Source of the DNA: Hypomyces perniciosus | Taxonomy: Eukaryota > Ascomycota > Sordariomycetes > Hypocreales > Hypocreaceae | Direction: 5' to 3' | DNA length: 64,000 nucleotides | NCBI GenBank assembly: GCA_008477525.1 | Contig: SPDT01000003.1 | Location: 1-64,000 of the forward strand | Shown here: positions 1 through 64,000 of the stretch, one piece after another | How positions within the stretch are numbered: position 1 is the stretch's first letter | How the letters are laid out: each line of letters opens with the position of its first letter | The notes under the pieces: model-generated | Databases searched by the model: none | Told to the model about the DNA's origin: nothing | The model's input: only the letters and a program-made list of their open reading frames with translations | Program-made: the position numbers and the translations under genes

Positions 1-154
1 CCCTAACCTCCCTTAACTCACCCTCTAACTAACCTAACCCTAACCCTAACCCTAACCAACCCTAACCCTAACCCTAACCCTAACCCTAACCCTAACCCTA
101 ACCCTAACCCTAACCCTAACCCTAACCCTAACCCTAACCCTAACCCTAACCCTA
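1..154. repeat. Telomeric repeat array (CCCTAA)n
   Basis: Perfect CCCTAA units run from about 61 to 153. Units at 1-60 are irregular (CCTCCC, CTCTAACT), as expected for the noisy end of a read or telomere variants. The C-rich strand reads inward, so this is a left chromosome end. TTAGGG-type telomeres are usual in filamentous ascomycetes. It abuts mitochondrial sequence directly, with no subtelomeric gene or repeat between. Confidence 0.95.
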
Positions 155-158
155 GACT
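148..158. other. Left mt/telomere junction motif
   Basis: The 11-mer AACCCTAGACT closes the telomere array. Its reverse complement AGTCTAGGGTT sits exactly at the right mt/nuclear junction (54763-54773). Seen directly; its meaning is inferred in the findings. Confidence 0.7.
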
Positions 159-192
159 TCCTTGCCATTAACTCTATTGATTTTTAATACAT

Positions 193-1456
193 TTACAAAT
201 TATTTAATACAGAAGCGTAACCTTTATAAGGTTTACCTGAATTTAAGCAATTCTTTCATATATTTACGAGATATGTTAAGATCTTTTGCACATTCAGACA
301 TACTGTTATACATTTTACTTTGGTTGTCTTTAATTGCTATAATTTTGTGAATCACTAACTAATTTATTAGTATTTCTGTGATATCTATTATTATTTATTA
401 TTTCATAAGGACTATCAGTTAAATAAAGTTTAGATATTAAACTATCTATTTCTCTCATAGAAATCAATTCTTATCTTAAGTAAATTACTGTTAGTTGTTA
501 ATCTATATTTATTCATATGTAGCTTGATAGCATCAAATATAAATTTTTTACCTTCTGAAGTAGTATGATAACCTTTATGATAAATATCTACTAATTTAAA
601 TCATAGTAAAAAATCTTTATGTTTTAATGTTTTTAATATAACATTGTCATCGTGGTACATTAAAGGTATTAAATTTCTCTTAATTCTTGAATTTTATTTA
701 GTTCTAATATTATAGTAGGATTTTTGTCCACTCTAGATGAAGTATATAAAACTTTACCTGTATTAAGAATTCTCTTATTCTATTATATAATTCTAATTCT
801 TTTATATTATTTCTAACCTGAATCTAGGTATATATTTATTTGTAGAAAAAGTCGCTTCTCCATCTATAAACCCGGCTAGTCAAAATTTGGTTATTTTTAT
901 TTTATCTATAATAGAAACTAGGTATTCATTTGTCCGACATATTTTGCATTTCCTTTTGAAGGTTTATGATTTCTAATTTATTAGCATCAGATAATTTTTT
1001 ATTATCTCTTTTAATTCTACTGCTTTCGCAAATGATACAAAATGATGATACTTTGAACTATTAAGATTAACGTAATTAAAGATAGGAATTATTACATATA
1101 ACAAAGAGTTTAAATCATTAACAAAATAATTAACTTTGCCTTTTGATTTAGAAATATGTCCACATTTTAATGTATTCATAATATATTCTAATACTTCAAT
1201 TTCATCTTCATGAAGACCTATTTGATATGTATATTGAACATATTTAAATGTATTATCTTTTAAATCAGTAATTTTAATATTAAAATTACCTTCTGCATCG
1301 GTAAATCCTGCTAATCATTCTATAAATTGTTTATCTAAAAAATAACTATCCTTAGAATCAGGTAAAGTAATACATAATTTATCTTGAGAACTAATATTAT
1401 ATGTTTGTTTTGTATTAAATAATGTATGTATGTATATAAAAAGGGCTACACAAATT
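193..1456 (-). pseudogene. LAGLIDADG homing endonuclease in cox3 intron 3, frameshifted
   Basis: The frame opens directly from cox3 exon 3. It holds a first LAGLIDADG motif (WLAGFTDAEG, near 1300), a second (WLAGFIDGEATF, near 870) and a C-terminal NUMOD1-like DNA-binding segment (SECAKDLNISRKYMKELL, near 300-250) ending at a stop at 193-195. The frame is broken near 1010 (an A-run), again before the second motif, and near 240. The family cuts intronless alleles to spread its host intron. The missing bases lie in A/T runs, so they may be consensus errors rather than real decay. The intron 3' end and last cox3 exon are absent, cut away at the telomere. Confidence 0.8.
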
Positions 1457-1858
1457 AACCCATGGAAACCTGTCCCGAAGAAGAAACATGTACCGAATAC
1501 ACCATCACTTATTGTGAATGAAGAAACGCTATATTCTACTCCTTGGAATAAAGTAAATACTAAAGCTAATATTACTGTGAAAATAGTTCCATATAAAGCT
1601 CCTGATCTTTCACCTTTTATTAAAGAATGGTGAGCGTAAGTAATTGTAGCACCACTAGATAGTAATATTACTGTATTTAATAAAGGTAATTCGAAAGGAT
1701 TTATAGGTTCTATACCCATAGGTGGTCATTGAGAACCTAATTCAACTGTTGGTGTTAGAGCACTATGGAAGAATGCTCAGAATATAGCTAAGAAGAATAA
1801 AGCTTCAGATACTATAAACAATATTACTCCTAAATTTAATCCTTTTTGTACTGCAAGG

Positions 1859-1880
1859 GTATGGTTACCTAAGTAAGTCA
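1859..1880. repeat. 22-bp exon-flank duplication, copy 1
   Basis: These 22 bases, which on the minus strand start cox3 exon 3 (TYLGNHT), recur exactly at 2933-2954 at the end of intron 1. The pair brackets the second cox3 intron ORF, suggesting two introns in tandem at one insertion site, with the exon flank carried along. Confidence 0.85.
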
Positions 1881-2035
1881 AGTTTGGTTACTAATTATAC
1901 TAAAAAAGTCCTTTATAATACTATAAAAGACCGGTAATCAATCTAGAAAGGGGTGAGGTTTATAGCATAGGAATAATCAATTGCAAATTAATAAATTAAA
2001 TTTAGAGATTAATTATAATAATTTTCGAGATGGTC

Positions 2036-2951
2036 TCAACTAAATTCGCTACGTTTGTTATTCATAGAGTTTTTAATATTACGTATTTCAAGTATTTCTT
2101 CTCTTGTTAGTCTCTTACCTAAATAATTTAATCCTTTAAAAAAAGATAAATAATTTAGGTGTTTACTGGTCATAAGAGGAAATTTACTTAGATAAGTAGT
2201 TATGATATAGTGTTTTCTGTCCGATTGAGCAAAAAATACAAGCATATTAGATGGTTTTTTAAATAGCGGACTATTGCTTATTTTATAATTTAAATTAACT
2301 TGGAAAATTTTGCTAATTCTGTCATAAATAAAACATTCGATTCACCTGTAGTTCTGTTAAGTTCACTTTGATTGATAGAGAATACACATTGTACTCTGCC
2401 ACGGGCTTCTGAGTCATCTGATCCGTAAGAACCAGTTAATTTTATAGAAAAATGACCATCCGCATCAATGAAACCTGCTAATCATGCATTAGAATCTAAA
2501 CTACTAGTATCTAGTGGTAATTTTGACAAATTAGAATTTCTTCATTTATTTAAATTATCTATAGCTTTGTGTAAAGCTAATATCTTAGTTGTTCTAAATT
2601 TACCATTTATCAGATTTATTACATTAGTAACTGCCTCTGAATTTGTTATGCTATATCTACATACTCCGTTTACCTCTGTATAAATAACTCCTGTATTTAG
2701 TATTTCTTTTAATTTTTCATACATAGAAATTTCATTCTTACCAAAAGTAAAAACGATTTTAGGAGAAACACTTTCTTTTTCTCCTTTTCTAAGTATTATT
2801 GACCCATCTCCTTCTATTAATCCTGCAAGATAGTAACCCAATTGATTATTTGCCCTAGTGCTAAAGTATCTAGTACTATTAAAAGATGTTTTAGTTCTTC
2901 AACTAGTTAATTTTAATGTACTAAATCCTTTCGTATGGTTACCTAAGTAAG
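2036..2951 (-). pseudogene. LAGLIDADG homing endonuclease in cox3 (second intron ORF), one frameshift
   Basis: The frame runs from the duplicated TYLGNHT flank. It shows motif 1 ([13 protein letters not shown], near 2830) and motif 2 (WLAGFIDADGHF, near 2470) and ends with a basic tail (NSMNNKRSEFS) at a stop at 2036. The frame shifts by one near 2305, where one T appears to be missing in TTTTCC; both sides are otherwise well conserved. As read it would give only the N-terminal two thirds. Confidence 0.8.
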
Positions 2952-2954
2952 TCA
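2933..2954. repeat. 22-bp exon-flank duplication, copy 2
   Basis: Exact copy of 1859-1880. Intron 1 ends in G just upstream (minus strand ..CCTATG|ACTTAC), the normal end of a group I intron. So the copy is positioned as an exon although the same codons begin again at 1878. Confidence 0.85.
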
Positions 2955-3150
2955 TAGGTTAAAATATATTTCTATATTTGTTGGACTATATCTTAATTAA
3001 TAGGTTGTTAATAACGAACGTATTAATTTTTTACGTGTAGTCTCTGAAGGTCCTAGGAAATATTTATCCTTCTCCTAGTTCCCTGCTGATTATCCTTAAA
3101 TAAGGATTTTCCAGCAATTGGTAAAATTTAAAGAGAGCACTTACATGTTA

Positions 3151-4068
3151 TTATAGTTTATTTATTAAAGCTCTTATTTTTAATCTTCCGTCAACAGAAA
3201 GATGTTCTTTTGATATGATCATATTATATACAATTTCTCATCTTTTAAAATCATTAAGCTTATCACCTATCAAGGGATATGTATTGAAATAATCAACAAT
3301 AAACTTAATATTATTTATAGATGTTACAGATAAAGATAATATTTCTGAATTATTAGCTGTTGTATAACTCTTTACATTACAAGATAAATATGAAGCAAGG
3401 TCCTCCATAAATGGTCTCATAGAAGTAGATGTAGGTTTATGATATGCACGTTGATCTAATCTGAATTTAAGTGAAATATTTTCACTTACAGCTCTTTTAC
3501 GAGTATCGGATTTATCTCTGCTCTCTACATATTTAATACCAAAATGTCCATCTGCTTCCGTAAAACCTGTGAATCAATTATTATCTTGGTAATTAGAATT
3601 ATCTAACAAGCTTTCAGGTATATTTAAAGAATATTTAGCATTAATGAATTTTATTACTTCATTCAATCTTTTATTCTTAGGAGTTCTGAATTTTCCATGT
3701 ATTAAATTTATAAAGTGTATAATACCTTTAATATCTCCAATAATATAACGAATTACATTATCTGAAATTTGAAAACGTCCTATGTTTCCTAATTCTGATT
3801 GTATAAAGGCATACATACCTAAATTATTTACATGAGAAGTAAAAACTATTCTAGGATTAAGTACTCTATTCAAAGTAGTATTACCTAAAGATGGTAGAGA
3901 TATATGACCATCTCCTTCTAAAAGACCCGCTAAATAATAACCTAAATTATCTTTATTTGTAAAAACTGTAATATTATTTTCATTTTTATAATCAATCAAA
4001 ATTTCATTAATTTCCTCTGCAGGTATTGCTTTTGCAATATTTAAACTATAATAAGTAATAATTGGTTT
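3151..4068 (-). CDS. LAGLIDADG homing endonuclease in cox3 intron 1
   Basis: Intact in code 4 and fused in frame to cox3 exon 1 (after ..SEG). Motif 1 is YYLAGLLEGDGHI near 3920; motif 2 is WFTGFTEADGHFG near 3570; stop at 3151. The size and two-motif layout fit the single-chain LAGLIDADG family, which promotes intron homing and often splicing. The group I intron core (the segment reading GTAGTCTCTGA on the plus strand near 3040, and the 3' G) follows the ORF. Confidence 0.88.
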
Positions 4069-4331
4069 ACCCTCTGAAATTATATCTCTTCATCATAAAG
4101 CCATTGAAGCTATTACTGTAGCTAAAGCTATAAAGAAGAATATATAGCTATTACTGAAAAGATGCATAGATAATGCTCCATTTACTGTTAAAGTAAATAA
4201 AGATATACTTGTGTATAAAGGTCACGGAGAAGGTGACACTAAATGGAAAGGATGATCTTGAAAATTACTTCTAGTTAAAGTTGTCATTTATATTAATAAA
4301 AAAAAATACAGCTTCATACATTTATTTAAAA

Positions 4332-4401
4332 GCCCCTAAGATGAATCGAACATCTATCATAATATTAACAGTATTATGCTCTACCGTTGAGCTATAGAGG
4401 C
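4332..4401 (-). tRNA. tRNA-Asn (GTT)
   Basis: Cloverleaf of 70 nt with anticodon GTT; the acceptor arms GCCTCTA / TAGGGGC pair. It is the last of the Y-D-S-N set between rns and cox3. Confidence 0.9.
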
Positions 4402-4406
4402 AGTTC

Positions 4407-4489
4407 GGAAAAGAGGTGATTTGAACACCTAAATGTATAAAACATAGCACGTAGCAAGTGCCTTACCCTACCAAATGGAAGACTTTTCC
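4407..4489 (-). tRNA. tRNA-Ser (GCT)
   Basis: Type II tRNA of 83 nt with anticodon GCT, a long variable arm, acceptor GGAAAAG / CTTTTCC and T-arm AGGTG-TTCAAAT-CACCT. Confidence 0.9.
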
Positions 4490-4494
4490 TATAA

Positions 4495-4568
4495 CGAATT
4501 AGATCAGAATCGAACCGACATCTATTTCCGTGACAGGGAAATCCTTTACCTAATTAAGTTACTAATTC
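4495..4568 (-). tRNA. tRNA-Asp (GTC)
   Basis: Anticodon GTC in a clear stem (TTTCC..GGAAA); acceptor GAATTAG / CTAATTC pairs perfectly. Confidence 0.9.
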
Positions 4569-4641
4569 TAATAATACTAGGAAATATTACTTTTAAGTAA
4601 ATATATATTAAATTTACTTATTTTATAAAAATAAGTTATTA

Positions 4642-4722
4642 GGAGACAAGAGATTCGAACTCTTAAAAGCGACTGCTATTGAGTTTACAGCTCAACCCTT
4701 CTTACCAATAAAGGAACCCTCC
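4642..4722 (-). tRNA. tRNA-Tyr (GTA)
   Basis: Anticodon GTA (stem TTGAG..CTCAA), long variable region, T-arm AAGAG-TTCGAAT-CTCTT. Mitochondrial tRNA-Tyr of fungi is often this long. The acceptor stem has two weak pairs, so ends are approximate. Confidence 0.85.
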
Positions 4723-4760
4723 TTTATATAATATAAATTAATATATTATATAATTTAATT

Positions 4761-4798
4761 ATTGTTAATATTAATTAATCCCGCGCAACTTCCACTAC
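4761..4798 (-). repeat. Second copy of the rns 3' terminus
   Basis: These 38 bases match 6211-6248 (35 of 38), the 3' end of rns around the CAACTTCCAC tract. The copy lies beyond the GIY-YIG gene. It looks like the displaced original terminus left behind when the element inserted. Confidence 0.75.
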
Positions 4799-4886
4799 GC
4801 TATATGTTAAGATAAAACGCGTAAGGTCTAATAATTTATAATTACTAATTCCGGAAGGAAGGGATAACCTAAAAATATGAATGCTC

Positions 4887-5933
4887 CTAGTTACCCGGCT
4901 TTTTAATTAAATATCTACCTTTGTATGGTTTAGTATTTTTACCTTTTAATTTATTCATTATGGTATTACCACTAGCATTCAAAGCTAGACCTGCACTTCT
5001 AGCTGAAAGGTATTCCGTAGTCACTCCTGTAGTTAAATCTGTAACCAATACGGGTTCAGCTCTTGGACTTCCTTTAAGTTTTTTGAGACGAACTTCGGCT
5101 GATTCCTTGAATTCAGTTTGGTTAATTAATATAGAATTTAACTTATTTTGCAATATTAATATACTATTTTCTAACTTAACTACTTTACCTGTAAAATATT
5201 TTAATGTAAAATTTGAAAATCTTAGCTCACTCTGGTTGTTTCTATATAATCTAACTAATCAAGCATCACGTAGTTTTAGTTTAGTTGTGTTTCTTGTTAT
5301 ACGACCTTCAGAAGAACCAGCTATTTTACAAATATTATAAGTAGGTTGATATTTATCTATATAATACTGTTCTCTTTCAATAGCTTGAGATCTATCGCAA
5401 TACTCTAAAATTTCTAATCTAAAATTATCATAACCATATTTTAATAGAGCTTTATAGATAACACTGTTATGTCTAAGTATTTCTTTTTTTAACCATCTAG
5501 GTGAAAGGTAATCTCTTAATCTTTTAGTTAAATCCACAGCACTCCCAATATATGTTTTTCCATTAACCAGGTTAACTCAACGATAAATACCTGACATTTT
5601 TTGGTTATCCTTGTAAATAGTCTTTTTTACATCTAATGACGCGCATTTTGTATACACCTTGGGAATAGTTGTTCCTGTTACAAAGTTACTTAAGACTATA
5701 TCACTTTTATTTCTAGCGTAAAAAGTGCTAAATCCGCATACGTTTTTTAATTTCATGTTCATTTTTTTTATATTATAATATAAAATCGCTGTTATGCAAC
5801 GATACCAGGTTCTTTCGTGTGGTCTAACAATTAAGCTCAGCCTTGCCATACCTGGAAATTTTTGCCCGTCATTTATGAATATATCAGCTCCTCTGATTTT
5901 CTCCATCCAATATTTCGCATTAGTGGTTTTCAT
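4887..5933 (-). CDS. GIY-YIG homing endonuclease at the 3' end of rns
   Basis: One frame of 348 codons in code 4. The catalytic block SGIYRWVNLVNGKTYIGSA lies around residues 116-135, followed by the conserved EYCDRSQAIEREQYYID helix region. The C-terminus (TTEYLSARSAGLALNASG..GRYLI) looks like a NUMOD1 DNA-binding domain. GIY-YIG enzymes nick intronless or elementless alleles. No group I core is obvious around it. Instead it is flanked by the two copies of the rns terminus (4761-4798 and 6211-6248), so it may be a free-standing mobile gene. The N-terminal 100 residues are unfamiliar. Confidence 0.85.
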
Positions 5934-6210
5934 GGTATCTTGTCGAGCACCATCTTATGAAAAATACTAGAGGCTCTTTTTCAATCCGATTACACACATT
6001 TACGTGGTCGTGGATGCCTTACCAGCTGTAGGGATTCTTTCTAGACTTTACTATTTTTATAAACTAGCTGAACCTGCCCCGAAATCGAATCGAGGGATTT
6101 ACATAAATTGTAGTAAATTAATATAGCCGTATCAGGTTTTTGTTTTTAAAAAAACAATATTTTTATCTAAAGTATTAAACTCTTGAAAAAAAATAAACAA
6201 AAAGGGTATT
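5934..6210. other. Non-coding spacer between rns and the GIY-YIG gene
   Basis: No gene seen. A tRNA-like patch on the minus strand (about 6065-6150, with an ATTCGAT loop) fails to fold into a good anticodon arm. Probably part of the inserted element. Confidence 0.4.
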
Positions 6211-7760
6211 ATTGTTAATATTAATCAACCCCGTGCAACTTCCACTACACGAACCGTATTTCGACTTAACACTAATTAGAGCCACGCATACGAAGATTCC
6301 CAATAATAGAATACACAAAACCTACTTGTTTTTTTTACTAATTACTAAGAAAGCAAACTTATTGCGCATGCTCTTTTCAGCATGTGACGAGTGGTTAGTA
6401 CCAATCCAAGGTTAATTCACCGTGACATGGTGATTCACGATTACTAGTAATTACTTATTCATATAGTCAAATTTCAGACTACAATCCTTAAAATTTATAT
6501 CCTATTTTTTGAGATTAGCTTAAATTCACATTTTCGCATCTCTTTGTCTAGGCATATGTGGCACGTCTATAGCCCACAATATTAAGGCCATGATGACTTG
6601 TCTTTGTCCCCTTTTTCTTTCCAAATTCTAGGATCAAATGCTTTATCGTAAAATTAAAAAAATAAAGCCAGGGATTGCGTTAATTTCATGGAAACCACAG
6701 TTTCACAACATTAACTGAAAACAGCCGTGCAACTCCTGTAATATAATTATACAAATTGTGGTAAGGTTTTTCGTGGATCATCGAATTAAACAACATACTT
6801 CACTACTGGTGTCAGAAACGGTCTAGTGATTTCAGTTCCTGCGTTGCCACATTACTCTTGAGGTGAAATGCTTACACTTTCATTTATAGACCAAATAATG
6901 TTTAATATTTAATTCAAATGAACTAAATTATTAAATCTTAATCTAACCTATGGCATTCATCATTTACTGCAAAGACTACTTGGGTATCTAATCCTGTTTG
7001 TTCTCTGTGCCTTCGTCCTTCAACGTCAGTTTTTACATAGAGGGCTGCCTTCGCCTTTACCGAGTCCCTTTGGTATCATAGAATTTCATCTCTCCTCCTC
7101 AAGTACTGCCCTCTTACATAAAACTCTAGTCAAGTACTAACATTATAGAAGCTATATTGACCGTCTAGGTACCCTTTAAACCTAATTAAGATGAATAACA
7201 CTAGTCTCTTACGTATTACCGCGACTGCTGGCACGCAATTAGTCAAGACACGATATATATACTGTCATTATCAATATATAAACAAAGCTTTATTCAATTT
7301 TAATACAATCCTATAGATCATATTCAAAGACATGATCAAAATAGGACTTGCCACTTCTCCAAGTTGCCAGTTCAGCCGTTAGGCCATTGACCAAAATTCC
7401 TCACTGCTGTACTAACTTGCATTGGGGTTTTTTTCAGACCCAATGTGGTCGATCAACCTTTCAGCTTCGACTACGAGAGTTTTAGGCTAGTTAAGCCATC
7501 ACCTTAACTACTACCTATCCCGAAGATATTTATTATCCTCTTAAAGCAGGAATTTTTAGTTTCCCTTTATTTATTATGAAGGATTTACCTCCACTTTAAG
7601 GCCGGCGAAGAATATCCTTATACTCACCTGTACACCACTTTTTAATTAAGAAAATTAAAACGTACGATTAGCATGTGTCAAGCACTTGGACAGCATTCAA
7701 TCAGAGCCATCACCAAACTCAACTATTAATTTGATATAAATTTCTTTACATCACTATAAG
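6211..7760 (-). rRNA. Small subunit ribosomal RNA (rns)
   Basis: Conserved 16S-like landmarks on the minus strand: the 5' region GAGTTTGGTGATGGCTCTGA near 7720-7700, the 530 loop GTGCCAGCAGTCGCGGTAAT near 7235, the GGATTAGATACCC block near 6990 and the decoding-site region before the 3' end near 6370-6211. It heads the order rns-trnY-D-S-N-cox3. Ends are set by homology and are approximate. The 3' terminus is duplicated beyond an inserted GIY-YIG gene. Confidence 0.93.
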
Positions 7761-8001
7761 ATCTAAAATTATATGATTATAAATTTTATAATATAAGGAG
7801 AGTAATAAACTATATCTTGTAATATTTATTTAATGACTGTTCTAATTTAAATAATACGTACGCTATTTTTTGTTAATAATTAACTATTTTTCTTTAATTT
7901 CTAGAATTAAATTTTATAATTTTCATTATTCCTTAAAAGGATAAATATTTATTGTGGACATAATTTTCCTAATAACTCTTTACTCCACTTAATATTTTTA
8001 G
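7761..8001. other. AT-rich spacer upstream of rns, ending at a breakpoint
   Basis: No gene or tRNA seen. At 8001/8002 the sequence switches to a copy of cob intron 2. Confidence 0.6.
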
Positions 8002-8383
8002 GAAAAATTGAATTGTGGGATTTACATGTTCAGGAGGTTCATTCTTTATTAAAAGTAATAATGATGGTTGTTTTCAGTTAAAACAAAGAATACATACTAA
8101 TTTATTTGAAGGATTTAAACTAGTATTTAATACAAATAGAAAAATAGATACTACAAATAATTTTAGTCAATTTAGTGTTAGTTCTAAATCTGATATACAA
8201 ACAGTAATTAACTTCTTTTCTTTTGAAGGTCTACATCCTTTAATAGGGCTAAAGTATATTCAATATACAAAATGATTAAATAATCTACAAAATAGTACAC
8301 GTTATAATAAATTACATTACCCTAAACTGTAATATGGGCTCCTTAAAAATAAAATTTATTTTTTAGAGGCAAATGGGGAAAAT
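8002..8383. repeat. 382-bp inverted repeat, copy 1 (displaced cob intron 2 piece)
   Basis: Pairs with 41000-41381 on the opposite strand, x + y = 49383; sequence and translated ORF look identical. The right copy is in its natural place inside cob intron 2. Here it is wedged between the rns spacer and rnl, marking two recombination breakpoints. Confidence 0.93.
8008..8332 (+). pseudogene. C-terminal half of a LAGLIDADG endonuclease (displaced)
   Basis: About 105 codons in code 4, ending TAA at 8330. The motif-2 region ([14 protein letters not shown]) lacks the acidic residue expected at its end. There is no N-terminal half or start. It duplicates the end of the cob intron 2 HEG (41051-41381). 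Confidence 0.8.
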
Positions 8384-8840
8384 GAGACAGTATGGTTTCT
8401 ATCTTCTAGGGGGAATTAGAATAAAATAAGAACAAACTTTTGTACGAAAGGAACAAGAAGAGTTTAACTGTAAAAGGTTAAACGATGGTTACTAATCTAT
8501 GGTTTACCTGTTGTTTATGTGCCCAAATATTCAATATATATAATTTTATATATATCTGTATTTTTATACATAGGGATGTTTCTTTCACTAAGATAAATAT
8601 ATAGCATAAGCACGGCAGGAACGCTAAGTTAGTTAAGGATAAGTGCTGAAAGCATATAGGCACGAAGCTTATCTTAAGATATTTCTTAAATATGCGTAAT
8701 ATACTATTACGAAATAATTATAGGCTTTATCCGTAAGAATCAAGAGATTTTCAAGAATAAAGTACTAATTTAATAAATAACTATTTATAAATATATCGAT
8801 ATTCGCTCGCTTGCGGAGCAAGCATAAAAGGATGATTAAA
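8384..8840 (+). rRNA. Large subunit rRNA (rnl), 3' fragment only
   Basis: Begins abruptly at GAGACAGTATGG (domain V/VI, equivalent to the bacterial GAGACAGTTCGG block). It continues through the sarcin-ricin region GTACGAAAGGAAC (8435) and the 3' segment GTGCTGAAAGCAT (8642). More than 2 kb of upstream rnl is missing. The 3' end is estimated. It precedes the tRNA cluster as usual in Pezizomycotina. Confidence 0.88.
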
Positions 8841-9268
8841 GTACTAGATTCTGACTTTGGATTAGTCAATAGGATCTAGGTAGTCTTAAAGTCTGTTGAA
8901 CTCACAGGACTTATATAATGTGCATAACGCATCAGGGAAATGTCGTCAACCGGGAAAGGAAAGATTGAGCCCGTGGATCTCTTAGTGTTGCGAATACACA
9001 ATGGGGGCGGTGAAAACAACTGTCCGCATTCAAGTATTTTATATTTGAAACCAAACCCCTGAGTTGCTGGTAAAGCTGGCCCCACCGAAATGTACAATCC
9101 GATTATATAAGTAGCGGAGTAACCGTTCGACATTTTAGAGTTAAAGATGTCCCGTCTGCTCCGGATAGGTTAAAGCTGAATAATATACACCAATCAGTTT
9201 GGGGTATTTATAGCAGAAAGCTATACGTTAGAGTTCATACGTAAATACTCTTATATTATAAAAAAATA
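8841..9268. other. Unassigned GC-richer non-coding region before a HEG
   Basis: No ORF, tRNA or familiar intron core found. It is less AT-rich than its surroundings and has many short inverted pairs, so a structured RNA or a degraded ribozyme is possible. It directly precedes the HEG at 9269. Confidence 0.4.
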
Positions 9269-10645
9269 ATGAATAAAAATATTTTCACATCGGCCTTGGC
9301 CTTAAAAAATAGAATATTAAAGTTATATACTTTAAATTCTGAACCTACTTGAAATAGTAGTAAACTATTTCTTCCACAAGCTCTAGAAAAAAACCCTACT
9401 TTGTTTTATCAATGATTAGCGGGATTTATAGACGGTGAAGGAAATTTCCAAATTAATCCTTTAAAAGGGAAAAATGGTGAAATAGTTAATTTTTCTTTTA
9501 TGTTTAATATCAATCTTCATATTGATGACATAGACGTTTTAAAAACTATAGCTAAAATATTAGGGATAGGGTTAGTTACTTATTCGGATATTGCAAATTC
9601 AAATAAATATGTGTGTTCTTATAGAATAAATAAGCAATCTGAGTTATCTAAATTAATTCAAATTTTAAATTCTTCACCCTTAAATGGTGTAAAATATTTG
9701 GATTTTTTAGATTTTACTAAAGCTTATGATTTATATTTTAATAGACCTCGTCGTAATATAACACCCGAAATAATTGAAGAGATATTAAAACTCAAAAATG
9801 GAATGAATAGACAAAGAACTAATTTCAATAGACCAATTCCGATTAATATTACAGATTACTGATTACTAGGTTTAATTGAAGGTGAAGGGTCTTTCCATTT
9901 AATTAGATCGAGATTAGTACCTGTGTTTGCTATAAAAATGGTTTTAGATCAAGAACCTCTTATGATAGCAATTAAAAAATATTTAATAGAAAGATTAGGT
10001 TTTGACAAATATTCCCTATTTAAATTAAATAGTTCAGAATTAATAAGCATTAATTATGTACCCCCTAAGGGAAATTCTAAACCCCAAATTTTCATAGGGA
10101 TTGAAAATGTTAGAATTTTATATAATTACTTTTTACCTTATTTAAAAAATTTAACTTTCCTAACTAAAAAGTTCAAAGATTTTAATGACCTAATGTTAAT
10201 TTGTTATGTAATTTATCATAAAATATATAGAGATGAGGAGATAAAAGATTTAATAATAAAATTAAGTAATAATATGAATAGTTTTAGATTATCTAGTTAT
10301 AAAGGTGAAAAAGATATTATTACTGCTTCAGATATAGATAGATTATTATCGGCCGACCCTTTCTCTGTACCTTTAAATGATGGGAGATTATTAAATTTAA
10401 TGACCAATAAATTAGATAGTAGTATAAAAGGAGGTTCGGTGTTTGAAATAATTAATCAAGATTCAAATAAAGTTATTTTAGCTAATAGTTTAGAAGAGTG
10501 TGCTAGTATTATAGGAGTCTCAAGGAATCTTGTATCAAGTGCTTTCTCTTCACCAGCTGATGCATCTTTTATTTCTGAAATATCTATTGATAAATATAAT
10601 ATAAAAAGAATAGGTGTTTTTTTTGGAGCATATGCATTAGTGTAG
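9269..10645 (+). CDS. LAGLIDADG endonuclease with NUMOD1 domain, downstream of rnl
   Basis: 458 codons in code 4, one TGA (9860) read as Trp. Motif 1 is WLAGFIDGEGNF at residues 49-60. The dimer-helix segment ends in GMNRQRTNF. Motif 2 is WLLGLIEGEGSF near residue 199. A C-terminal NUMOD1-like unit (LEECASIIGVSRNLV) spans about residues 405-430. It stands between rnl and trnT rather than inside a recognisable gene, like the other HEGs of this cluster. Confidence 0.85.
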
Positions 10646-10794
10646 ATGCTAGGATCGATATATGATTAAATAACTTTTTATAGAAGGGTATAATTTTCTA
10701 GTCCAGAAAAATTAGTAAACGATTAATACATAAAAGGTGAGAATAAATAGAACTGGTTGATATAATCAATTTCAACCTTATTCAAGCCTAAAGC

Positions 10795-10831
10795 CTGGTT
10801 AGCATAGATAGTAATGCAATTGTTTTGTACT
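10795..10831 (+). pseudogene. 5' half of tRNA-Thr
   Basis: GGTTAGCATAGATAGTAATG.. matches complete trnT at 10939 through the anticodon (TTGTTTTGTA) and then stops. About 45 bases of upstream flank are also similar between the two copies. Confidence 0.7.
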
Positions 10832-10938
10832 CAAAGAAGCAATAAGTAAACTTTTAGTGCATGCATGCTACGCAGCAGCACATAAAAGAGTGAACAGGTC
10901 TGGTTTATATAACCAACTTCAGTCTTATTTTGAGCTAA

Positions 10939-11012
10939 AGCTCGGTTAGCATAGTTAGTCAATGCAATTGTTTTGTAACCAATTGACGGGAGTGCGAATC
11001 TCCCACTGGGCT
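10939..11012 (+). tRNA. tRNA-Thr (TGT)
   Basis: Acceptor AGCTCGG / CTGGGCT pairs; anticodon TGT in loop TTTGTAA; T-arm GGGAG-TGCGAAT-CTCCC. Confidence 0.9.
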
Positions 11013-11061
11013 ATTTTATTGAGTAGATATTACTATATAAAACTATAAGAGTAAGAGATCT

Positions 11062-11363
11062 TATTCAAGTGGATATTGCTAAACTATTAAGTGAACCTTC
11101 AAATTACGAAATTAAGGACTAGCATAGCTTGCGCTACAAGGTATGCGCACAGAATTTTTATAAAATCTTTAAATAGATTTAAAGGTTCACCTACTTCCAA
11201 AATGGTTCAATTATTAGATGCTACTAGTGAAGATATTATGAATACATTTACTTCTATAGCTGAAAGTGCCAAATTTTTAGGTGGACTTCCTCAGACTACT
11301 CGAATTAGAGTACAAAAAAATACTCGTTTTTTATTTAGACCCCCTGCGGGTGAGGTAAATTAG
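11062..11363 (+). pseudogene. C-terminal remnant of a HEG (NUMOD1 region) split by a palindrome
   Basis: Translates as AKLLSEPSNYEIKD, then after a GC-rich insertion RIFIKSLNRFKG..SIAESAKFLG. This mirrors the C-terminus of the HEG at 12439-13854 (LLKGPSNYEM..GRIFIKSLNKY..CAEFLG). The catalytic part is gone. The insert at 11118-11151 brings a stop codon. Confidence 0.75.
11121..11150. repeat. GC-rich palindromic repeat, 30-bp family
   Basis: Reverse complement of the 30-mers at 24461-24490 and 25001-25030, differing only at the outermost base. Core TAGCTTGCGCTACAAGG. Here it interrupts a HEG remnant. Confidence 0.85.
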
Positions 11364-11457
11364 TTTATCTTAAATTTGTAGAATAAAATTAGAATACCGT
11401 ATTTAGCGGATTAATATTAGCGACACTTGCAGTGCGATACTTGCAGTGAGCTAATTA

Positions 11458-11530
11458 GGATTAGTAGTCAAGCGGTTACGACATAGCTCTTTCAATGCTA
11501 CCATCGCAGGTTCGAATCCTGCCTAGTCTA
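11458..11530 (+). tRNA. tRNA-Glu (TTC)
   Basis: Acceptor GGATTAG / CTAGTCT pairs with G-T pairs; anticodon TTC; T-arm GCAGG-TTCGAAT-CCTGC. Confidence 0.88.
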
Positions 11531-11531
11531 A

Positions 11532-11600
11532 GCGGGTTAGTGTAATAGAAACATATTCGGTTCATGCCCGAAAGATATAGGTGCAAGTCCTGTATCCGCG
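11532..11600 (+). tRNA. tRNA-Met (CAT)
   Basis: Anticodon CAT in stem CGG-TTCATGC-CCG; acceptor GCGGG.. / ..CCGC. One of three complete CAT tRNAs in the cluster, as usual (initiator and elongators). Confidence 0.85.
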
Positions 11601-11740
11601 TTTTTAGCTTAATATAAATATATTAAATGAATATTTATATTATTATATGATTTAACAATCTCATATTCATAGTTCATTTTTAGATCTTTTAGTGATCTAA
11701 AAACATTGCTTTATAAACAGTGTAACTATTATTTATCGCT

Positions 11741-11768
11741 TGCTAGGCATGCGCAAGCTAGCCTACAC
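11741..11768. repeat. GC-rich palindromic repeat (GGCATGCGCAAGCTAGCC type)
   Basis: Shares GCATGCGCAAGCTAGCCTAC with 33081-33100 and in reverse complement with 29661 and 29763. It lies just before the trnM 5' half. Confidence 0.8.
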
Positions 11769-11772
11769 AAAA

Positions 11773-11811
11773 AGGGTTATAGCTTAATCGGTAAAGCATG
11801 CTGCTCATAAC
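11773..11811 (+). pseudogene. 5' half of a split tRNA-Met
   Basis: AGGGTTATAGCTTAATCGG.. to CTCATAAC, ending just after the CAT anticodon. Its acceptor AGGGTTA pairs perfectly (one G-T) with TAGCCCT at 14037-14043. The two halves therefore once formed one tRNA now separated by 2.2 kb. Confidence 0.8.
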
Positions 11812-12438
11812 CTCTCGGCCCAGGATTAGATCCTTGGGCCTAGGCCGAAGGGCAGTAAAAATAAATCCTTTTGCAAGAAAGAATAGAATTAGTACCCCCT
11901 GCGGGTGAGGGAAATTCCATTTTTGTCTTTGGTTAGATATATTATGTCTAAATTTTATTAATAATAAACCCTATTAATATTACTTTACTCACATGAACAG
12001 TTAGACATGATAGTAAAGATAAATCAATTTTCGATAGTTATCGATTTTGGTGTATCTTTTAACAACCAAAAGACGGAAGGACTGCGTGAACCACCTTGGC
12101 TTAAGTTAATCAGAAAGTAAAGGAGGAAGTAAAGCTCTATAGAGCTAAATGGAATGTATAGCGCACACATATATCTAGTAAGATTCTTATAAAGAAAAAT
12201 CTTCAGCTGGAACCTAATCAGCTTTAACCTTGGGAAGGTACTCAATGGTGAAGAGGGCAGAACTGTGTGACCTTTATTTCGAATTATATAATATATTAAT
12301 GGAAATAATAAGTATAATAGAAAAAAGGGATGCAGGAATAAGCCCTTACAAAGTATAGCGGTGTGAGCCCTTGCATGAGTAAGGTTATACGACAAGTAAG
12401 TTACATAGCGAGTGAACAACGCAAAATAGAATATATAA
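11812..12438. other. Non-coding leader of the trnM-splitting element
   Basis: No ORF. Holds GGAAGGACTGCGTGAA (12075-12090) and GAGTGAACAAC (12410-12420). Similar words occur before the GIY-YIG gene in trnF (14523, 14595) and near 16014-16048. Possibly a degenerate ribozyme or structured leader. It also contains CCCCCTGCGGGTGAGG (11894-11909), also found at 11341. Confidence 0.45.
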
Positions 12439-13854
12439 ATGAAAATGAAAACAAACTTTAAAAATAGTCAATTATTATTAAAACGTTATAGCTTATGAGC
12501 TTTTAACCTGTTATGTAGCTCAGGTATAGCATTACATAAAAATAGATTTATTCATTCAACTCCTTCTAGTAGAACTATAGATAATTCTAATTCACAATTT
12601 ATTATTTCTGAAGAACAACAAATTGTTTTATCTGGTGATTTTATAGAATGATTTAGAGGTTTCACAGATGCCGAAGGCTGCTTCTTGGTAGTTAAAAATG
12701 ATAATACTTTCGCTTTTAGATTTATAATAAAATTACACGTTGATGATGTAAACGCACTAAATTTTATTAAAGACTCTTTAGGAGGTATAGGAAATGTAAC
12801 CACTGAGGGAACAGTAGCTTACTATAAAGTAACATCTCAAAAGGGAATAAAATTAATTATAGAAATTTTTGCTAAATATCCTTTAAACTCAAGCAAACAT
12901 CTAGATTACTTAGCTTTCCGTAGAGCTTATGAGCTTTATACTTCATCTAAGAATAAAACTCCAGAACTAGCTAAAGAAATAAGTAAGTTTAAAGATAGTA
13001 TGAACAGAAAGAGAACTAATTTTGATATGGAAAAATCACACAAAATACTTATAACAGACAACTGGTTACTTGGTTTCGTGGAAGGAGATGGTAGTTTTTG
13101 TGTAGCTAAAAAGGGTTGAATTTTAACTTTTGCTCTTGGACAGAAAGGGAACTTAGGTTTAATAGAGGCAATTCAAAATTATTTACTTAATTTGTGTGTG
13201 CTACGCACGCGTGTCTCTAATAAAAATTCTTCAACAACTGATCCTACAGAAATTCAAGATGAAAGCAGAAATTTTATTTACATTACAAAATCTAGCAGAA
13301 ATACCTCATCCGAGTTAATTTACGTTTTAATTGTTAAAGACAAGGAATATATAGAAAATACACTTATTCCATATTTTGACTCTCTTATTTTTCATTCTAA
13401 AAAAGAATTAGATTATTTAGATTGAAAATCTATAGGAGAACTAAAGAAATTTGGGTTACATTATCTTCCAGAAGGGGTTGAACTAATAGAACTTATTTTA
13501 AGTCAAATGAATGAAAATAGATTATCTGATAGAGGTGTTAATCCTGTAGAAAGAAACTTTATTCAATCAGAAGTAATGAAATTATTAAAAGGACCCTCTA
13601 ACTACGAAATGAGAGAAGGTAGAATCTTTATTAAGTCGTTAAATAAATACCACTCTGGTAGAACAAAAACTAAAGTAGAACTTAAAGATCAACAAGACTT
13701 AGTTTTTAAAACTTTTGATTCTATGAATAAATGTGCTGAATTCTTAGGAGTTAGTACACACACAGTTTCCAAGAGAATGAAAACTAATTCACCTATTAGT
13801 TATAACAATAAAGAATATTTCATTTATGCTAGCTTACTTAACACAAAATCTTAA
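12439..13854 (+). CDS. LAGLIDADG endonuclease with NUMOD1 domain, inserted in trnM
   Basis: 471 codons in code 4 from ATG to TAA. Motif 1 is [11 protein letters not shown] near residue 76; motif 2 is [12 protein letters not shown] near residue 206; C-terminal NUMOD1-like part CAEFLGVSTHTVSKRM near residue 434. It sits inside a split tRNA-Met together with a complete tRNA-Met copy, suggesting homing to a tRNA gene. A short palindrome (GTGCTACGCACGCG, 13198) lies in frame within it. Close to the HEG remnant at 11062-11363. Confidence 0.88.
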
Positions 13855-13914
13855 TTTAATATCTTATAATTATAATAATATATGTTATTTGTTTGTATTA
13901 AACACAAATAAAAG

Positions 13915-13985
13915 AGGCTGTAACTTAGCTGGTAAAGTGCGCTGCTCATAACAGTGCTATCAAGTGTTCGAATCACTTCAGCCTT
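13915..13985 (+). tRNA. tRNA-Met (CAT), element-borne copy
   Basis: Complete cloverleaf: acceptor AGGCTGT / TCAGCCT, anticodon stem CGCTG-CTCATAA-CAGTG, T-arm AAGTG-TTCGAAT-CACTT. It lies between the HEG and the 3' half of the split trnM, and it differs clearly from those halves. Confidence 0.9.
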
Positions 13986-14018
13986 AAATAATAACTTTTT
14001 ATTACAAATGTAGGGGAA

Positions 14019-14043
14019 TAAGTGTTCAAGTCACTTTAGCCCT
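14019..14043 (+). pseudogene. 3' half of the split tRNA-Met
   Basis: T-arm AAGTG-TTCAAGT-CACTT followed by acceptor TAGCCCT, complementary to the 5' half at 11773. Confidence 0.78.
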
Positions 14044-14048
14044 AAACT

Positions 14049-14080
14049 GCCTGAGTGCTGGAATAGGTAGACAGTGGTCA
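14049..14080 (+). pseudogene. 5' fragment of a tRNA-Leu-like gene
   Basis: GCCTGAGTGCTGGAATAGGT.. resembles the first third of a tRNA-Leu (D-loop region GGAATAGGTAGAC) and stops directly before complete trnL. Confidence 0.5.
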
Positions 14081-14082
14081 GA

Positions 14083-14165
14083 GTCCGAATGGTGAAATTG
14101 GCAAACACAACAAACTTAAGCTTTGTAGACTTTTAGTCTTGAAGGTTCAAGTCCTTCTTCGGATA
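14083..14165 (+). tRNA. tRNA-Leu (TAA)
   Basis: Type II tRNA; acceptor GTCCGAA / TTCGGAT; anticodon TAA (CAAACT-TAA-GCTTTG); T-arm GAAGG-TTCAAGT-CCTTC. Confidence 0.9.
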
Positions 14166-14250
14166 GCTCAGCTTTATAAAATTATTATATAACTAAAAAA
14201 TAAATATATATTTTTTGAGGTAATCTCTGCACAAGCTTGCTTCTAACGAA

Positions 14251-14297
14251 GCACAAGGTGTTCGAGTCACTCCATAATCCCCGCTAGGGGGATACGC
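14251..14297 (+). repeat. tRNA 3' half plus palindrome, copied unit
   Basis: GTGTTCGAGTCACTCC followed by TAATCCCCGCTAGGGGGATA recurs at 16816-16857, where it is the end of a duplicated trnQ. The pair moved together. Confidence 0.7.
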
Positions 14298-14311
14298 GAT
14301 AGCGTAAAAAG

Positions 14312-14381
14312 GGGATATAGTTTAATTGGTAAAACTGCGATTTTGCATATCGTTAATTCAGGGTCGGATCCTGATATCTCC
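14312..14381 (+). tRNA. tRNA-Ala (TGC)
   Basis: Acceptor GGGATAT / ATATCTC; anticodon TGC in stem GCGA..TCGT; T-arm around GTCGGAT. Confidence 0.88.
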
Positions 14382-14387
14382 AAATAA

Positions 14388-14426
14388 GCTCGTGAAGCTC
14401 AATTGGTCGAGCAGAACGTTGAAGTT
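14388..14426 (+). pseudogene. 5' half of a split tRNA-Phe
   Basis: GCTCGTGAAGCTCAATTGGT.. ends just after anticodon GAA (AACGTTGAAGTT). The remaining 3' half is at 15524-15546. Confidence 0.78.
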
Positions 14427-14631
14427 GGATCTTATAGTGAACTAAAATAGTTCAATTTAAATCCATAATTAATGAAGGTCAGATAACTCTATTATACCAA
14501 ATTAAGGATTAAATGAAGACCCAAAGGACTGCAATCTATAATTTATAAAGAGAGCTTCGTATTGGTTTTTAACACCATGGCTCATAAATTCGAAAGAGTG
14601 AACAAGGGCATAACTTTTTAAACTTTAAACA

Positions 14632-15483
14632 ATGAAAAACACAATGAATAATAACATAGTTCCCATAAAAACATATTCTAATGCAGAAAGGGACAAGTTT
14701 ATTCTTTATAAGGATAATAATAATAAATCAGGTATATACCGTTGAAATAATTTAATTACAAATAAAAGTTATATAGGTTCAGCTAAATCAATTAGAGGTA
14801 GATTTAGCATTTATTATTCTACAAATTCTGTTCAGCGTAAACTAGCAGAAGGATCTAGTGCTATTTACAGTGCCATACTAAAATACGGCTATGGAAATTT
14901 TAGTATAGATATTCTAGAATATTGTGATATAAGTACCTTAATAGAAAGAGAGCAATATTATATTGATTTATTGGAACCTGAGTATAATATATTAAAAATA
15001 GCTTATTCTCTACTCCCTAGCTTGCGCATGGGAGACGAAGGGGCTAAACATACTGAAATTACCAAATCATGTATAGGGTTAAAGTCTCTGGGACGTAAAC
15101 ATACAGAAGAGGCTAAATTAAAGATGAGGGAAATAGCTGTATTACGTAAAGGTGAAGAAACTTCTTTTTATGGTAAAAATCATTCTCCTGAAAGCCTGTT
15201 AAAAATGTCAATGAATAGATCTATTCAAGTGAAAGTTCTAGACACAGTATTAAATGAGGAGACAGTATTTTTAGGTAATAAAGAAGCCGCCGAATTTTTA
15301 AATGTAGGATTATCTACATTAGTTAGATATAAAAAATTAAATAAATTAATGAAAGAAAGATACCTAGTATCTAACATAAGCTCATGTAACTCAATTGGTA
15401 GAGTGAAATATTGAAGCTATTTTTGTTGTAAGTTCAAGTCTTACCGTGGGCATAAAAAATATTTAAAGAAAAAAGTGGTCTAA
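14632..15483 (+). CDS. GIY-YIG endonuclease inserted in trnF
   Basis: 283 codons in code 4. GIY-YIG block SGIYRWNNLITNKSYIGSA lies near residues 29-47. EYCDISTLIEREQYYIDLLEP follows, then NUMOD3-like repeats (LGRKHTEEAKLKM, FYGKNHSPESLLKM) and a NUMOD1-like end (NKEAAEFLNVGLSTLVRY). A 35-bp palindromic repeat (15004-15038) sits in frame and adds [11 protein letters not shown]. The frame passes straight through the complete trnF before its first non-TGA stop at 15481. The functional end may be earlier. Confidence 0.87.
15004..15038. repeat. In-frame palindromic repeat, copy 1
   Basis: The 35 bases ATTCTCTACTCCCTAGCTTG.. (stem CTCCC/GGGAG) are identical to 18514-18548 in an unrelated LAGLIDADG gene, in the same reading frame. 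Confidence 0.9.
15380..15452 (+). tRNA. tRNA-Phe (GAA), element-borne copy
   Basis: Acceptor GCTCATG / CGTGGGC pairs; anticodon GAA; T-arm GTAAG-TTCAAGT-CTTAC. Fully overlapped by the code-4 reading frame of the GIY-YIG gene. Confidence 0.88.
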
Positions 15484-15523
15484 ATAATTATAGTATATAG
15501 AATTAAGAGATTTGAACGACTAA

Positions 15524-15546
15524 GTTGTAAGTTCAAGTCTTACCGT
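15524..15546 (+). pseudogene. 3' half of the split tRNA-Phe
   Basis: Repeats the T-arm of complete trnF (GTTGTAAGTTCAAGTCTTAC) and breaks at CCGT, where a palindrome (ATCCCTGCTTTGCAGGGAT, 15547) is inserted in place of the acceptor end. Confidence 0.75.
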
Positions 15547-15572
15547 ATCCCTGCTTTGCAGGGATTAGGGCA

Positions 15573-15645
15573 GGGACTTTAGTATAATGGTGAATGCGTA
15601 TGACTTTTAATCATTAAAATGTAGGTTCGAATCCTACAAGTCCTA
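15573..15645 (+). tRNA. tRNA-Lys (TTT)
   Basis: Acceptor GGGACTT / AAGTCCT; anticodon TTT (ATGA-CTTTTAA-TCAT); T-arm GTAGG-TTCGAAT-CCTAC. Confidence 0.92.
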
Positions 15646-15743
15646 CTATAGAAAATAGAAATATTTATTATTGCTATTATTTCAATGTAACTATATAAAT
15701 ATATAATTATATTATATTATATTTAAACTTTCTAGCGATATGA

Positions 15744-15827
15744 AGGGTAATGATGGAATTGGCAGACATAAATAGTTTAGGTCTATTGGATAGTAATATC
15801 TTACCCGTTCAAGTCGGGTTTACCTTA
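15744..15827 (+). tRNA. tRNA-Leu (TAG)
   Basis: Type II tRNA; acceptor AGGGTAA / TTACCTT; anticodon TAG (AATAG-TTTAGGT-CTATT); T-arm CCCG-TTCAAGT-CGGG. Confidence 0.9.
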
Positions 15828-16671
15828 AATATATGGATTACGGTATTAGTAATAAGTTTAACTTAATCCATATATTATATAAATCTTAGCTATAAGTAAA
15901 TAGCTTGCACTAGATCAAATATATCTGATACTAATCGGATCTATATGGACTCCTAATTTGTTTAACTGGGCCCTATGAACAAACGAAGGAAAGGATTAGA
16001 ATCGCCAAGGCCTGAAGGACTGCGGAGGCTAGGTTACGTGTGAACAAAAGGCATTTATATATAAACACAAAAATGACTGCGCTAGCTAGAAATTAACACT
16101 TAAAAATACTATAAACATAGTAAACATTGGATTTAAACAAGGCTTAGGTGCTACTCCTGCTAATAAACACAGATATTATTCGTGCTTCATATGCAGTACA
16201 AAATGATAATCACAATCTAAATAATAATATAAATATAATACCCGTAGCCCTATATCTTCGATTAGGGGCTAGAAAGTTATCTTAATCCTTATCAAAATAG
16301 AAATGTGATTTATCCCTCTGGCTAACGCTTCGCCTAAAAATACAGGACTCGGTTCTGTTTATAGGCACGCACAGAAATTAGAGGCCTGCGCAGCGCGCAG
16401 TACCCCCTGTGGGTTGCATGCATGCAGCAGCAGCAGCAGGGGAAGATAATAATAATAAACCTGGTATTTATCTAATCCCTACTCTCTGTGGGTTGCAGCG
16501 CAAGCTAAAGCTAGAGATACGGCAGGCTTAGAATATTACATGAATAAAAATATATTATTAAAAAATACGTATTTAATTATTAAGCTGATAAGAATAAAAT
16601 ATTAATTAATATACATTGAAGTAAACATTTTATTATTTTGACTTTTTATAGTTCATTTTGAACATAAGATA
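15828..16671. other. Long non-coding stretch rich in palindromes
   Basis: About 840 bases without a gene. Contains TGAAGGACTGCGGAGG (16013) and GTGTGAACAAAAG (16038), words shared with the leaders of tRNA-splitting HEGs, plus GC-rich inserts near 16380-16510. Probably a graveyard of the same elements. Confidence 0.5.
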
Positions 16672-16739
16672 TGCTGTTGACAATAGGTAAGTCATAAATT
16701 TTTGGTATTTACTATTGAGTGTTCGAATCACTCCAGCAT
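16672..16739 (+). tRNA. tRNA-Gln (TTG)
   Basis: Anticodon TTG (loop TTTTGGT); acceptor TGCTG.. / ..CAGCA; T-arm GAGTG-TTCGAAT-CACTC. Confidence 0.88.
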
Positions 16740-16776
16740 AATTATCTATATTTATATAATGTTATATGACACTAAG

Positions 16777-16834
16777 CGACTGATAGGTAAGTCATAAATT
16801 TTTGGTATTTACTATAGAGTGTTCGAATCACTCC
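16777..16834 (+). pseudogene. Partial duplicate of tRNA-Gln
   Basis: Repeats GATAGGTAAGTCATAAATTT through the T-arm of trnQ almost exactly, but lacks the acceptor arms. It is followed directly by the palindrome TAATCCCCGCTAGGGGGATA. Confidence 0.78.
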
Positions 16835-16870
16835 TAATCCCCGCTAGGGGGATACGCTTCGCTAATAAAA

Positions 16871-16945
16871 GGAAGATATAGTTCAATAGGTAGAGCGACT
16901 GTATGTGGCACAGTAAGTTCCCTGTTCGAGTCAGGGTATCCTCCC
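16871..16945 (+). tRNA. tRNA-His (GTG)
   Basis: Anticodon GTG (GACTGT-ATGTGGC-ACAGT); acceptor GGAAGAT / ATCCTCC with one mismatch; T-arm CCCTG-TTCGAGT-CAGGG. Confidence 0.88.
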
Positions 16946-16950
16946 ATAAA

Positions 16951-17023
16951 AGCCTAAGTAGTTTAACGGTTAAAACCTTAATTTCATACATTAAAGATGA
17001 GAGTTCGATTCCCTCCTCAGGCT
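16951..17023 (+). tRNA. tRNA-Met (CAT)
   Basis: Acceptor AGCCTAAG / CTCAGGCT; anticodon CAT (TTAA-TTTCATA-CATTAA); T-arm GAGAG-TTCGATT-CCCTC. Ends 45 bases before nad2. Confidence 0.88.
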
Positions 17024-17068
17024 GTTGAAATATATACCAACAATACTTAATATAATATAATTTATCCA

Positions 17069-20000
17069 ATGATAATAATATCTATTTTATCTCTTTTACT
17101 TTCTAACGCCGTCAATGTAAGACGTGATATATCAATTCTATATAATAGAATTGCGATATTAATATTAATTTATTGTATTTTAAACGATATATCCTCTTTA
17201 ACTGTAGTAACTAAAGGTATAGGTCTACATGGAGGTTTATTGTTAATTACAAATATTACACAAATATTCCATATTTTCTTATTTATAGTGAGTATATTAA
17301 TATTAACATTAACTAGTTTCTATCCTAGAAAAGTGTGAGTATCAGAATATTCATCTTTAAAAGATTTAGTGTTATATAAATTTGTATATTATAATACTAA
17401 AATTATAAATAAAATGGGTGAACAATTTAAAATAATAGAATACCCTGAACAACAGCTTGGGAGGCTGTAGTATTTATGGGGGAAAACTGCCAAATTCCGG
17501 GGAAGCCCTAAAGCTTTTGATACCAAATCTGGTTGAATTTTACCGTGGTGGATGAATTAATTACTCATGTATGGTAACAAGTCAAAAGATTCTTGAAAAA
17601 GGAATGGGTAATCGCGGATCTAAGTCAAATATAGGTAACACTTTATTTGTAAAAGAGCAACGAGTAGACGGTAGTTGCATAGGGTGAACAACTCGTCCTA
17701 TGTTAAGGTATACTCTTAGAGGGTTCGAAAGAATTACCTGAGCTGGAATCCCTTCTAACCAAATTCTAAATAAACAACTATATTCAACAACTAAAGTTTC
17801 AAAAAATCTTATTGAATCTGAATTATATACTAATAACGAAGATAGTTTTAGTTTAAACCCTTGATTTGTAACTGGGTTTACAGATGGAGATGGTTCATTT
17901 TCTGTTTCTATTGCTAAAAAAAAATCAGGTACAGGGTGAAAGATTCAACCTGTGTTTACTATAGGGTTAGATTCAAAAGATTTAGATATTTTAGTTCAAA
18001 TTAAAACTTTTTTTAAAGCAGGTAAAATCTATACTAGTAAAAGAGGTATAATTTATTATACTGTAGGTTCAACAAAAGATATAATAAAATATATCCTACC
18101 TCATTTTGACAAGTATCCTTTATTTTCTCTTAAATTAAAAGATTATTTAGTGTTTAAAGAGATAGTTCTTCTTATGGAAAAGGGGGAACATAATACCCTA
18201 CCTGGTCTATTAAAAATCTTCTCTTTAAGAGCTATTTTAAACAAAGGACTACCGGAGATAGTAAAAACTGAATTTCCGGATATAAATCCTGCTACTGTAC
18301 CAGAGTTTAAGATATCCCCTATCTTAAATCCTCATTGGTTATCAGGATTTATAACTGCAGAAGGGTCTTTCTTTATTTCTCTCTATCCTAATGAGGAAAG
18401 AAAAGCCGGATATGCAGTAAGTCTAATATTTAGTTTAAGTCAACACATTAAAGATCTAGAATTACTAGAATTAATTGTTAAATACTTGGCATGTGGTACA
18501 GTTAGAAAACCTAATTCTCTACTCCCTAGCTTGCGCATGGGAGACGAATCAGCTGAATTAGTTATCACTAAATCAGCGGACATTAACCTAAAATTAATTC
18601 CTTTCTTATCTAAATATACTCTTTCTGGGGTAAAGTTATTAGACTTCGAAAGATTTAAAAAAGCATCTCTTTTAATAGAAAATAAAGTGCACTTAACTTC
18701 AGAGGGAATTGTATTAATAAAAGCTATTAAAGATGCAATGTATAATAGAGAATTGTAAGGTTAATTTTACTAACCCCCATAACTTCGTAAGGGGGTACGA
18801 TTTAGTTAAATTAAAGGTTATAATTTAAAGTTGTAATCTTAAGTTAAAAGTTAATTATTTAGAATTTGTATGATAAATCCAGTTACCACGTTAATATTAT
18901 TATTTATAATTACAGGTGCTATATTCTTAATGTCAACTAACGATTTAGTTTCTATTTTCCTTGCTATAGAATTACAAAGTTATGGTTTATACATACTAAG
19001 TACTATATATAGAAATTCAGAATTATCAACTACAGGTGGATTAATGTACTTCTTATTAGGGGGATTAAGTTCTTGTTTTATTTTATTAGGTACAGGTTTA
19101 ATATACGCTAACTCAGGAAGTACTAGTCTAGATGGTTTATACATTATAACTAGTATAAGCGATATAAGTTCTGTAGATTTATGATACAAACCTTATTACA
19201 TAAATCTTTCTTTAGTAATATTTACTATAGGATTCTTATTTAAAGTAAGTGCAGCGCCTTTCCATTTCTGATCACCTAAAAAAGGACTTGGGAAATCCTT
19301 TACCGTTGGGTGTAAACTATCAAATTCCGGAAAACCCCTAGAACTTCAAGTACCAAGCTATATTCGAAAGGATATAAGTGGATGAACTAATCACTCATGT
19401 ATGGTAACAAGCTTGAAGGCTTCTGAAAGGAACGTGGGCAATCGCGGATCTAAGTCAGTAATATGTGAAAGTATTACTGTAAAAGAGCAACGAGTAAACG
19501 GTAGTTGATGTGGTATTAATTTACCACATTTAAGATGTACTCTAATGGGTTTCGAAAGAAATTATCAAGTTAAAATCCCTTCTAATCAAATTATTCAAAG
19601 ACAACTTTATTCTACTGTATCTAACTTGGACAATACTGCTAGTAAACTTCCTCAAGTAAATGAACCTTGATTTATATCAGGATTTTATGATGCTGAAGGA
19701 TGCTTTCTTGTTATAGTCCGTAAATCACCAAAAAGCAAACTAGGTTGACAAATAGAGGCTAATTTTACAATTAATCTTCATATTAGAGATCTAAATCTTT
19801 TAAAACTTATTCAAACTTACTTTGGGGTAGGAAGAATAGGTAAAGAAAGAAATGGTTGTTGTGATTTTACAGTAGGTTCTCTAGATCAAATAATAACAAA
19901 AGTAATACCTCATTTTGATAAATATCCCTTAAAAACTAAGAAATATTCTGATTATCTATTATTTAAAGAAGTAGTTATGATGATGCAACGTGGGGAACAT

Positions 20001-23000
20001 TTAACAGCTGAAGGTTTACAAAAAATAATAAATATTAGAGCTTCTCTTAATAGAGGATTAACTCCTTTACTACTAGAAGCCTTTCCTAGTACTGTTGCTT
20101 TAGCAAGACCATTATTACCACTTAATAATACTAAATTAGTGCTACGCACTCAATGGGTAGCTGGTTTTACAAGTGGTGATGGTTGTTTTAAAGTTAGTAT
20201 TAGAGAATCTAAATTATATAAAACAGGAAGTCGTGTAGCATTGCTTTTTGTAGTAACTCAACATATTAGAGATGAATTACTATTGAAAAGTTTAGTAGAT
20301 TTCTTTGGATGTGGTCAAACTTATTCTTATAAGGATTATATTGAGTTTAGATGTCAATCATTCAAAGATAATTATGAAAAGATTTTACCTTTTTTCTATA
20401 AATACCCTATTATTGGTGTGAAATCACAGGATTTCGAAGATTGAGCTAAAGTGGCGGAAATGATACAAACAAAAGTTCATTTAACTAACGAAGGTTTTGA
20501 TCAGATTCGTCAAATAAGAGCGGTAATGAATAAAGGTAGATATCTAGAATAAACTACACATAGACTTTTATATTATTTAGTATAAATATATGAGATTATG
20601 TATTTATATTGAAGATTTAGATAGTATATATTTATTAAATACTTTTGTATAAAGTTGTTCTTTTCTTTAATTTGGACGATAAATTTAACCGTCGTGGACG
20701 TTTATGATGCTATACCTACTATAGTAACTACTTTTGTAGCTCTTATAGCTAAAATTTCTATATTTATCTTATTATTACAATTAGTATATTACACTAACAA
20801 TAGCTTCTCTGAAATGAGCTGAACATTTATACTATTACTAAGTTCTTTATTCTCACTAATAATAGGTACAGTAGTAGGTTTAACTCAATTTAGAATAAAA
20901 AGATTATTTGCTTATAGTACTATTGTGCGCCGTTGCGCTTTATTTATTCATGGAATCAAAGATTCTATGCAGTGTTCATATCTGCATCCGGCATCGGAGT
21001 TAGGTGGAGGGGAAAGCCCAACATTGAACTTAGCATCTCCGCTAAAAAGATTCATTAAGTTAATCCAGACATACTGATTAGGAATCTGAGCCGCGTTTTC
21101 TATGATTAAGACTATACTGTCTGAAGTCTATCTGCAAGGATCCCCAACTATAGGGAACTGTCAAATCTGGTATAGGGCAGAAGGGTTAAATGGAATTTTG
21201 AAATGGTGAATTCCATTATGAACTAACCTCTTCCTGGGTATAATCAATACTTTCAAAGCAGAGAGTGGACAATCTAAGGAAAACTTAGGGATAAATTTAA
21301 GAACTACGGGATTGCCTAAGGTCAGAAATGACTATGGTAACAGAGGAATCATAGTACCTTTGGGAGTCTTAAGACTCACAAGTATCGTACCGAAAGGTGC
21401 AGTAGCATTGGGAAGGATTCCAGGTCAATGAAATTATAACTACTCTAATACCGCTGGGGATTCCAGTACAGTTAAATCTGACGCTATCAGAAAGTTATTA
21501 TGATTAGGGGAAAAATGTAAAGAGAACAAAAATTATGAGGCTAGAGATATATACAACATAATGTATATGTCAAAACTATATGAAATGGCATACAACAATC
21601 TAAAGAGTAACCCGGGAAATATGACTCCGGGTATAACTCCTACAACTCTAGATGGATTTTCAGCGGAGGTTATAAAAGAGATCATCAATAGTTTGAAAGA
21701 TGGTTCATTCCAATTTAAACCAGGTAGAAGAGTAATGATCCCTAAAGACTCCGGTGGAGAAAGACCCTTAACAGTCGCACCTCCCAGAGATAAAATAGTT
21801 CAAGAGGTCATGAGAATGATTCTTGAGGTTATTTTTGAACCGGGATTTTCACCGAACAGTCATGGATTCAGAACAGGTAAGAGCTGTCATACAGCACTTA
21901 AACAAATATTCACATCCTTTGGTATGGCCACTTGATACATTGAGGGTGATATCTCTAAATGTTTTGACTCTTTCGACCACGAAATTTTAATAAAAATAAT
22001 TAGAACTAGAGTGAAAGACGAAAGATTCATCAGACTTATCATTAAAGCTCTTAAGGCCGGTTATTTTGAATTTAAAGAGTTCAAACACTCCATTATTGGA
22101 ACTCCACAAGGTTCTATAATTAGTCCTATTCTATGTAATATTTACATGAATGAATTCGACAAATTCATGGAGGAATTGGCCAACTCTTTCTCCAAAGGGA
22201 CAAAAGCCAGAGGGAACCCAATTTGAATTAGCTATAATAACAAGAAAAGAAGATCAACTTCAATCGTGGAGAAGATCAAATGACATAAACTTATGTTAAA
22301 TGTCCCTTCCAAAGACCCTATGGATCCAAACTTCAAGAAATTAGTATATGTAAGATATGCAGATGACTGATTGGTAGGAGTCAGAGGCTCTCGGGAGGAC
22401 TGTACATTGCTACTAGAGAAAATCAAATTATTCCTAAAGGAAGAATTAAAATTGAACCTTAGCGAGAAGAAAACTCTAATAACCAATGCTAACAAAGGGA
22501 AAGCGCTATTCTTGGGAACTAATATATATAGATCCCGTCACCAACTATTCAGTAGATCCGCCGGATTCACTAAAAGAGTAGGAAGAGAAATTAGACTAGA
22601 AGCTCCCCTAGAAAGAGCAATTAAGAAGTTGAGAAGCGCGAAATTCCTTGAAGGGGATATTCCTTCTCCTAGATTCCTATGAATGCACAATTCAAAGGAC
22701 CAGATTATAGCCCTTTATAACTCTGTGTATAGAGGTTATATAAACTACTACAGCTTTGCAGGTAATCTAGGAACATTTAGTGGATATATTCACATGGTGC
22801 TAAAATCATCATGTGCCAAACTTCTTGCGGCCAAGTTTAACCAAAATTCTCAAAGAAAAATATTTGAATTATATGGTAAAGACTTACTGGGTAAAGACAA
22901 GATAGCCTTTGTAAACCCTTTATTCAGAAATAACCCATGAGATTTTAAAACACCCGCCGAGGTGAGATCTAATGATCAAATCACGGATAACGGTATTCTA

Positions 23001-24006
23001 AAATCCCTATATGCCGAAAGTCTATCTGTAGCATCTCTTGAAGGCTTATCCTGTGTAGTTTGTAGCTCAAACCATAGAGTGGAGATGCACCACGTCAGAC
23101 ATCTTAAAGACTTGAATCCAAATTTAAGTAAAATAGATGCCTTGATGGCGAAGAGACGTAGAAAACAGATTGCATTATGTAGAAGCTGTCATATGGAGCA
23201 TCATTCTTCAAAAACTCTCAAACAATAATTCCCCTCCTTAATTGACTGGAGAGCCGTATGACGGGAAACTGTCACGTACGGTTCGGGAAAGGGGGGTGCA
23301 TCCTGGTAAAAGGGACCACCTTCTAGTTCATTCTCACGTAGGATTTATGCTTTTAGCTTTAGGTATATCAAGTATAGAGTCTACTCAAGCACTTATATTC
23401 TACTTAACTCAATATATTATAAGTAATTTAAATGCCTTTATGATATTAATAGCTATAGGTTTCTCATTATACTATTATACAAGTGAAAACAAAGAACATG
23501 AAGAATTAATGGATAAAAATAATTCTCCAATACAACTAGTAAATCAATTGAAAGGTTATTTCCATATAAATCCTTTATTAGCCTTGAGTTTAGCTATAAC
23601 TATATTTTCATTTGCAGGTATACCTCCTTTAATAGGATTCTTCGGAAAACAGATGGTATTAAGTGCTGCTTTAGATAAAGGTCTTGTATTCTTATCTTTA
23701 ATAGCTATATTAACTAGTGTTATCGGTGGAGTTTACTATCTAGGTATAATAAAAGAAATGTTCTTTAGTTTACCTGATTATAAAGTTAACACTTTACTAG
23801 AAAATTTAATATTAAAAGGTAATGTATTGAATAATAATAAAACAGTAATCAAAAATATAAACTTTAAATATAATAATATAGTTATATCAAGCCCTATTGC
23901 TTTTGTTATATCTAATATAACACTTATAATTTTATTATTTATATTTATGAATAAAGAATGGCTAAGCATGGGTACCATATTGGTACAAATCTTATTTAAT
24001 TGTTAA
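17069..24006 (+). CDS. nad2, NADH dehydrogenase subunit 2 (4 exons)
   Basis: Membrane-arm subunit of complex I. Exons: 17069-17446, 18891-19277, 20697-20924, 23332-24006. All are in phase and give 555 residues, a normal length for Pezizomycotina. Group I introns 1 and 2 follow a U and end in G, each with a LAGLIDADG gene. Intron 3 is group II with a reverse transcriptase. Recognisable segments: [55 protein letters not shown]. The stop TAA is followed immediately by the nad3 ATG, a conserved nad2/nad3 arrangement. Confidence 0.96.
17700..18758 (+). CDS. LAGLIDADG endonuclease in nad2 intron 1
   Basis: Intron 17447-18890. The ORF starts at ATG 17700, after the group I core elements, and has 352 codons. 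Motif 1 is [13 protein letters not shown] near residue 60; motif 2 is [13 protein letters not shown] near residue 211. An in-frame palindromic repeat at 18514-18548 adds [12 protein letters not shown] between conserved parts of the second domain, apparently tolerated. Intact otherwise. Confidence 0.9.
18514..18548. repeat. In-frame palindromic repeat, copy 2
   Basis: 35 bases identical to 15004-15038, here inside the nad2 intron 1 LAGLIDADG gene in the same frame. Confidence 0.9.
19545..20552 (+). CDS. LAGLIDADG endonuclease in nad2 intron 2
   Basis: Intron 19278-20696. 335 codons in code 4 (ATG 19545, TAA 20550). Motif 1 is [13 protein letters not shown] near residue 43; motif 2 is [12 protein letters not shown] near residue 202. 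Its N-terminus ([23 protein letters not shown]) resembles the intron 1 enzyme ([23 protein letters not shown]), so the two are related. A short GTGCTACGCAC palindrome at 20141 is in frame. Confidence 0.9.
20925..23331 (+). mobile_element. Group II intron in nad2 with reverse transcriptase
   Basis: Starts GTGCGCC at the exon boundary after ..FAYSTI. Domain V is a textbook hairpin (GAGCCGTATGACGGG..CGTACGGTTC, about 23250-23285). It ends in AT before TCTCACGTAGG of exon 4. It encodes a full-length maturase/RT with an HNH domain, so it looks competent for retrohoming. Confidence 0.94.
21102..23228 (+). CDS. Group II intron reverse transcriptase / maturase / HNH endonuclease
   Basis: 708 codons in code 4. 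RT domain with the [11 protein letters not shown] and [17 protein letters not shown] blocks and catalytic YADD at residues 419-422. A maturase (X) domain follows ([14 protein letters not shown]). The C-terminal HNH has zinc-binding CVVC near residue 653, [13 protein letters not shown], then [10 protein letters not shown]. The start at 21102 is the first ATG in the open frame; the frame is open further upstream, so a fused or alternative start is possible. RT, maturase and endonuclease together drive intron splicing and target-primed mobility. Confidence 0.93.
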
Positions 24007-24419
24007 ATGAGTAGTGTAACATTACTTTTTATTTTCGTTTCTGTTTTAGCTTTAGTTTTTTACTTCTTAATTTCATATTAGCTCCTCATAATCCTTATCA
24101 AGAAAAGTACAGTATATTTGAATGTGGTTTCCACAGTTTCCTTGGACAAAATAGAAGTCAATTCGGTGTAAAATTCTTTATTTTTGCTTTAGTTTATTTA
24201 TTATTAGACTTAGAAATATTAGTTATATACCCCTATGGTCTTAGTAGCTATGAAAATGGAATTTATGGTTTAATAATCGTACTTATCTTTATAGGTATAA
24301 TAACTGCAGGATTTGTATTTGAATTAGGTAAAAATGCTTTAAAAATAGATAGCAGACAATCTTACAATTATTTCTATAAATCAAAAAATTTTATAAATAC
24401 ATTTATTGAAAATAAATAA
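24007..24419 (+). pseudogene. nad3, NADH dehydrogenase subunit 3, one-base frameshift
   Basis: Starts immediately after the nad2 stop (MSSVTLLFIFVSVLALVFYF) and continues in another frame as NFILAPHNPYQEKYSIFECG..FGVKFFIFALVYLLLDLEI to ..LKIDSRQ and a short tail. One base is missing around 24066-24072 in a T-rich run, giving an early TAG at 24082 (..FLISY, stop). Everything else is conserved. Either a consensus error in a homopolymer or a genuine lesion in a nuclear copy. No second copy is in the window for comparison. Confidence 0.9.
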
Positions 24420-24460
24420 GGCTTTTAGGGTCTTATATTGTGCTTGCTTTTTTTTTTCCA

Positions 24461-24560
24461 TGCGCATACCTTGTAGCGCAAGCTATGCTATGCTATGCTA
24501 TGCTATGCTAGGTACAGAAGCAAAGCAAGCAAGCCAGCAAGCAAGCAAGCTTGCATGCAA
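24461..24560. repeat. Palindromic 30-mer followed by TATGC and AAGC microsatellites
   Basis: TGCGCATACCTTGTAGCGCA.. (24461-24490, also at 25001-25030) runs into about five TATGC units (to 24511) and then several AAGC units (24517-24554). The stretch 24420-24656 has no gene. Confidence 0.85.
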
Positions 24561-24650
24561 ATAAAATTTTCTATTTATTTTGTGAAATTGACATTTCTAA
24601 TATTAAAAAGTACAACAATTTACGAGATTTTTATTTTTAACATTTTATAA

Positions 24651-24881
<231 letters not shown>

Positions 24882-25000
24882 TTAGATTTCTTAAATTTAA
24901 GAAAACTTTTTATTACAAAATATATAATTATTATATAAACATATGTATTTATATAATGGTCGTGGTGGGTGGGTTATTAGAATAGACTAAAAAAAATTCG

Positions 25001-25030
25001 TGCGCATACCTTGTAGCGCAAGCTATGCTA
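25001..25030. repeat. GC-rich palindromic repeat, 30-bp family
   Basis: Exact copy of 24461-24490, between atp9 and cox2. Mirrored in the right arm at 54603-54632. Confidence 0.88.
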
Positions 25031-25090
25031 TAAAAAAATTAAAAAAAAACAATTCTATTTATAATCAGAAATTTTATATTATAATTTTTC

Positions 25091-28000
25091 ATGAAAAATA
25101 TATTAAATTCATTTATATATATGGATGCACCTGTTGCTTGAGGTATATACTTTCAAGATAGTGCTACTCCACAAATGGAAGGATTAGTAGAATTACATGA
25201 CAACATCATGTATTACTTAGTAATAATTTTATTTGGCGTAGGATGAGTACTTTTCTCTATAATAAGAAATTTTGCAGCAAAAAGATCACCTATTTCACAT
25301 AAATACTTAAACCATGGTAAAGAAGTGCCTTTTCAAAAGTGTTTTAAGTTTAATACTTTAAATAATCTAAATTATATACGTTTTTACAGTACAACGCCTT
25401 CTTCAGAAGTTAATAGTATAAAGTTTTACGAAGATGCTTATTCTATGAAAAAATCAATTATAAAAGATAATAAAAATAAATCCGGAATTTACAAATGGAC
25501 CAATAAACTAACAAATGATATATACATTGGGCAATCAGTAGATTTAGCCAAAAGATTTATAAAATATTTTAATATTAGTTATTTAAGAAATAGAAATACT
25601 CTTGTAATAAGTAGAGCTTTAATTAAATACGGATATTCTAATTTTTCATTAGAGATTTTAGAATATTGTGATACAGCTAATTTAACAGAAAGAGAACAAT
25701 ATTATTTTGATAAATTAAATCCTAAGTACAATACATTAAAAATAGCTGGTAGTTCTTTAGGTCATAAACTTACTGAAGAAACTAAAACAAAAATTAGTAA
25801 ATCTTTAAAAGGAATTTATGTTAAAGAAAAATCTGCTTTATATGGTCGTACTCATTCTGAAGAAACTAAAGCATTGATGGCTTTAAAAAAATCTGTCCGC
25901 AGGCTAGAAAATAATCCTTTATTTGGTAAAACTCATAGTGAAGAAACTAAAGAGTTAATGAGACAAAAAGCTTTAGGTAGAAAACATTCTGAAGAAACTC
26001 TATTAAAAATGAGTGCTAATAGAGGTTATCTTGTTTACATACATGAAAAATGTGATTCAGAAGGATTTAAATTAATTGGTAGTTTTGTTTCAATAAGAAG
26101 AGCAGCTAAATTTTTAGGAATTAGTAGCAATACTGTAAGACTGTATATAAATTCAGGTCAAATATTTAAAGACAGATATAAATTTACTGGTGGAACTCCA
26201 AAATAAACTTAAAAAAACTATGAAAAAAATTCCACTATATGCTGGAAACTCCTAAAGCCTTTAAGTACTATAAAGTTAATAAACATATACTTTATCAGTG
26301 ACAACCTTAAAGGATGTACAATGGATTATCAGCAGGAAACCACCCAGGTATTAAATACCTTAGCGGGATCCTCAGAGACTACACGTGGAAACCTTATATG
26401 TAAGTATACATATATGGTAAGATATAGTCCAGTTAAGTATGAAAGTACTTATGTTTTTGACATTAATAGAATTAATCTGAACTATAACACCAGCTGTTAT
26501 ATTAATACTTATAGCATTCCCATCTTTCAAATTATTGTATTTAATGGACGAAGTTAACGACCCTTCAATGTCTATTATAGCTGAAGGACATCAGTGATAT
26601 TGAAGTTACCAATATCCAGATTTCATAGATTCTAACGAAGAATTTATAGAATTTGATTCTTATATAGTACCTGATTCAGACTTAGAAGAAGGTGGATTAA
26701 GAATGTTAGAAGTTGATAACAGAGTAATAGTTCCTGAATTAACACATATTAGATTCGTTATAACATCTGGAGATGTTATACATTCTTTCGCTTGTCCTTC
26801 TTTAGGTATAAAATGTGACGCATATCCTGGTAGACTAAATCAAGTATCTGTATTTATTAACAGAGAAGGTGTATTCTATGGTCTTATCGAACAATGGCCA
26901 AAACTGTAGTGAACCTATGGTTATAAATCATCAAATTGCGGGAAACCCCTAAAGGAATCTTAACCAAGTAAGTATGGTAACATAACTTATGGCACAGGTA
27001 ATGACTCGTGGTATGGTAAAATCAAGATTTATTATTCAATGGGCAATCCGCAGCCAAGTACCAAATATAAAATATTTGGTATGCAGTTCATCGACTAGAC
27101 GGTGGTTGGTATTATTAGTTTTAATAATGCTTAAGGTATAGTCAGCCCCCACCTGAAAGGGTGCAGAAAAATATGAAGAATATTCATATTTTTTGTTAAA
27201 TAGATATATATTAATTCGTTAATTATATTTAGGGATCTCTACAATAGTTTGCTAAACTTAATTTAATGTAAAAATAAATGAATACAAACACAGAAAGCAC
27301 TTGTCTTTCATATGAAAGACTATTGTAGTATTTGCATGATACAATTAGTAAAAGTGTTTTTGATAATCACTTCATGTTCGATAAACGTATTGGATTAAGT
27401 TCTATAGCTGCTGTATCTTTAACTAGATGTTTTAGTACAAGTAGATCTATTAATTCAATTAGACCTTTGGTAAATAACCCAGAGTCTTTAGCGTTAGAGC
27501 ATATCAATAGTGGAAAACCTACTACTTCGACAGTTATCAATAAAATATTATTAAATCAAAATTTATCAGTTACTGACTCGAAATTACAAGAATTATTAAA
27601 AGTTAAAGGTGTTGAAGTGGATCTTCCAATATCAACATCGGAAAATCATAAACTTTTAGATGAATTAACAGGTAAATCTAAATATAAAGGTTTCTCTGGT
27701 GTATATATCTTTATACATAAAAATACAGATCATAAATACGTAGGTTCATCTAATTTACTAAGACGTAGAATGGATTACTATTTCAAAGGAGATTTTCCAT
27801 TAGCGGGTAAATTTTTACCTTTACTTCACAAAGAAGGGCTAAAAGCTTTTAAATTAGTAATTTTTAAATTAGATAGTAATAAATTTAGTAATCAAGACTC
27901 TTTAATTTTAGAACAGTATTATTTATTAAATAAAGAATTTAACTTGAATACATTAAGAGTTGTTAATGCAGGATCATCTAAAGGGGATACTGTATATGTT

Positions 28001-28905
28001 TATGATCTAACATGTAGTACTCTTTATTATCATGCTAAATCTAGAATTGAATTAAAAAGAGTATTAAAAATACATACTGAAACTAGTAAAAAATATGTAG
28101 ATTCTAAAATACCATATCTGAATAAATTCTTACTATTAAGCTATCCTATTCCTACTGCTTTAACAAGCAATATTCCCATAGAAAATTTAGTAGGTATGAT
28201 GCAAAAAGAAAGACAAGATATGTATACATTAGGAACTCGTAGAAGTATTTCAGTAGAATTAGAAATTAAAGAAGGAAATACATTTGTAGATTCTTGAGGT
28301 CATACTTTTAATTTTGATTCTTTAACGTCTTGTATTGAGTATTTAAGAGAATTAGGTTTAACTATTAAAAGAGACACTCTTACTAAATATATAAAAGATG
28401 AAAAAGTGTTTCATAATTTCTTATGTAAATACTCAGATAATGCTTTACCTGATAATTTTGAAGAAGTAGGATTAATTATTGATGAATATAAAAAATTAAA
28501 AGTAGATACAGACTTAGATTTATTAAAAGTTAATAAAAAAAATAAATCCATATTAGTAAAAGGAGAAAATTTTTGTTGCTCCGCACCACAAGAATTTGAA
28601 AGTATTACAGATACAATTAAATACTTTGATACTTTAAATATAAAATTAGATAGAAAATCTTTAAATACTCGTTTAAAAGACGGTAAAATTTATAAAGATT
28701 ATTATTTTGCTTATAAATAACCAGATAAAAGTTCAAAATATTTTCTTCTCTTAATATACTAAGAAAAAATCTATCGATTACATTAAATAAATGTAGAGAG
28801 AATTCGCAGTGTTCAGAAATATGTGGAATACTTCATAGTTCAATGCCTATAGTTATAGAATCTGTAAATATAGACAAATTTGTTCATTGACTTTATAATG
28901 CTTAA
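25091..28905 (+). CDS. cox2, cytochrome c oxidase subunit II (3 exons), left copy
   Basis: Exons 25091-25318, 26460-26882, 28807-28905, all in phase, 249 residues. Starts [20 protein letters not shown]. It carries the CuA ligand set in the C-terminal domain ([17 protein letters not shown].. and [13 protein letters not shown]) and the EGHQWYWSYQYPDF motif. Subunit II accepts electrons from cytochrome c. Both introns are group I, follow a U and end in G, and each carries a GIY-YIG gene. A full identical copy is at 50728-54542. Confidence 0.97.
25319..26206 (+). CDS. GIY-YIG endonuclease in cox2 intron 1, left copy
   Basis: Intron 25319-26459. The ORF is fused in frame to cox2 exon 1. GIY-YIG block [19 protein letters not shown] about 55 residues in; four NUMOD3-like repeats with the word HSEET; a C-terminal NUMOD1-like helix pair ([18 protein letters not shown]). 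The group I core lies after the ORF (TCCTCAGAGACTACACGT, 26369). Confidence 0.92.
   Translation, partial: KEVPFQKCFKFNTLNNLNYIRFYSTTPSSEVNSIKFYEDAYSMKKSIIKDNKNKSGIYKWTNKLTNDIYIGQSVDLAKRFIKYFNISYLRNRNTLVISRALIKYGYSNFSLEILEYCDTANLTEREQYYFDKLNPKYNTLKIAGSSLGHKLTEETKTKISKSLKGIYVKEKSALYGRTHSEETKALMALKKSVRRLENNPLFGKTHSEETKELMRQKALGRKHSEETLLKMSANRGYLVYIHEKCDSEGFKLIGSFVSIRRAAKFLGISSNTVRLYINSGQIFKDRYKFTGGTPK
27332..28720 (+). CDS. GIY-YIG-type endonuclease in cox2 intron 2, left copy
   Basis: Intron 26883-28806. Here the group I core comes before the ORF (26930-27150). The frame of 462 codons opens at 27332 (TTG) after a TAG; the first ATG is at 27374. GIY-YIG variant [20 protein letters not shown] near residue 120, followed by [21 protein letters not shown]. 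The C-terminal half is long and divergent, with only weak resemblance to NUMOD1 units. Confidence 0.85.
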
Positions 28906-28957
28906 TTTATAACAAATTATTATTAGTAAGAACATATTTATTCATTTAGTGGATAAA

Positions 28958-29030
28958 AGAGGTATTAGTTTAATGGTAAAACTTGATGCTACGGACATCA
29001 CAATTGTAGTTCGAATCTATAATGCCTCTA
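28958..29030 (+). tRNA. tRNA-Arg (ACG), left copy
   Basis: Acceptor AGAGGTA / TGCCTCT; anticodon ACG (TGATG-CTACGGA-CATCA); T-arm TGTAG-TTCGAAT-CTATA. It lies between cox2 and nad4L as in many Pezizomycotina. Confidence 0.92.
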
Positions 29031-29152
29031 GTATAGTCATTTATATAGTAACTGTACTAGTATACGTAAAAAAACACATATTTAAAATTAAATTTAAATG
29101 TACGTATATAATCATAATTCTGAATAATTCGATGTATATATTAGATTAAAAT

Positions 29153-30358
29153 ATGAGTTTAACTTTAGTACTTTTTTTAATAGGAATTTTAGGATTCGTA
29201 TTTAACAGAAAAAATATAATATTAATGCTTATTTCTATAGAAATAATGCTATTATCTATAACATTCTTAATATTGGTTAGTTCTATTAATTTAGATGATA
29301 TAATAGGACAAACATATGCTATATACATTATAGTAGTTGCTGGTGCAGAATCTGCCATAGGTTTAGCTATTTTAGTAGCTTTTTATAGACTTTCGTCTCT
29401 TAAATCAAACCGTCTATCCTTTAGTTCTTGTAAATTACCTGTAAGATTCGTAAATAGAACTCCTGTAGGGATAAGAAATTATTCTACAGTGTGTTCTTCT
29501 AATTGTAAAAATAATTCAATTGATCCTTGATTTATTACTATTCAAAATTCTAAAACTAAAAGCGGTATAGCTGCTTCATTGCGTTTTTCTATAGCTCAAG
29601 ATTCAAGAGATTTATCTTTATTAGAAAGCTTTGAAAATTTCTTTGGATGTGGATATGTGTAGGCTAGCTTACGCATGCCTACTAAATATAAAAACCGTTC
29701 GGTTTGTGAATTTATCGTTACAAAAATTGATCATGTAGTTAATAATATAATCCCTTTTTTCTTGGCTAGCTTGCGCATGCCACCAACATAGTATAAGGGG
29801 ATCAAAATACTCGGACTTCTTAGATTTTAAACGTGCTGCTTTAATTATTAAGAATAAAGAGCATTTAAAAGAAGATGGCTTGAAACAAATTTTACAATTA
29901 AAAAATCAAATTACAGGTTTGAATAATAAGACTAAAAATAATCATGGTGATGATTAAGGCTTAAGAGAAATTAGGTCAAAAAAGGTGGAGTGAACCTTCA
30001 TCTAGTCTTTATATTTTAAAATATAAAGGCAAAACCTTCAAATTGCGGGAAACTCTTAAAGACAAATCTACCAAGTTAATACAGTAATGTAATTAATGGA
30101 ACAGGTAATGACTCGTTGTAAGGTAAAAACGATTTGTATAAAGAAATGCAATAGATAATCCGCAGCCAAGCGCCAATAATTGGTGTGCAGTTCATCGACT
30201 AAATGGAGGTTGGTAAATAATTATTATATAAATTATTTGCTTAAGATATAGTCAGGCATAACTTAAAGGTTATGGAATTACCCAGCCATCCTAAGGGAAT
30301 TTAATTCCTATGGTAAAGGGAAAAACGAAGAGGAAGTATTGCAATAGAATATAAATAA
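29153..30358 (+). CDS. nad4L, NADH dehydrogenase subunit 4L (2 exons), left copy
   Basis: Exons 29153-29391 and 30328-30358, 89 residues ([20 protein letters not shown].. to ..GSIAIEYK). Its stop TAA overlaps the nad5 ATG by one base, the classic fungal nad4L/nad5 overlap. The group I intron has a broken HEG and a well-formed core (GCGGGAAACTC at 30045; AATCCGCAGCCAAG at 30148). Confidence 0.96.
29659..29682. repeat. GC-rich palindrome TAGGCTAGCTTACGCATGCC
   Basis: Same family as 29761, 33078 and 11741. Introduces a stop in the nad4L intron HEG. Confidence 0.85.
29761..29783. repeat. GC-rich palindrome TTGGCTAGCTTGCGCATGCC
   Basis: Second insertion in the same HEG, 100 bases on, differing by one base in its core from the first. 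Confidence 0.85.
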
Positions 30359-30956
30359 TGTATTTAAGTATAATTATATTACCTTTATTAGGGTCTATAG
30401 TATCCGGATTTTTTGGTAGAAAAGTCGGTGTGACAGGTAGTCGTATCTTAGGTTGTTTAAGTATAATAACAACAACAATATTAGCTATAGTTAGCTTTTT
30501 TGAAGTAGGATTTAATAATAATCCTATATCAATTAACCTATTTAAATGATTAGATAGTGAATCATTTAATATGGTATGAAACTTCCAATTTGATAGTTTA
30601 ACAGTCTCTATGTTAATACCTGTATTAGTGATTAGTTCTTTAGTTCACTTTTACTCTATTGGATATATGAGTCATGATCCTCACAACCAAAGATTTTTTA
30701 GTTATTTAAGTTTATTCACTTTTATGATGATTATCTTAGTAACTGGTAATAATTATCTATTAATGTTTGTAGGATGAGAAGGTGTTGGAGTTTGTTCATA
30801 CCTTTTAGTTAGTTTCTGATTTACTAGAATTGCAGCTAACCAAAGTTCTTTATCAGCATTTTTAACTAATAGAGTAGGGGATGCTTTCTTAACAATAGGA
30901 ATGTTTGTAATATTATGATCTTTAGGTAAAGAAAAAATTCTAAAGTTTTCACAACA

Positions 30957-31943
30957 ATGCATAAAAATCAAAATACTAGCTTTGTACTGAAAGGCTTACA
31001 TAAAACAAATATTTTACGGAGTACTTCTCAATTTAATCGTTTATCTCATGCTCAAGTTAGAAATTATTCTTCTTCTCCTTCTTCTTCACTTGCACCATAT
31101 TTAGCTGGTTTGATAGAAGGTGATGGATATATAGCTGTACATGATAAAAATACACAAAAAAAAGAGTACAGACCTAAAATTATTATTGCTTTTAATATAC
31201 ATGATAAACCTTTAGCTGATAAATTATCTACTGATTTAAATGTAGGTAAAGTAATTAGTAGACCTAACGCAGGACATGTGTTATTACAAATTTTAGCTAA
31301 AGAAGAAGTATTAAAAATAATGAATTTAATTAACGGTCATATGCGTACACCTAAAATAGAAGCATTACATAGAGCTATTCACTGAATAAATGAAAAAGAT
31401 AATAGTTCTATACCGTTATTAGGTTTAGATTTGTCTTCTTTAGAAAGTAATAGCTGATTAGCAGGATTTACAGATGCCGATGGATGTTTTGGTATAACTG
31501 TTTACGACCGTAAGAAAAACGGAGTATTTTTAAGAACAAGTGTTCAAACTTCTTTCCGTATAGAAGTAAAACAAAATTATTCTAGAGAGGTTACTTTAGA
31601 ACAAGGGGGATCTAGTTTTTTTAAGATTATGAGTGATATTGCTGCCTTTTTTACAGTAAGTTTATATTCAAGAACTAGAAAAACTGAAGATAAAGAATTT
31701 TATGCTTTTGCTGCAGTTGCCCATAATTCAAGAAGTCATGAAATAGTTCGTAAATATTTTGAAAAATATCCTTTATATTCTTCTAAATATCTAGCTTTTA
31801 AGGATTGATGTCTTGTTCAAGATCTACATAAAGGATCTTTAAGTAAAGATAACCTAGAAAGAATAAAATCCATTAAAAATCAGTTTAACAGTAAGCGAAT
31901 AGTATTTGATTTTTCACATTTGAATTCTTTACAATTTAAATAA
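30957..31943 (+). CDS. LAGLIDADG endonuclease in nad5 intron 1, left copy
   Basis: Intron 30928-32301. From ATG 30957, 328 codons. Motif 1 [12 protein letters not shown] near residue 50; motif 2 [13 protein letters not shown] near residue 167; ends in the typical [10 protein letters not shown] tail. The group I core follows (TCCTCAGAGACTACACGT at 32162). Confidence 0.92.
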
Positions 31944-32433
31944 ATTGCCGTGGGAGATAGTAATATCTCTCTTATTATATAACTATATGCGGGAAACCCC
32001 TAAAGTCTTTTTATATGTCATTTGTGGAAACTTTTATATATAGAATGCGTACACAAAGCATAAAAATTAAAAAGAATAGAATCCTATCGGGCAGAGGCGT
32101 AGGAAGGATGAAAATGGGCAATCCGCAGGAAACTGATAATAATAATAAATTATTTAATGGATCCTCAGAGACTACACGTTATACCCCTTTATCAACAATG
32201 TAGAGTAGTACATCTATTCTTGGCGCAGCGTCGCTCCTATTTCATAGTAGAAAAAGGGTGAAGATATAGTCCGGTTATAACTGAAAGGTTATATGTAAAC
32301 GAATTTAGATTATAGTACAGTATTTTCATTAGCTCCATATATTAACGAAAATATAATAACAATAATAGGTATATGTTTATTAATAGGTGCTATGGCTAAA
32401 AGTTCTCAAGTAGGACTTCACATATGATTACCT

Positions 32434-33387
32434 ATGGCCATGGAAGGTTTTTTAAACAGGGCTTTCCTTAAACTTCACTATATGCGGGAACATCCTGTTT
32501 TAAGTCTTGGTCCTCTTAGATTTAGTCTATTCGGAAAAATCCAAGATGAGGGACAATCCGCAGGAAATTCGAATAGAAGTTCCTCAGAGACTACATGTGA
32601 AGCATTTAAATTAAATGATGATAAATTTAAGTTATGATTTATAGGATTTGTAGAAGGAGATGGATCTTTTATTATAAACAAGAATGGGTATTTAGAATTT
32701 ATAATTACACAATCAAGCAAGGACGCTCAAATTTTATTTATGATAAAAAAAGAGTTAGGTTTTGGTGTAGTAAGAGTACAAGATTCTGTTAGAAATACTC
32801 ATTGTTATAGAGTAAGAGATAAAAATAATATATTAAAACTTATTTCTATATTTAATGGTAATATCTTTCTTGGCAGTAGAAAAGAACAATTTAAATTATG
32901 ATTAAATGCTTTTAATTTAAAATACAAAGAAAACATATTGTATTTAGATAAAGAATTCAAACCTAGTTTAAAGGATGCTTGATTGTCAGGTTTTACAGAT
33001 GCAGAAGGATGTTTTACTTGTTCTGTATATGATAATAAGTCAAATACTGCTAAATTGGTTAGATTAAGATATATTTTGTGGCATGCGCAAGCTAGCCTAC
33101 AAAAAGGTAACTCTGAAAATATGGATCACTTAGCAAGTATATTAGGTGGTAAAAACCATTTTTTAAAGAGTTATGATGGATATAATGTAACAGTTAATAC
33201 AACTAAACTATCTCCTATCATACAATATTTTAGCTTTTATCCTTTAAGAACTAAAAAGTATATTACATATTTTAATTGAATAAAAATACATAAATTAGTA
33301 ATAGATAAAAAGCATAATGATCCTGAAGGTTTATTATTAATTCTTAGATATAAGGATAATATTAATAAATCAGATTATAATGGATAA
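32434..33387 (+). CDS. LAGLIDADG endonuclease in nad5 intron 2, left copy
   Basis: Intron 32449-33479. The frame continues from exon 2 through group I core sequence (CTATATGCGGGAAC.. GACAATCCGCAGGAAA.. TCAGAGACTACATGTG), so the first 60 intron codons overlap the ribozyme. Motif 1 [13 protein letters not shown] near residue 73; motif 2 [13 protein letters not shown] near residue 184. A palindrome (33078-33100) is in frame and encodes WHAQASLQ. Confidence 0.88.
33078..33100. repeat. GC-rich palindrome in nad5 intron 2 HEG
   Basis: GTGGCATGCGCAAGCTAGCC..; keeps the reading frame, unlike its relatives in the nad4L intron. Mirrored at 46533-46555. Confidence 0.85.
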
Positions 33388-33810
33388 GTCATCTTTTAAT
33401 ATAAATGAAGATATAGTCCGAACAGTTAAGTGATTAACTGCGTATTCTTAATAATGTATATTAAGAATCAACATTTTTGCCTACTCCTGTATCTGCCTTA
33501 ATACACGCAGCCACAATGGTTACTGCAGGGGTATACCTATTAATACGTTCATCTCCTTTAATAGAATATAGTTCAACTGTTTTATTAATATGTTTATGAT
33601 TAGGAGCTATCACTACAGTGTTTAGTTCTCTTATAGGTTTATTCCAACAAGATATTAAAAAAATTATTGCTTATTCTACTATGAGTCAATTAGGAATGAT
33701 GGTTATAGCTATAGGATTATCTTCTTATAATGTAGCTATATTCCATTTAATAAATCATGCTTTCTATAAAGGATTATTATTCTTAGGTGCGGGTGCTGTA
33801 ATACACGCAG

Positions 33811-34977
33811 GACGGACACTATGTATTGAGTTATGAAACTCTATGGGAACTAAGGCCTACCTAATAGATATTAAATATTGGGTTCCGGATTAATATTGCG
33901 TTTCCGGTAGCAGAAAATAAATAATAAAATTTATCTTTAGTAGATAATATTTATTGGAGCCATGGCCGGGTCTTGCTCGCCTTCTTAACATCTTCATTAA
34001 TAGTCACGTCCTTAATACTTGGTAAATCTTTAAGGATCTGGAGGACATAGTCTGACCGGGAGGGGCTAAAACCCCCGAATATCATGACCTCTGAATGGAG
34101 ACATTCTGGAAACGTAGAAACAAACGTTGAAGGGTTATTCTGCTGGAGAGAAGGTGTTATAGTCCGCAATAACGTAGTTAGTCTGAGTAATCAGGTGATA
34201 AATAGACCTCCGATCTTTTTATCTACTCTTAAGGAATCGAGGTTTACTTAAAACAAGCACACAATCCTTATGGAAGCAAGGCCCTTTTTAGGTAATCGGT
34301 CCATAAGGCGTAATGTTCGGGAAGAAAGGAACAGGGATTGGAGGAAGATTGCAGATCAGTCCTTGCCTCTTGATTTTACCTTCTACTATGTAAAATTCAT
34401 TCGGCTCACCTACGAAACCCTAAGGCTTGAAAGAAATTATCTATTGGTTATTACTAGAGTGGTGGAAGATTTTAGATCATTTTAGCTTATCCTTTAGGTT
34501 CTCTCTTTGATATTATTTTTCATTTATTGCAACTTTTAGTTAGTGACTATCTTGTTCTTGTTTGCCTTAAATTTTTGGCATACTTGTACTTTTTCACTAA
34601 AGAGACATTTAATGGTGTTCACCTATGATATAATTATCCTCCGAATCTTTATATCTTAGTTGTTGTAGGTTCAACTCCTACTGTTTCTAAAAAGAGAAAA
34701 TTAGTTTAATTTGAAATAACTGGGGCTGGACTGGTGCTCTACGTTAAGTCTCTGATGGGAATTAAATATTAATTTATTTTGCTCCCAGGCGTATTGTCTT
34801 GTACCTATATTTTTTATACTTTTAATAAAAAAACATAAGAATACTATTAACATTATTACTTCTAATAATATTAGTAAGTAGCTAATAGTACAAGTTATAA
34901 AAACTACAAGGGTTTCACGCATCGAGTAGAGTTTTATTGCCTCTAAGTTACCAAAGAGCAACACCTTACTTTTCAAA
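33811..34977. other. Unassigned bridge between nad5 and cox1
   Basis: About 1.17 kb with no recognised gene. The right end is the start of cox1 intron 3 (minus strand). An open minus frame there (34701-34976) continues from exon 3 and contains two hydrophobic stretches (LVVFITCTISYLLILLEVIM) but no HEG motif. The left part (to about 34490) is GC-richer and of unknown origin. The breakpoint between nad5-linked and cox1-linked DNA lies somewhere inside. Confidence 0.6.
34601..34688 (+). tRNA. tRNA-like sequence, anticodon unclear
   Basis: Acceptor arms AGAGACA / TGTTTCT pair fully and the T-arm GTAGG-TTCAACT-CCTAC is good. The anticodon region (GATATA..TATATC with a 17-base loop) does not give a normal loop. 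Possibly a decayed tRNA or one with an insertion. Confidence 0.4.
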
Positions 34978-35438
34978 AGTGTTCAACCTGTACCAGCTCC
35001 ACCTTCTATACAAGCAGAGAATACTAATAAAAGTAAACTAGGTGGTAATAATCAGAAACTAATGTTATTTAGTCTAGGGAATCGTTTACAATGGTAGTTT
35101 CCTACCACCACGGACTATGTCTTCACCCTTATTTAATGCAATAAGGGGCCTCGCGTGTAGTCTCTGAGGATCCTACTCATAATTTAAATTATTTTGGTTT
35201 CCTGCACATTCTTCCCATGTATACATAAGTGTTACGACTAATTCAGTTATTTGCACAGCTTTATGAGTTTATAAACTCCAATTAGGTGTCTATGTATCTG
35301 TTGACAGGATAAATTTCATCCTTTTTCGAGAGATTCTATGCATATAGCGAAGTAATAATTAAAAAGTTTACACTTTTTAACGGCATTCCCCGGTTTAGGG
35401 GAATATATATAAATAACAAAATAGTAACAATTGTAAGT

Positions 35439-36342
35439 TTAAGCAGATAATTTATTTAAATGATCCCAATTGAAATAAGTTCTATTTCTATTCATACTAT
35501 TTCTAACAGAATCAGTTTTAGTTAAACCTTCTTCTGTATAATGTTTGTTTTCAAGTATTAATAACACAACTTCTCTTCAATCTTTATAATCTAAATATTT
35601 ACTTGAGAATATAGGATGTCTATCTAAATAGTTTATCAAGATTTCTGTAGAATTTTTACTTGATGCTGTAAGAGTATAATACTCATTACCTGTAGATTTT
35701 TGGATTCTAGTTAATAAACTACAATTAAGAAATTTAGCTATACTTGTTAAAACCTCTAAATAACTGTTACCAGTAACAGGATCTAACATTCTTTGCTCAA
35801 TTCTTAATCTACAAGATATTTTTCTTTTTTTTGCATTATTTTCTACTTTAGTATGTTGCACAGAAAAACTTCCATCTGAATCAATAAATCCGCTTAATCA
35901 ACTATCATTAGCCAAAGGACCTTCTTTTAAAGGTAACTTATCTATATTTGTACTATGATGTTTATTTAATCAATCAATCAATTTATGCAATTGATGTATC
36001 TTAGGTGTTCTTAGTTCACCATTTATTAAAGAAACTATTTTTTTTAAACCTATTACAGGTGAAACTACTAATACACAAGCATTATCTTTAGGTTTATATC
36101 TAATAAACCCTGACTCTAAGATATCTAATAGTTTTTTAGCTAATGGTTCATTTTTTAAACTAAAAGTTATACAAAATCTGGGGTTATGTTTCTTTTTATC
36201 TCCCGCATCAGGATTTTGTATTCAAATATGACCATCACCTTCAAATAAACCAGCTAGATATGAATTTAAATTATTATTTTTAACACTTGTACTATAGTAT
36301 CTTTTGTTATTTATTATACCCCCAAGGTGGCCCTTTTTCTTT
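35439..36342 (-). CDS. LAGLIDADG endonuclease in cox1 intron 2
   Basis: Fused to exon 2, about 300 intron codons in code 4. Motif 1 [13 protein letters not shown] near 36240; motif 2 [13 protein letters not shown] near 35890; ends ..[18 protein letters not shown]. The group I core follows downstream (minus strand, 35100-35200). Confidence 0.9.
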
Positions 36343-36924
36343 GCCATATCAGGACCACCTATCATTAAAGGCATTAAAAAATTACCAAATCCTCCTATTA
36401 ATGCAGGCATACGTTTACTCATATACTTTCATATATGAACGGACTATATCTTTATCTTTAAATATAATATAATATTTACTAAGATATTTCACGTGTAGTC
36501 TCTGAGGAACCTACTCAATAACAAAATTATCTTTGGTTTCCTGCGGGTTATCTAATCTTTTGAATTGTTACTGTATCCTGCTGCTTTTCGTCTACCGGCA
36601 AAGTTCCGTAAGTCTGCAATACTAGTATCAAAAGCTCTAAAGACGTTCTCGCATATAGTGAAATGAAAGTAAAATATTACTACTTTACCCGGCCATGCCT
36701 TATCTATTTAATCTTTAATTTCCACATTCTAACTGTAATAATAACAACAACAATAATAGATTAAACAATAACAAATAGATAAAAAGTATTTTTATATAAC
36801 TAGGTACAAACCTATAAGGTTACAAGGTTATATATGAAAATCTATTTTCTCTTTGTGTTCATACCTGATTTAATTTCTATAATTTTAGCTAACCCTTCTG
36901 GAGTTTTATGAGCATTACTATTCA

Positions 36925-38271
<1,347 letters not shown>

Positions 38272-38295
38272 TCATCTTTCAATGTTCATAGACAT

Positions 38296-38830
38296 TTGAG
38301 ATCTTAAATTTAGGTTTAAGGTACCTTCTTCTTTTTGTAATCTCAAAATTTTGAAATAATAGAGTATTGATATTTAAATGACATTATTAGCTAAAAATTA
38401 TTAATTAATAATCTTAATCAATTCTTATCAATATAAATGCTAATAATTAAAAGAGAACTTTTATATATATTGTTCCATTTAAATTTTTATAAATTTTTTT
38501 TTTCTTGCTCCGCACTATTATAGAATTATTATTATTAAATTGTGCTCTACTTTGTAGCCCTAGCTTTAGCTTGCGCAGCAGCATGAGCATAACTCCGTCA
38601 GGAAAAGAAAAAAAATTCTATTTATACTCCGCGTTAATACTTTAAACTAAATATTAAAATTATTTTATTTTATTTTATATATTATATCTAATTAAATATA
38701 AATTTATTTTTCTTTTATTATAAGTTTTAAATATATATAAATATATATTCTATATATTTTATATAGTAAAATATTTATGAATTTAAGTATTAGTAAATTA
38801 TTTTCATAATTAAGGTGCTACTAAGTAGTA
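38296..38830. other. AT-rich cox1 upstream spacer
   Basis: No gene seen. Contains a GC-rich patch (about 38515-38620) with AGCTTTAGCTTGCGCAGC, probably another palindrome relic. Confidence 0.6.
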
Positions 38831-38901
38831 AGATTATGGAGGAATTGAACCTCAGACTATTGATTTGCAATCAAAGTGTAAATCCGTTTACAGCATAATC
38901 T
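38831..38901 (-). tRNA. tRNA-Cys (GCA)
   Basis: 71 nt; acceptor AGATTAT / ATAATCT perfect; anticodon GCA (GATT-GCA-AATC). The cob-trnC-cox1 order is common in Pezizomycotina. Confidence 0.92.
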
Positions 38902-39026
38902 TTTTATAGTAATCATAAAGATTCTATAAAAAATTATTATAAAAATTTCTAGTACTACTTATATCACTAAAAGATCTAATTTTTAGTGTATAAATTTAAT
39001 TTTTATGCTATTACATAAACAAATAA

Positions 39027-42000
39027 TTATTTTACTTTATTATTTGTTTGATATAAATCAACAAGTGTATTTTCTATTATACTTGTTACAGGCATTATTA
39101 TTATGAAGTATGCAAAGTATAAACTTGTACTTATTTGTCCGAATTCTATAAACGGACTTTCAACATGTTTAGCACCTAATTGCATTAATATTATGAAGTT
39201 TATTACGAATACATAGAACATTATTTTACTTAAAGGTCTGAATTGTAAACCTTTTGTTAAACCTAAATCTGTTTTAGGTAATATTAATATGATTAATAAA
39301 GCACTAAACATAGCTAAAACCCCTAATAATTTGTTAGGTATAGATCTTAGTATAGCATAGAAAGGTAATAGATATCATTCAGGTACTATAGCAGCTGGAG
39401 TTTGCATAGGGTTAGCCATTACATAATTTTCACTATCACCTAATACATTAGGCATGAAGAATACGAATAAGCTTAAAACAAACATAAAGATAAATATAGT
39501 AACTAAATCTTTGAATAAGAAATAAGGAGCAAATGTTATTCTATCATAATAACCAGGAACTCCTAAAGGATTACTTGCTCCAGCTGTATCGTGTACAGCT
39601 ATAAGATGCATTATTACTAATGCAGCTAATACGAAAGGTAATACAAAATGTAAAGCAAAGAATCTGTTTAAAGTAGCATTATTAACAGAGCATTTGTGTT
39701 GGTGGTTACATATTTAATTAATATTAAATACTCTTACTACACTCAATAAATTTCTTTATTGATCGGACTATATCATGATCTCGTATTTAATAGTTTGAAG
39801 GTATTTGAATTTTTTCTGAATATCTAGATATTTTACGTAATTGTTTTATTCATAATAAATATTGTAATTTTTTATGACCCAATAATTTTACAGGAGCATT
39901 TTGTAAAAATTTAATAACATTTTCTATTGATCTTACCCCTGTAACTTTTAAATTTGAACAATTTGTTTTATCTAAATATATTTTAGTGGTAAAAGATAAA
40001 TATTTATGGATAGCTGATATTAAAATATCGCCATCTTTTTGAGCAATATCAAAACTAGCTATTAAATAATCATCGTCTTTATTTAGCTTATATACACTGA
40101 AACAACCTTCAGCTTCTATAAATCCTACTAATCAAGCAGGAAAATAAGATGTATTAATAATAGATTCTATAGAATTAATTGGCTCATCGCTTCTAGTATA
40201 TTTAGGTAAATCATCTGAATAAATAATACCTGAAAGCAATGCGTCTTTAAATCTTAAGTAATCATATTGCTTATTTGATAACATAGGATATTTATCAAAT
40301 ATAGGTAATATAAAATTTTTCAAATGATTTTTATCTCTTATTCTTAAGGATACCATTTCTATTTCATTTCTTTTTCTGAAACTTACCTTACCTACACCCA
40401 AAATATTTTTTATTTTATAAATTAATTGAACATCTCTAATAGATAATTCTATACCTAATTCATATGTTAAATATTTACCTTTTTTTGTTGCGCAAGCTAC
40501 AGAAAAATATCCATCACCTTCGAACAGGCCTACTAAATAGGCATATGTGAGATCTCCTGCATGTAGTCTCTGAGAGGCTTCTGAAGTATGTAAACTTCTC
40601 ACCCCTGCTGATTGTCCCCCTGTCATTGCAATTTTCACGTCTATTGTAGATATTAAAATAAATAATAAATCGTATGCAAATCCTAAACTTGGGGATGTTC
40701 CAGCATTAAGCAGGATTTTTAACATTACGTCACCGTAATGTGGTTCAACTGTATTTAAACCTCCTCAAATGACAATATAATTTAGTATAATTTTTAATTT
40801 ATACCTTATATCCTTTCAGATATATTTAGACTATGTCTTGAATTTTAATAATAAAATTCTGGGGTTATCGTGTTGAGCTTATTGTTGGTTTAACTCACTC
40901 ATTAGTCGTTGAACGTCCTTAATCCTCTTAAATAAACCGAATTAAGTTCCGCTACAAATGATTTAATAATAGAGAGGTATGTTATTAAATGTCTTTGTAA
41001 TTTTCCCCATTTGCCTCTAAAAAATAAATTTTATTTTTAAGGAGCCCATATTACAGTTTAGGGTAATGTAATTTATTATAACGTGTACTATTTTGTAGAT
41101 TATTTAATCATTTTGTATATTGAATATACTTTAGCCCTATTAAAGGATGTAGACCTTCAAAAGAAAAGAAGTTAATTACTGTTTGTATATCAGATTTAGA
41201 ACTAACACTAAATTGACTAAAATTATTTGTAGTATCTATTTTTCTATTTGTATTAAATACTAGTTTAAATCCTTCAAATAAATTAGTATGTATTCTTTGT
41301 TTTAACTGAAAACAACCATCATTATTACTTTTAATAAAGAATGAACCTCCTGAACATGTAAATCCCACAATTCAATTTTTCAAAAAAATGTAATAATGTA
41401 TAATCGTTCGCATTTTCTGGTAACTTAAAGACGCTTTGAATATTGTCTTTAGATGGTATATCATCATACATTTTAATATCATTTTTCAAAATATGCATAG
41501 CCAGATTAAATTGATCATATCTAGTTTCAGTTAAAAAGAATATATTGTTATAAATTAATAAAGGAAATAATATTTCCTGTAATTCAGTTCTATTTATTAC
41601 TAATTTACAAGCAGGACTCCTTAAATCCTTATAAGTATTTATAGTACCTAATTTTAAAACAGAATGAATATACTCCAAAGTAGAAATATCATCTAAATGT
41701 AATGAAATAGTCAATTTCATTGTTATAAACCCTTTAGAGGTTTTGGATATTTGAATATAACCATCTCCATCTATTAAGCCTACTAAAAAAGCTATAAATG
41801 ATGAAGGAAGGGAAATATAATCTCTTTTATCTAATATTTTATTAAACTTCTTTATGGCATTTTTATGAATATTCCCTATTGTAGGTAATAATGAGAATAA
41901 AATAATCATACAAACATATAAATTAATTAACACTGTAATTTTTATTGACTCAACTATATCTTGTCCTATTCATGGTATAGCACTTATTAAATTAGTAATA

Positions 42001-43919
42001 ACTGTAGCCCCTCATAATGACATTTGACCGTACGGAAGTACATACAAACTTACTTTCTATAATAAATATTTATAAAAAGCCATGAAAACTTTCTGGTTCG
42101 TATATCATGTTTATCTATATACTATAGATAAAAAGCTCCGACTGTGCATTAAGCAGCATTTCAGCCACCCATTAGTGACCCAGTCTGTCGCGATCCTATG
42201 GAGAACCGACGATCTCTTATATTATAATAATATACTTTGATCGTTTTCACTAATATCGCCAAAGAAATAATATTATTTCTTCAATGTCCCTGTCGGGTCA
42301 TTCTGCTTTAAGTTTTATTTTTTTCCATAAATTACATAAAACTTGTTACTCACAGGACTACGACTATAATAATATAATAATCATCTAAGGTTAACTTGGT
42401 GACCCGTTATGCAAAAGGTACGTTCTTTATTTCTCTCTGGCCCTTTATAGTCATTACTTTAGTGCAAACTATAAAGTAAAAACAGGGCCCGGTCATAAAA
42501 TTATGGCTGCTTCTAAGCCTATCTCCTTGTCGACTTAAATAAAAACCTTCTTAATTTCACTTAACAAATAATTTAGGAACCTTAACTCTTGTTCTGGGCT
42601 GTTTCCCTTTTGACATACAACCTTATCGTTTTATGTCTGATAGTTTAAAGATAATTAACAATTCAACGTCCTTTTAATAATTTACTTGAGCTCTTTAAAG
42701 CTCTATATACTGTTTTATATGAACAATTTAAAGATTCCGCAGTTTTTATTATATTGGTAAATTCACCATAAACAGCGCCATTTAATTCCTTTACAATAAT
42801 AGACTTAGAATTCTTTTTCATATTTAAAATAGCTTCTTCTGAATAAGTACGTTCTTTTCTATTAAGAGCGGCTTTTCTAATAGCTTCTATTGTATCGGGA
42901 GAAAGTGATTTACCTCTATTTAAGTCCCCAATCTGTTTTCTACGGGCTTCACTATAATTAGCTTTCATTTTTATTCTAGTTACTTCTGTATGTTTATAAC
43001 CGAAGCTTGAACCTGCCTCTGTTAATATATTATAATCAGGTAAAAGAGACTTTAAATAGAAGTCTTCCAAATCTAATAATTTCTTATTATTTTCTTGATT
43101 AACCACTTCAGGAAATAATTCTAATACAAAAAAAGCAAAATTATGTAAACCATACTTCTTAACTGCGTTTTTAACTATTTTACTACCATTAAAATAAATT
43201 AAATGATTCGTAAATCTTGAGTTAATTCTATCAGTAGAAGCTGATCCAATATAATAACTTAAAGTCTGTTTATTTAAGATCATATAAATACCGCTAAGAT
43301 TTTTAGTTTCTTTAGCTATATCCTTACGTACTGAATCTTCATGTAAGTTATCATAAATAAAAACTGGGTGAAGATTTTTAGATTTTCAAAAGTTCTTTAT
43401 TACATCAGTATTACGTGATGTAGAGTAATATCTTTTATTATTAAATGTTGTAATTGTTTTTTTATTATTAAATGTTGTAATTGTTGTTTTATTATTATTA
43501 TAGTCGTTTTGGGCTATGTCTAAGTAACCCAAGAAACCTATTCCCATCATAAGTATAAGTATTATTGTTCCTATAACTCAAGCTAATGTTCTAGGTGCTC
43601 TGTAAGATGCATAATATAAACCTCTACCTATATGTAAATATACTAAGAAGAAGAAAGCTGAAGCTGTATTACTATGTAAGTAACGAATTAATCATCCGTT
43701 ATTTACATCACGCATAATATGCTCTATAGAATTGAAAGCTTCTGCTACACTAGGGTTATAGTGCATAGCTAAAGTTACACCTGTAACTATTTGTATACCT
43801 AAACAAAGTGCTAATAAAGAACCAAAATTTCATAAATAATTTATGTTACTTGGTTGTGAATGGTCAATTATGTATATGTTAACCAATCTTAATAAAGGGT
43901 GACTTTTTAATATTCTCAT
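39027..43919 (-). CDS. cob, cytochrome b (4 exons)
   Basis: Complex III subunit. Exons 43527-43919, 41948-42044, 40757-40772 (only 16 bases) and 39027-39690, totalling 1170 nt, 389 residues. The haem-binding helices are present ([35 protein letters not shown]), as are [20 protein letters not shown] across exons 2-4 and PEWYLLPFYA near the end. All three introns are group I by their U..G boundaries, carrying GIY-YIG, broken LAGLIDADG and I-AniI-like genes. It appears intact. Confidence 0.96.
39787..40756 (-). CDS. I-AniI-like LAGLIDADG endonuclease/maturase in cob intron 3
   Basis: Intron 39691-40756; the frame continues from exon 3. From [20 protein letters not shown] onward it closely follows I-AniI of the Aspergillus nidulans cob intron ([36 protein letters not shown]). 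That enzyme both cuts DNA and assists splicing. Both LAGLIDADG acidic residues are kept. An insertion (ACA) after the first motif near 40494 is part of a short GC-rich GCGCAAGC patch. Confidence 0.92.
40757..40772 (-). other. cob micro-exon 3 (16 nt)
   Basis: TCATTTGAGGAGGTTT between two group I introns. Needed to complete VEFIWGGF; intron 2 ends in G just before it and intron 3 starts after its final T. The phase fits exactly (97 + 16 + 664). Confidence 0.85.
41000..41381. repeat. 382-bp inverted repeat, copy 2 (native, cob intron 2)
   Basis: Counterpart of 8002-8383. Here it continues naturally on both sides within cob intron 2 (HEG upstream, group I core downstream), so this is the source context. 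Confidence 0.93.
41051..41947 (-). pseudogene. LAGLIDADG endonuclease in cob intron 2, frameshifted
   Basis: Intron 40773-41947. Motif 1 ([14 protein letters not shown]) is intact near 41790. The frame shifts near 41380 at a T/A run (TTTTTTGAAAAATTG), after which [16 protein letters not shown] and the rest follow in another frame to a stop at 41051. Motif 2 also lacks its usual acidic residue. Likely inactive. Confidence 0.82.
42645..43526 (-). CDS. GIY-YIG endonuclease in cob intron 1
   Basis: Intron 42045-43526; fused to exon 1 (..GFLGY). GIY-YIG block [20 protein letters not shown] near 43300-43245; [20 protein letters not shown]3-like middle ([37 protein letters not shown]); NUMOD1-like end ([19 protein letters not shown]). 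Ends at TAA 42645 in code 4. A repeat of AAACAATTACAACATTTAAT-type sequence lies in the linker (43440-43490). A structured, GC-richer segment (42050-42640) follows. Confidence 0.88.
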
Positions 43920-44136
43920 TTTAATTTTTAGAAAATTTGAACATTTATCAATACTTATATATAGTAATAAATACAACTCTACTATAAGATTTATTTATTT
44001 AATGTATTATTACATAAAAGATATATACGTATTTTAAATAAAATTATATATTTAATATATTAAATATATACTGCATAATATGCAAATTGTTATATATATA
44101 AAATAATAATAAGGATATAAAAATTCATAATAAATA

Positions 44137-44688
44137 TTATTTATTATCGCTATCTACATCTTTATTTGTAGTATTATTTGCTTTAGTTTCATTTTCTGCT
44201 ACTACTTTAGATTTCTTATTTTCCTCACCCGCAGAAGGTAATAGATCTTCCTCTGTAGCAGATCTTTTATTATCAGATGAACCTACACCATTTTCCTCTA
44301 AATTAAATTTATTTAAAGCTTCACTAAGAGCATTCATTTCTTTTGCATCCTGTTTTCTAAATTCTGCAATAGTTGAATGTAAAGAATTTTCAGGTAAAAC
44401 CTTAGTTCTTTCATATTCCTCTTTTTCATTTTCAAGTCATTTAAATTCGTGTTCCATCAATAGTTCATGTATATTCTTCATTTTTTCAACATATCATTTA
44501 CTGGAATTACTATAATCAGGAGTATGAAATGTACTAACATTTTTATCTTTATTTTTATTTTTATCTTCCGATTCCGAATTATTATCTTTAATTTCTGTAT
44601 CATCATCTGTCCCGTCAAAAGAAATAGTATCAGAAAAACTATTTAAACCAAATAGGGATATTATATAAATTAATAAACTAAAAATCAA
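44137..44688 (-). CDS. Unknown ORF between nad5 and cob (183 codons)
   Basis: Starts TTG at 44688 (no ATG upstream in frame), 10 bases after the nad5 stop. One N-terminal membrane helix (LLIYIISLFGL), then an acidic, Asn/Asp/Lys-rich tail with low complexity (KNKNKDKN) and a possible coiled coil (EFKWLENEKEEYERTK; EMNALSEALNKF). No intron or HEG motif. I do not recognise it. It may be a plasmid- or intergenic-derived mitochondrial orf. Confidence 0.55.
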
Positions 44689-44698
44689 AGCGAGTAGA

Positions 44699-47600
44699 TT
44701 ACGCCCTAAAAAAAGAAACTATTCTTTTTTTAGCTTGCCCACCAATAAATTTCAATAATCTAAGCAATATTTTAGGTTTAAATACCAATAATATTATCTT
44801 GGTTGTATATTTAAATACTTCTTTTGTATCATTTCAAGCTCATAAGAAACTTGAAGTTAAACTATCTTCATTTATATTATCATGTTTACTAAGTTTCACG
44901 TAATTATTAACACCCAGTAATACTAATATACATGATAATGTAATAGTATTAGCTAAATCGTAGTAAATAGAAATCAAAGTAAATACTGTTAGATAGAAAC
45001 AAATTCCTATTAACATGTAAAGAGCATAATCAGTAACTACTCCTTTACCTAAACCAGATATTGTTTTACTAGCTTTAAATAAAACTACTCCAAATCCGTA
45101 AGGACCAATTCACTCTATACTACCTTTATCTAAAACTTTTGTAGTTTGACCTCCTAAATCTAATACTGTGTTAACAATATATTTATTATAGAAGAATTCA
45201 ACTAAGAAACGTTGGTTAAAGAATCCATATATGTAATATCCTATATTAGATAATTTGAAATTAGATACAAGATTTGGCATAAACTCTGGATATATTATAG
45301 CTAATGCTGAAAATAATATTGTTAATATGAAAGGAAGTAATTTAAATATAGTAGGTACACCAAATTCAGTATCGATTAGTATTTCATGCATAGGATGAAT
45401 AAATATACTATTATCTACAAAGAATCCTGAACCTAAACCTATGTATATATCTTTAGTTAAATAACCAAAATATATAGAGAATATGGCTAATATAACTAAA
45501 GGTAAACTAATAAATATATCACCTTCATGAGCATTTTTGTAATAATTAACAGATCCATTAGGATTAGCTAAGAAAGTTAAGTATATAACTTTTACTGAAT
45601 ATAATGTAGTAAATATTGCACCTATTGTAGCAATAAAGTAAACATTTATACTACTAAAGTGATATTGACCGTAAGCAGATTCTAAGATAAAATCTTTACT
45701 AAAGAATCCTGTCATGAATGGGAATGCAACTAAACTAAGACTAGCTATTAATATTACTGTGTATGTTAAAGGTAAGAATGAAATTAATCCACCATATTTT
45801 CTTAAATCTTGATTATCCACAACTGCGTGTATTACAGCACCCGCACCTAAGAATAATAATCCTTTATAGAAAGCATGATTTATTAAATGGAATATAGCTA
45901 CATTATAAGAAGATAATCCTATAGCTATAACCATCATTCCTAATTGACTCATAGTAGAATAAGCAATAATTTTTTTAATATCTTGTTGGAATAAACCTAT
46001 AAGAGAACTAAACACTGTAGTGATAGCTCCTAATCATAAACATATTAATAAAACAGTTGAACTATATTCTATTAAAGGAGATGAACGTATTAATAGGTAT
46101 ACCCCTGCAGTAACCATTGTGGCTGCGTGTATTAAGGCAGATACAGGAGTAGGCAAAAATGTTGATTCTTAATATACATTATTAAGAATACGCAGTTAAT
46201 CACTTAACTGTTCGGACTATATCTTCATTTATATTAAAAGATGACTTATCCATTATAATCTGATTTATTAATATTATCCTTATATCTAAGAATTAATAAT
46301 AAACCTTCAGGATCATTATGCTTTTTATCTATTACTAATTTATGTATTTTTATTCAATTAAAATATGTAATATACTTTTTAGTTCTTAAAGGATAAAAGC
46401 TAAAATATTGTATGATAGGAGATAGTTTAGTTGTATTAACTGTTACATTATATCCATCATAACTCTTTAAAAAATGGTTTTTACCACCTAATATACTTGC
46501 TAAGTGATCCATATTTTCAGAGTTACCTTTTTGTAGGCTAGCTTGCGCATGCCACAAAATATATCTTAATCTAACCAATTTAGCAGTATTTGACTTATTA
46601 TCATATACAGAACAAGTAAAACATCCTTCTGCATCTGTAAAACCTGACAATCAAGCATCCTTTAAACTAGGTTTGAATTCTTTATCTAAATACAATATGT
46701 TTTCTTTGTATTTTAAATTAAAAGCATTTAATCATAATTTAAATTGTTCTTTTCTACTGCCAAGAAAGATATTACCATTAAATATAGAAATAAGTTTTAA
46801 TATATTATTTTTATCTCTTACTCTATAACAATGAGTATTTCTAACAGAATCTTGTACTCTTACTACACCAAAACCTAACTCTTTTTTTATCATAAATAAA
46901 ATTTGAGCGTCCTTGCTTGATTGTGTAATTATAAATTCTAAATACCCATTCTTGTTTATAATAAAAGATCCATCTCCTTCTACAAATCCTATAAATCATA
47001 ACTTAAATTTATCATCATTTAATTTAAATGCTTCACATGTAGTCTCTGAGGAACTTCTATTCGAATTTCCTGCGGATTGTCCCTCATCTTGGATTTTTCC
47101 GAATAGACTAAATCTAAGAGGACCAAGACTTAAAACAGGATGTTCCCGCATATAGTGAAGTTTAAGGAAAGCCCTGTTTAAAAAACCTTCCATGGCCATA
47201 GGTAATCATATGTGAAGTCCTACTTGAGAACTTTTAGCCATAGCACCTATTAATAAACATATACCTATTATTGTTATTATATTTTCGTTAATATATGGAG
47301 CTAATGAAAATACTGTACTATAATCTAAATTCGTTTACATATAACCTTTCAGTTATAACCGGACTATATCTTCACCCTTTTTCTACTATGAAATAGGAGC
47401 GACGCTGCGCCAAGAATAGATGTACTACTCTACATTGTTGATAAAGGGGTATAACGTGTAGTCTCTGAGGATCCATTAAATAATTTATTATTATTATCAG
47501 TTTCCTGCGGATTGCCCATTTTCATCCTTCCTACGCCTCTGCCCGATAGGATTCTATTCTTTTTAATTTTTATGCTTTGTGTACGCATTCTATATATAAA

Positions 47601-49275
47601 AGTTTCCACAAATGACATATAAAAAGACTTTAGGGGTTTCCCGCATATAGTTATATAATAAGAGAGATATTACTATCTCCCACGGCAATTTATTTAAATT
47701 GTAAAGAATTCAAATGTGAAAAATCAAATACTATTCGCTTACTGTTAAACTGATTTTTAATGGATTTTATTCTTTCTAGGTTATCTTTACTTAAAGATCC
47801 TTTATGTAGATCTTGAACAAGACATCAATCCTTAAAAGCTAGATATTTAGAAGAATATAAAGGATATTTTTCAAAATATTTACGAACTATTTCATGACTT
47901 CTTGAATTATGGGCAACTGCAGCAAAAGCATAAAATTCTTTATCTTCAGTTTTTCTAGTTCTTGAATATAAACTTACTGTAAAAAAGGCAGCAATATCAC
48001 TCATAATCTTAAAAAAACTAGATCCCCCTTGTTCTAAAGTAACCTCTCTAGAATAATTTTGTTTTACTTCTATACGGAAAGAAGTTTGAACACTTGTTCT
48101 TAAAAATACTCCGTTTTTCTTACGGTCGTAAACAGTTATACCAAAACATCCATCGGCATCTGTAAATCCTGCTAATCAGCTATTACTTTCTAAAGAAGAC
48201 AAATCTAAACCTAATAACGGTATAGAACTATTATCTTTTTCATTTATTCAGTGAATAGCTCTATGTAATGCTTCTATTTTAGGTGTACGCATATGACCGT
48301 TAATTAAATTCATTATTTTTAATACTTCTTCTTTAGCTAAAATTTGTAATAACACATGTCCTGCGTTAGGTCTACTAATTACTTTACCTACATTTAAATC
48401 AGTAGATAATTTATCAGCTAAAGGTTTATCATGTATATTAAAAGCAATAATAATTTTAGGTCTGTACTCTTTTTTTTGTGTATTTTTATCATGTACAGCT
48501 ATATATCCATCACCTTCTATCAAACCAGCTAAATATGGTGCAAGTGAAGAAGAAGGAGAAGAAGAATAATTTCTAACTTGAGCATGAGATAAACGATTAA
48601 ATTGAGAAGTACTCCGTAAAATATTTGTTTTATGTAAGCCTTTCAGTACAAAGCTAGTATTTTGATTTTTATGCATTGTTGTGAAAACTTTAGAATTTTT
48701 TCTTTACCTAAAGATCATAATATTACAAACATTCCTATTGTTAAGAAAGCATCCCCTACTCTATTAGTTAAAAATGCTGATAAAGAACTTTGGTTAGCTG
48801 CAATTCTAGTAAATCAGAAACTAACTAAAAGGTATGAACAAACTCCAACACCTTCTCATCCTACAAACATTAATAGATAATTATTACCAGTTACTAAGAT
48901 AATCATCATAAAAGTGAATAAACTTAAATAACTAAAAAATCTTTGGTTGTGAGGATCATGACTCATATATCCAATAGAGTAAAAGTGAACTAAAGAACTA
49001 ATCACTAATACAGGTATTAACATAGAGACTGTTAAACTATCAAATTGGAAGTTTCATACCATATTAAATGATTCACTATCTAATCATTTAAATAGGTTAA
49101 TTGATATAGGATTATTATTAAATCCTACTTCAAAAAAGCTAACTATAGCTAATATTGTTGTTGTTATTATACTTAAACAACCTAAGATACGACTACCTGT
49201 CACACCGACTTTTCTACCAAAAAATCCGGATACTATAGACCCTAATAAAGGTAATATAATTATACTTAAATACAT
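44699..49275 (-). CDS. nad5, NADH dehydrogenase subunit 5 (3 exons), complete copy
   Basis: Proton-pumping membrane subunit of complex I. Exons 48706-49275, 47185-47331, 44699-46153, in phase, 723 residues. Landmarks are [40 protein letters not shown], and [14 protein letters not shown] where the left copy breaks. It overlaps nad4L by one base. Two LAGLIDADG introns match those at 30928-33479. Confidence 0.96.
46246..47199 (-). CDS. LAGLIDADG endonuclease in nad5 intron 2, right copy
   Basis: Identical to 32434-33387; intron 46154-47184. Confidence 0.88.
47690..48676 (-). CDS. LAGLIDADG endonuclease in nad5 intron 1, right copy
   Basis: Identical to 30957-31943; intron 47332-48705. Confidence 0.92.
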
Positions 49276-50480
49276 TATTTATATTCTATTGCAATACTTC
49301 CTCTTCGTTTTTCCCTTTACCATAGGAATTAAATTCCCTTAGGATGGCTGGGTAATTCCATAACCTTTAAGTTATGCCTGACTATATCTTAAGCAAATAA
49401 TTTATATAATAATTATTTACCAACCTCCATTTAGTCGATGAACTGCACACCAATTATTGGCGCTTGGCTGCGGATTATCTATTGCATTTCTTTATACAAA
49501 TCGTTTTTACCTTACAACGAGTCATTACCTGTTCCATTAATTACATTACTGTATTAACTTGGTAGATTTGTCTTTAAGAGTTTCCCGCAATTTGAAGGTT
49601 TTGCCTTTATATTTTAAAATATAAAGACTAGATGAAGGTTCACTCCACCTTTTTTGACCTAATTTCTCTTAAGCCTTAATCATCACCATGATTATTTTTA
49701 GTCTTATTATTCAAACCTGTAATTTGATTTTTTAATTGTAAAATTTGTTTCAAGCCATCTTCTTTTAAATGCTCTTTATTCTTAATAATTAAAGCAGCAC
49801 GTTTAAAATCTAAGAAGTCCGAGTATTTTGATCCCCTTATACTATGTTGGTGGCATGCGCAAGCTAGCCAAGAAAAAAGGGATTATATTATTAACTACAT
49901 GATCAATTTTTGTAACGATAAATTCACAAACCGAACGGTTTTTATATTTAGTAGGCATGCGTAAGCTAGCCTACACATATCCACATCCAAAGAAATTTTC
50001 AAAGCTTTCTAATAAAGATAAATCTCTTGAATCTTGAGCTATAGAAAAACGCAATGAAGCAGCTATACCGCTTTTAGTTTTAGAATTTTGAATAGTAATA
50101 AATCAAGGATCAATTGAATTATTTTTACAATTAGAAGAACACACTGTAGAATAATTTCTTATCCCTACAGGAGTTCTATTTACGAATCTTACAGGTAATT
50201 TACAAGAACTAAAGGATAGACGGTTTGATTTAAGAGACGAAAGTCTATAAAAAGCTACTAAAATAGCTAAACCTATGGCAGATTCTGCACCAGCAACTAC
50301 TATAATGTATATAGCATATGTTTGTCCTATTATATCATCTAAATTAATAGAACTAACCAATATTAAGAATGTTATAGATAATAGCATTATTTCTATAGAA
50401 ATAAGCATTAATATTATATTTTTTCTGTTAAATACGAATCCTAAAATTCCTATTAAAAAAAGTACTAAAGTTAAACTCAT
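49275..50480 (-). CDS. nad4L, right copy
   Basis: Exons 50242-50480 and 49275-49305, identical to 29153-30358; last base shared with the nad5 ATG. Confidence 0.96.
49676..50241 (-). pseudogene. LAGLIDADG remnant in nad4L intron, right copy
   Basis: Identical to 29392-29957, including both disrupting palindromes (49850-49872 and 49951-49974). Confidence 0.82.
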
Positions 50481-50602
50481 ATTTTAATCTAATATATACA
50501 TCGAATTATTCAGAATTATGATTATATACGTACATTTAAATTTAATTTTAAATATGTGTTTTTTTACGTATACTAGTACAGTTACTATATAAATGACTAT
50601 AC

Positions 50603-50675
50603 TAGAGGCATTATAGATTCGAACTACAATTGTGATGTCCGTAGCATCAAGTTTTACCATTAAACTAATACCTCT
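50603..50675 (-). tRNA. tRNA-Arg (ACG), right copy
   Basis: Identical to 28958-29030. Confidence 0.92.
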
Positions 50676-50727
50676 TTTATCCACTAAATGAATAAATATG
50701 TTCTTACTAATAATAATTTGTTATAAA

Positions 50728-53700
50728 TTAAGCATTATAAAGTCAATGAACAAATTTGTCTATATTTACAGATTCTATAACTATAGGCATTGAACTATGA
50801 AGTATTCCACATATTTCTGAACACTGCGAATTCTCTCTACATTTATTTAATGTAATCGATAGATTTTTTCTTAGTATATTAAGAGAAGAAAATATTTTGA
50901 ACTTTTATCTGGTTATTTATAAGCAAAATAATAATCTTTATAAATTTTACCGTCTTTTAAACGAGTATTTAAAGATTTTCTATCTAATTTTATATTTAAA
51001 GTATCAAAGTATTTAATTGTATCTGTAATACTTTCAAATTCTTGTGGTGCGGAGCAACAAAAATTTTCTCCTTTTACTAATATGGATTTATTTTTTTTAT
51101 TAACTTTTAATAAATCTAAGTCTGTATCTACTTTTAATTTTTTATATTCATCAATAATTAATCCTACTTCTTCAAAATTATCAGGTAAAGCATTATCTGA
51201 GTATTTACATAAGAAATTATGAAACACTTTTTCATCTTTTATATATTTAGTAAGAGTGTCTCTTTTAATAGTTAAACCTAATTCTCTTAAATACTCAATA
51301 CAAGACGTTAAAGAATCAAAATTAAAAGTATGACCTCAAGAATCTACAAATGTATTTCCTTCTTTAATTTCTAATTCTACTGAAATACTTCTACGAGTTC
51401 CTAATGTATACATATCTTGTCTTTCTTTTTGCATCATACCTACTAAATTTTCTATGGGAATATTGCTTGTTAAAGCAGTAGGAATAGGATAGCTTAATAG
51501 TAAGAATTTATTCAGATATGGTATTTTAGAATCTACATATTTTTTACTAGTTTCAGTATGTATTTTTAATACTCTTTTTAATTCAATTCTAGATTTAGCA
51601 TGATAATAAAGAGTACTACATGTTAGATCATAAACATATACAGTATCCCCTTTAGATGATCCTGCATTAACAACTCTTAATGTATTCAAGTTAAATTCTT
51701 TATTTAATAAATAATACTGTTCTAAAATTAAAGAGTCTTGATTACTAAATTTATTACTATCTAATTTAAAAATTACTAATTTAAAAGCTTTTAGCCCTTC
51801 TTTGTGAAGTAAAGGTAAAAATTTACCCGCTAATGGAAAATCTCCTTTGAAATAGTAATCCATTCTACGTCTTAGTAAATTAGATGAACCTACGTATTTA
51901 TGATCTGTATTTTTATGTATAAAGATATATACACCAGAGAAACCTTTATATTTAGATTTACCTGTTAATTCATCTAAAAGTTTATGATTTTCCGATGTTG
52001 ATATTGGAAGATCCACTTCAACACCTTTAACTTTTAATAATTCTTGTAATTTCGAGTCAGTAACTGATAAATTTTGATTTAATAATATTTTATTGATAAC
52101 TGTCGAAGTAGTAGGTTTTCCACTATTGATATGCTCTAACGCTAAAGACTCTGGGTTATTTACCAAAGGTCTAATTGAATTAATAGATCTACTTGTACTA
52201 AAACATCTAGTTAAAGATACAGCAGCTATAGAACTTAATCCAATACGTTTATCGAACATGAAGTGATTATCAAAAACACTTTTACTAATTGTATCATGCA
52301 AATACTACAATAGTCTTTCATATGAAAGACAAGTGCTTTCTGTGTTTGTATTCATTTATTTTTACATTAAATTAAGTTTAGCAAACTATTGTAGAGATCC
52401 CTAAATATAATTAACGAATTAATATATATCTATTTAACAAAAAATATGAATATTCTTCATATTTTTCTGCACCCTTTCAGGTGGGGGCTGACTATACCTT
52501 AAGCATTATTAAAACTAATAATACCAACCACCGTCTAGTCGATGAACTGCATACCAAATATTTTATATTTGGTACTTGGCTGCGGATTGCCCATTGAATA
52601 ATAAATCTTGATTTTACCATACCACGAGTCATTACCTGTGCCATAAGTTATGTTACCATACTTACTTGGTTAAGATTCCTTTAGGGGTTTCCCGCAATTT
52701 GATGATTTATAACCATAGGTTCACTACAGTTTTGGCCATTGTTCGATAAGACCATAGAATACACCTTCTCTGTTAATAAATACAGATACTTGATTTAGTC
52801 TACCAGGATATGCGTCACATTTTATACCTAAAGAAGGACAAGCGAAAGAATGTATAACATCTCCAGATGTTATAACGAATCTAATATGTGTTAATTCAGG
52901 AACTATTACTCTGTTATCAACTTCTAACATTCTTAATCCACCTTCTTCTAAGTCTGAATCAGGTACTATATAAGAATCAAATTCTATAAATTCTTCGTTA
53001 GAATCTATGAAATCTGGATATTGGTAACTTCAATATCACTGATGTCCTTCAGCTATAATAGACATTGAAGGGTCGTTAACTTCGTCCATTAAATACAATA
53101 ATTTGAAAGATGGGAATGCTATAAGTATTAATATAACAGCTGGTGTTATAGTTCAGATTAATTCTATTAATGTCAAAAACATAAGTACTTTCATACTTAA
53201 CTGGACTATATCTTACCATATATGTATACTTACATATAAGGTTTCCACGTGTAGTCTCTGAGGATCCCGCTAAGGTATTTAATACCTGGGTGGTTTCCTG
53301 CTGATAATCCATTGTACATCCTTTAAGGTTGTCACTGATAAAGTATATGTTTATTAACTTTATAGTACTTAAAGGCTTTAGGAGTTTCCAGCATATAGTG
53401 GAATTTTTTTCATAGTTTTTTTAAGTTTATTTTGGAGTTCCACCAGTAAATTTATATCTGTCTTTAAATATTTGACCTGAATTTATATACAGTCTTACAG
53501 TATTGCTACTAATTCCTAAAAATTTAGCTGCTCTTCTTATTGAAACAAAACTACCAATTAATTTAAATCCTTCTGAATCACATTTTTCATGTATGTAAAC
53601 AAGATAACCTCTATTAGCACTCATTTTTAATAGAGTTTCTTCAGAATGTTTTCTACCTAAAGCTTTTTGTCTCATTAACTCTTTAGTTTCTTCACTATGA

Positions 53701-54542
53701 GTTTTACCAAATAAAGGATTATTTTCTAGCCTGCGGACAGATTTTTTTAAAGCCATCAATGCTTTAGTTTCTTCAGAATGAGTACGACCATATAAAGCAG
53801 ATTTTTCTTTAACATAAATTCCTTTTAAAGATTTACTAATTTTTGTTTTAGTTTCTTCAGTAAGTTTATGACCTAAAGAACTACCAGCTATTTTTAATGT
53901 ATTGTACTTAGGATTTAATTTATCAAAATAATATTGTTCTCTTTCTGTTAAATTAGCTGTATCACAATATTCTAAAATCTCTAATGAAAAATTAGAATAT
54001 CCGTATTTAATTAAAGCTCTACTTATTACAAGAGTATTTCTATTTCTTAAATAACTAATATTAAAATATTTTATAAATCTTTTGGCTAAATCTACTGATT
54101 GCCCAATGTATATATCATTTGTTAGTTTATTGGTCCATTTGTAAATTCCGGATTTATTTTTATTATCTTTTATAATTGATTTTTTCATAGAATAAGCATC
54201 TTCGTAAAACTTTATACTATTAACTTCTGAAGAAGGCGTTGTACTGTAAAAACGTATATAATTTAGATTATTTAAAGTATTAAACTTAAAACACTTTTGA
54301 AAAGGCACTTCTTTACCATGGTTTAAGTATTTATGTGAAATAGGTGATCTTTTTGCTGCAAAATTTCTTATTATAGAGAAAAGTACTCATCCTACGCCAA
54401 ATAAAATTATTACTAAGTAATACATGATGTTGTCATGTAATTCTACTAATCCTTCCATTTGTGGAGTAGCACTATCTTGAAAGTATATACCTCAAGCAAC
54501 AGGTGCATCCATATATATAAATGAATTTAATATATTTTTCAT
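50728..54542 (-). CDS. cox2, right copy (3 exons)
   Basis: Exons 54315-54542, 52751-53173, 50728-50826; identical to the left copy. Confidence 0.97.
50913..52301 (-). CDS. GIY-YIG-type endonuclease in cox2 intron 2, right copy
   Basis: Identical to 27332-28720; intron 50827-52750. Confidence 0.85.
53427..54314 (-). CDS. GIY-YIG endonuclease in cox2 intron 1, right copy
   Basis: Identical to 25319-26206; intron 53174-54314. Confidence 0.92.
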   Translation of the reverse strand, partial: KEVPFQKCFKFNTLNNLNYIRFYSTTPSSEVNSIKFYEDAYSMKKSIIKDNKNKSGIYKWTNKLTNDIYIGQSVDLAKRFIKYFNISYLRNRNTLVISRALIKYGYSNFSLEILEYCDTANLTEREQYYFDKLNPKYNTLKIAGSSLGHKLTEETKTKISKSLKGIYVKEKSALYGRTHSEETKALMALKKSVRRLENNPLFGKTHSEETKELMRQKALGRKHSEETLLKMSANRGYLVYIHEKCDSEGFKLIGSFVSIRRAAKFLGISSNTVRLYINSGQIFKDRYKFTGGTPK

Positions 54543-54602
54543 GAAAAATTATAATATAAAATTTCTGATTATAAATAGAATTGTTTTTTTTTAATTTTTT
54601 TA

Positions 54603-54632
54603 TAGCATAGCTTGCGCTACAAGGTATGCGCA
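54603..54632. repeat. GC-rich palindromic 30-mer, right-arm copy
   Basis: Mirror of 25001-25030 (TAGCATAGCTTGCGCTACAA..), between cox2 and the atp9 remnant. Confidence 0.88.
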
Positions 54633-54751
54633 CGAATTTTTTTTAGTCTATTCTAATAACCCACCCACCACGACCATTATATAAATACATATGTTTATAT
54701 AATAATTATATATTTTGTAATAAAAAGTTTTCTTAAATTTAAGAAATCTAA

Positions 54752-54763
54752 TTAAGCAACATA
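54752..54763 (-). pseudogene. atp9 3' remnant at the junction
   Basis: Only TATGTTGCTTAA (YVA-stop without its flank) remains before the sequence turns nuclear. Confidence 0.9.
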
Positions 54764-54773
54764 GTCTAGGGTT
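54763..54773. other. Right mt/nuclear junction motif AGTCTAGGGTT
   Basis: Telomere-like word (TAGGGTT) exactly at the breakpoint; reverse complement of 148-158 at the other end of the mt block. Confidence 0.7.
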
Positions 54774-55959
54774 TTACTAGTCTTTAGGATTAAAAGACCT
54801 AAATCTGCAAAATTATCGCTAAGCTTTAAAGAAACTTAATTTACTTTAGCGGGCACCTTTAGCGACTAGAGATTAGTTACTACCTCTGCCTTTTAGGCGG
54901 ATAAGGAGGGCAGTACGCTATCCTCTCTATCTAGACCCTATAACCCCTATTCGAAAAGTTTAGTATATTGCTTATATGCCTTTTTTTTAGTATGCCAAAT
55001 ATAGTTTAACTGCCCTATAGCCGCTATAATCTGCAATTAAAGCTTTGCTAGATAAAAGTAAAGACCCTCTAGCTTTTTATTTACTTTATCCTCTTTTAGC
55101 TTAAGCTTTTTCTATTACTTAAATATATATATAATTAGAAAAGTTAATAGAAAAATATAAAGGAAAGAAAAAGAGGAATATATAAAATAAAGTAATTAAA
55201 ATACTATTATAGGAATAGCTTTAATATATATATTTACTATACCTTAAGGAGTTATTTATTATTTCATAAACTAATTTCTTTTAAAAGTAAAAAGTGTAAG
55301 GTATATTAGTAGGATTGCCTTTAAAAAGAATTAAAAAGGCAAATGAAGTATATTTATTAAATTTATAAATATAAGGTTTAGTAATATAACCTATTATAGT
55401 ATTAATATAGGAAAAGTAAAGAAAATAATAAATAAAAACTTATAAGGAACTAATAGGTTTTAGGGATAAAACTAATAGGAGGGGGATATTATATTATAAC
55501 CTAACTATATTAAAGACCTAGTTATAGGATTATAGCAGAATATAAGAACCTTTAACTAATTACTAATAAATTGCGGCTATAAATATAATCTTATAAAAGG
55601 GATTACTGTATAGAACCATAATCCTGGATTATTAGGATTACTATAATCTAAACAATCCAAGTATATTTACTATATACTTCCTTTATATATATATAACTGG
55701 CTTATTACTTATTTAGTATAGTTACTTAAATAATTGTTAATAATTGTATTTACTAAAACTACCTGTTTTATAAAATTGTAACTATATTACTTTACTTAGT
55801 ATTTATCCCTGACCTCTATATTAATATAAACCTATAAACCTTGGTTTATCCTTTAAGAATTAACCTAGATTGTTACAAAATAGTAATTAAAATCTTTTAT
55901 AAGCCTTAAATTTTAAAAAAGGCAAAAAACCTTTTAAGCCTTTTAAATCTTTTAAAAAA

Positions 55960-58520
55960 CCTAAACCCTTTAGACTTTTTATTTAGGATAGTCTATTATA
56001 TAATACTAAATCTATAGTTTATATAGTTGATTTTAAGAAATAATTTATAGACTATAGATTTAATAAAAGGGACCTAGGTATTATTTATACTAACAGAGGC
56101 CCTATTACTATTAAAGGAATAAGTATAGCTACTTTTAATATTTTTAATAAAAATAATAACTATAAAAAATAAAATTGCTAAATACCCTTTATTGCCTATA
56201 GCTAGATATAAACCTTATAAGTAACTTAAGGTATTATTAAGTTAAAGGATATATATAGTATAATACTTTTTTTACTAAAACTATATAGTTAATAGGGCTA
56301 TTAAATCCCTTAAAATATAGGTTTTTCCTTACAATTAAAGGATATACTATACTATATAGCTATATAAATAGCTATAGAGTTTATAGCTTTATATAGGTTT
56401 AAATTACTACTATTAATAAAGAAAAGGCTTAGGAATATATTGCTATTTTAAAAGTCATAACTTTAAAGAAAAAACAATTAACTAGATTTAGTTTTAAGCT
56501 TATAAAAAAAGAAATTTTAAAGGAAAACATCTTTTTAAACTCCCTGAAACCTTAGGCTAAGTAAAGGAAAAGGGGCTTTATATACTTTTATTGCTTAAGG
56601 AAATAGGGGGGAATAAGCTTATAAAGGATACCTTTATAAAGGAAAGGCCCTATATACCTAAGGAATCCTTTTTTACTAAAGATTTAAAAGTTGTTAAACT
56701 ATTTAAATTAAAGGGAGAGACTATTATTAGTCCTAGTTATAAACTGCTAAAGCTAGCCCTTTTATAGTATAAAAGACTAAGTTATATTAGTTTAAGTTTA
56801 CTAAAAAAAACTATTGAAATAATTACTGGAATTCTTAACTTTAATTCTATTAAAGAAGCTAAATTTTATTGCTTAGTATATAATAAAGGAAAAGCTATTA
56901 AAAGGCTTAATTTAAAGCCAATTCTTAATCTACTAGCCTCTTTAAATTATTTAAAAGCTAATACTTTCTCTATAAAGCTAATACTTTATAATAAAGCCTT
57001 TATTAGTCTTTTAATTATTAATAGAATATTAAGATATAGGTGGCTATTCCTTTTAAGAGATCATAGTGGACCTATACTTTTAGTTACTATATAAAGCTTT
57101 AAAAATAGCTTTAAAAACTAGTATAATAGGTATTTTAAGGAAATCTATTATAATAATAGAATGGAAATTAATTAGGAACTTTAAACCTAGTTCTTTTTTT
57201 TAGGAATTATATATTTCTATAGTAGCCCCTATATTTATAAACAGAATAGTTTAATAAAATACATTATTAAAGTTTTATTAAATAAGCTATAGGCTATTAG
57301 TATAGCAGTTAATTTACTGCTATATTTCTAGAATTTTATTATTACTATAGTTTTTAAATTAATTAACTATATAGCTATAATTAATAAAGACTCTGCCTTT
57401 TATTAACAATTATATAAAGACCTAAACCTTAATAAAAATTATAAGCCTAATTTATAAAGATATAAGACTATTAGTATTTATTATAAGGTTTTTGTTCCTT
57501 AAAAATAAAAGGCTAAGGGCTATAAATTAACCTTTAAAAGTAAAATTAAGAGACTACTAATAGTTTTAGGTAGTAATACCTATTTTAATTATATTTTATT
57601 TAAATATACAGTCTTTAAATTATTAACTCTACAGCTATATAAAAATAAGGTTCCTAAACTTTAAATCTTAAAGCCTACTATATATTAGGATAATAAGGAA
57701 TTAAAGGGAGAAATAAAGCTACATTTATTAAATTAAATGATTCCTAGCTTTTAAGATATTAATCCCATACTCTTTAACCTTATTTTAAAGGGAATACCTA
57801 CTACTATTGCCCCTATTCCTAGTTTTATTCCTATACTAGTTATATAAAACGTTGCAGTTATAAAGGATCCTATAAATATAAATATATTTTATTTTCTTTA
57901 TAATAATATTAAAAAGCGAGCTTGTCTAGTTACTGCAGTACAAGACCTTTAAACACTTAAATAAATACTTTATAGTCTTAATAAAATTAAGTAGCTAGTA
58001 TTGATTTATAGTAAATTTAATTACCTAGATAAACAATATACCTTTACTTTTATTAAATATAATAATATTCCTAAAGGCAGGAATCCTATTACTAGTTAAT
58101 TAGTTTTAAAGATTAAGAAAGACTAAAATAATAAAATAGTTAAATTTAAAGCTAGTCTAGTTATTAAGGGTTTCTAATAATTAAAAGGAATAGATTTTAA
58201 CTAAACGTTTACCTTAATAGCTATTCCTTTTACCTAGCAGCTCCTATTAACTCTAGCTATTATCTATAACTAGGAAATTAAATAAATCGACTTTATTAAT
58301 ATATTCCTTAACAGGATACTTAAGGAAACTATGTTCCTTAACTTCCTTAAAGGATTCAAAGACTATTTTATTAAGGGTAATTAATATACCTACTGCACCT
58401 ATATTTTTCTTGTTAGCTTACCTAAGAAAGGTTAGCTATTTATTTAAATAGCTACTGGATTAAGAAAGTATAGGAGTATAAAGATATATAGATAAACTTA
58501 GTTTAATAAACATTGGCTTT
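55960..58520 (+). pseudogene. Ty1/Copia retrotransposon polyprotein, RIP-degraded
   Basis: Domains in Copia order, all riddled with stops. A protease-like patch lies near 55985 (DS..). The GAG-pre-integrase zinc region is at 56760-56900 (LSYISLSLLKKT, with Cys and His codons partly mutated). Integrase follows to about 57180 (RYRWLFLLRDHSGP). Reverse transcriptase starts at about 58135 (VKFKASLVIKGF; IDFINIFLN; FLNFLKGFKDYF) and ends in a GLRK box near 58460. No intact LTRs were found by eye. Not functional. Confidence 0.82.
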
Positions 58521-60929
58521 CTTTGCCCTTTAATATATAACCTTACCTATAAGAATATAGCTATTAAGGCATATAAAGGTAACTATTAATTACTTTTAAC
58601 TGCTGGCATTATAATTAAATAATCTGCAGTATTTTTTAGTCCTTATATTACTTAATCGCTACTTTATAGTTCTATTAAAAGCACAGTTCCTGCGCTTAAT
58701 ACTAGTTATTATATATAGGTATATATATATTAGATATATATTTTAAAGCGCCAATTCCCCTTTAATAAAACTAGTAACTAAAATAAAGGGAAATCTTAAG
58801 GATTGTATTTTAGGAAGTAATTATTAAAGGCACTTTTATACTGCTATTAAAACTTACCTTTACTTAACTATTAATAAAATTATAGGCTAGCTTTACTAAA
58901 TCTCGGTATAAATATAAAATAATTAGCTAAAGGAAATAGCTTAAAACCCTTTTTATAACTACTTAATATAGATTAGTATAATATTTAACTCTGAAAATAT
59001 AGGTTATTTGGTTATAATTTCTGAAAAAGATATTAAGATTAATTAACTTAGGCGTAATGCGCTAAACTATAATAAAAGAGCGGAACCTTAAAAAACTACT
59101 AGTCGATAATACCTACTAACCAAGAACTAAAAACCTAGGGAAAATTACTAAAAGGCTAGTTACTATAGTAAAAGCAAATATATAGGTAAAATAGTCAATA
59201 TTATATAACCCAAGCCCCTTTAAACTAGTATTATACTATTATAACCCTTATTTTACCTATTAGCAGGTCAGTTAATAGATAGAATAACTATAGGGGGCCG
59301 ATAAAGGATATACTAATTATTTAATCTCCTAGTATAAAGACTTTATTTTAATTTTATTAATATTCTTGGCCGGGTTTTACTTAACTTTAAATAAAAGCAC
59401 TATTTTTACTGCTCTCGCAATCTTTAATATATAAGCTACCTTCACTTATATTAAAGATATTTAAAAAAGATATAAAAAGGGTAATAACCTAGTATTTTAT
59501 AACCAGTATCAATATAGGAAATTATCTTTAAAAGACTAGTTAATTTCTTTATTGTAGATAGATAAACGCAACCCTGTTTCTTTATAAAAGAACTCCTTAT
59601 ATTAGTAGAATATATCGCTACAGCTCCTTTAGTAAAACAATATATCCCTTTTTTAATTAGGAAAGGAATACTCTTATAAAGGCTAATTATTAAAGTTAGA
59701 TAACTTTAATTTATAAACGAAAAGGTATTTTTTATTAAGGAACTATTTAATTAAAACTTTAATAATTTACTTTAACTTAAAGTAAAAGAGTTTAAATTAA
59801 ACTAATAACCTCTTTTCGCTAAAATACTAAATATAATCCTGTCTTTAACCCCTTAACTTAAGGAATTATTTAAGTATATACCTAACCTAATATTAATAAT
59901 ATCTATCTCCATTATAATAGAATTTAAGGAAAGGTTAAGCTTTTTAGCGGAAAAGGGGAAATCACTATCTTAAAAGTTCCTTTTCTTTCTTTAAGCCTTA
60001 AAGAATATTTAAAGTATAAAGCTATTAATAAGAACTAAACTTATAAGTAAATTTAATAGTAAGAATATATCCTAGTTCCTGAGAAACTATAAATAAAAAA
60101 TAAAAGATAAGGGAATCTTAACTAAAAATTAAAGGAGGTACCTAAAACTATTTATAAAGGTAAAAGAATAGAACACAGTTTAGATTTTTATTAAAGAATA
60201 TATTAGCTAGAATAAAATAAAGAAAAAACTTTTATAATATTATAAGTAATAAAATAAAGATTAATTGGAATTATATATAGTATAACTTTAAAACCTTTAT
60301 TACTATAAACCTATAAAAATGCAGTTTATAATAAATCAATTACTTTAATATTAATATTTTTATTAAAAGCTTAATAAAAGAAATTAAAAGATAGTAATAT
60401 TATATTCCTATAATATTGCAAAAGTAATACTATTAAAGCTACTTTAGCTAATAATAACTTTTAAAGGAATTAAAGAAATTCATAATTTTAAGGATTTAGT
60501 TAATATTAAAGTCTAAATACTTTTCTATAATAAAATATTAGTAGAGCTTAATATTTAAAAAGCCTGTTTTTAAAAGTTTAATAAAGTATTATTTATAACT
60601 AGGGACTTATTGAATTTATTTAAGTTAAAATTAAGTTTAAGGGTAAGAAAATAAAAAGAATAATAGCTTAAGCCTACAAAGCTAGCTATAACTTTATAGC
60701 TTAAAGATTAAATAAATACATTATCTAAAAAATTTAATAAGTAAGCGATTTAGTTTCTTTAAAAAAAGAAAAGGCAATTAACCTTAAAAAAAAGAATACT
60801 ATTATATTACTACTAGCAGTAATATAGTTAAATAAAGACCTTTTATTTCATTAATCGCCATTAATAATATTAATATAATAGACCCTTTATATAACAATAT
60901 ACTAAACACCTTTTTTATCTATTACTTAA

Positions 60930-60990
60930 AGGCAGTTACTAATATTAAATACTATTAGTATTATAAAAATAAAGATTATTTTCCTTAAAA
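60930..60990 (+). pseudogene. Possible mutated Gag zinc knuckle
   Basis: YY.YYKNKDYFP.NC has the spacing of CCHC (C-x2-C-x4-H-x4-C) if Cys and His codons were changed to Tyr by RIP. Suggests a second retroelement relic; weak. Confidence 0.3.
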
Positions 60991-62149
60991 CTGCGTTAAG
61001 TTAGCCTATAATAAAGGCTATAAGTTTATAATATATAACTTAACAGTAAAAATAGTTTAAGTAAGCCTGCAGAAAACCTTAATCCCAGCTTAACTTATTA
61101 TATTAATTATAACTATTAAGACCTATATATGAAAAATACTGGCACTTTAAGTAAAATTATTTAAAGCTTAAAATAAAGTTTCCTTAAGCTTATTACTTGC
61201 AAAAAACTAAAACCTAACTTCTTTAACTAGAAACTAACTATTTATTAGGCTAAACTCTTTAATATTATTTATAAGGAAGTAAAGTATAAAGAAATATTGA
61301 AAATCCAGGCACTATAAAGGTTAAATATAATTCCTGTAAAAAGACTAATAATAAATATTATATACTTTATAGGCAGAGATTAAATAATTGCTAATAAAAG
61401 GGATAATATATAGATAGAAAGGGTTAAGAATTTTTCTATAAACCTAACTAAGATAACCTCCCTAGAAAAACCCTTAAATAAATATAACTAGGCTAGTTAA
61501 ACTAAGGAATTATTTAATTAAACTCTCTTTACCAACCTTATAACTAATAAAGGATAAAAGCGCGTTTAGATAATTAATAAAGTAAATAAATAAGCTGAGG
61601 AGGAGCTATTGCCGCCTTAAATAGAAAAACTAATCGAGAAAAAGCAACTATATTTAGACCCTATACCTACAGCCTTAAAAGCTATGCCTTCTAGACCGCA
61701 ATGCAATAAAGAAGGCGGAACTAAAGGCATTAATAATAGGGAGTAACTGCTAAAGGCAAAGTAAACTAAAATAATAATTTAAGCAGCAATTCTAGATAAT
61801 GCAATTAAGTTTAAGACTAGTACCCTTTAAATACTATTTTAAAGCTTGCGAATATTTTAAAAATAAACCTAATTGCAAAATTATAAGGAATTACTAAAAT
61901 ACAGTTTTATAAAAAAAATTAACTTAACTATCTCTAAATCTACTTTATAGTAAATAACCTTTATCTTTATATATAAACACCTTTCTAAAACAAAACTATT
62001 AAGAAAACTAGATACAATAGTTATCTACTTAAAACTAACTATATAAGTCGTTTAATTACTATAAAATTAACCTTTTAAAACTATAACCTCCTAACCTTTA
62101 TATTAAAAAGGAGGGCTAGAAAGTAAGGATTTTAGTGTATCTAGGTAAC

Positions 62150-62460
62150 CTTCCTATTCTGGCTAGACCCGGAATTAGGCCCGACGCTAGGACCAAGTTC
62201 CTGGAGAAACTTCGGTATAAATCAGGAAATTTCTATTGTCTTTAACGATAACAATTAAGCTAGGACCAGCTACCCTGCCTACCCTAGACTCAATACAATA
62301 GGCATAATGGCTATTATGAAAAATCTGACCAAAATGGTTTCCTGTTTGTATGGCCGTGAGTCGATTTAGCCGATTTCCTATACAAATAAATTTTGCGGAA
62401 AATAGAAATGCAGCCATGAACCTAATTCTGCCACAGCACGCCTATTTTTAGGTTGGCGGA
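62150..62460. other. Non-RIP island of normal base composition
   Basis: About 300 bases with balanced GC (for example CTAGACCCGGAATTAGGCCC near 62163) inside AT-rich DNA. It has an open minus frame at 62187-62417 but no recognisable protein. Borders are sharp. Confidence 0.55.
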
Positions 62461-64000
62461 CTATTATAAAAGATAAAGTATTGTTCTACAATCACTTTTA
62501 TAATCCAGCTGCATATTACTAGATATTTTATAGCTTTTAGCTATTAGATCAGTTACAATTTAATTGTTTAGTCTATTATTTACCTAGTAAACTCTTAGTT
62601 GTTTCCTTATTACTGCGTTATATACAGCTTCCTAGAAGCTATATATAAATAAGGTTTAGTATAACCTTGTTATTTTAACACTTTATAAATAAAAAGATTA
62701 TTAAATAAAAAATTATTTAATTTTAAGAATCTAGACCTATTACTACTATTAAAAATGTACTTTTATAAGCTAAAGCAATTAAATATAACTATCAACTATA
62801 AAGTAAATTAATTATAAAAGTCTATAACCTAAATTTATATATTTCAATTAAGAAAGATCCTTTATTATTTATAAGATTTACTGTAAATCTAGGTATAGTT
62901 AAAAGAGCTTAATTAAGTATTTATTAAAGCACTTATAGACTTAAGGTTAAAGGGAAATATTATTTCCTATTAATTAGCTGTAAAATATAATATAAAAATA
63001 TACCCTTACAAAGCAGTTAACATTATATTTAATAATAAGTAAATAAATATATATAGTGAAACTATTATTTAAATATATATAAGCAATATATAAATAGCAG
63101 CCAGATTTTATATTATATTTAATAAAGTCTTAATGCCTTTTATTTTCAGGATATTATTTATTTAAGCCGCCCAGTTAATATTTAATTATATATTAAGGAA
63201 TAGGGATTTATATATAAAATATAAAATAGGCAATATTTAAGTTATTACCCTGGCGACTAAAGCTATCCGTTAAGAATATAAAATAAAGGAATTATATAAC
63301 CTAAAGCTAAAATAATATTAACTTTATATTTAAGTATAAAGTTAATAAAGTAAAGGAAAGTTTAAAAAACCTTTATTTTACTTTTAGGGAGAAGGTTTTA
63401 TATAGACTATTAGAGTAAGCTAAAAAGGATTTAATTTGGCTGCTATTAGCTAATAAATTAAAAGATTAAATAAAAGTAATAAAGAAAGGAGTAAAGAAAT
63501 TTAAAGAAATAGAAAAATAAAAGAGAAAGTCTTAAAAGAGAGCGCGAAAGCATAAATAAATTAAAACTAATACTATATATAAAAAGAAAAGTATAAAAGT
63601 CTATATAGTAAATAATGCCCTATTTAACAGTTTTATTCTTACTAGGAATCTTTATTAAAAGTAAAAAAAGTAGGATAAAGTTAAAGATAATTTAAATCTT
63701 ATTACCCCTTTCACTAAATATATTACCCTAAAGTTCTTATTAATTAAAGCTAGGTTAAGGCCTATACTAGACCACCTAGCTATAATCCTAAAAATAGTAA
63801 AAGGGAAATTGATAGAATAAGAAACTGCAATCTTAGTATAGATCTTAAAAAACAGGGAAATAACACTTTCCTAGGACTTTATAAAATGCAGAAAGCTGGA
63901 CCTTAAGATCGCCCTACTATAGACTATTTATATAGTAGAGTATAACGCTTAGTAAAGCAGCAGTATCTTAATCTTTAAAGGTATAGAAAAGAAAGTAATT

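Follow-up and report, generated by a model that had tools for sequence, protein, structure and literature searches.

A mitochondrial trnM gene of Hypomyces perniciosus that lies in two halves around a LAGLIDADG gene and an intact trnM

Introduction

How does a mitochondrial tRNA gene come to lie in two halves, with a homing endonuclease gene (HEG) and a complete tRNA gene of the same identity between them? The question is raised by a stretch of 64,000 nucleotides from Hypomyces perniciosus, referred to here as the window, which is fungal mitochondrial DNA and is read in code 4. Its tRNA order as given by ARAGORN, T-E-M-M-L-A-F-K-L-Q-H-M, equals that of the Hypocreales cluster TEMMLAFKLQHM as described in PMC4964425. 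At the second M position, the order from 5' to 3' is a trnM 5' half, a 627-nt leader, a LAGLIDADG gene of 471 aa, an intact trnM, and a trnM 3' half. In this study, we examine the anatomy of this locus, the occurrence of similar arrangements at other tRNA genes of the same mitochondrial DNA, and the explanations that could account for them.

Results

The trnM halves and the intact copy

The 5' half of trnM(CAU) occupies 11773..11811 on the + strand, and its 39 nt end at tRNA position 38/39, where the anticodon loop closes. Aligned without gaps, 11773-11811 agrees with the opening 39 nt of the intact trnM at 28 of 39 positions. It is the best non-self match to that gene on both strands of the 75.5-kb mitochondrial unit, the runners-up (25/39) being trnI and a trnI half, and it outscores 40 of 40 shuffled queries. 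The proposal of an initial annotation, that a trnM gene is split here in its anticodon arm, is thus upheld. The intact trnM(CAU), our proposed replacement copy, is found by ARAGORN at 13914..13986 (+ strand) and scores 58 bits with Rfam, in agreement with the earlier description of an intact but diverged gene between the halves. On the 5' side of the anticodon arm, the half reads ...AAGCATGCTGCTCAT and the intact gene ...AAGTGCGCTGCTCAT.

The 3' half (14020..14044, + strand) comprises a T-arm with 5/5 stem pairs, an acceptor strand (14037-14043), and the discriminator (14044). Its acceptor strand forms 7/7 pairs, one of them G-U, with 11773-11779 of the 5' half. Pairing of this quality with the 5'-half acceptor occurs at 2 of the 264 T-arm-like sites in the 75.5-kb unit, one of which is the 3' half itself; it is the only such site in the interval from the intact trnM to the gene that follows. 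By eye, acceptor pairs 2 and 7 are G-C and A-T in the halves, versus A-T and G-C in the intact trnM. Because two acceptor pairs differ on both sides, the halves appear to be pieces of a single gene and not scraps of the intact copy. The full acceptor pairing noted earlier is therefore retained, with the 3' half now placed at 14020-14044 and without the part that precedes the T-stem: the anticodon-stem 3' strand and the variable loop, about 10 nt, are missing. With this loss, the halves as they stand cannot make a complete tRNA. That they represent a functional split or trans-spliced tRNA, as their 7/7 acceptor pairing might invite one to think, is extremely improbable, given a 3' half devoid of one strand of the anticodon stem and an intact trnM lying between the two.

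The HEG lies inside its host gene, as the trnM halves flank both it and the intact trnM. No 3' part is attached to the resident 5' half; a whole tRNA is present instead, so that no hybrid gene of host and imported sequence is formed. The locus was found three times in the assembly, once in the window and twice on contig C17 (which beyond base 103,100 was covered by search matches), and all three copies are occupied.

The LAGLIDADG gene

The gene at 12439..13854 (+ strand, code 4) encodes a 471-aa product with two LAGLIDADG_1 stretches (Pfam E 2e-31). Both catalytic motifs, GFTDAEGCF and GFVEGDGSF, are present, and residues D77/A78/E79 and E215/G216/D217 are invariant in 19 aligned HEG sequences. 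The best PDB sequence match is I-PanMI, followed by other I-OnuI-type enzymes, and an AlphaFold model (mean pLDDT 69) matches I-OnuI, I-PanMI, and I-SmaMI with a best E of 1e-15. By its domains and acidic motif residues, the product is an I-OnuI-like LAGLIDADG homing endonuclease, for which site-specific cleavage and homing are predicted. Of the earlier label, LAGLIDADG/NUMOD1, the first part is confirmed, while NUMOD1 is reduced to a sub-threshold hint (E 0.086). The frame is complete in two of the three assembly copies; the third carries three 1-nt indels inside the gene, which are possibly sequencing errors.

The relatives of this HEG include one at 77% identity, one from Hypomyces aurantius at 73%, and several from Fusarium at 57-59%. 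A LAGLIDADG orf536 sits between two trnM genes in Fusarium (PMC5604515), and the F. oxysporum relative found here, P0011, is 536 aa long; its length, domain, and species suggest that P0011 is orf536. In viral and bacterial or archaeal genome contigs, the relatives were distant only (best 35%, L014) or bare pattern matches, and the examined stretches of L014, L049, and L050 held no tRNA genes. Plasmids and phages likewise gave only distant matches.

An empty and an occupied trnL(UAG) site

A comparison of occupied and empty states is offered by trnL(UAG), which is intact in the window (15744..15827, + strand). Contig C17 (145,291 bp) carries this site twice, once intact and once occupied, so the assembly contains two empty copies and one occupied, and the insert was found once. 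This insert of 5,413 bp (C17:91320-96732) lies precisely within the anticodon loop and replaces what corresponds to window 15779-15782. The occupied copy reads ...AATAGTTT at its 5' junction, followed by the insert and CTATTGG...; both junctions fall in one anticodon loop, and the 4 nt AGGT are lost. Since AGGT would not return by simple excision, the empty site is probably ancestral. The assembly holding the occupied copy shows visible structural problems.

Within the insert, a GIY-YIG/NUMOD1 frame scores 22.2 bits for GIY-YIG, against a Pfam cut-off of 22.6, and 29.4 against 22.8 for NUMOD1. No ATG, GTG, or TTG start lies ahead of the domain in this frame; together with the sub-threshold score, this suggests that the nuclease may be dead. 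The insert also carries a zinc-ribbon (3CxxC) ORF (24.1 bits, cut-off 23). Its tRNAs are a Leu(AAG) of 41.4 bits (standard pairs only), another that reads as Thr(CGU) at 57 bits, and a Leu(CAG) reported by ARAGORN. On the scanned stretches of the occupied copy, ARAGORN did not report Leu(UAG). CUN codons are used in the stretches that were checked, four times in 165 codons of cox3 and four times in 114 codons matching a proton-pumping NADH dehydrogenase subunit, and some Leu(CUN) tRNA is therefore needed. It is possible that the occupied trnL(UAG) copy is a chimeric assembly, although a chimera would not easily put both junctions in one 7-nt loop.

The leader and the question of an intron

The trnM leader (11812..12438, + strand) begins with a GC-rich hairpin and continues as an AT-rich region that contains the motifs AGGACTGC (12078) and GAGTGAACA (12410). 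Over 11930-12438 its predicted fold has a z of -2.14, with 1 of 100 shuffles at least as good, so that the structured leader of the initial annotation does fold better than shuffled sequence, but modestly, and it is not matched by any Rfam intron. Rfam searches, whose models may miss unusual introns, returned no intron match in 11700-14100 up to E 5, or in the wider region 10600-17100 up to E 10, and recognised no conserved group I or group II intron RNA core at the tRNA loci.

These results bear on the reading of the locus as a group I or II intron, decayed or unrecognised, that sits in the anticodon loop of trnM and into which a second trnM was later taken up. The position is the typical one, since group I tRNA introns usually sit in the anticodon loop; the break at trnL follows a U, as breaks of group I introns do; and the leaders share two short motifs confined to the tRNA cluster. 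Yet no match was obtained even at E 10, and the flanking exons would not join to an intact tRNA, as they are short by about 10 nt at trnM and by 4 loop nt at trnL. We therefore regard such an intron as very unlikely, and the joining of the halves by trans-splicing or as an intron, which the initial annotation had raised against its own proposal, as unlikely for trnM, where about 10 nt of tRNA are gone and no intron is recognised. As for the shared motifs, a mitochondrial unit contains three occurrences of AGGACTGC and three of GAGTGAACA, every one within the tRNA cluster and on the + strand. Promising at first, they were dropped, as the block that holds the trnT occurrence is a duplicate of sequence upstream of trnT, and we claim nothing from them.

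Half genes at trnT, trnF, and trnI

For a survey of half genes, the 25 tRNA genes of the unit were masked and the remainder was searched with the first 40 and the last 36 nt of each. A 5' half of the same isotype lies upstream of 4 of the 25 genes (T, the second M, F, and I), at distances of 147 to 2138 nt. Each of these halves scores above 40 of 40 shuffled queries, and all four break off at index 33-39, inside the anticodon loop or next to it; were breaks uniform over 22-65, the probability of this would be about 6e-4, a post hoc figure. Eleven of the 50 end queries beat the best of their own 12 shuffles by more than 2, the shuffle controls (40 and 12) being small. Among the eleven, the 5' queries of T, M2, F, and I and the 3' query of M2 correspond to the halves reported here, F 3' and both ends of Q are partial duplicates, and G 3' matches the trnF fragment described below. 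The matches of Lg 5' and N 5' lie at distant minus-strand places and were taken as chance. No 3' halves were found for T or I. The tRNA cluster also holds a trnQ copy that lacks its acceptor.

At trnF, the 5' half (14388..14424, + strand) ends in the anticodon loop, and a GIY-YIG/NUMOD3 homing endonuclease gene (14632..15483, + strand) starts between it and the intact trnF(GAA) found by ARAGORN (15380..15452, + strand); the frame of the HEG runs through the intact trnF. Two unrelated nuclease families thus hold the same position, LAGLIDADG at trnM and GIY-YIG at trnF. A downstream trnF 3' fragment (15524..15546, + strand) was rejected as the mate of the 5' half, for its 23 nt are identical to the intact trnF, and it is a partial duplicate. 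Among the seven closest relatives of the trnF HEG that were examined, three (P0121, P0122, and P0126) have a C-terminus NKLM or NKKHM, as expected if the frame reads on into the beginning of trnF (back-read by eye from protein). These C-termini suggest that HEG and tRNA may stay linked in other genomes.

The cases of trnT and trnI are weaker than those of trnM and trnF, and are equivocal. The trnT 5' half (10792..10829, + strand) ends in the anticodon loop and scores 58, against a maximum of 32 among 40 shuffled queries; it is followed by the intact trnT(UGU) that ARAGORN places at 10939..11013 (+ strand). A C-terminal remnant of another LAGLIDADG gene lies between trnT and trnE (11054..11383, + strand) and resembles P0064 (95% over 22 aa, 89% over 62 aa, and 90% over 10 aa). 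The remnant is thus downstream of the intact gene, and a block upstream of trnT is duplicated as well, an arrangement that fits partial tandem duplication. At trnI, the spacer between half and gene contains no HEG; it holds an antisense polymerase-like fragment reading YYTDTDS, which resembles a motif of plasmid-type DNA polymerases.

The fragment at trnI gives some substance to a different account, in which plasmid-like DNA with acquired tRNA genes integrates at tRNA genes, perhaps by template switching, and the HEGs are passengers. The trnL insert, too, has several frames besides that of the HEG, including one of 203 aa and one of 74 aa. Scanning four other frames of the insert turned up no polymerase family, and the frames at trnM and trnF are HEGs. 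We consider a plasmid origin quite improbable.

Tandem trnM genes in relatives, and duplication with decay

In Ilyonectria destructans (Nectriaceae), two trnM genes (2372-2444 and 2445-2516) and trnE (2518-2589) are almost contiguous and HEG-free between, and trnF is 8 nt from trnA (PMC8837645). With M and F sites free of HEGs in a relative, the half genes of H. perniciosus are probably derived. The initial annotation had named ordinary tandem trnM genes in relatives as grounds for giving up its reading. I. destructans does have them, and the state looks ancestral, but it does not overturn the reading, since tandem trnM genes would not produce, on the outside of an intact gene, two halves that pair with each other.

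Tandem genes do lend weight to the most serious competitor, namely that extra trnM copies arose in tandem or by recombination, that two of them decayed to opposite halves, and that a HEG landed in the spacer by chance. Such genes occur in the Hypocreales cluster (PMC4964425, PMC8837645), and the cluster studied here has the acceptor-less trnQ copy, the 23-nt trnF duplicate, and the duplicated block upstream of trnT. Decay does not readily explain why 5' halves stop at index 33-39 in four of four cases (about 6e-4, post hoc), why the trnM halves fit each other, or why two HEG families occupy the same position, and the trnL insertion interrupts one gene. We judge duplication and decay to be unlikely on balance, while giving it real weight.

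Discussion

The explanation that we favour, and consider probable, is that a homing element consisting of an intron-less LAGLIDADG gene and a complete, diverged trnM has interrupted a resident trnM in the anticodon region. The anatomy of the locus, the fit of the halves, the recurrence of half genes, and the empty and occupied trnL(UAG) sites are direct observations. The enzyme would bind the anticodon arm of the resident trnM and cut it, and the break would be repaired by copying from element-bearing mtDNA, for example after hyphal fusion. Repair would bring in the leader, the HEG, and the tRNA, and would destroy the resident trnM. The imported trnM would then serve translation and keep the host alive and, its arm having diverged, may be out of the enzyme's reach. 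The initial annotation had proposed a tRNA-targeting, self-rescuing homing element; recurrence, the unrelated HEG at trnF, the trnL(UAG) pair, the adjacent HEG-free trnM genes of I. destructans, and the LAGLIDADG ORF between two trnM genes in Fusarium, with HEG relatives there at 57-59%, strengthen that proposal, while the cutting, the donor origin, and the use of the tRNA are parts that we infer. Some findings count against it: all three trnM copies in the assembly are occupied, so that the genome offers no empty trnM; about 10 nt of the split trnM are gone; and the trnF 3' fragment does not belong with the trnF 5' half. The duplicated block and the downstream HEG remnant at trnT, the polymerase-like fragment at trnI, and the possibly dead nuclease of the trnL insert also count against it, as does the presence of that insertion in one of three copies only, in an assembly with structural problems.

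Several known systems share features with such an element. Synthetic homing-rescue gene drives disrupt an essential gene while bringing a recoded copy that rescues it; break and rescue are alike in the two, but those drives are engineered. Genomic islands integrate in tRNA genes by means of a site-specific recombinase and att sites, with function restored and a displaced fragment left behind; insertion in a tRNA gene with restoration is the common feature, and the recombinase and att sites are the difference. In phage T4, SegB is reportedly a HEG that drives the inheritance of a tRNA gene region (Brok-Volchanskaya 2008), and the likeness lies in the tie between a HEG and such a region; we know of no indication that SegB is inserted in, or replaces, a tRNA gene.

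A title cited in PMC3984707 concerns a group I intron endonuclease whose specificity is for the anticodon region of tRNA-fMet. Its target, the anticodon region of a tRNA gene, is the one proposed here. That enzyme is intron-borne, and splicing restores the tRNA; to our knowledge, it brings no replacement tRNA. Closer in outcome are the mobile ORFs with replacement gene ends in atp6 of Allomyces macrogynus and in atp6, atp9, cox2, and nad3 of Glomus (PMC3630166). As described there, a LAGLIDADG or GIY-YIG HEG lies within an essential mitochondrial gene and carries a diverged replacement part, and the displaced native 3' end persists downstream. Our locus shares the insertion and the downstream 3' end, and its intact trnM would be the replacement part. 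In those cases, the host 5' part fuses with the imported 3' end into a hybrid protein gene, whereas here the element would bring a whole tRNA, and neither of the resident halves looks functional. The initial annotation, which knew of no named mobile-element class of this kind for tRNA genes, put its case too strongly in view of these HEGs with replacement 3' ends and of the tRNA-fMet endonuclease. In the open-access literature searched, we recognised nothing on tRNA genes split and replaced by HEGs, and what is new relative to that literature is the combination in which a full replacement tRNA occurs together with two dead halves and no intron is recognised.

The same tRNA cluster is involved in the large variable (LV) region variants 2 and 3 of Fusarium and in an insert of F. 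begoniae (PMC5604515, PMC7285627, PMC11633160). In these variants, HEGs lie in the gap between the two trnM genes (variant 2), between trnT and trnE (variant 3), and between trnL(UAG) and trnQ (both). An extra trnL(AAG) is described in F. oxysporum variant 2 and a zf-3CxxC ORF in one variant 3 strain, and the trnL insert here likewise has a tRNA-Leu(AAG) and a 3CxxC ORF. Homing into a tRNA-gap target was proposed for the Fusarium insert beside trnM (PMC7285627), and HEG-made breaks were suggested to have rearranged the cluster (PMC5604515), in a paper that calls the origin of the non-homologous tRNA sets of the LV region unclear. The Fusarium variants, compared by description only, differ from our locus in that half tRNAs and tRNA replacement are not mentioned in the parts of these papers considered here. 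In its relevant part, PMC11633160 reports that homing endonucleases do not differ in presence or absence within an LV type, judges them not active, and rejects homing as the origin of the LV variants, which counts against the explanation that we favour.

More tentatively, and with somewhat more doubt than conviction, we suggest that the trnM locus may belong to a wider class of homing elements that rescue their host and reside in the tRNA clusters of fungal mitochondria. At least two unrelated endonuclease families would target anticodon loops, each element with a complete replacement tRNA, whose anticodon may in some cases be a different one (Leu AAG in place of UAG), and successive invasions would swap the tRNA set, creating the unexplained LV-region variants of Fusarium and its kin. 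Such elements would be a natural counterpart of homing-rescue gene drives, that is, a break-and-rescue drive that arose without engineering. If this is true, the range of gene-replacing homing elements takes in tRNA genes as well as protein genes, and no intron is required for a selfish gene to enter an RNA gene that is essential and cannot be spliced. The non-homologous tRNA sets seen in the LV regions of Fusarium would acquire a testable origin. Mitochondrial tRNA genes would also be replaceable from outside, a warning for their use in phylogeny and annotation.

As a minor observation on the assembly, the window forms the first 64 kb of a 4,186,231-bp contig and yet is mitochondrial, so that mitochondrial DNA is joined there to a contig of 4.19 Mb.

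Contig context

The contig whose first 64 kb constitute the window (C8) is 4,186,231 bp long, and over most of the window, up to about 54.8 kb, the sequence is more than 99% identical to C17, a 145,291-bp mitochondrial contig of the same assembly. The mitochondrial stretch at the start of so long a contig represents either an assembly mis-join or a large piece of DNA that entered the nuclear genome very recently. The window also contains a large inverted repeat (25091-33387 and 46246-54542) with mirrored genes, namely a tRNA-Arg, a group I intron and ORFs. Because both arms match a single stretch of C17 (C17:25362-39569), this repeat may be an assembly fold-back.

Partial tRNA copies and repeated motifs

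Within the tRNA cluster, a second trnQ copy (16783-16834) lacks both acceptor strands and is otherwise nearly identical to trnQ. An extra trnQ is likewise described for three F. oxysporum strains of variant 3, a Fusarium LV-region variant.

By eye, trnL(UAA) is preceded by a tRNA-Leu-like D-arm fragment and followed by a T-arm-like fragment (14047-14075 and 14258-14331). The flank of the latter fragment shares 83% identity with that of the second trnQ copy.

A GC-rich palindrome (CCCCCTGCGGGTGAGG and similar) recurs at 11340-11355, 11895-11910 and 16403-16414; at its site in the trnM leader, one C17 copy carries 8 extra nt. Two short motifs, AGGACTGC (12078, 14525 and 16016) and GAGTGAACA (10888, 12410 and 14596), were confined to the tRNA cluster when the mitochondrial unit was searched, and lie upstream of homing endonuclease genes or in gaps without one.

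The trnI spacer and the trnL insert

On C17, a trnI 5' half is followed by an antisense fragment and then by an intact trnI (C17:74835-75268; stretch L024:1435-1868). The antisense fragment encodes YYTDTDS, a motif resembling that of a plasmid-type DNA polymerase.

The trnL insert carries a 507-aa zinc-ribbon (3CxxC) ORF (C17:95063-96586; stretch L026:1863-3386), for which only five relatives were found, those with names being from Entrophospora.
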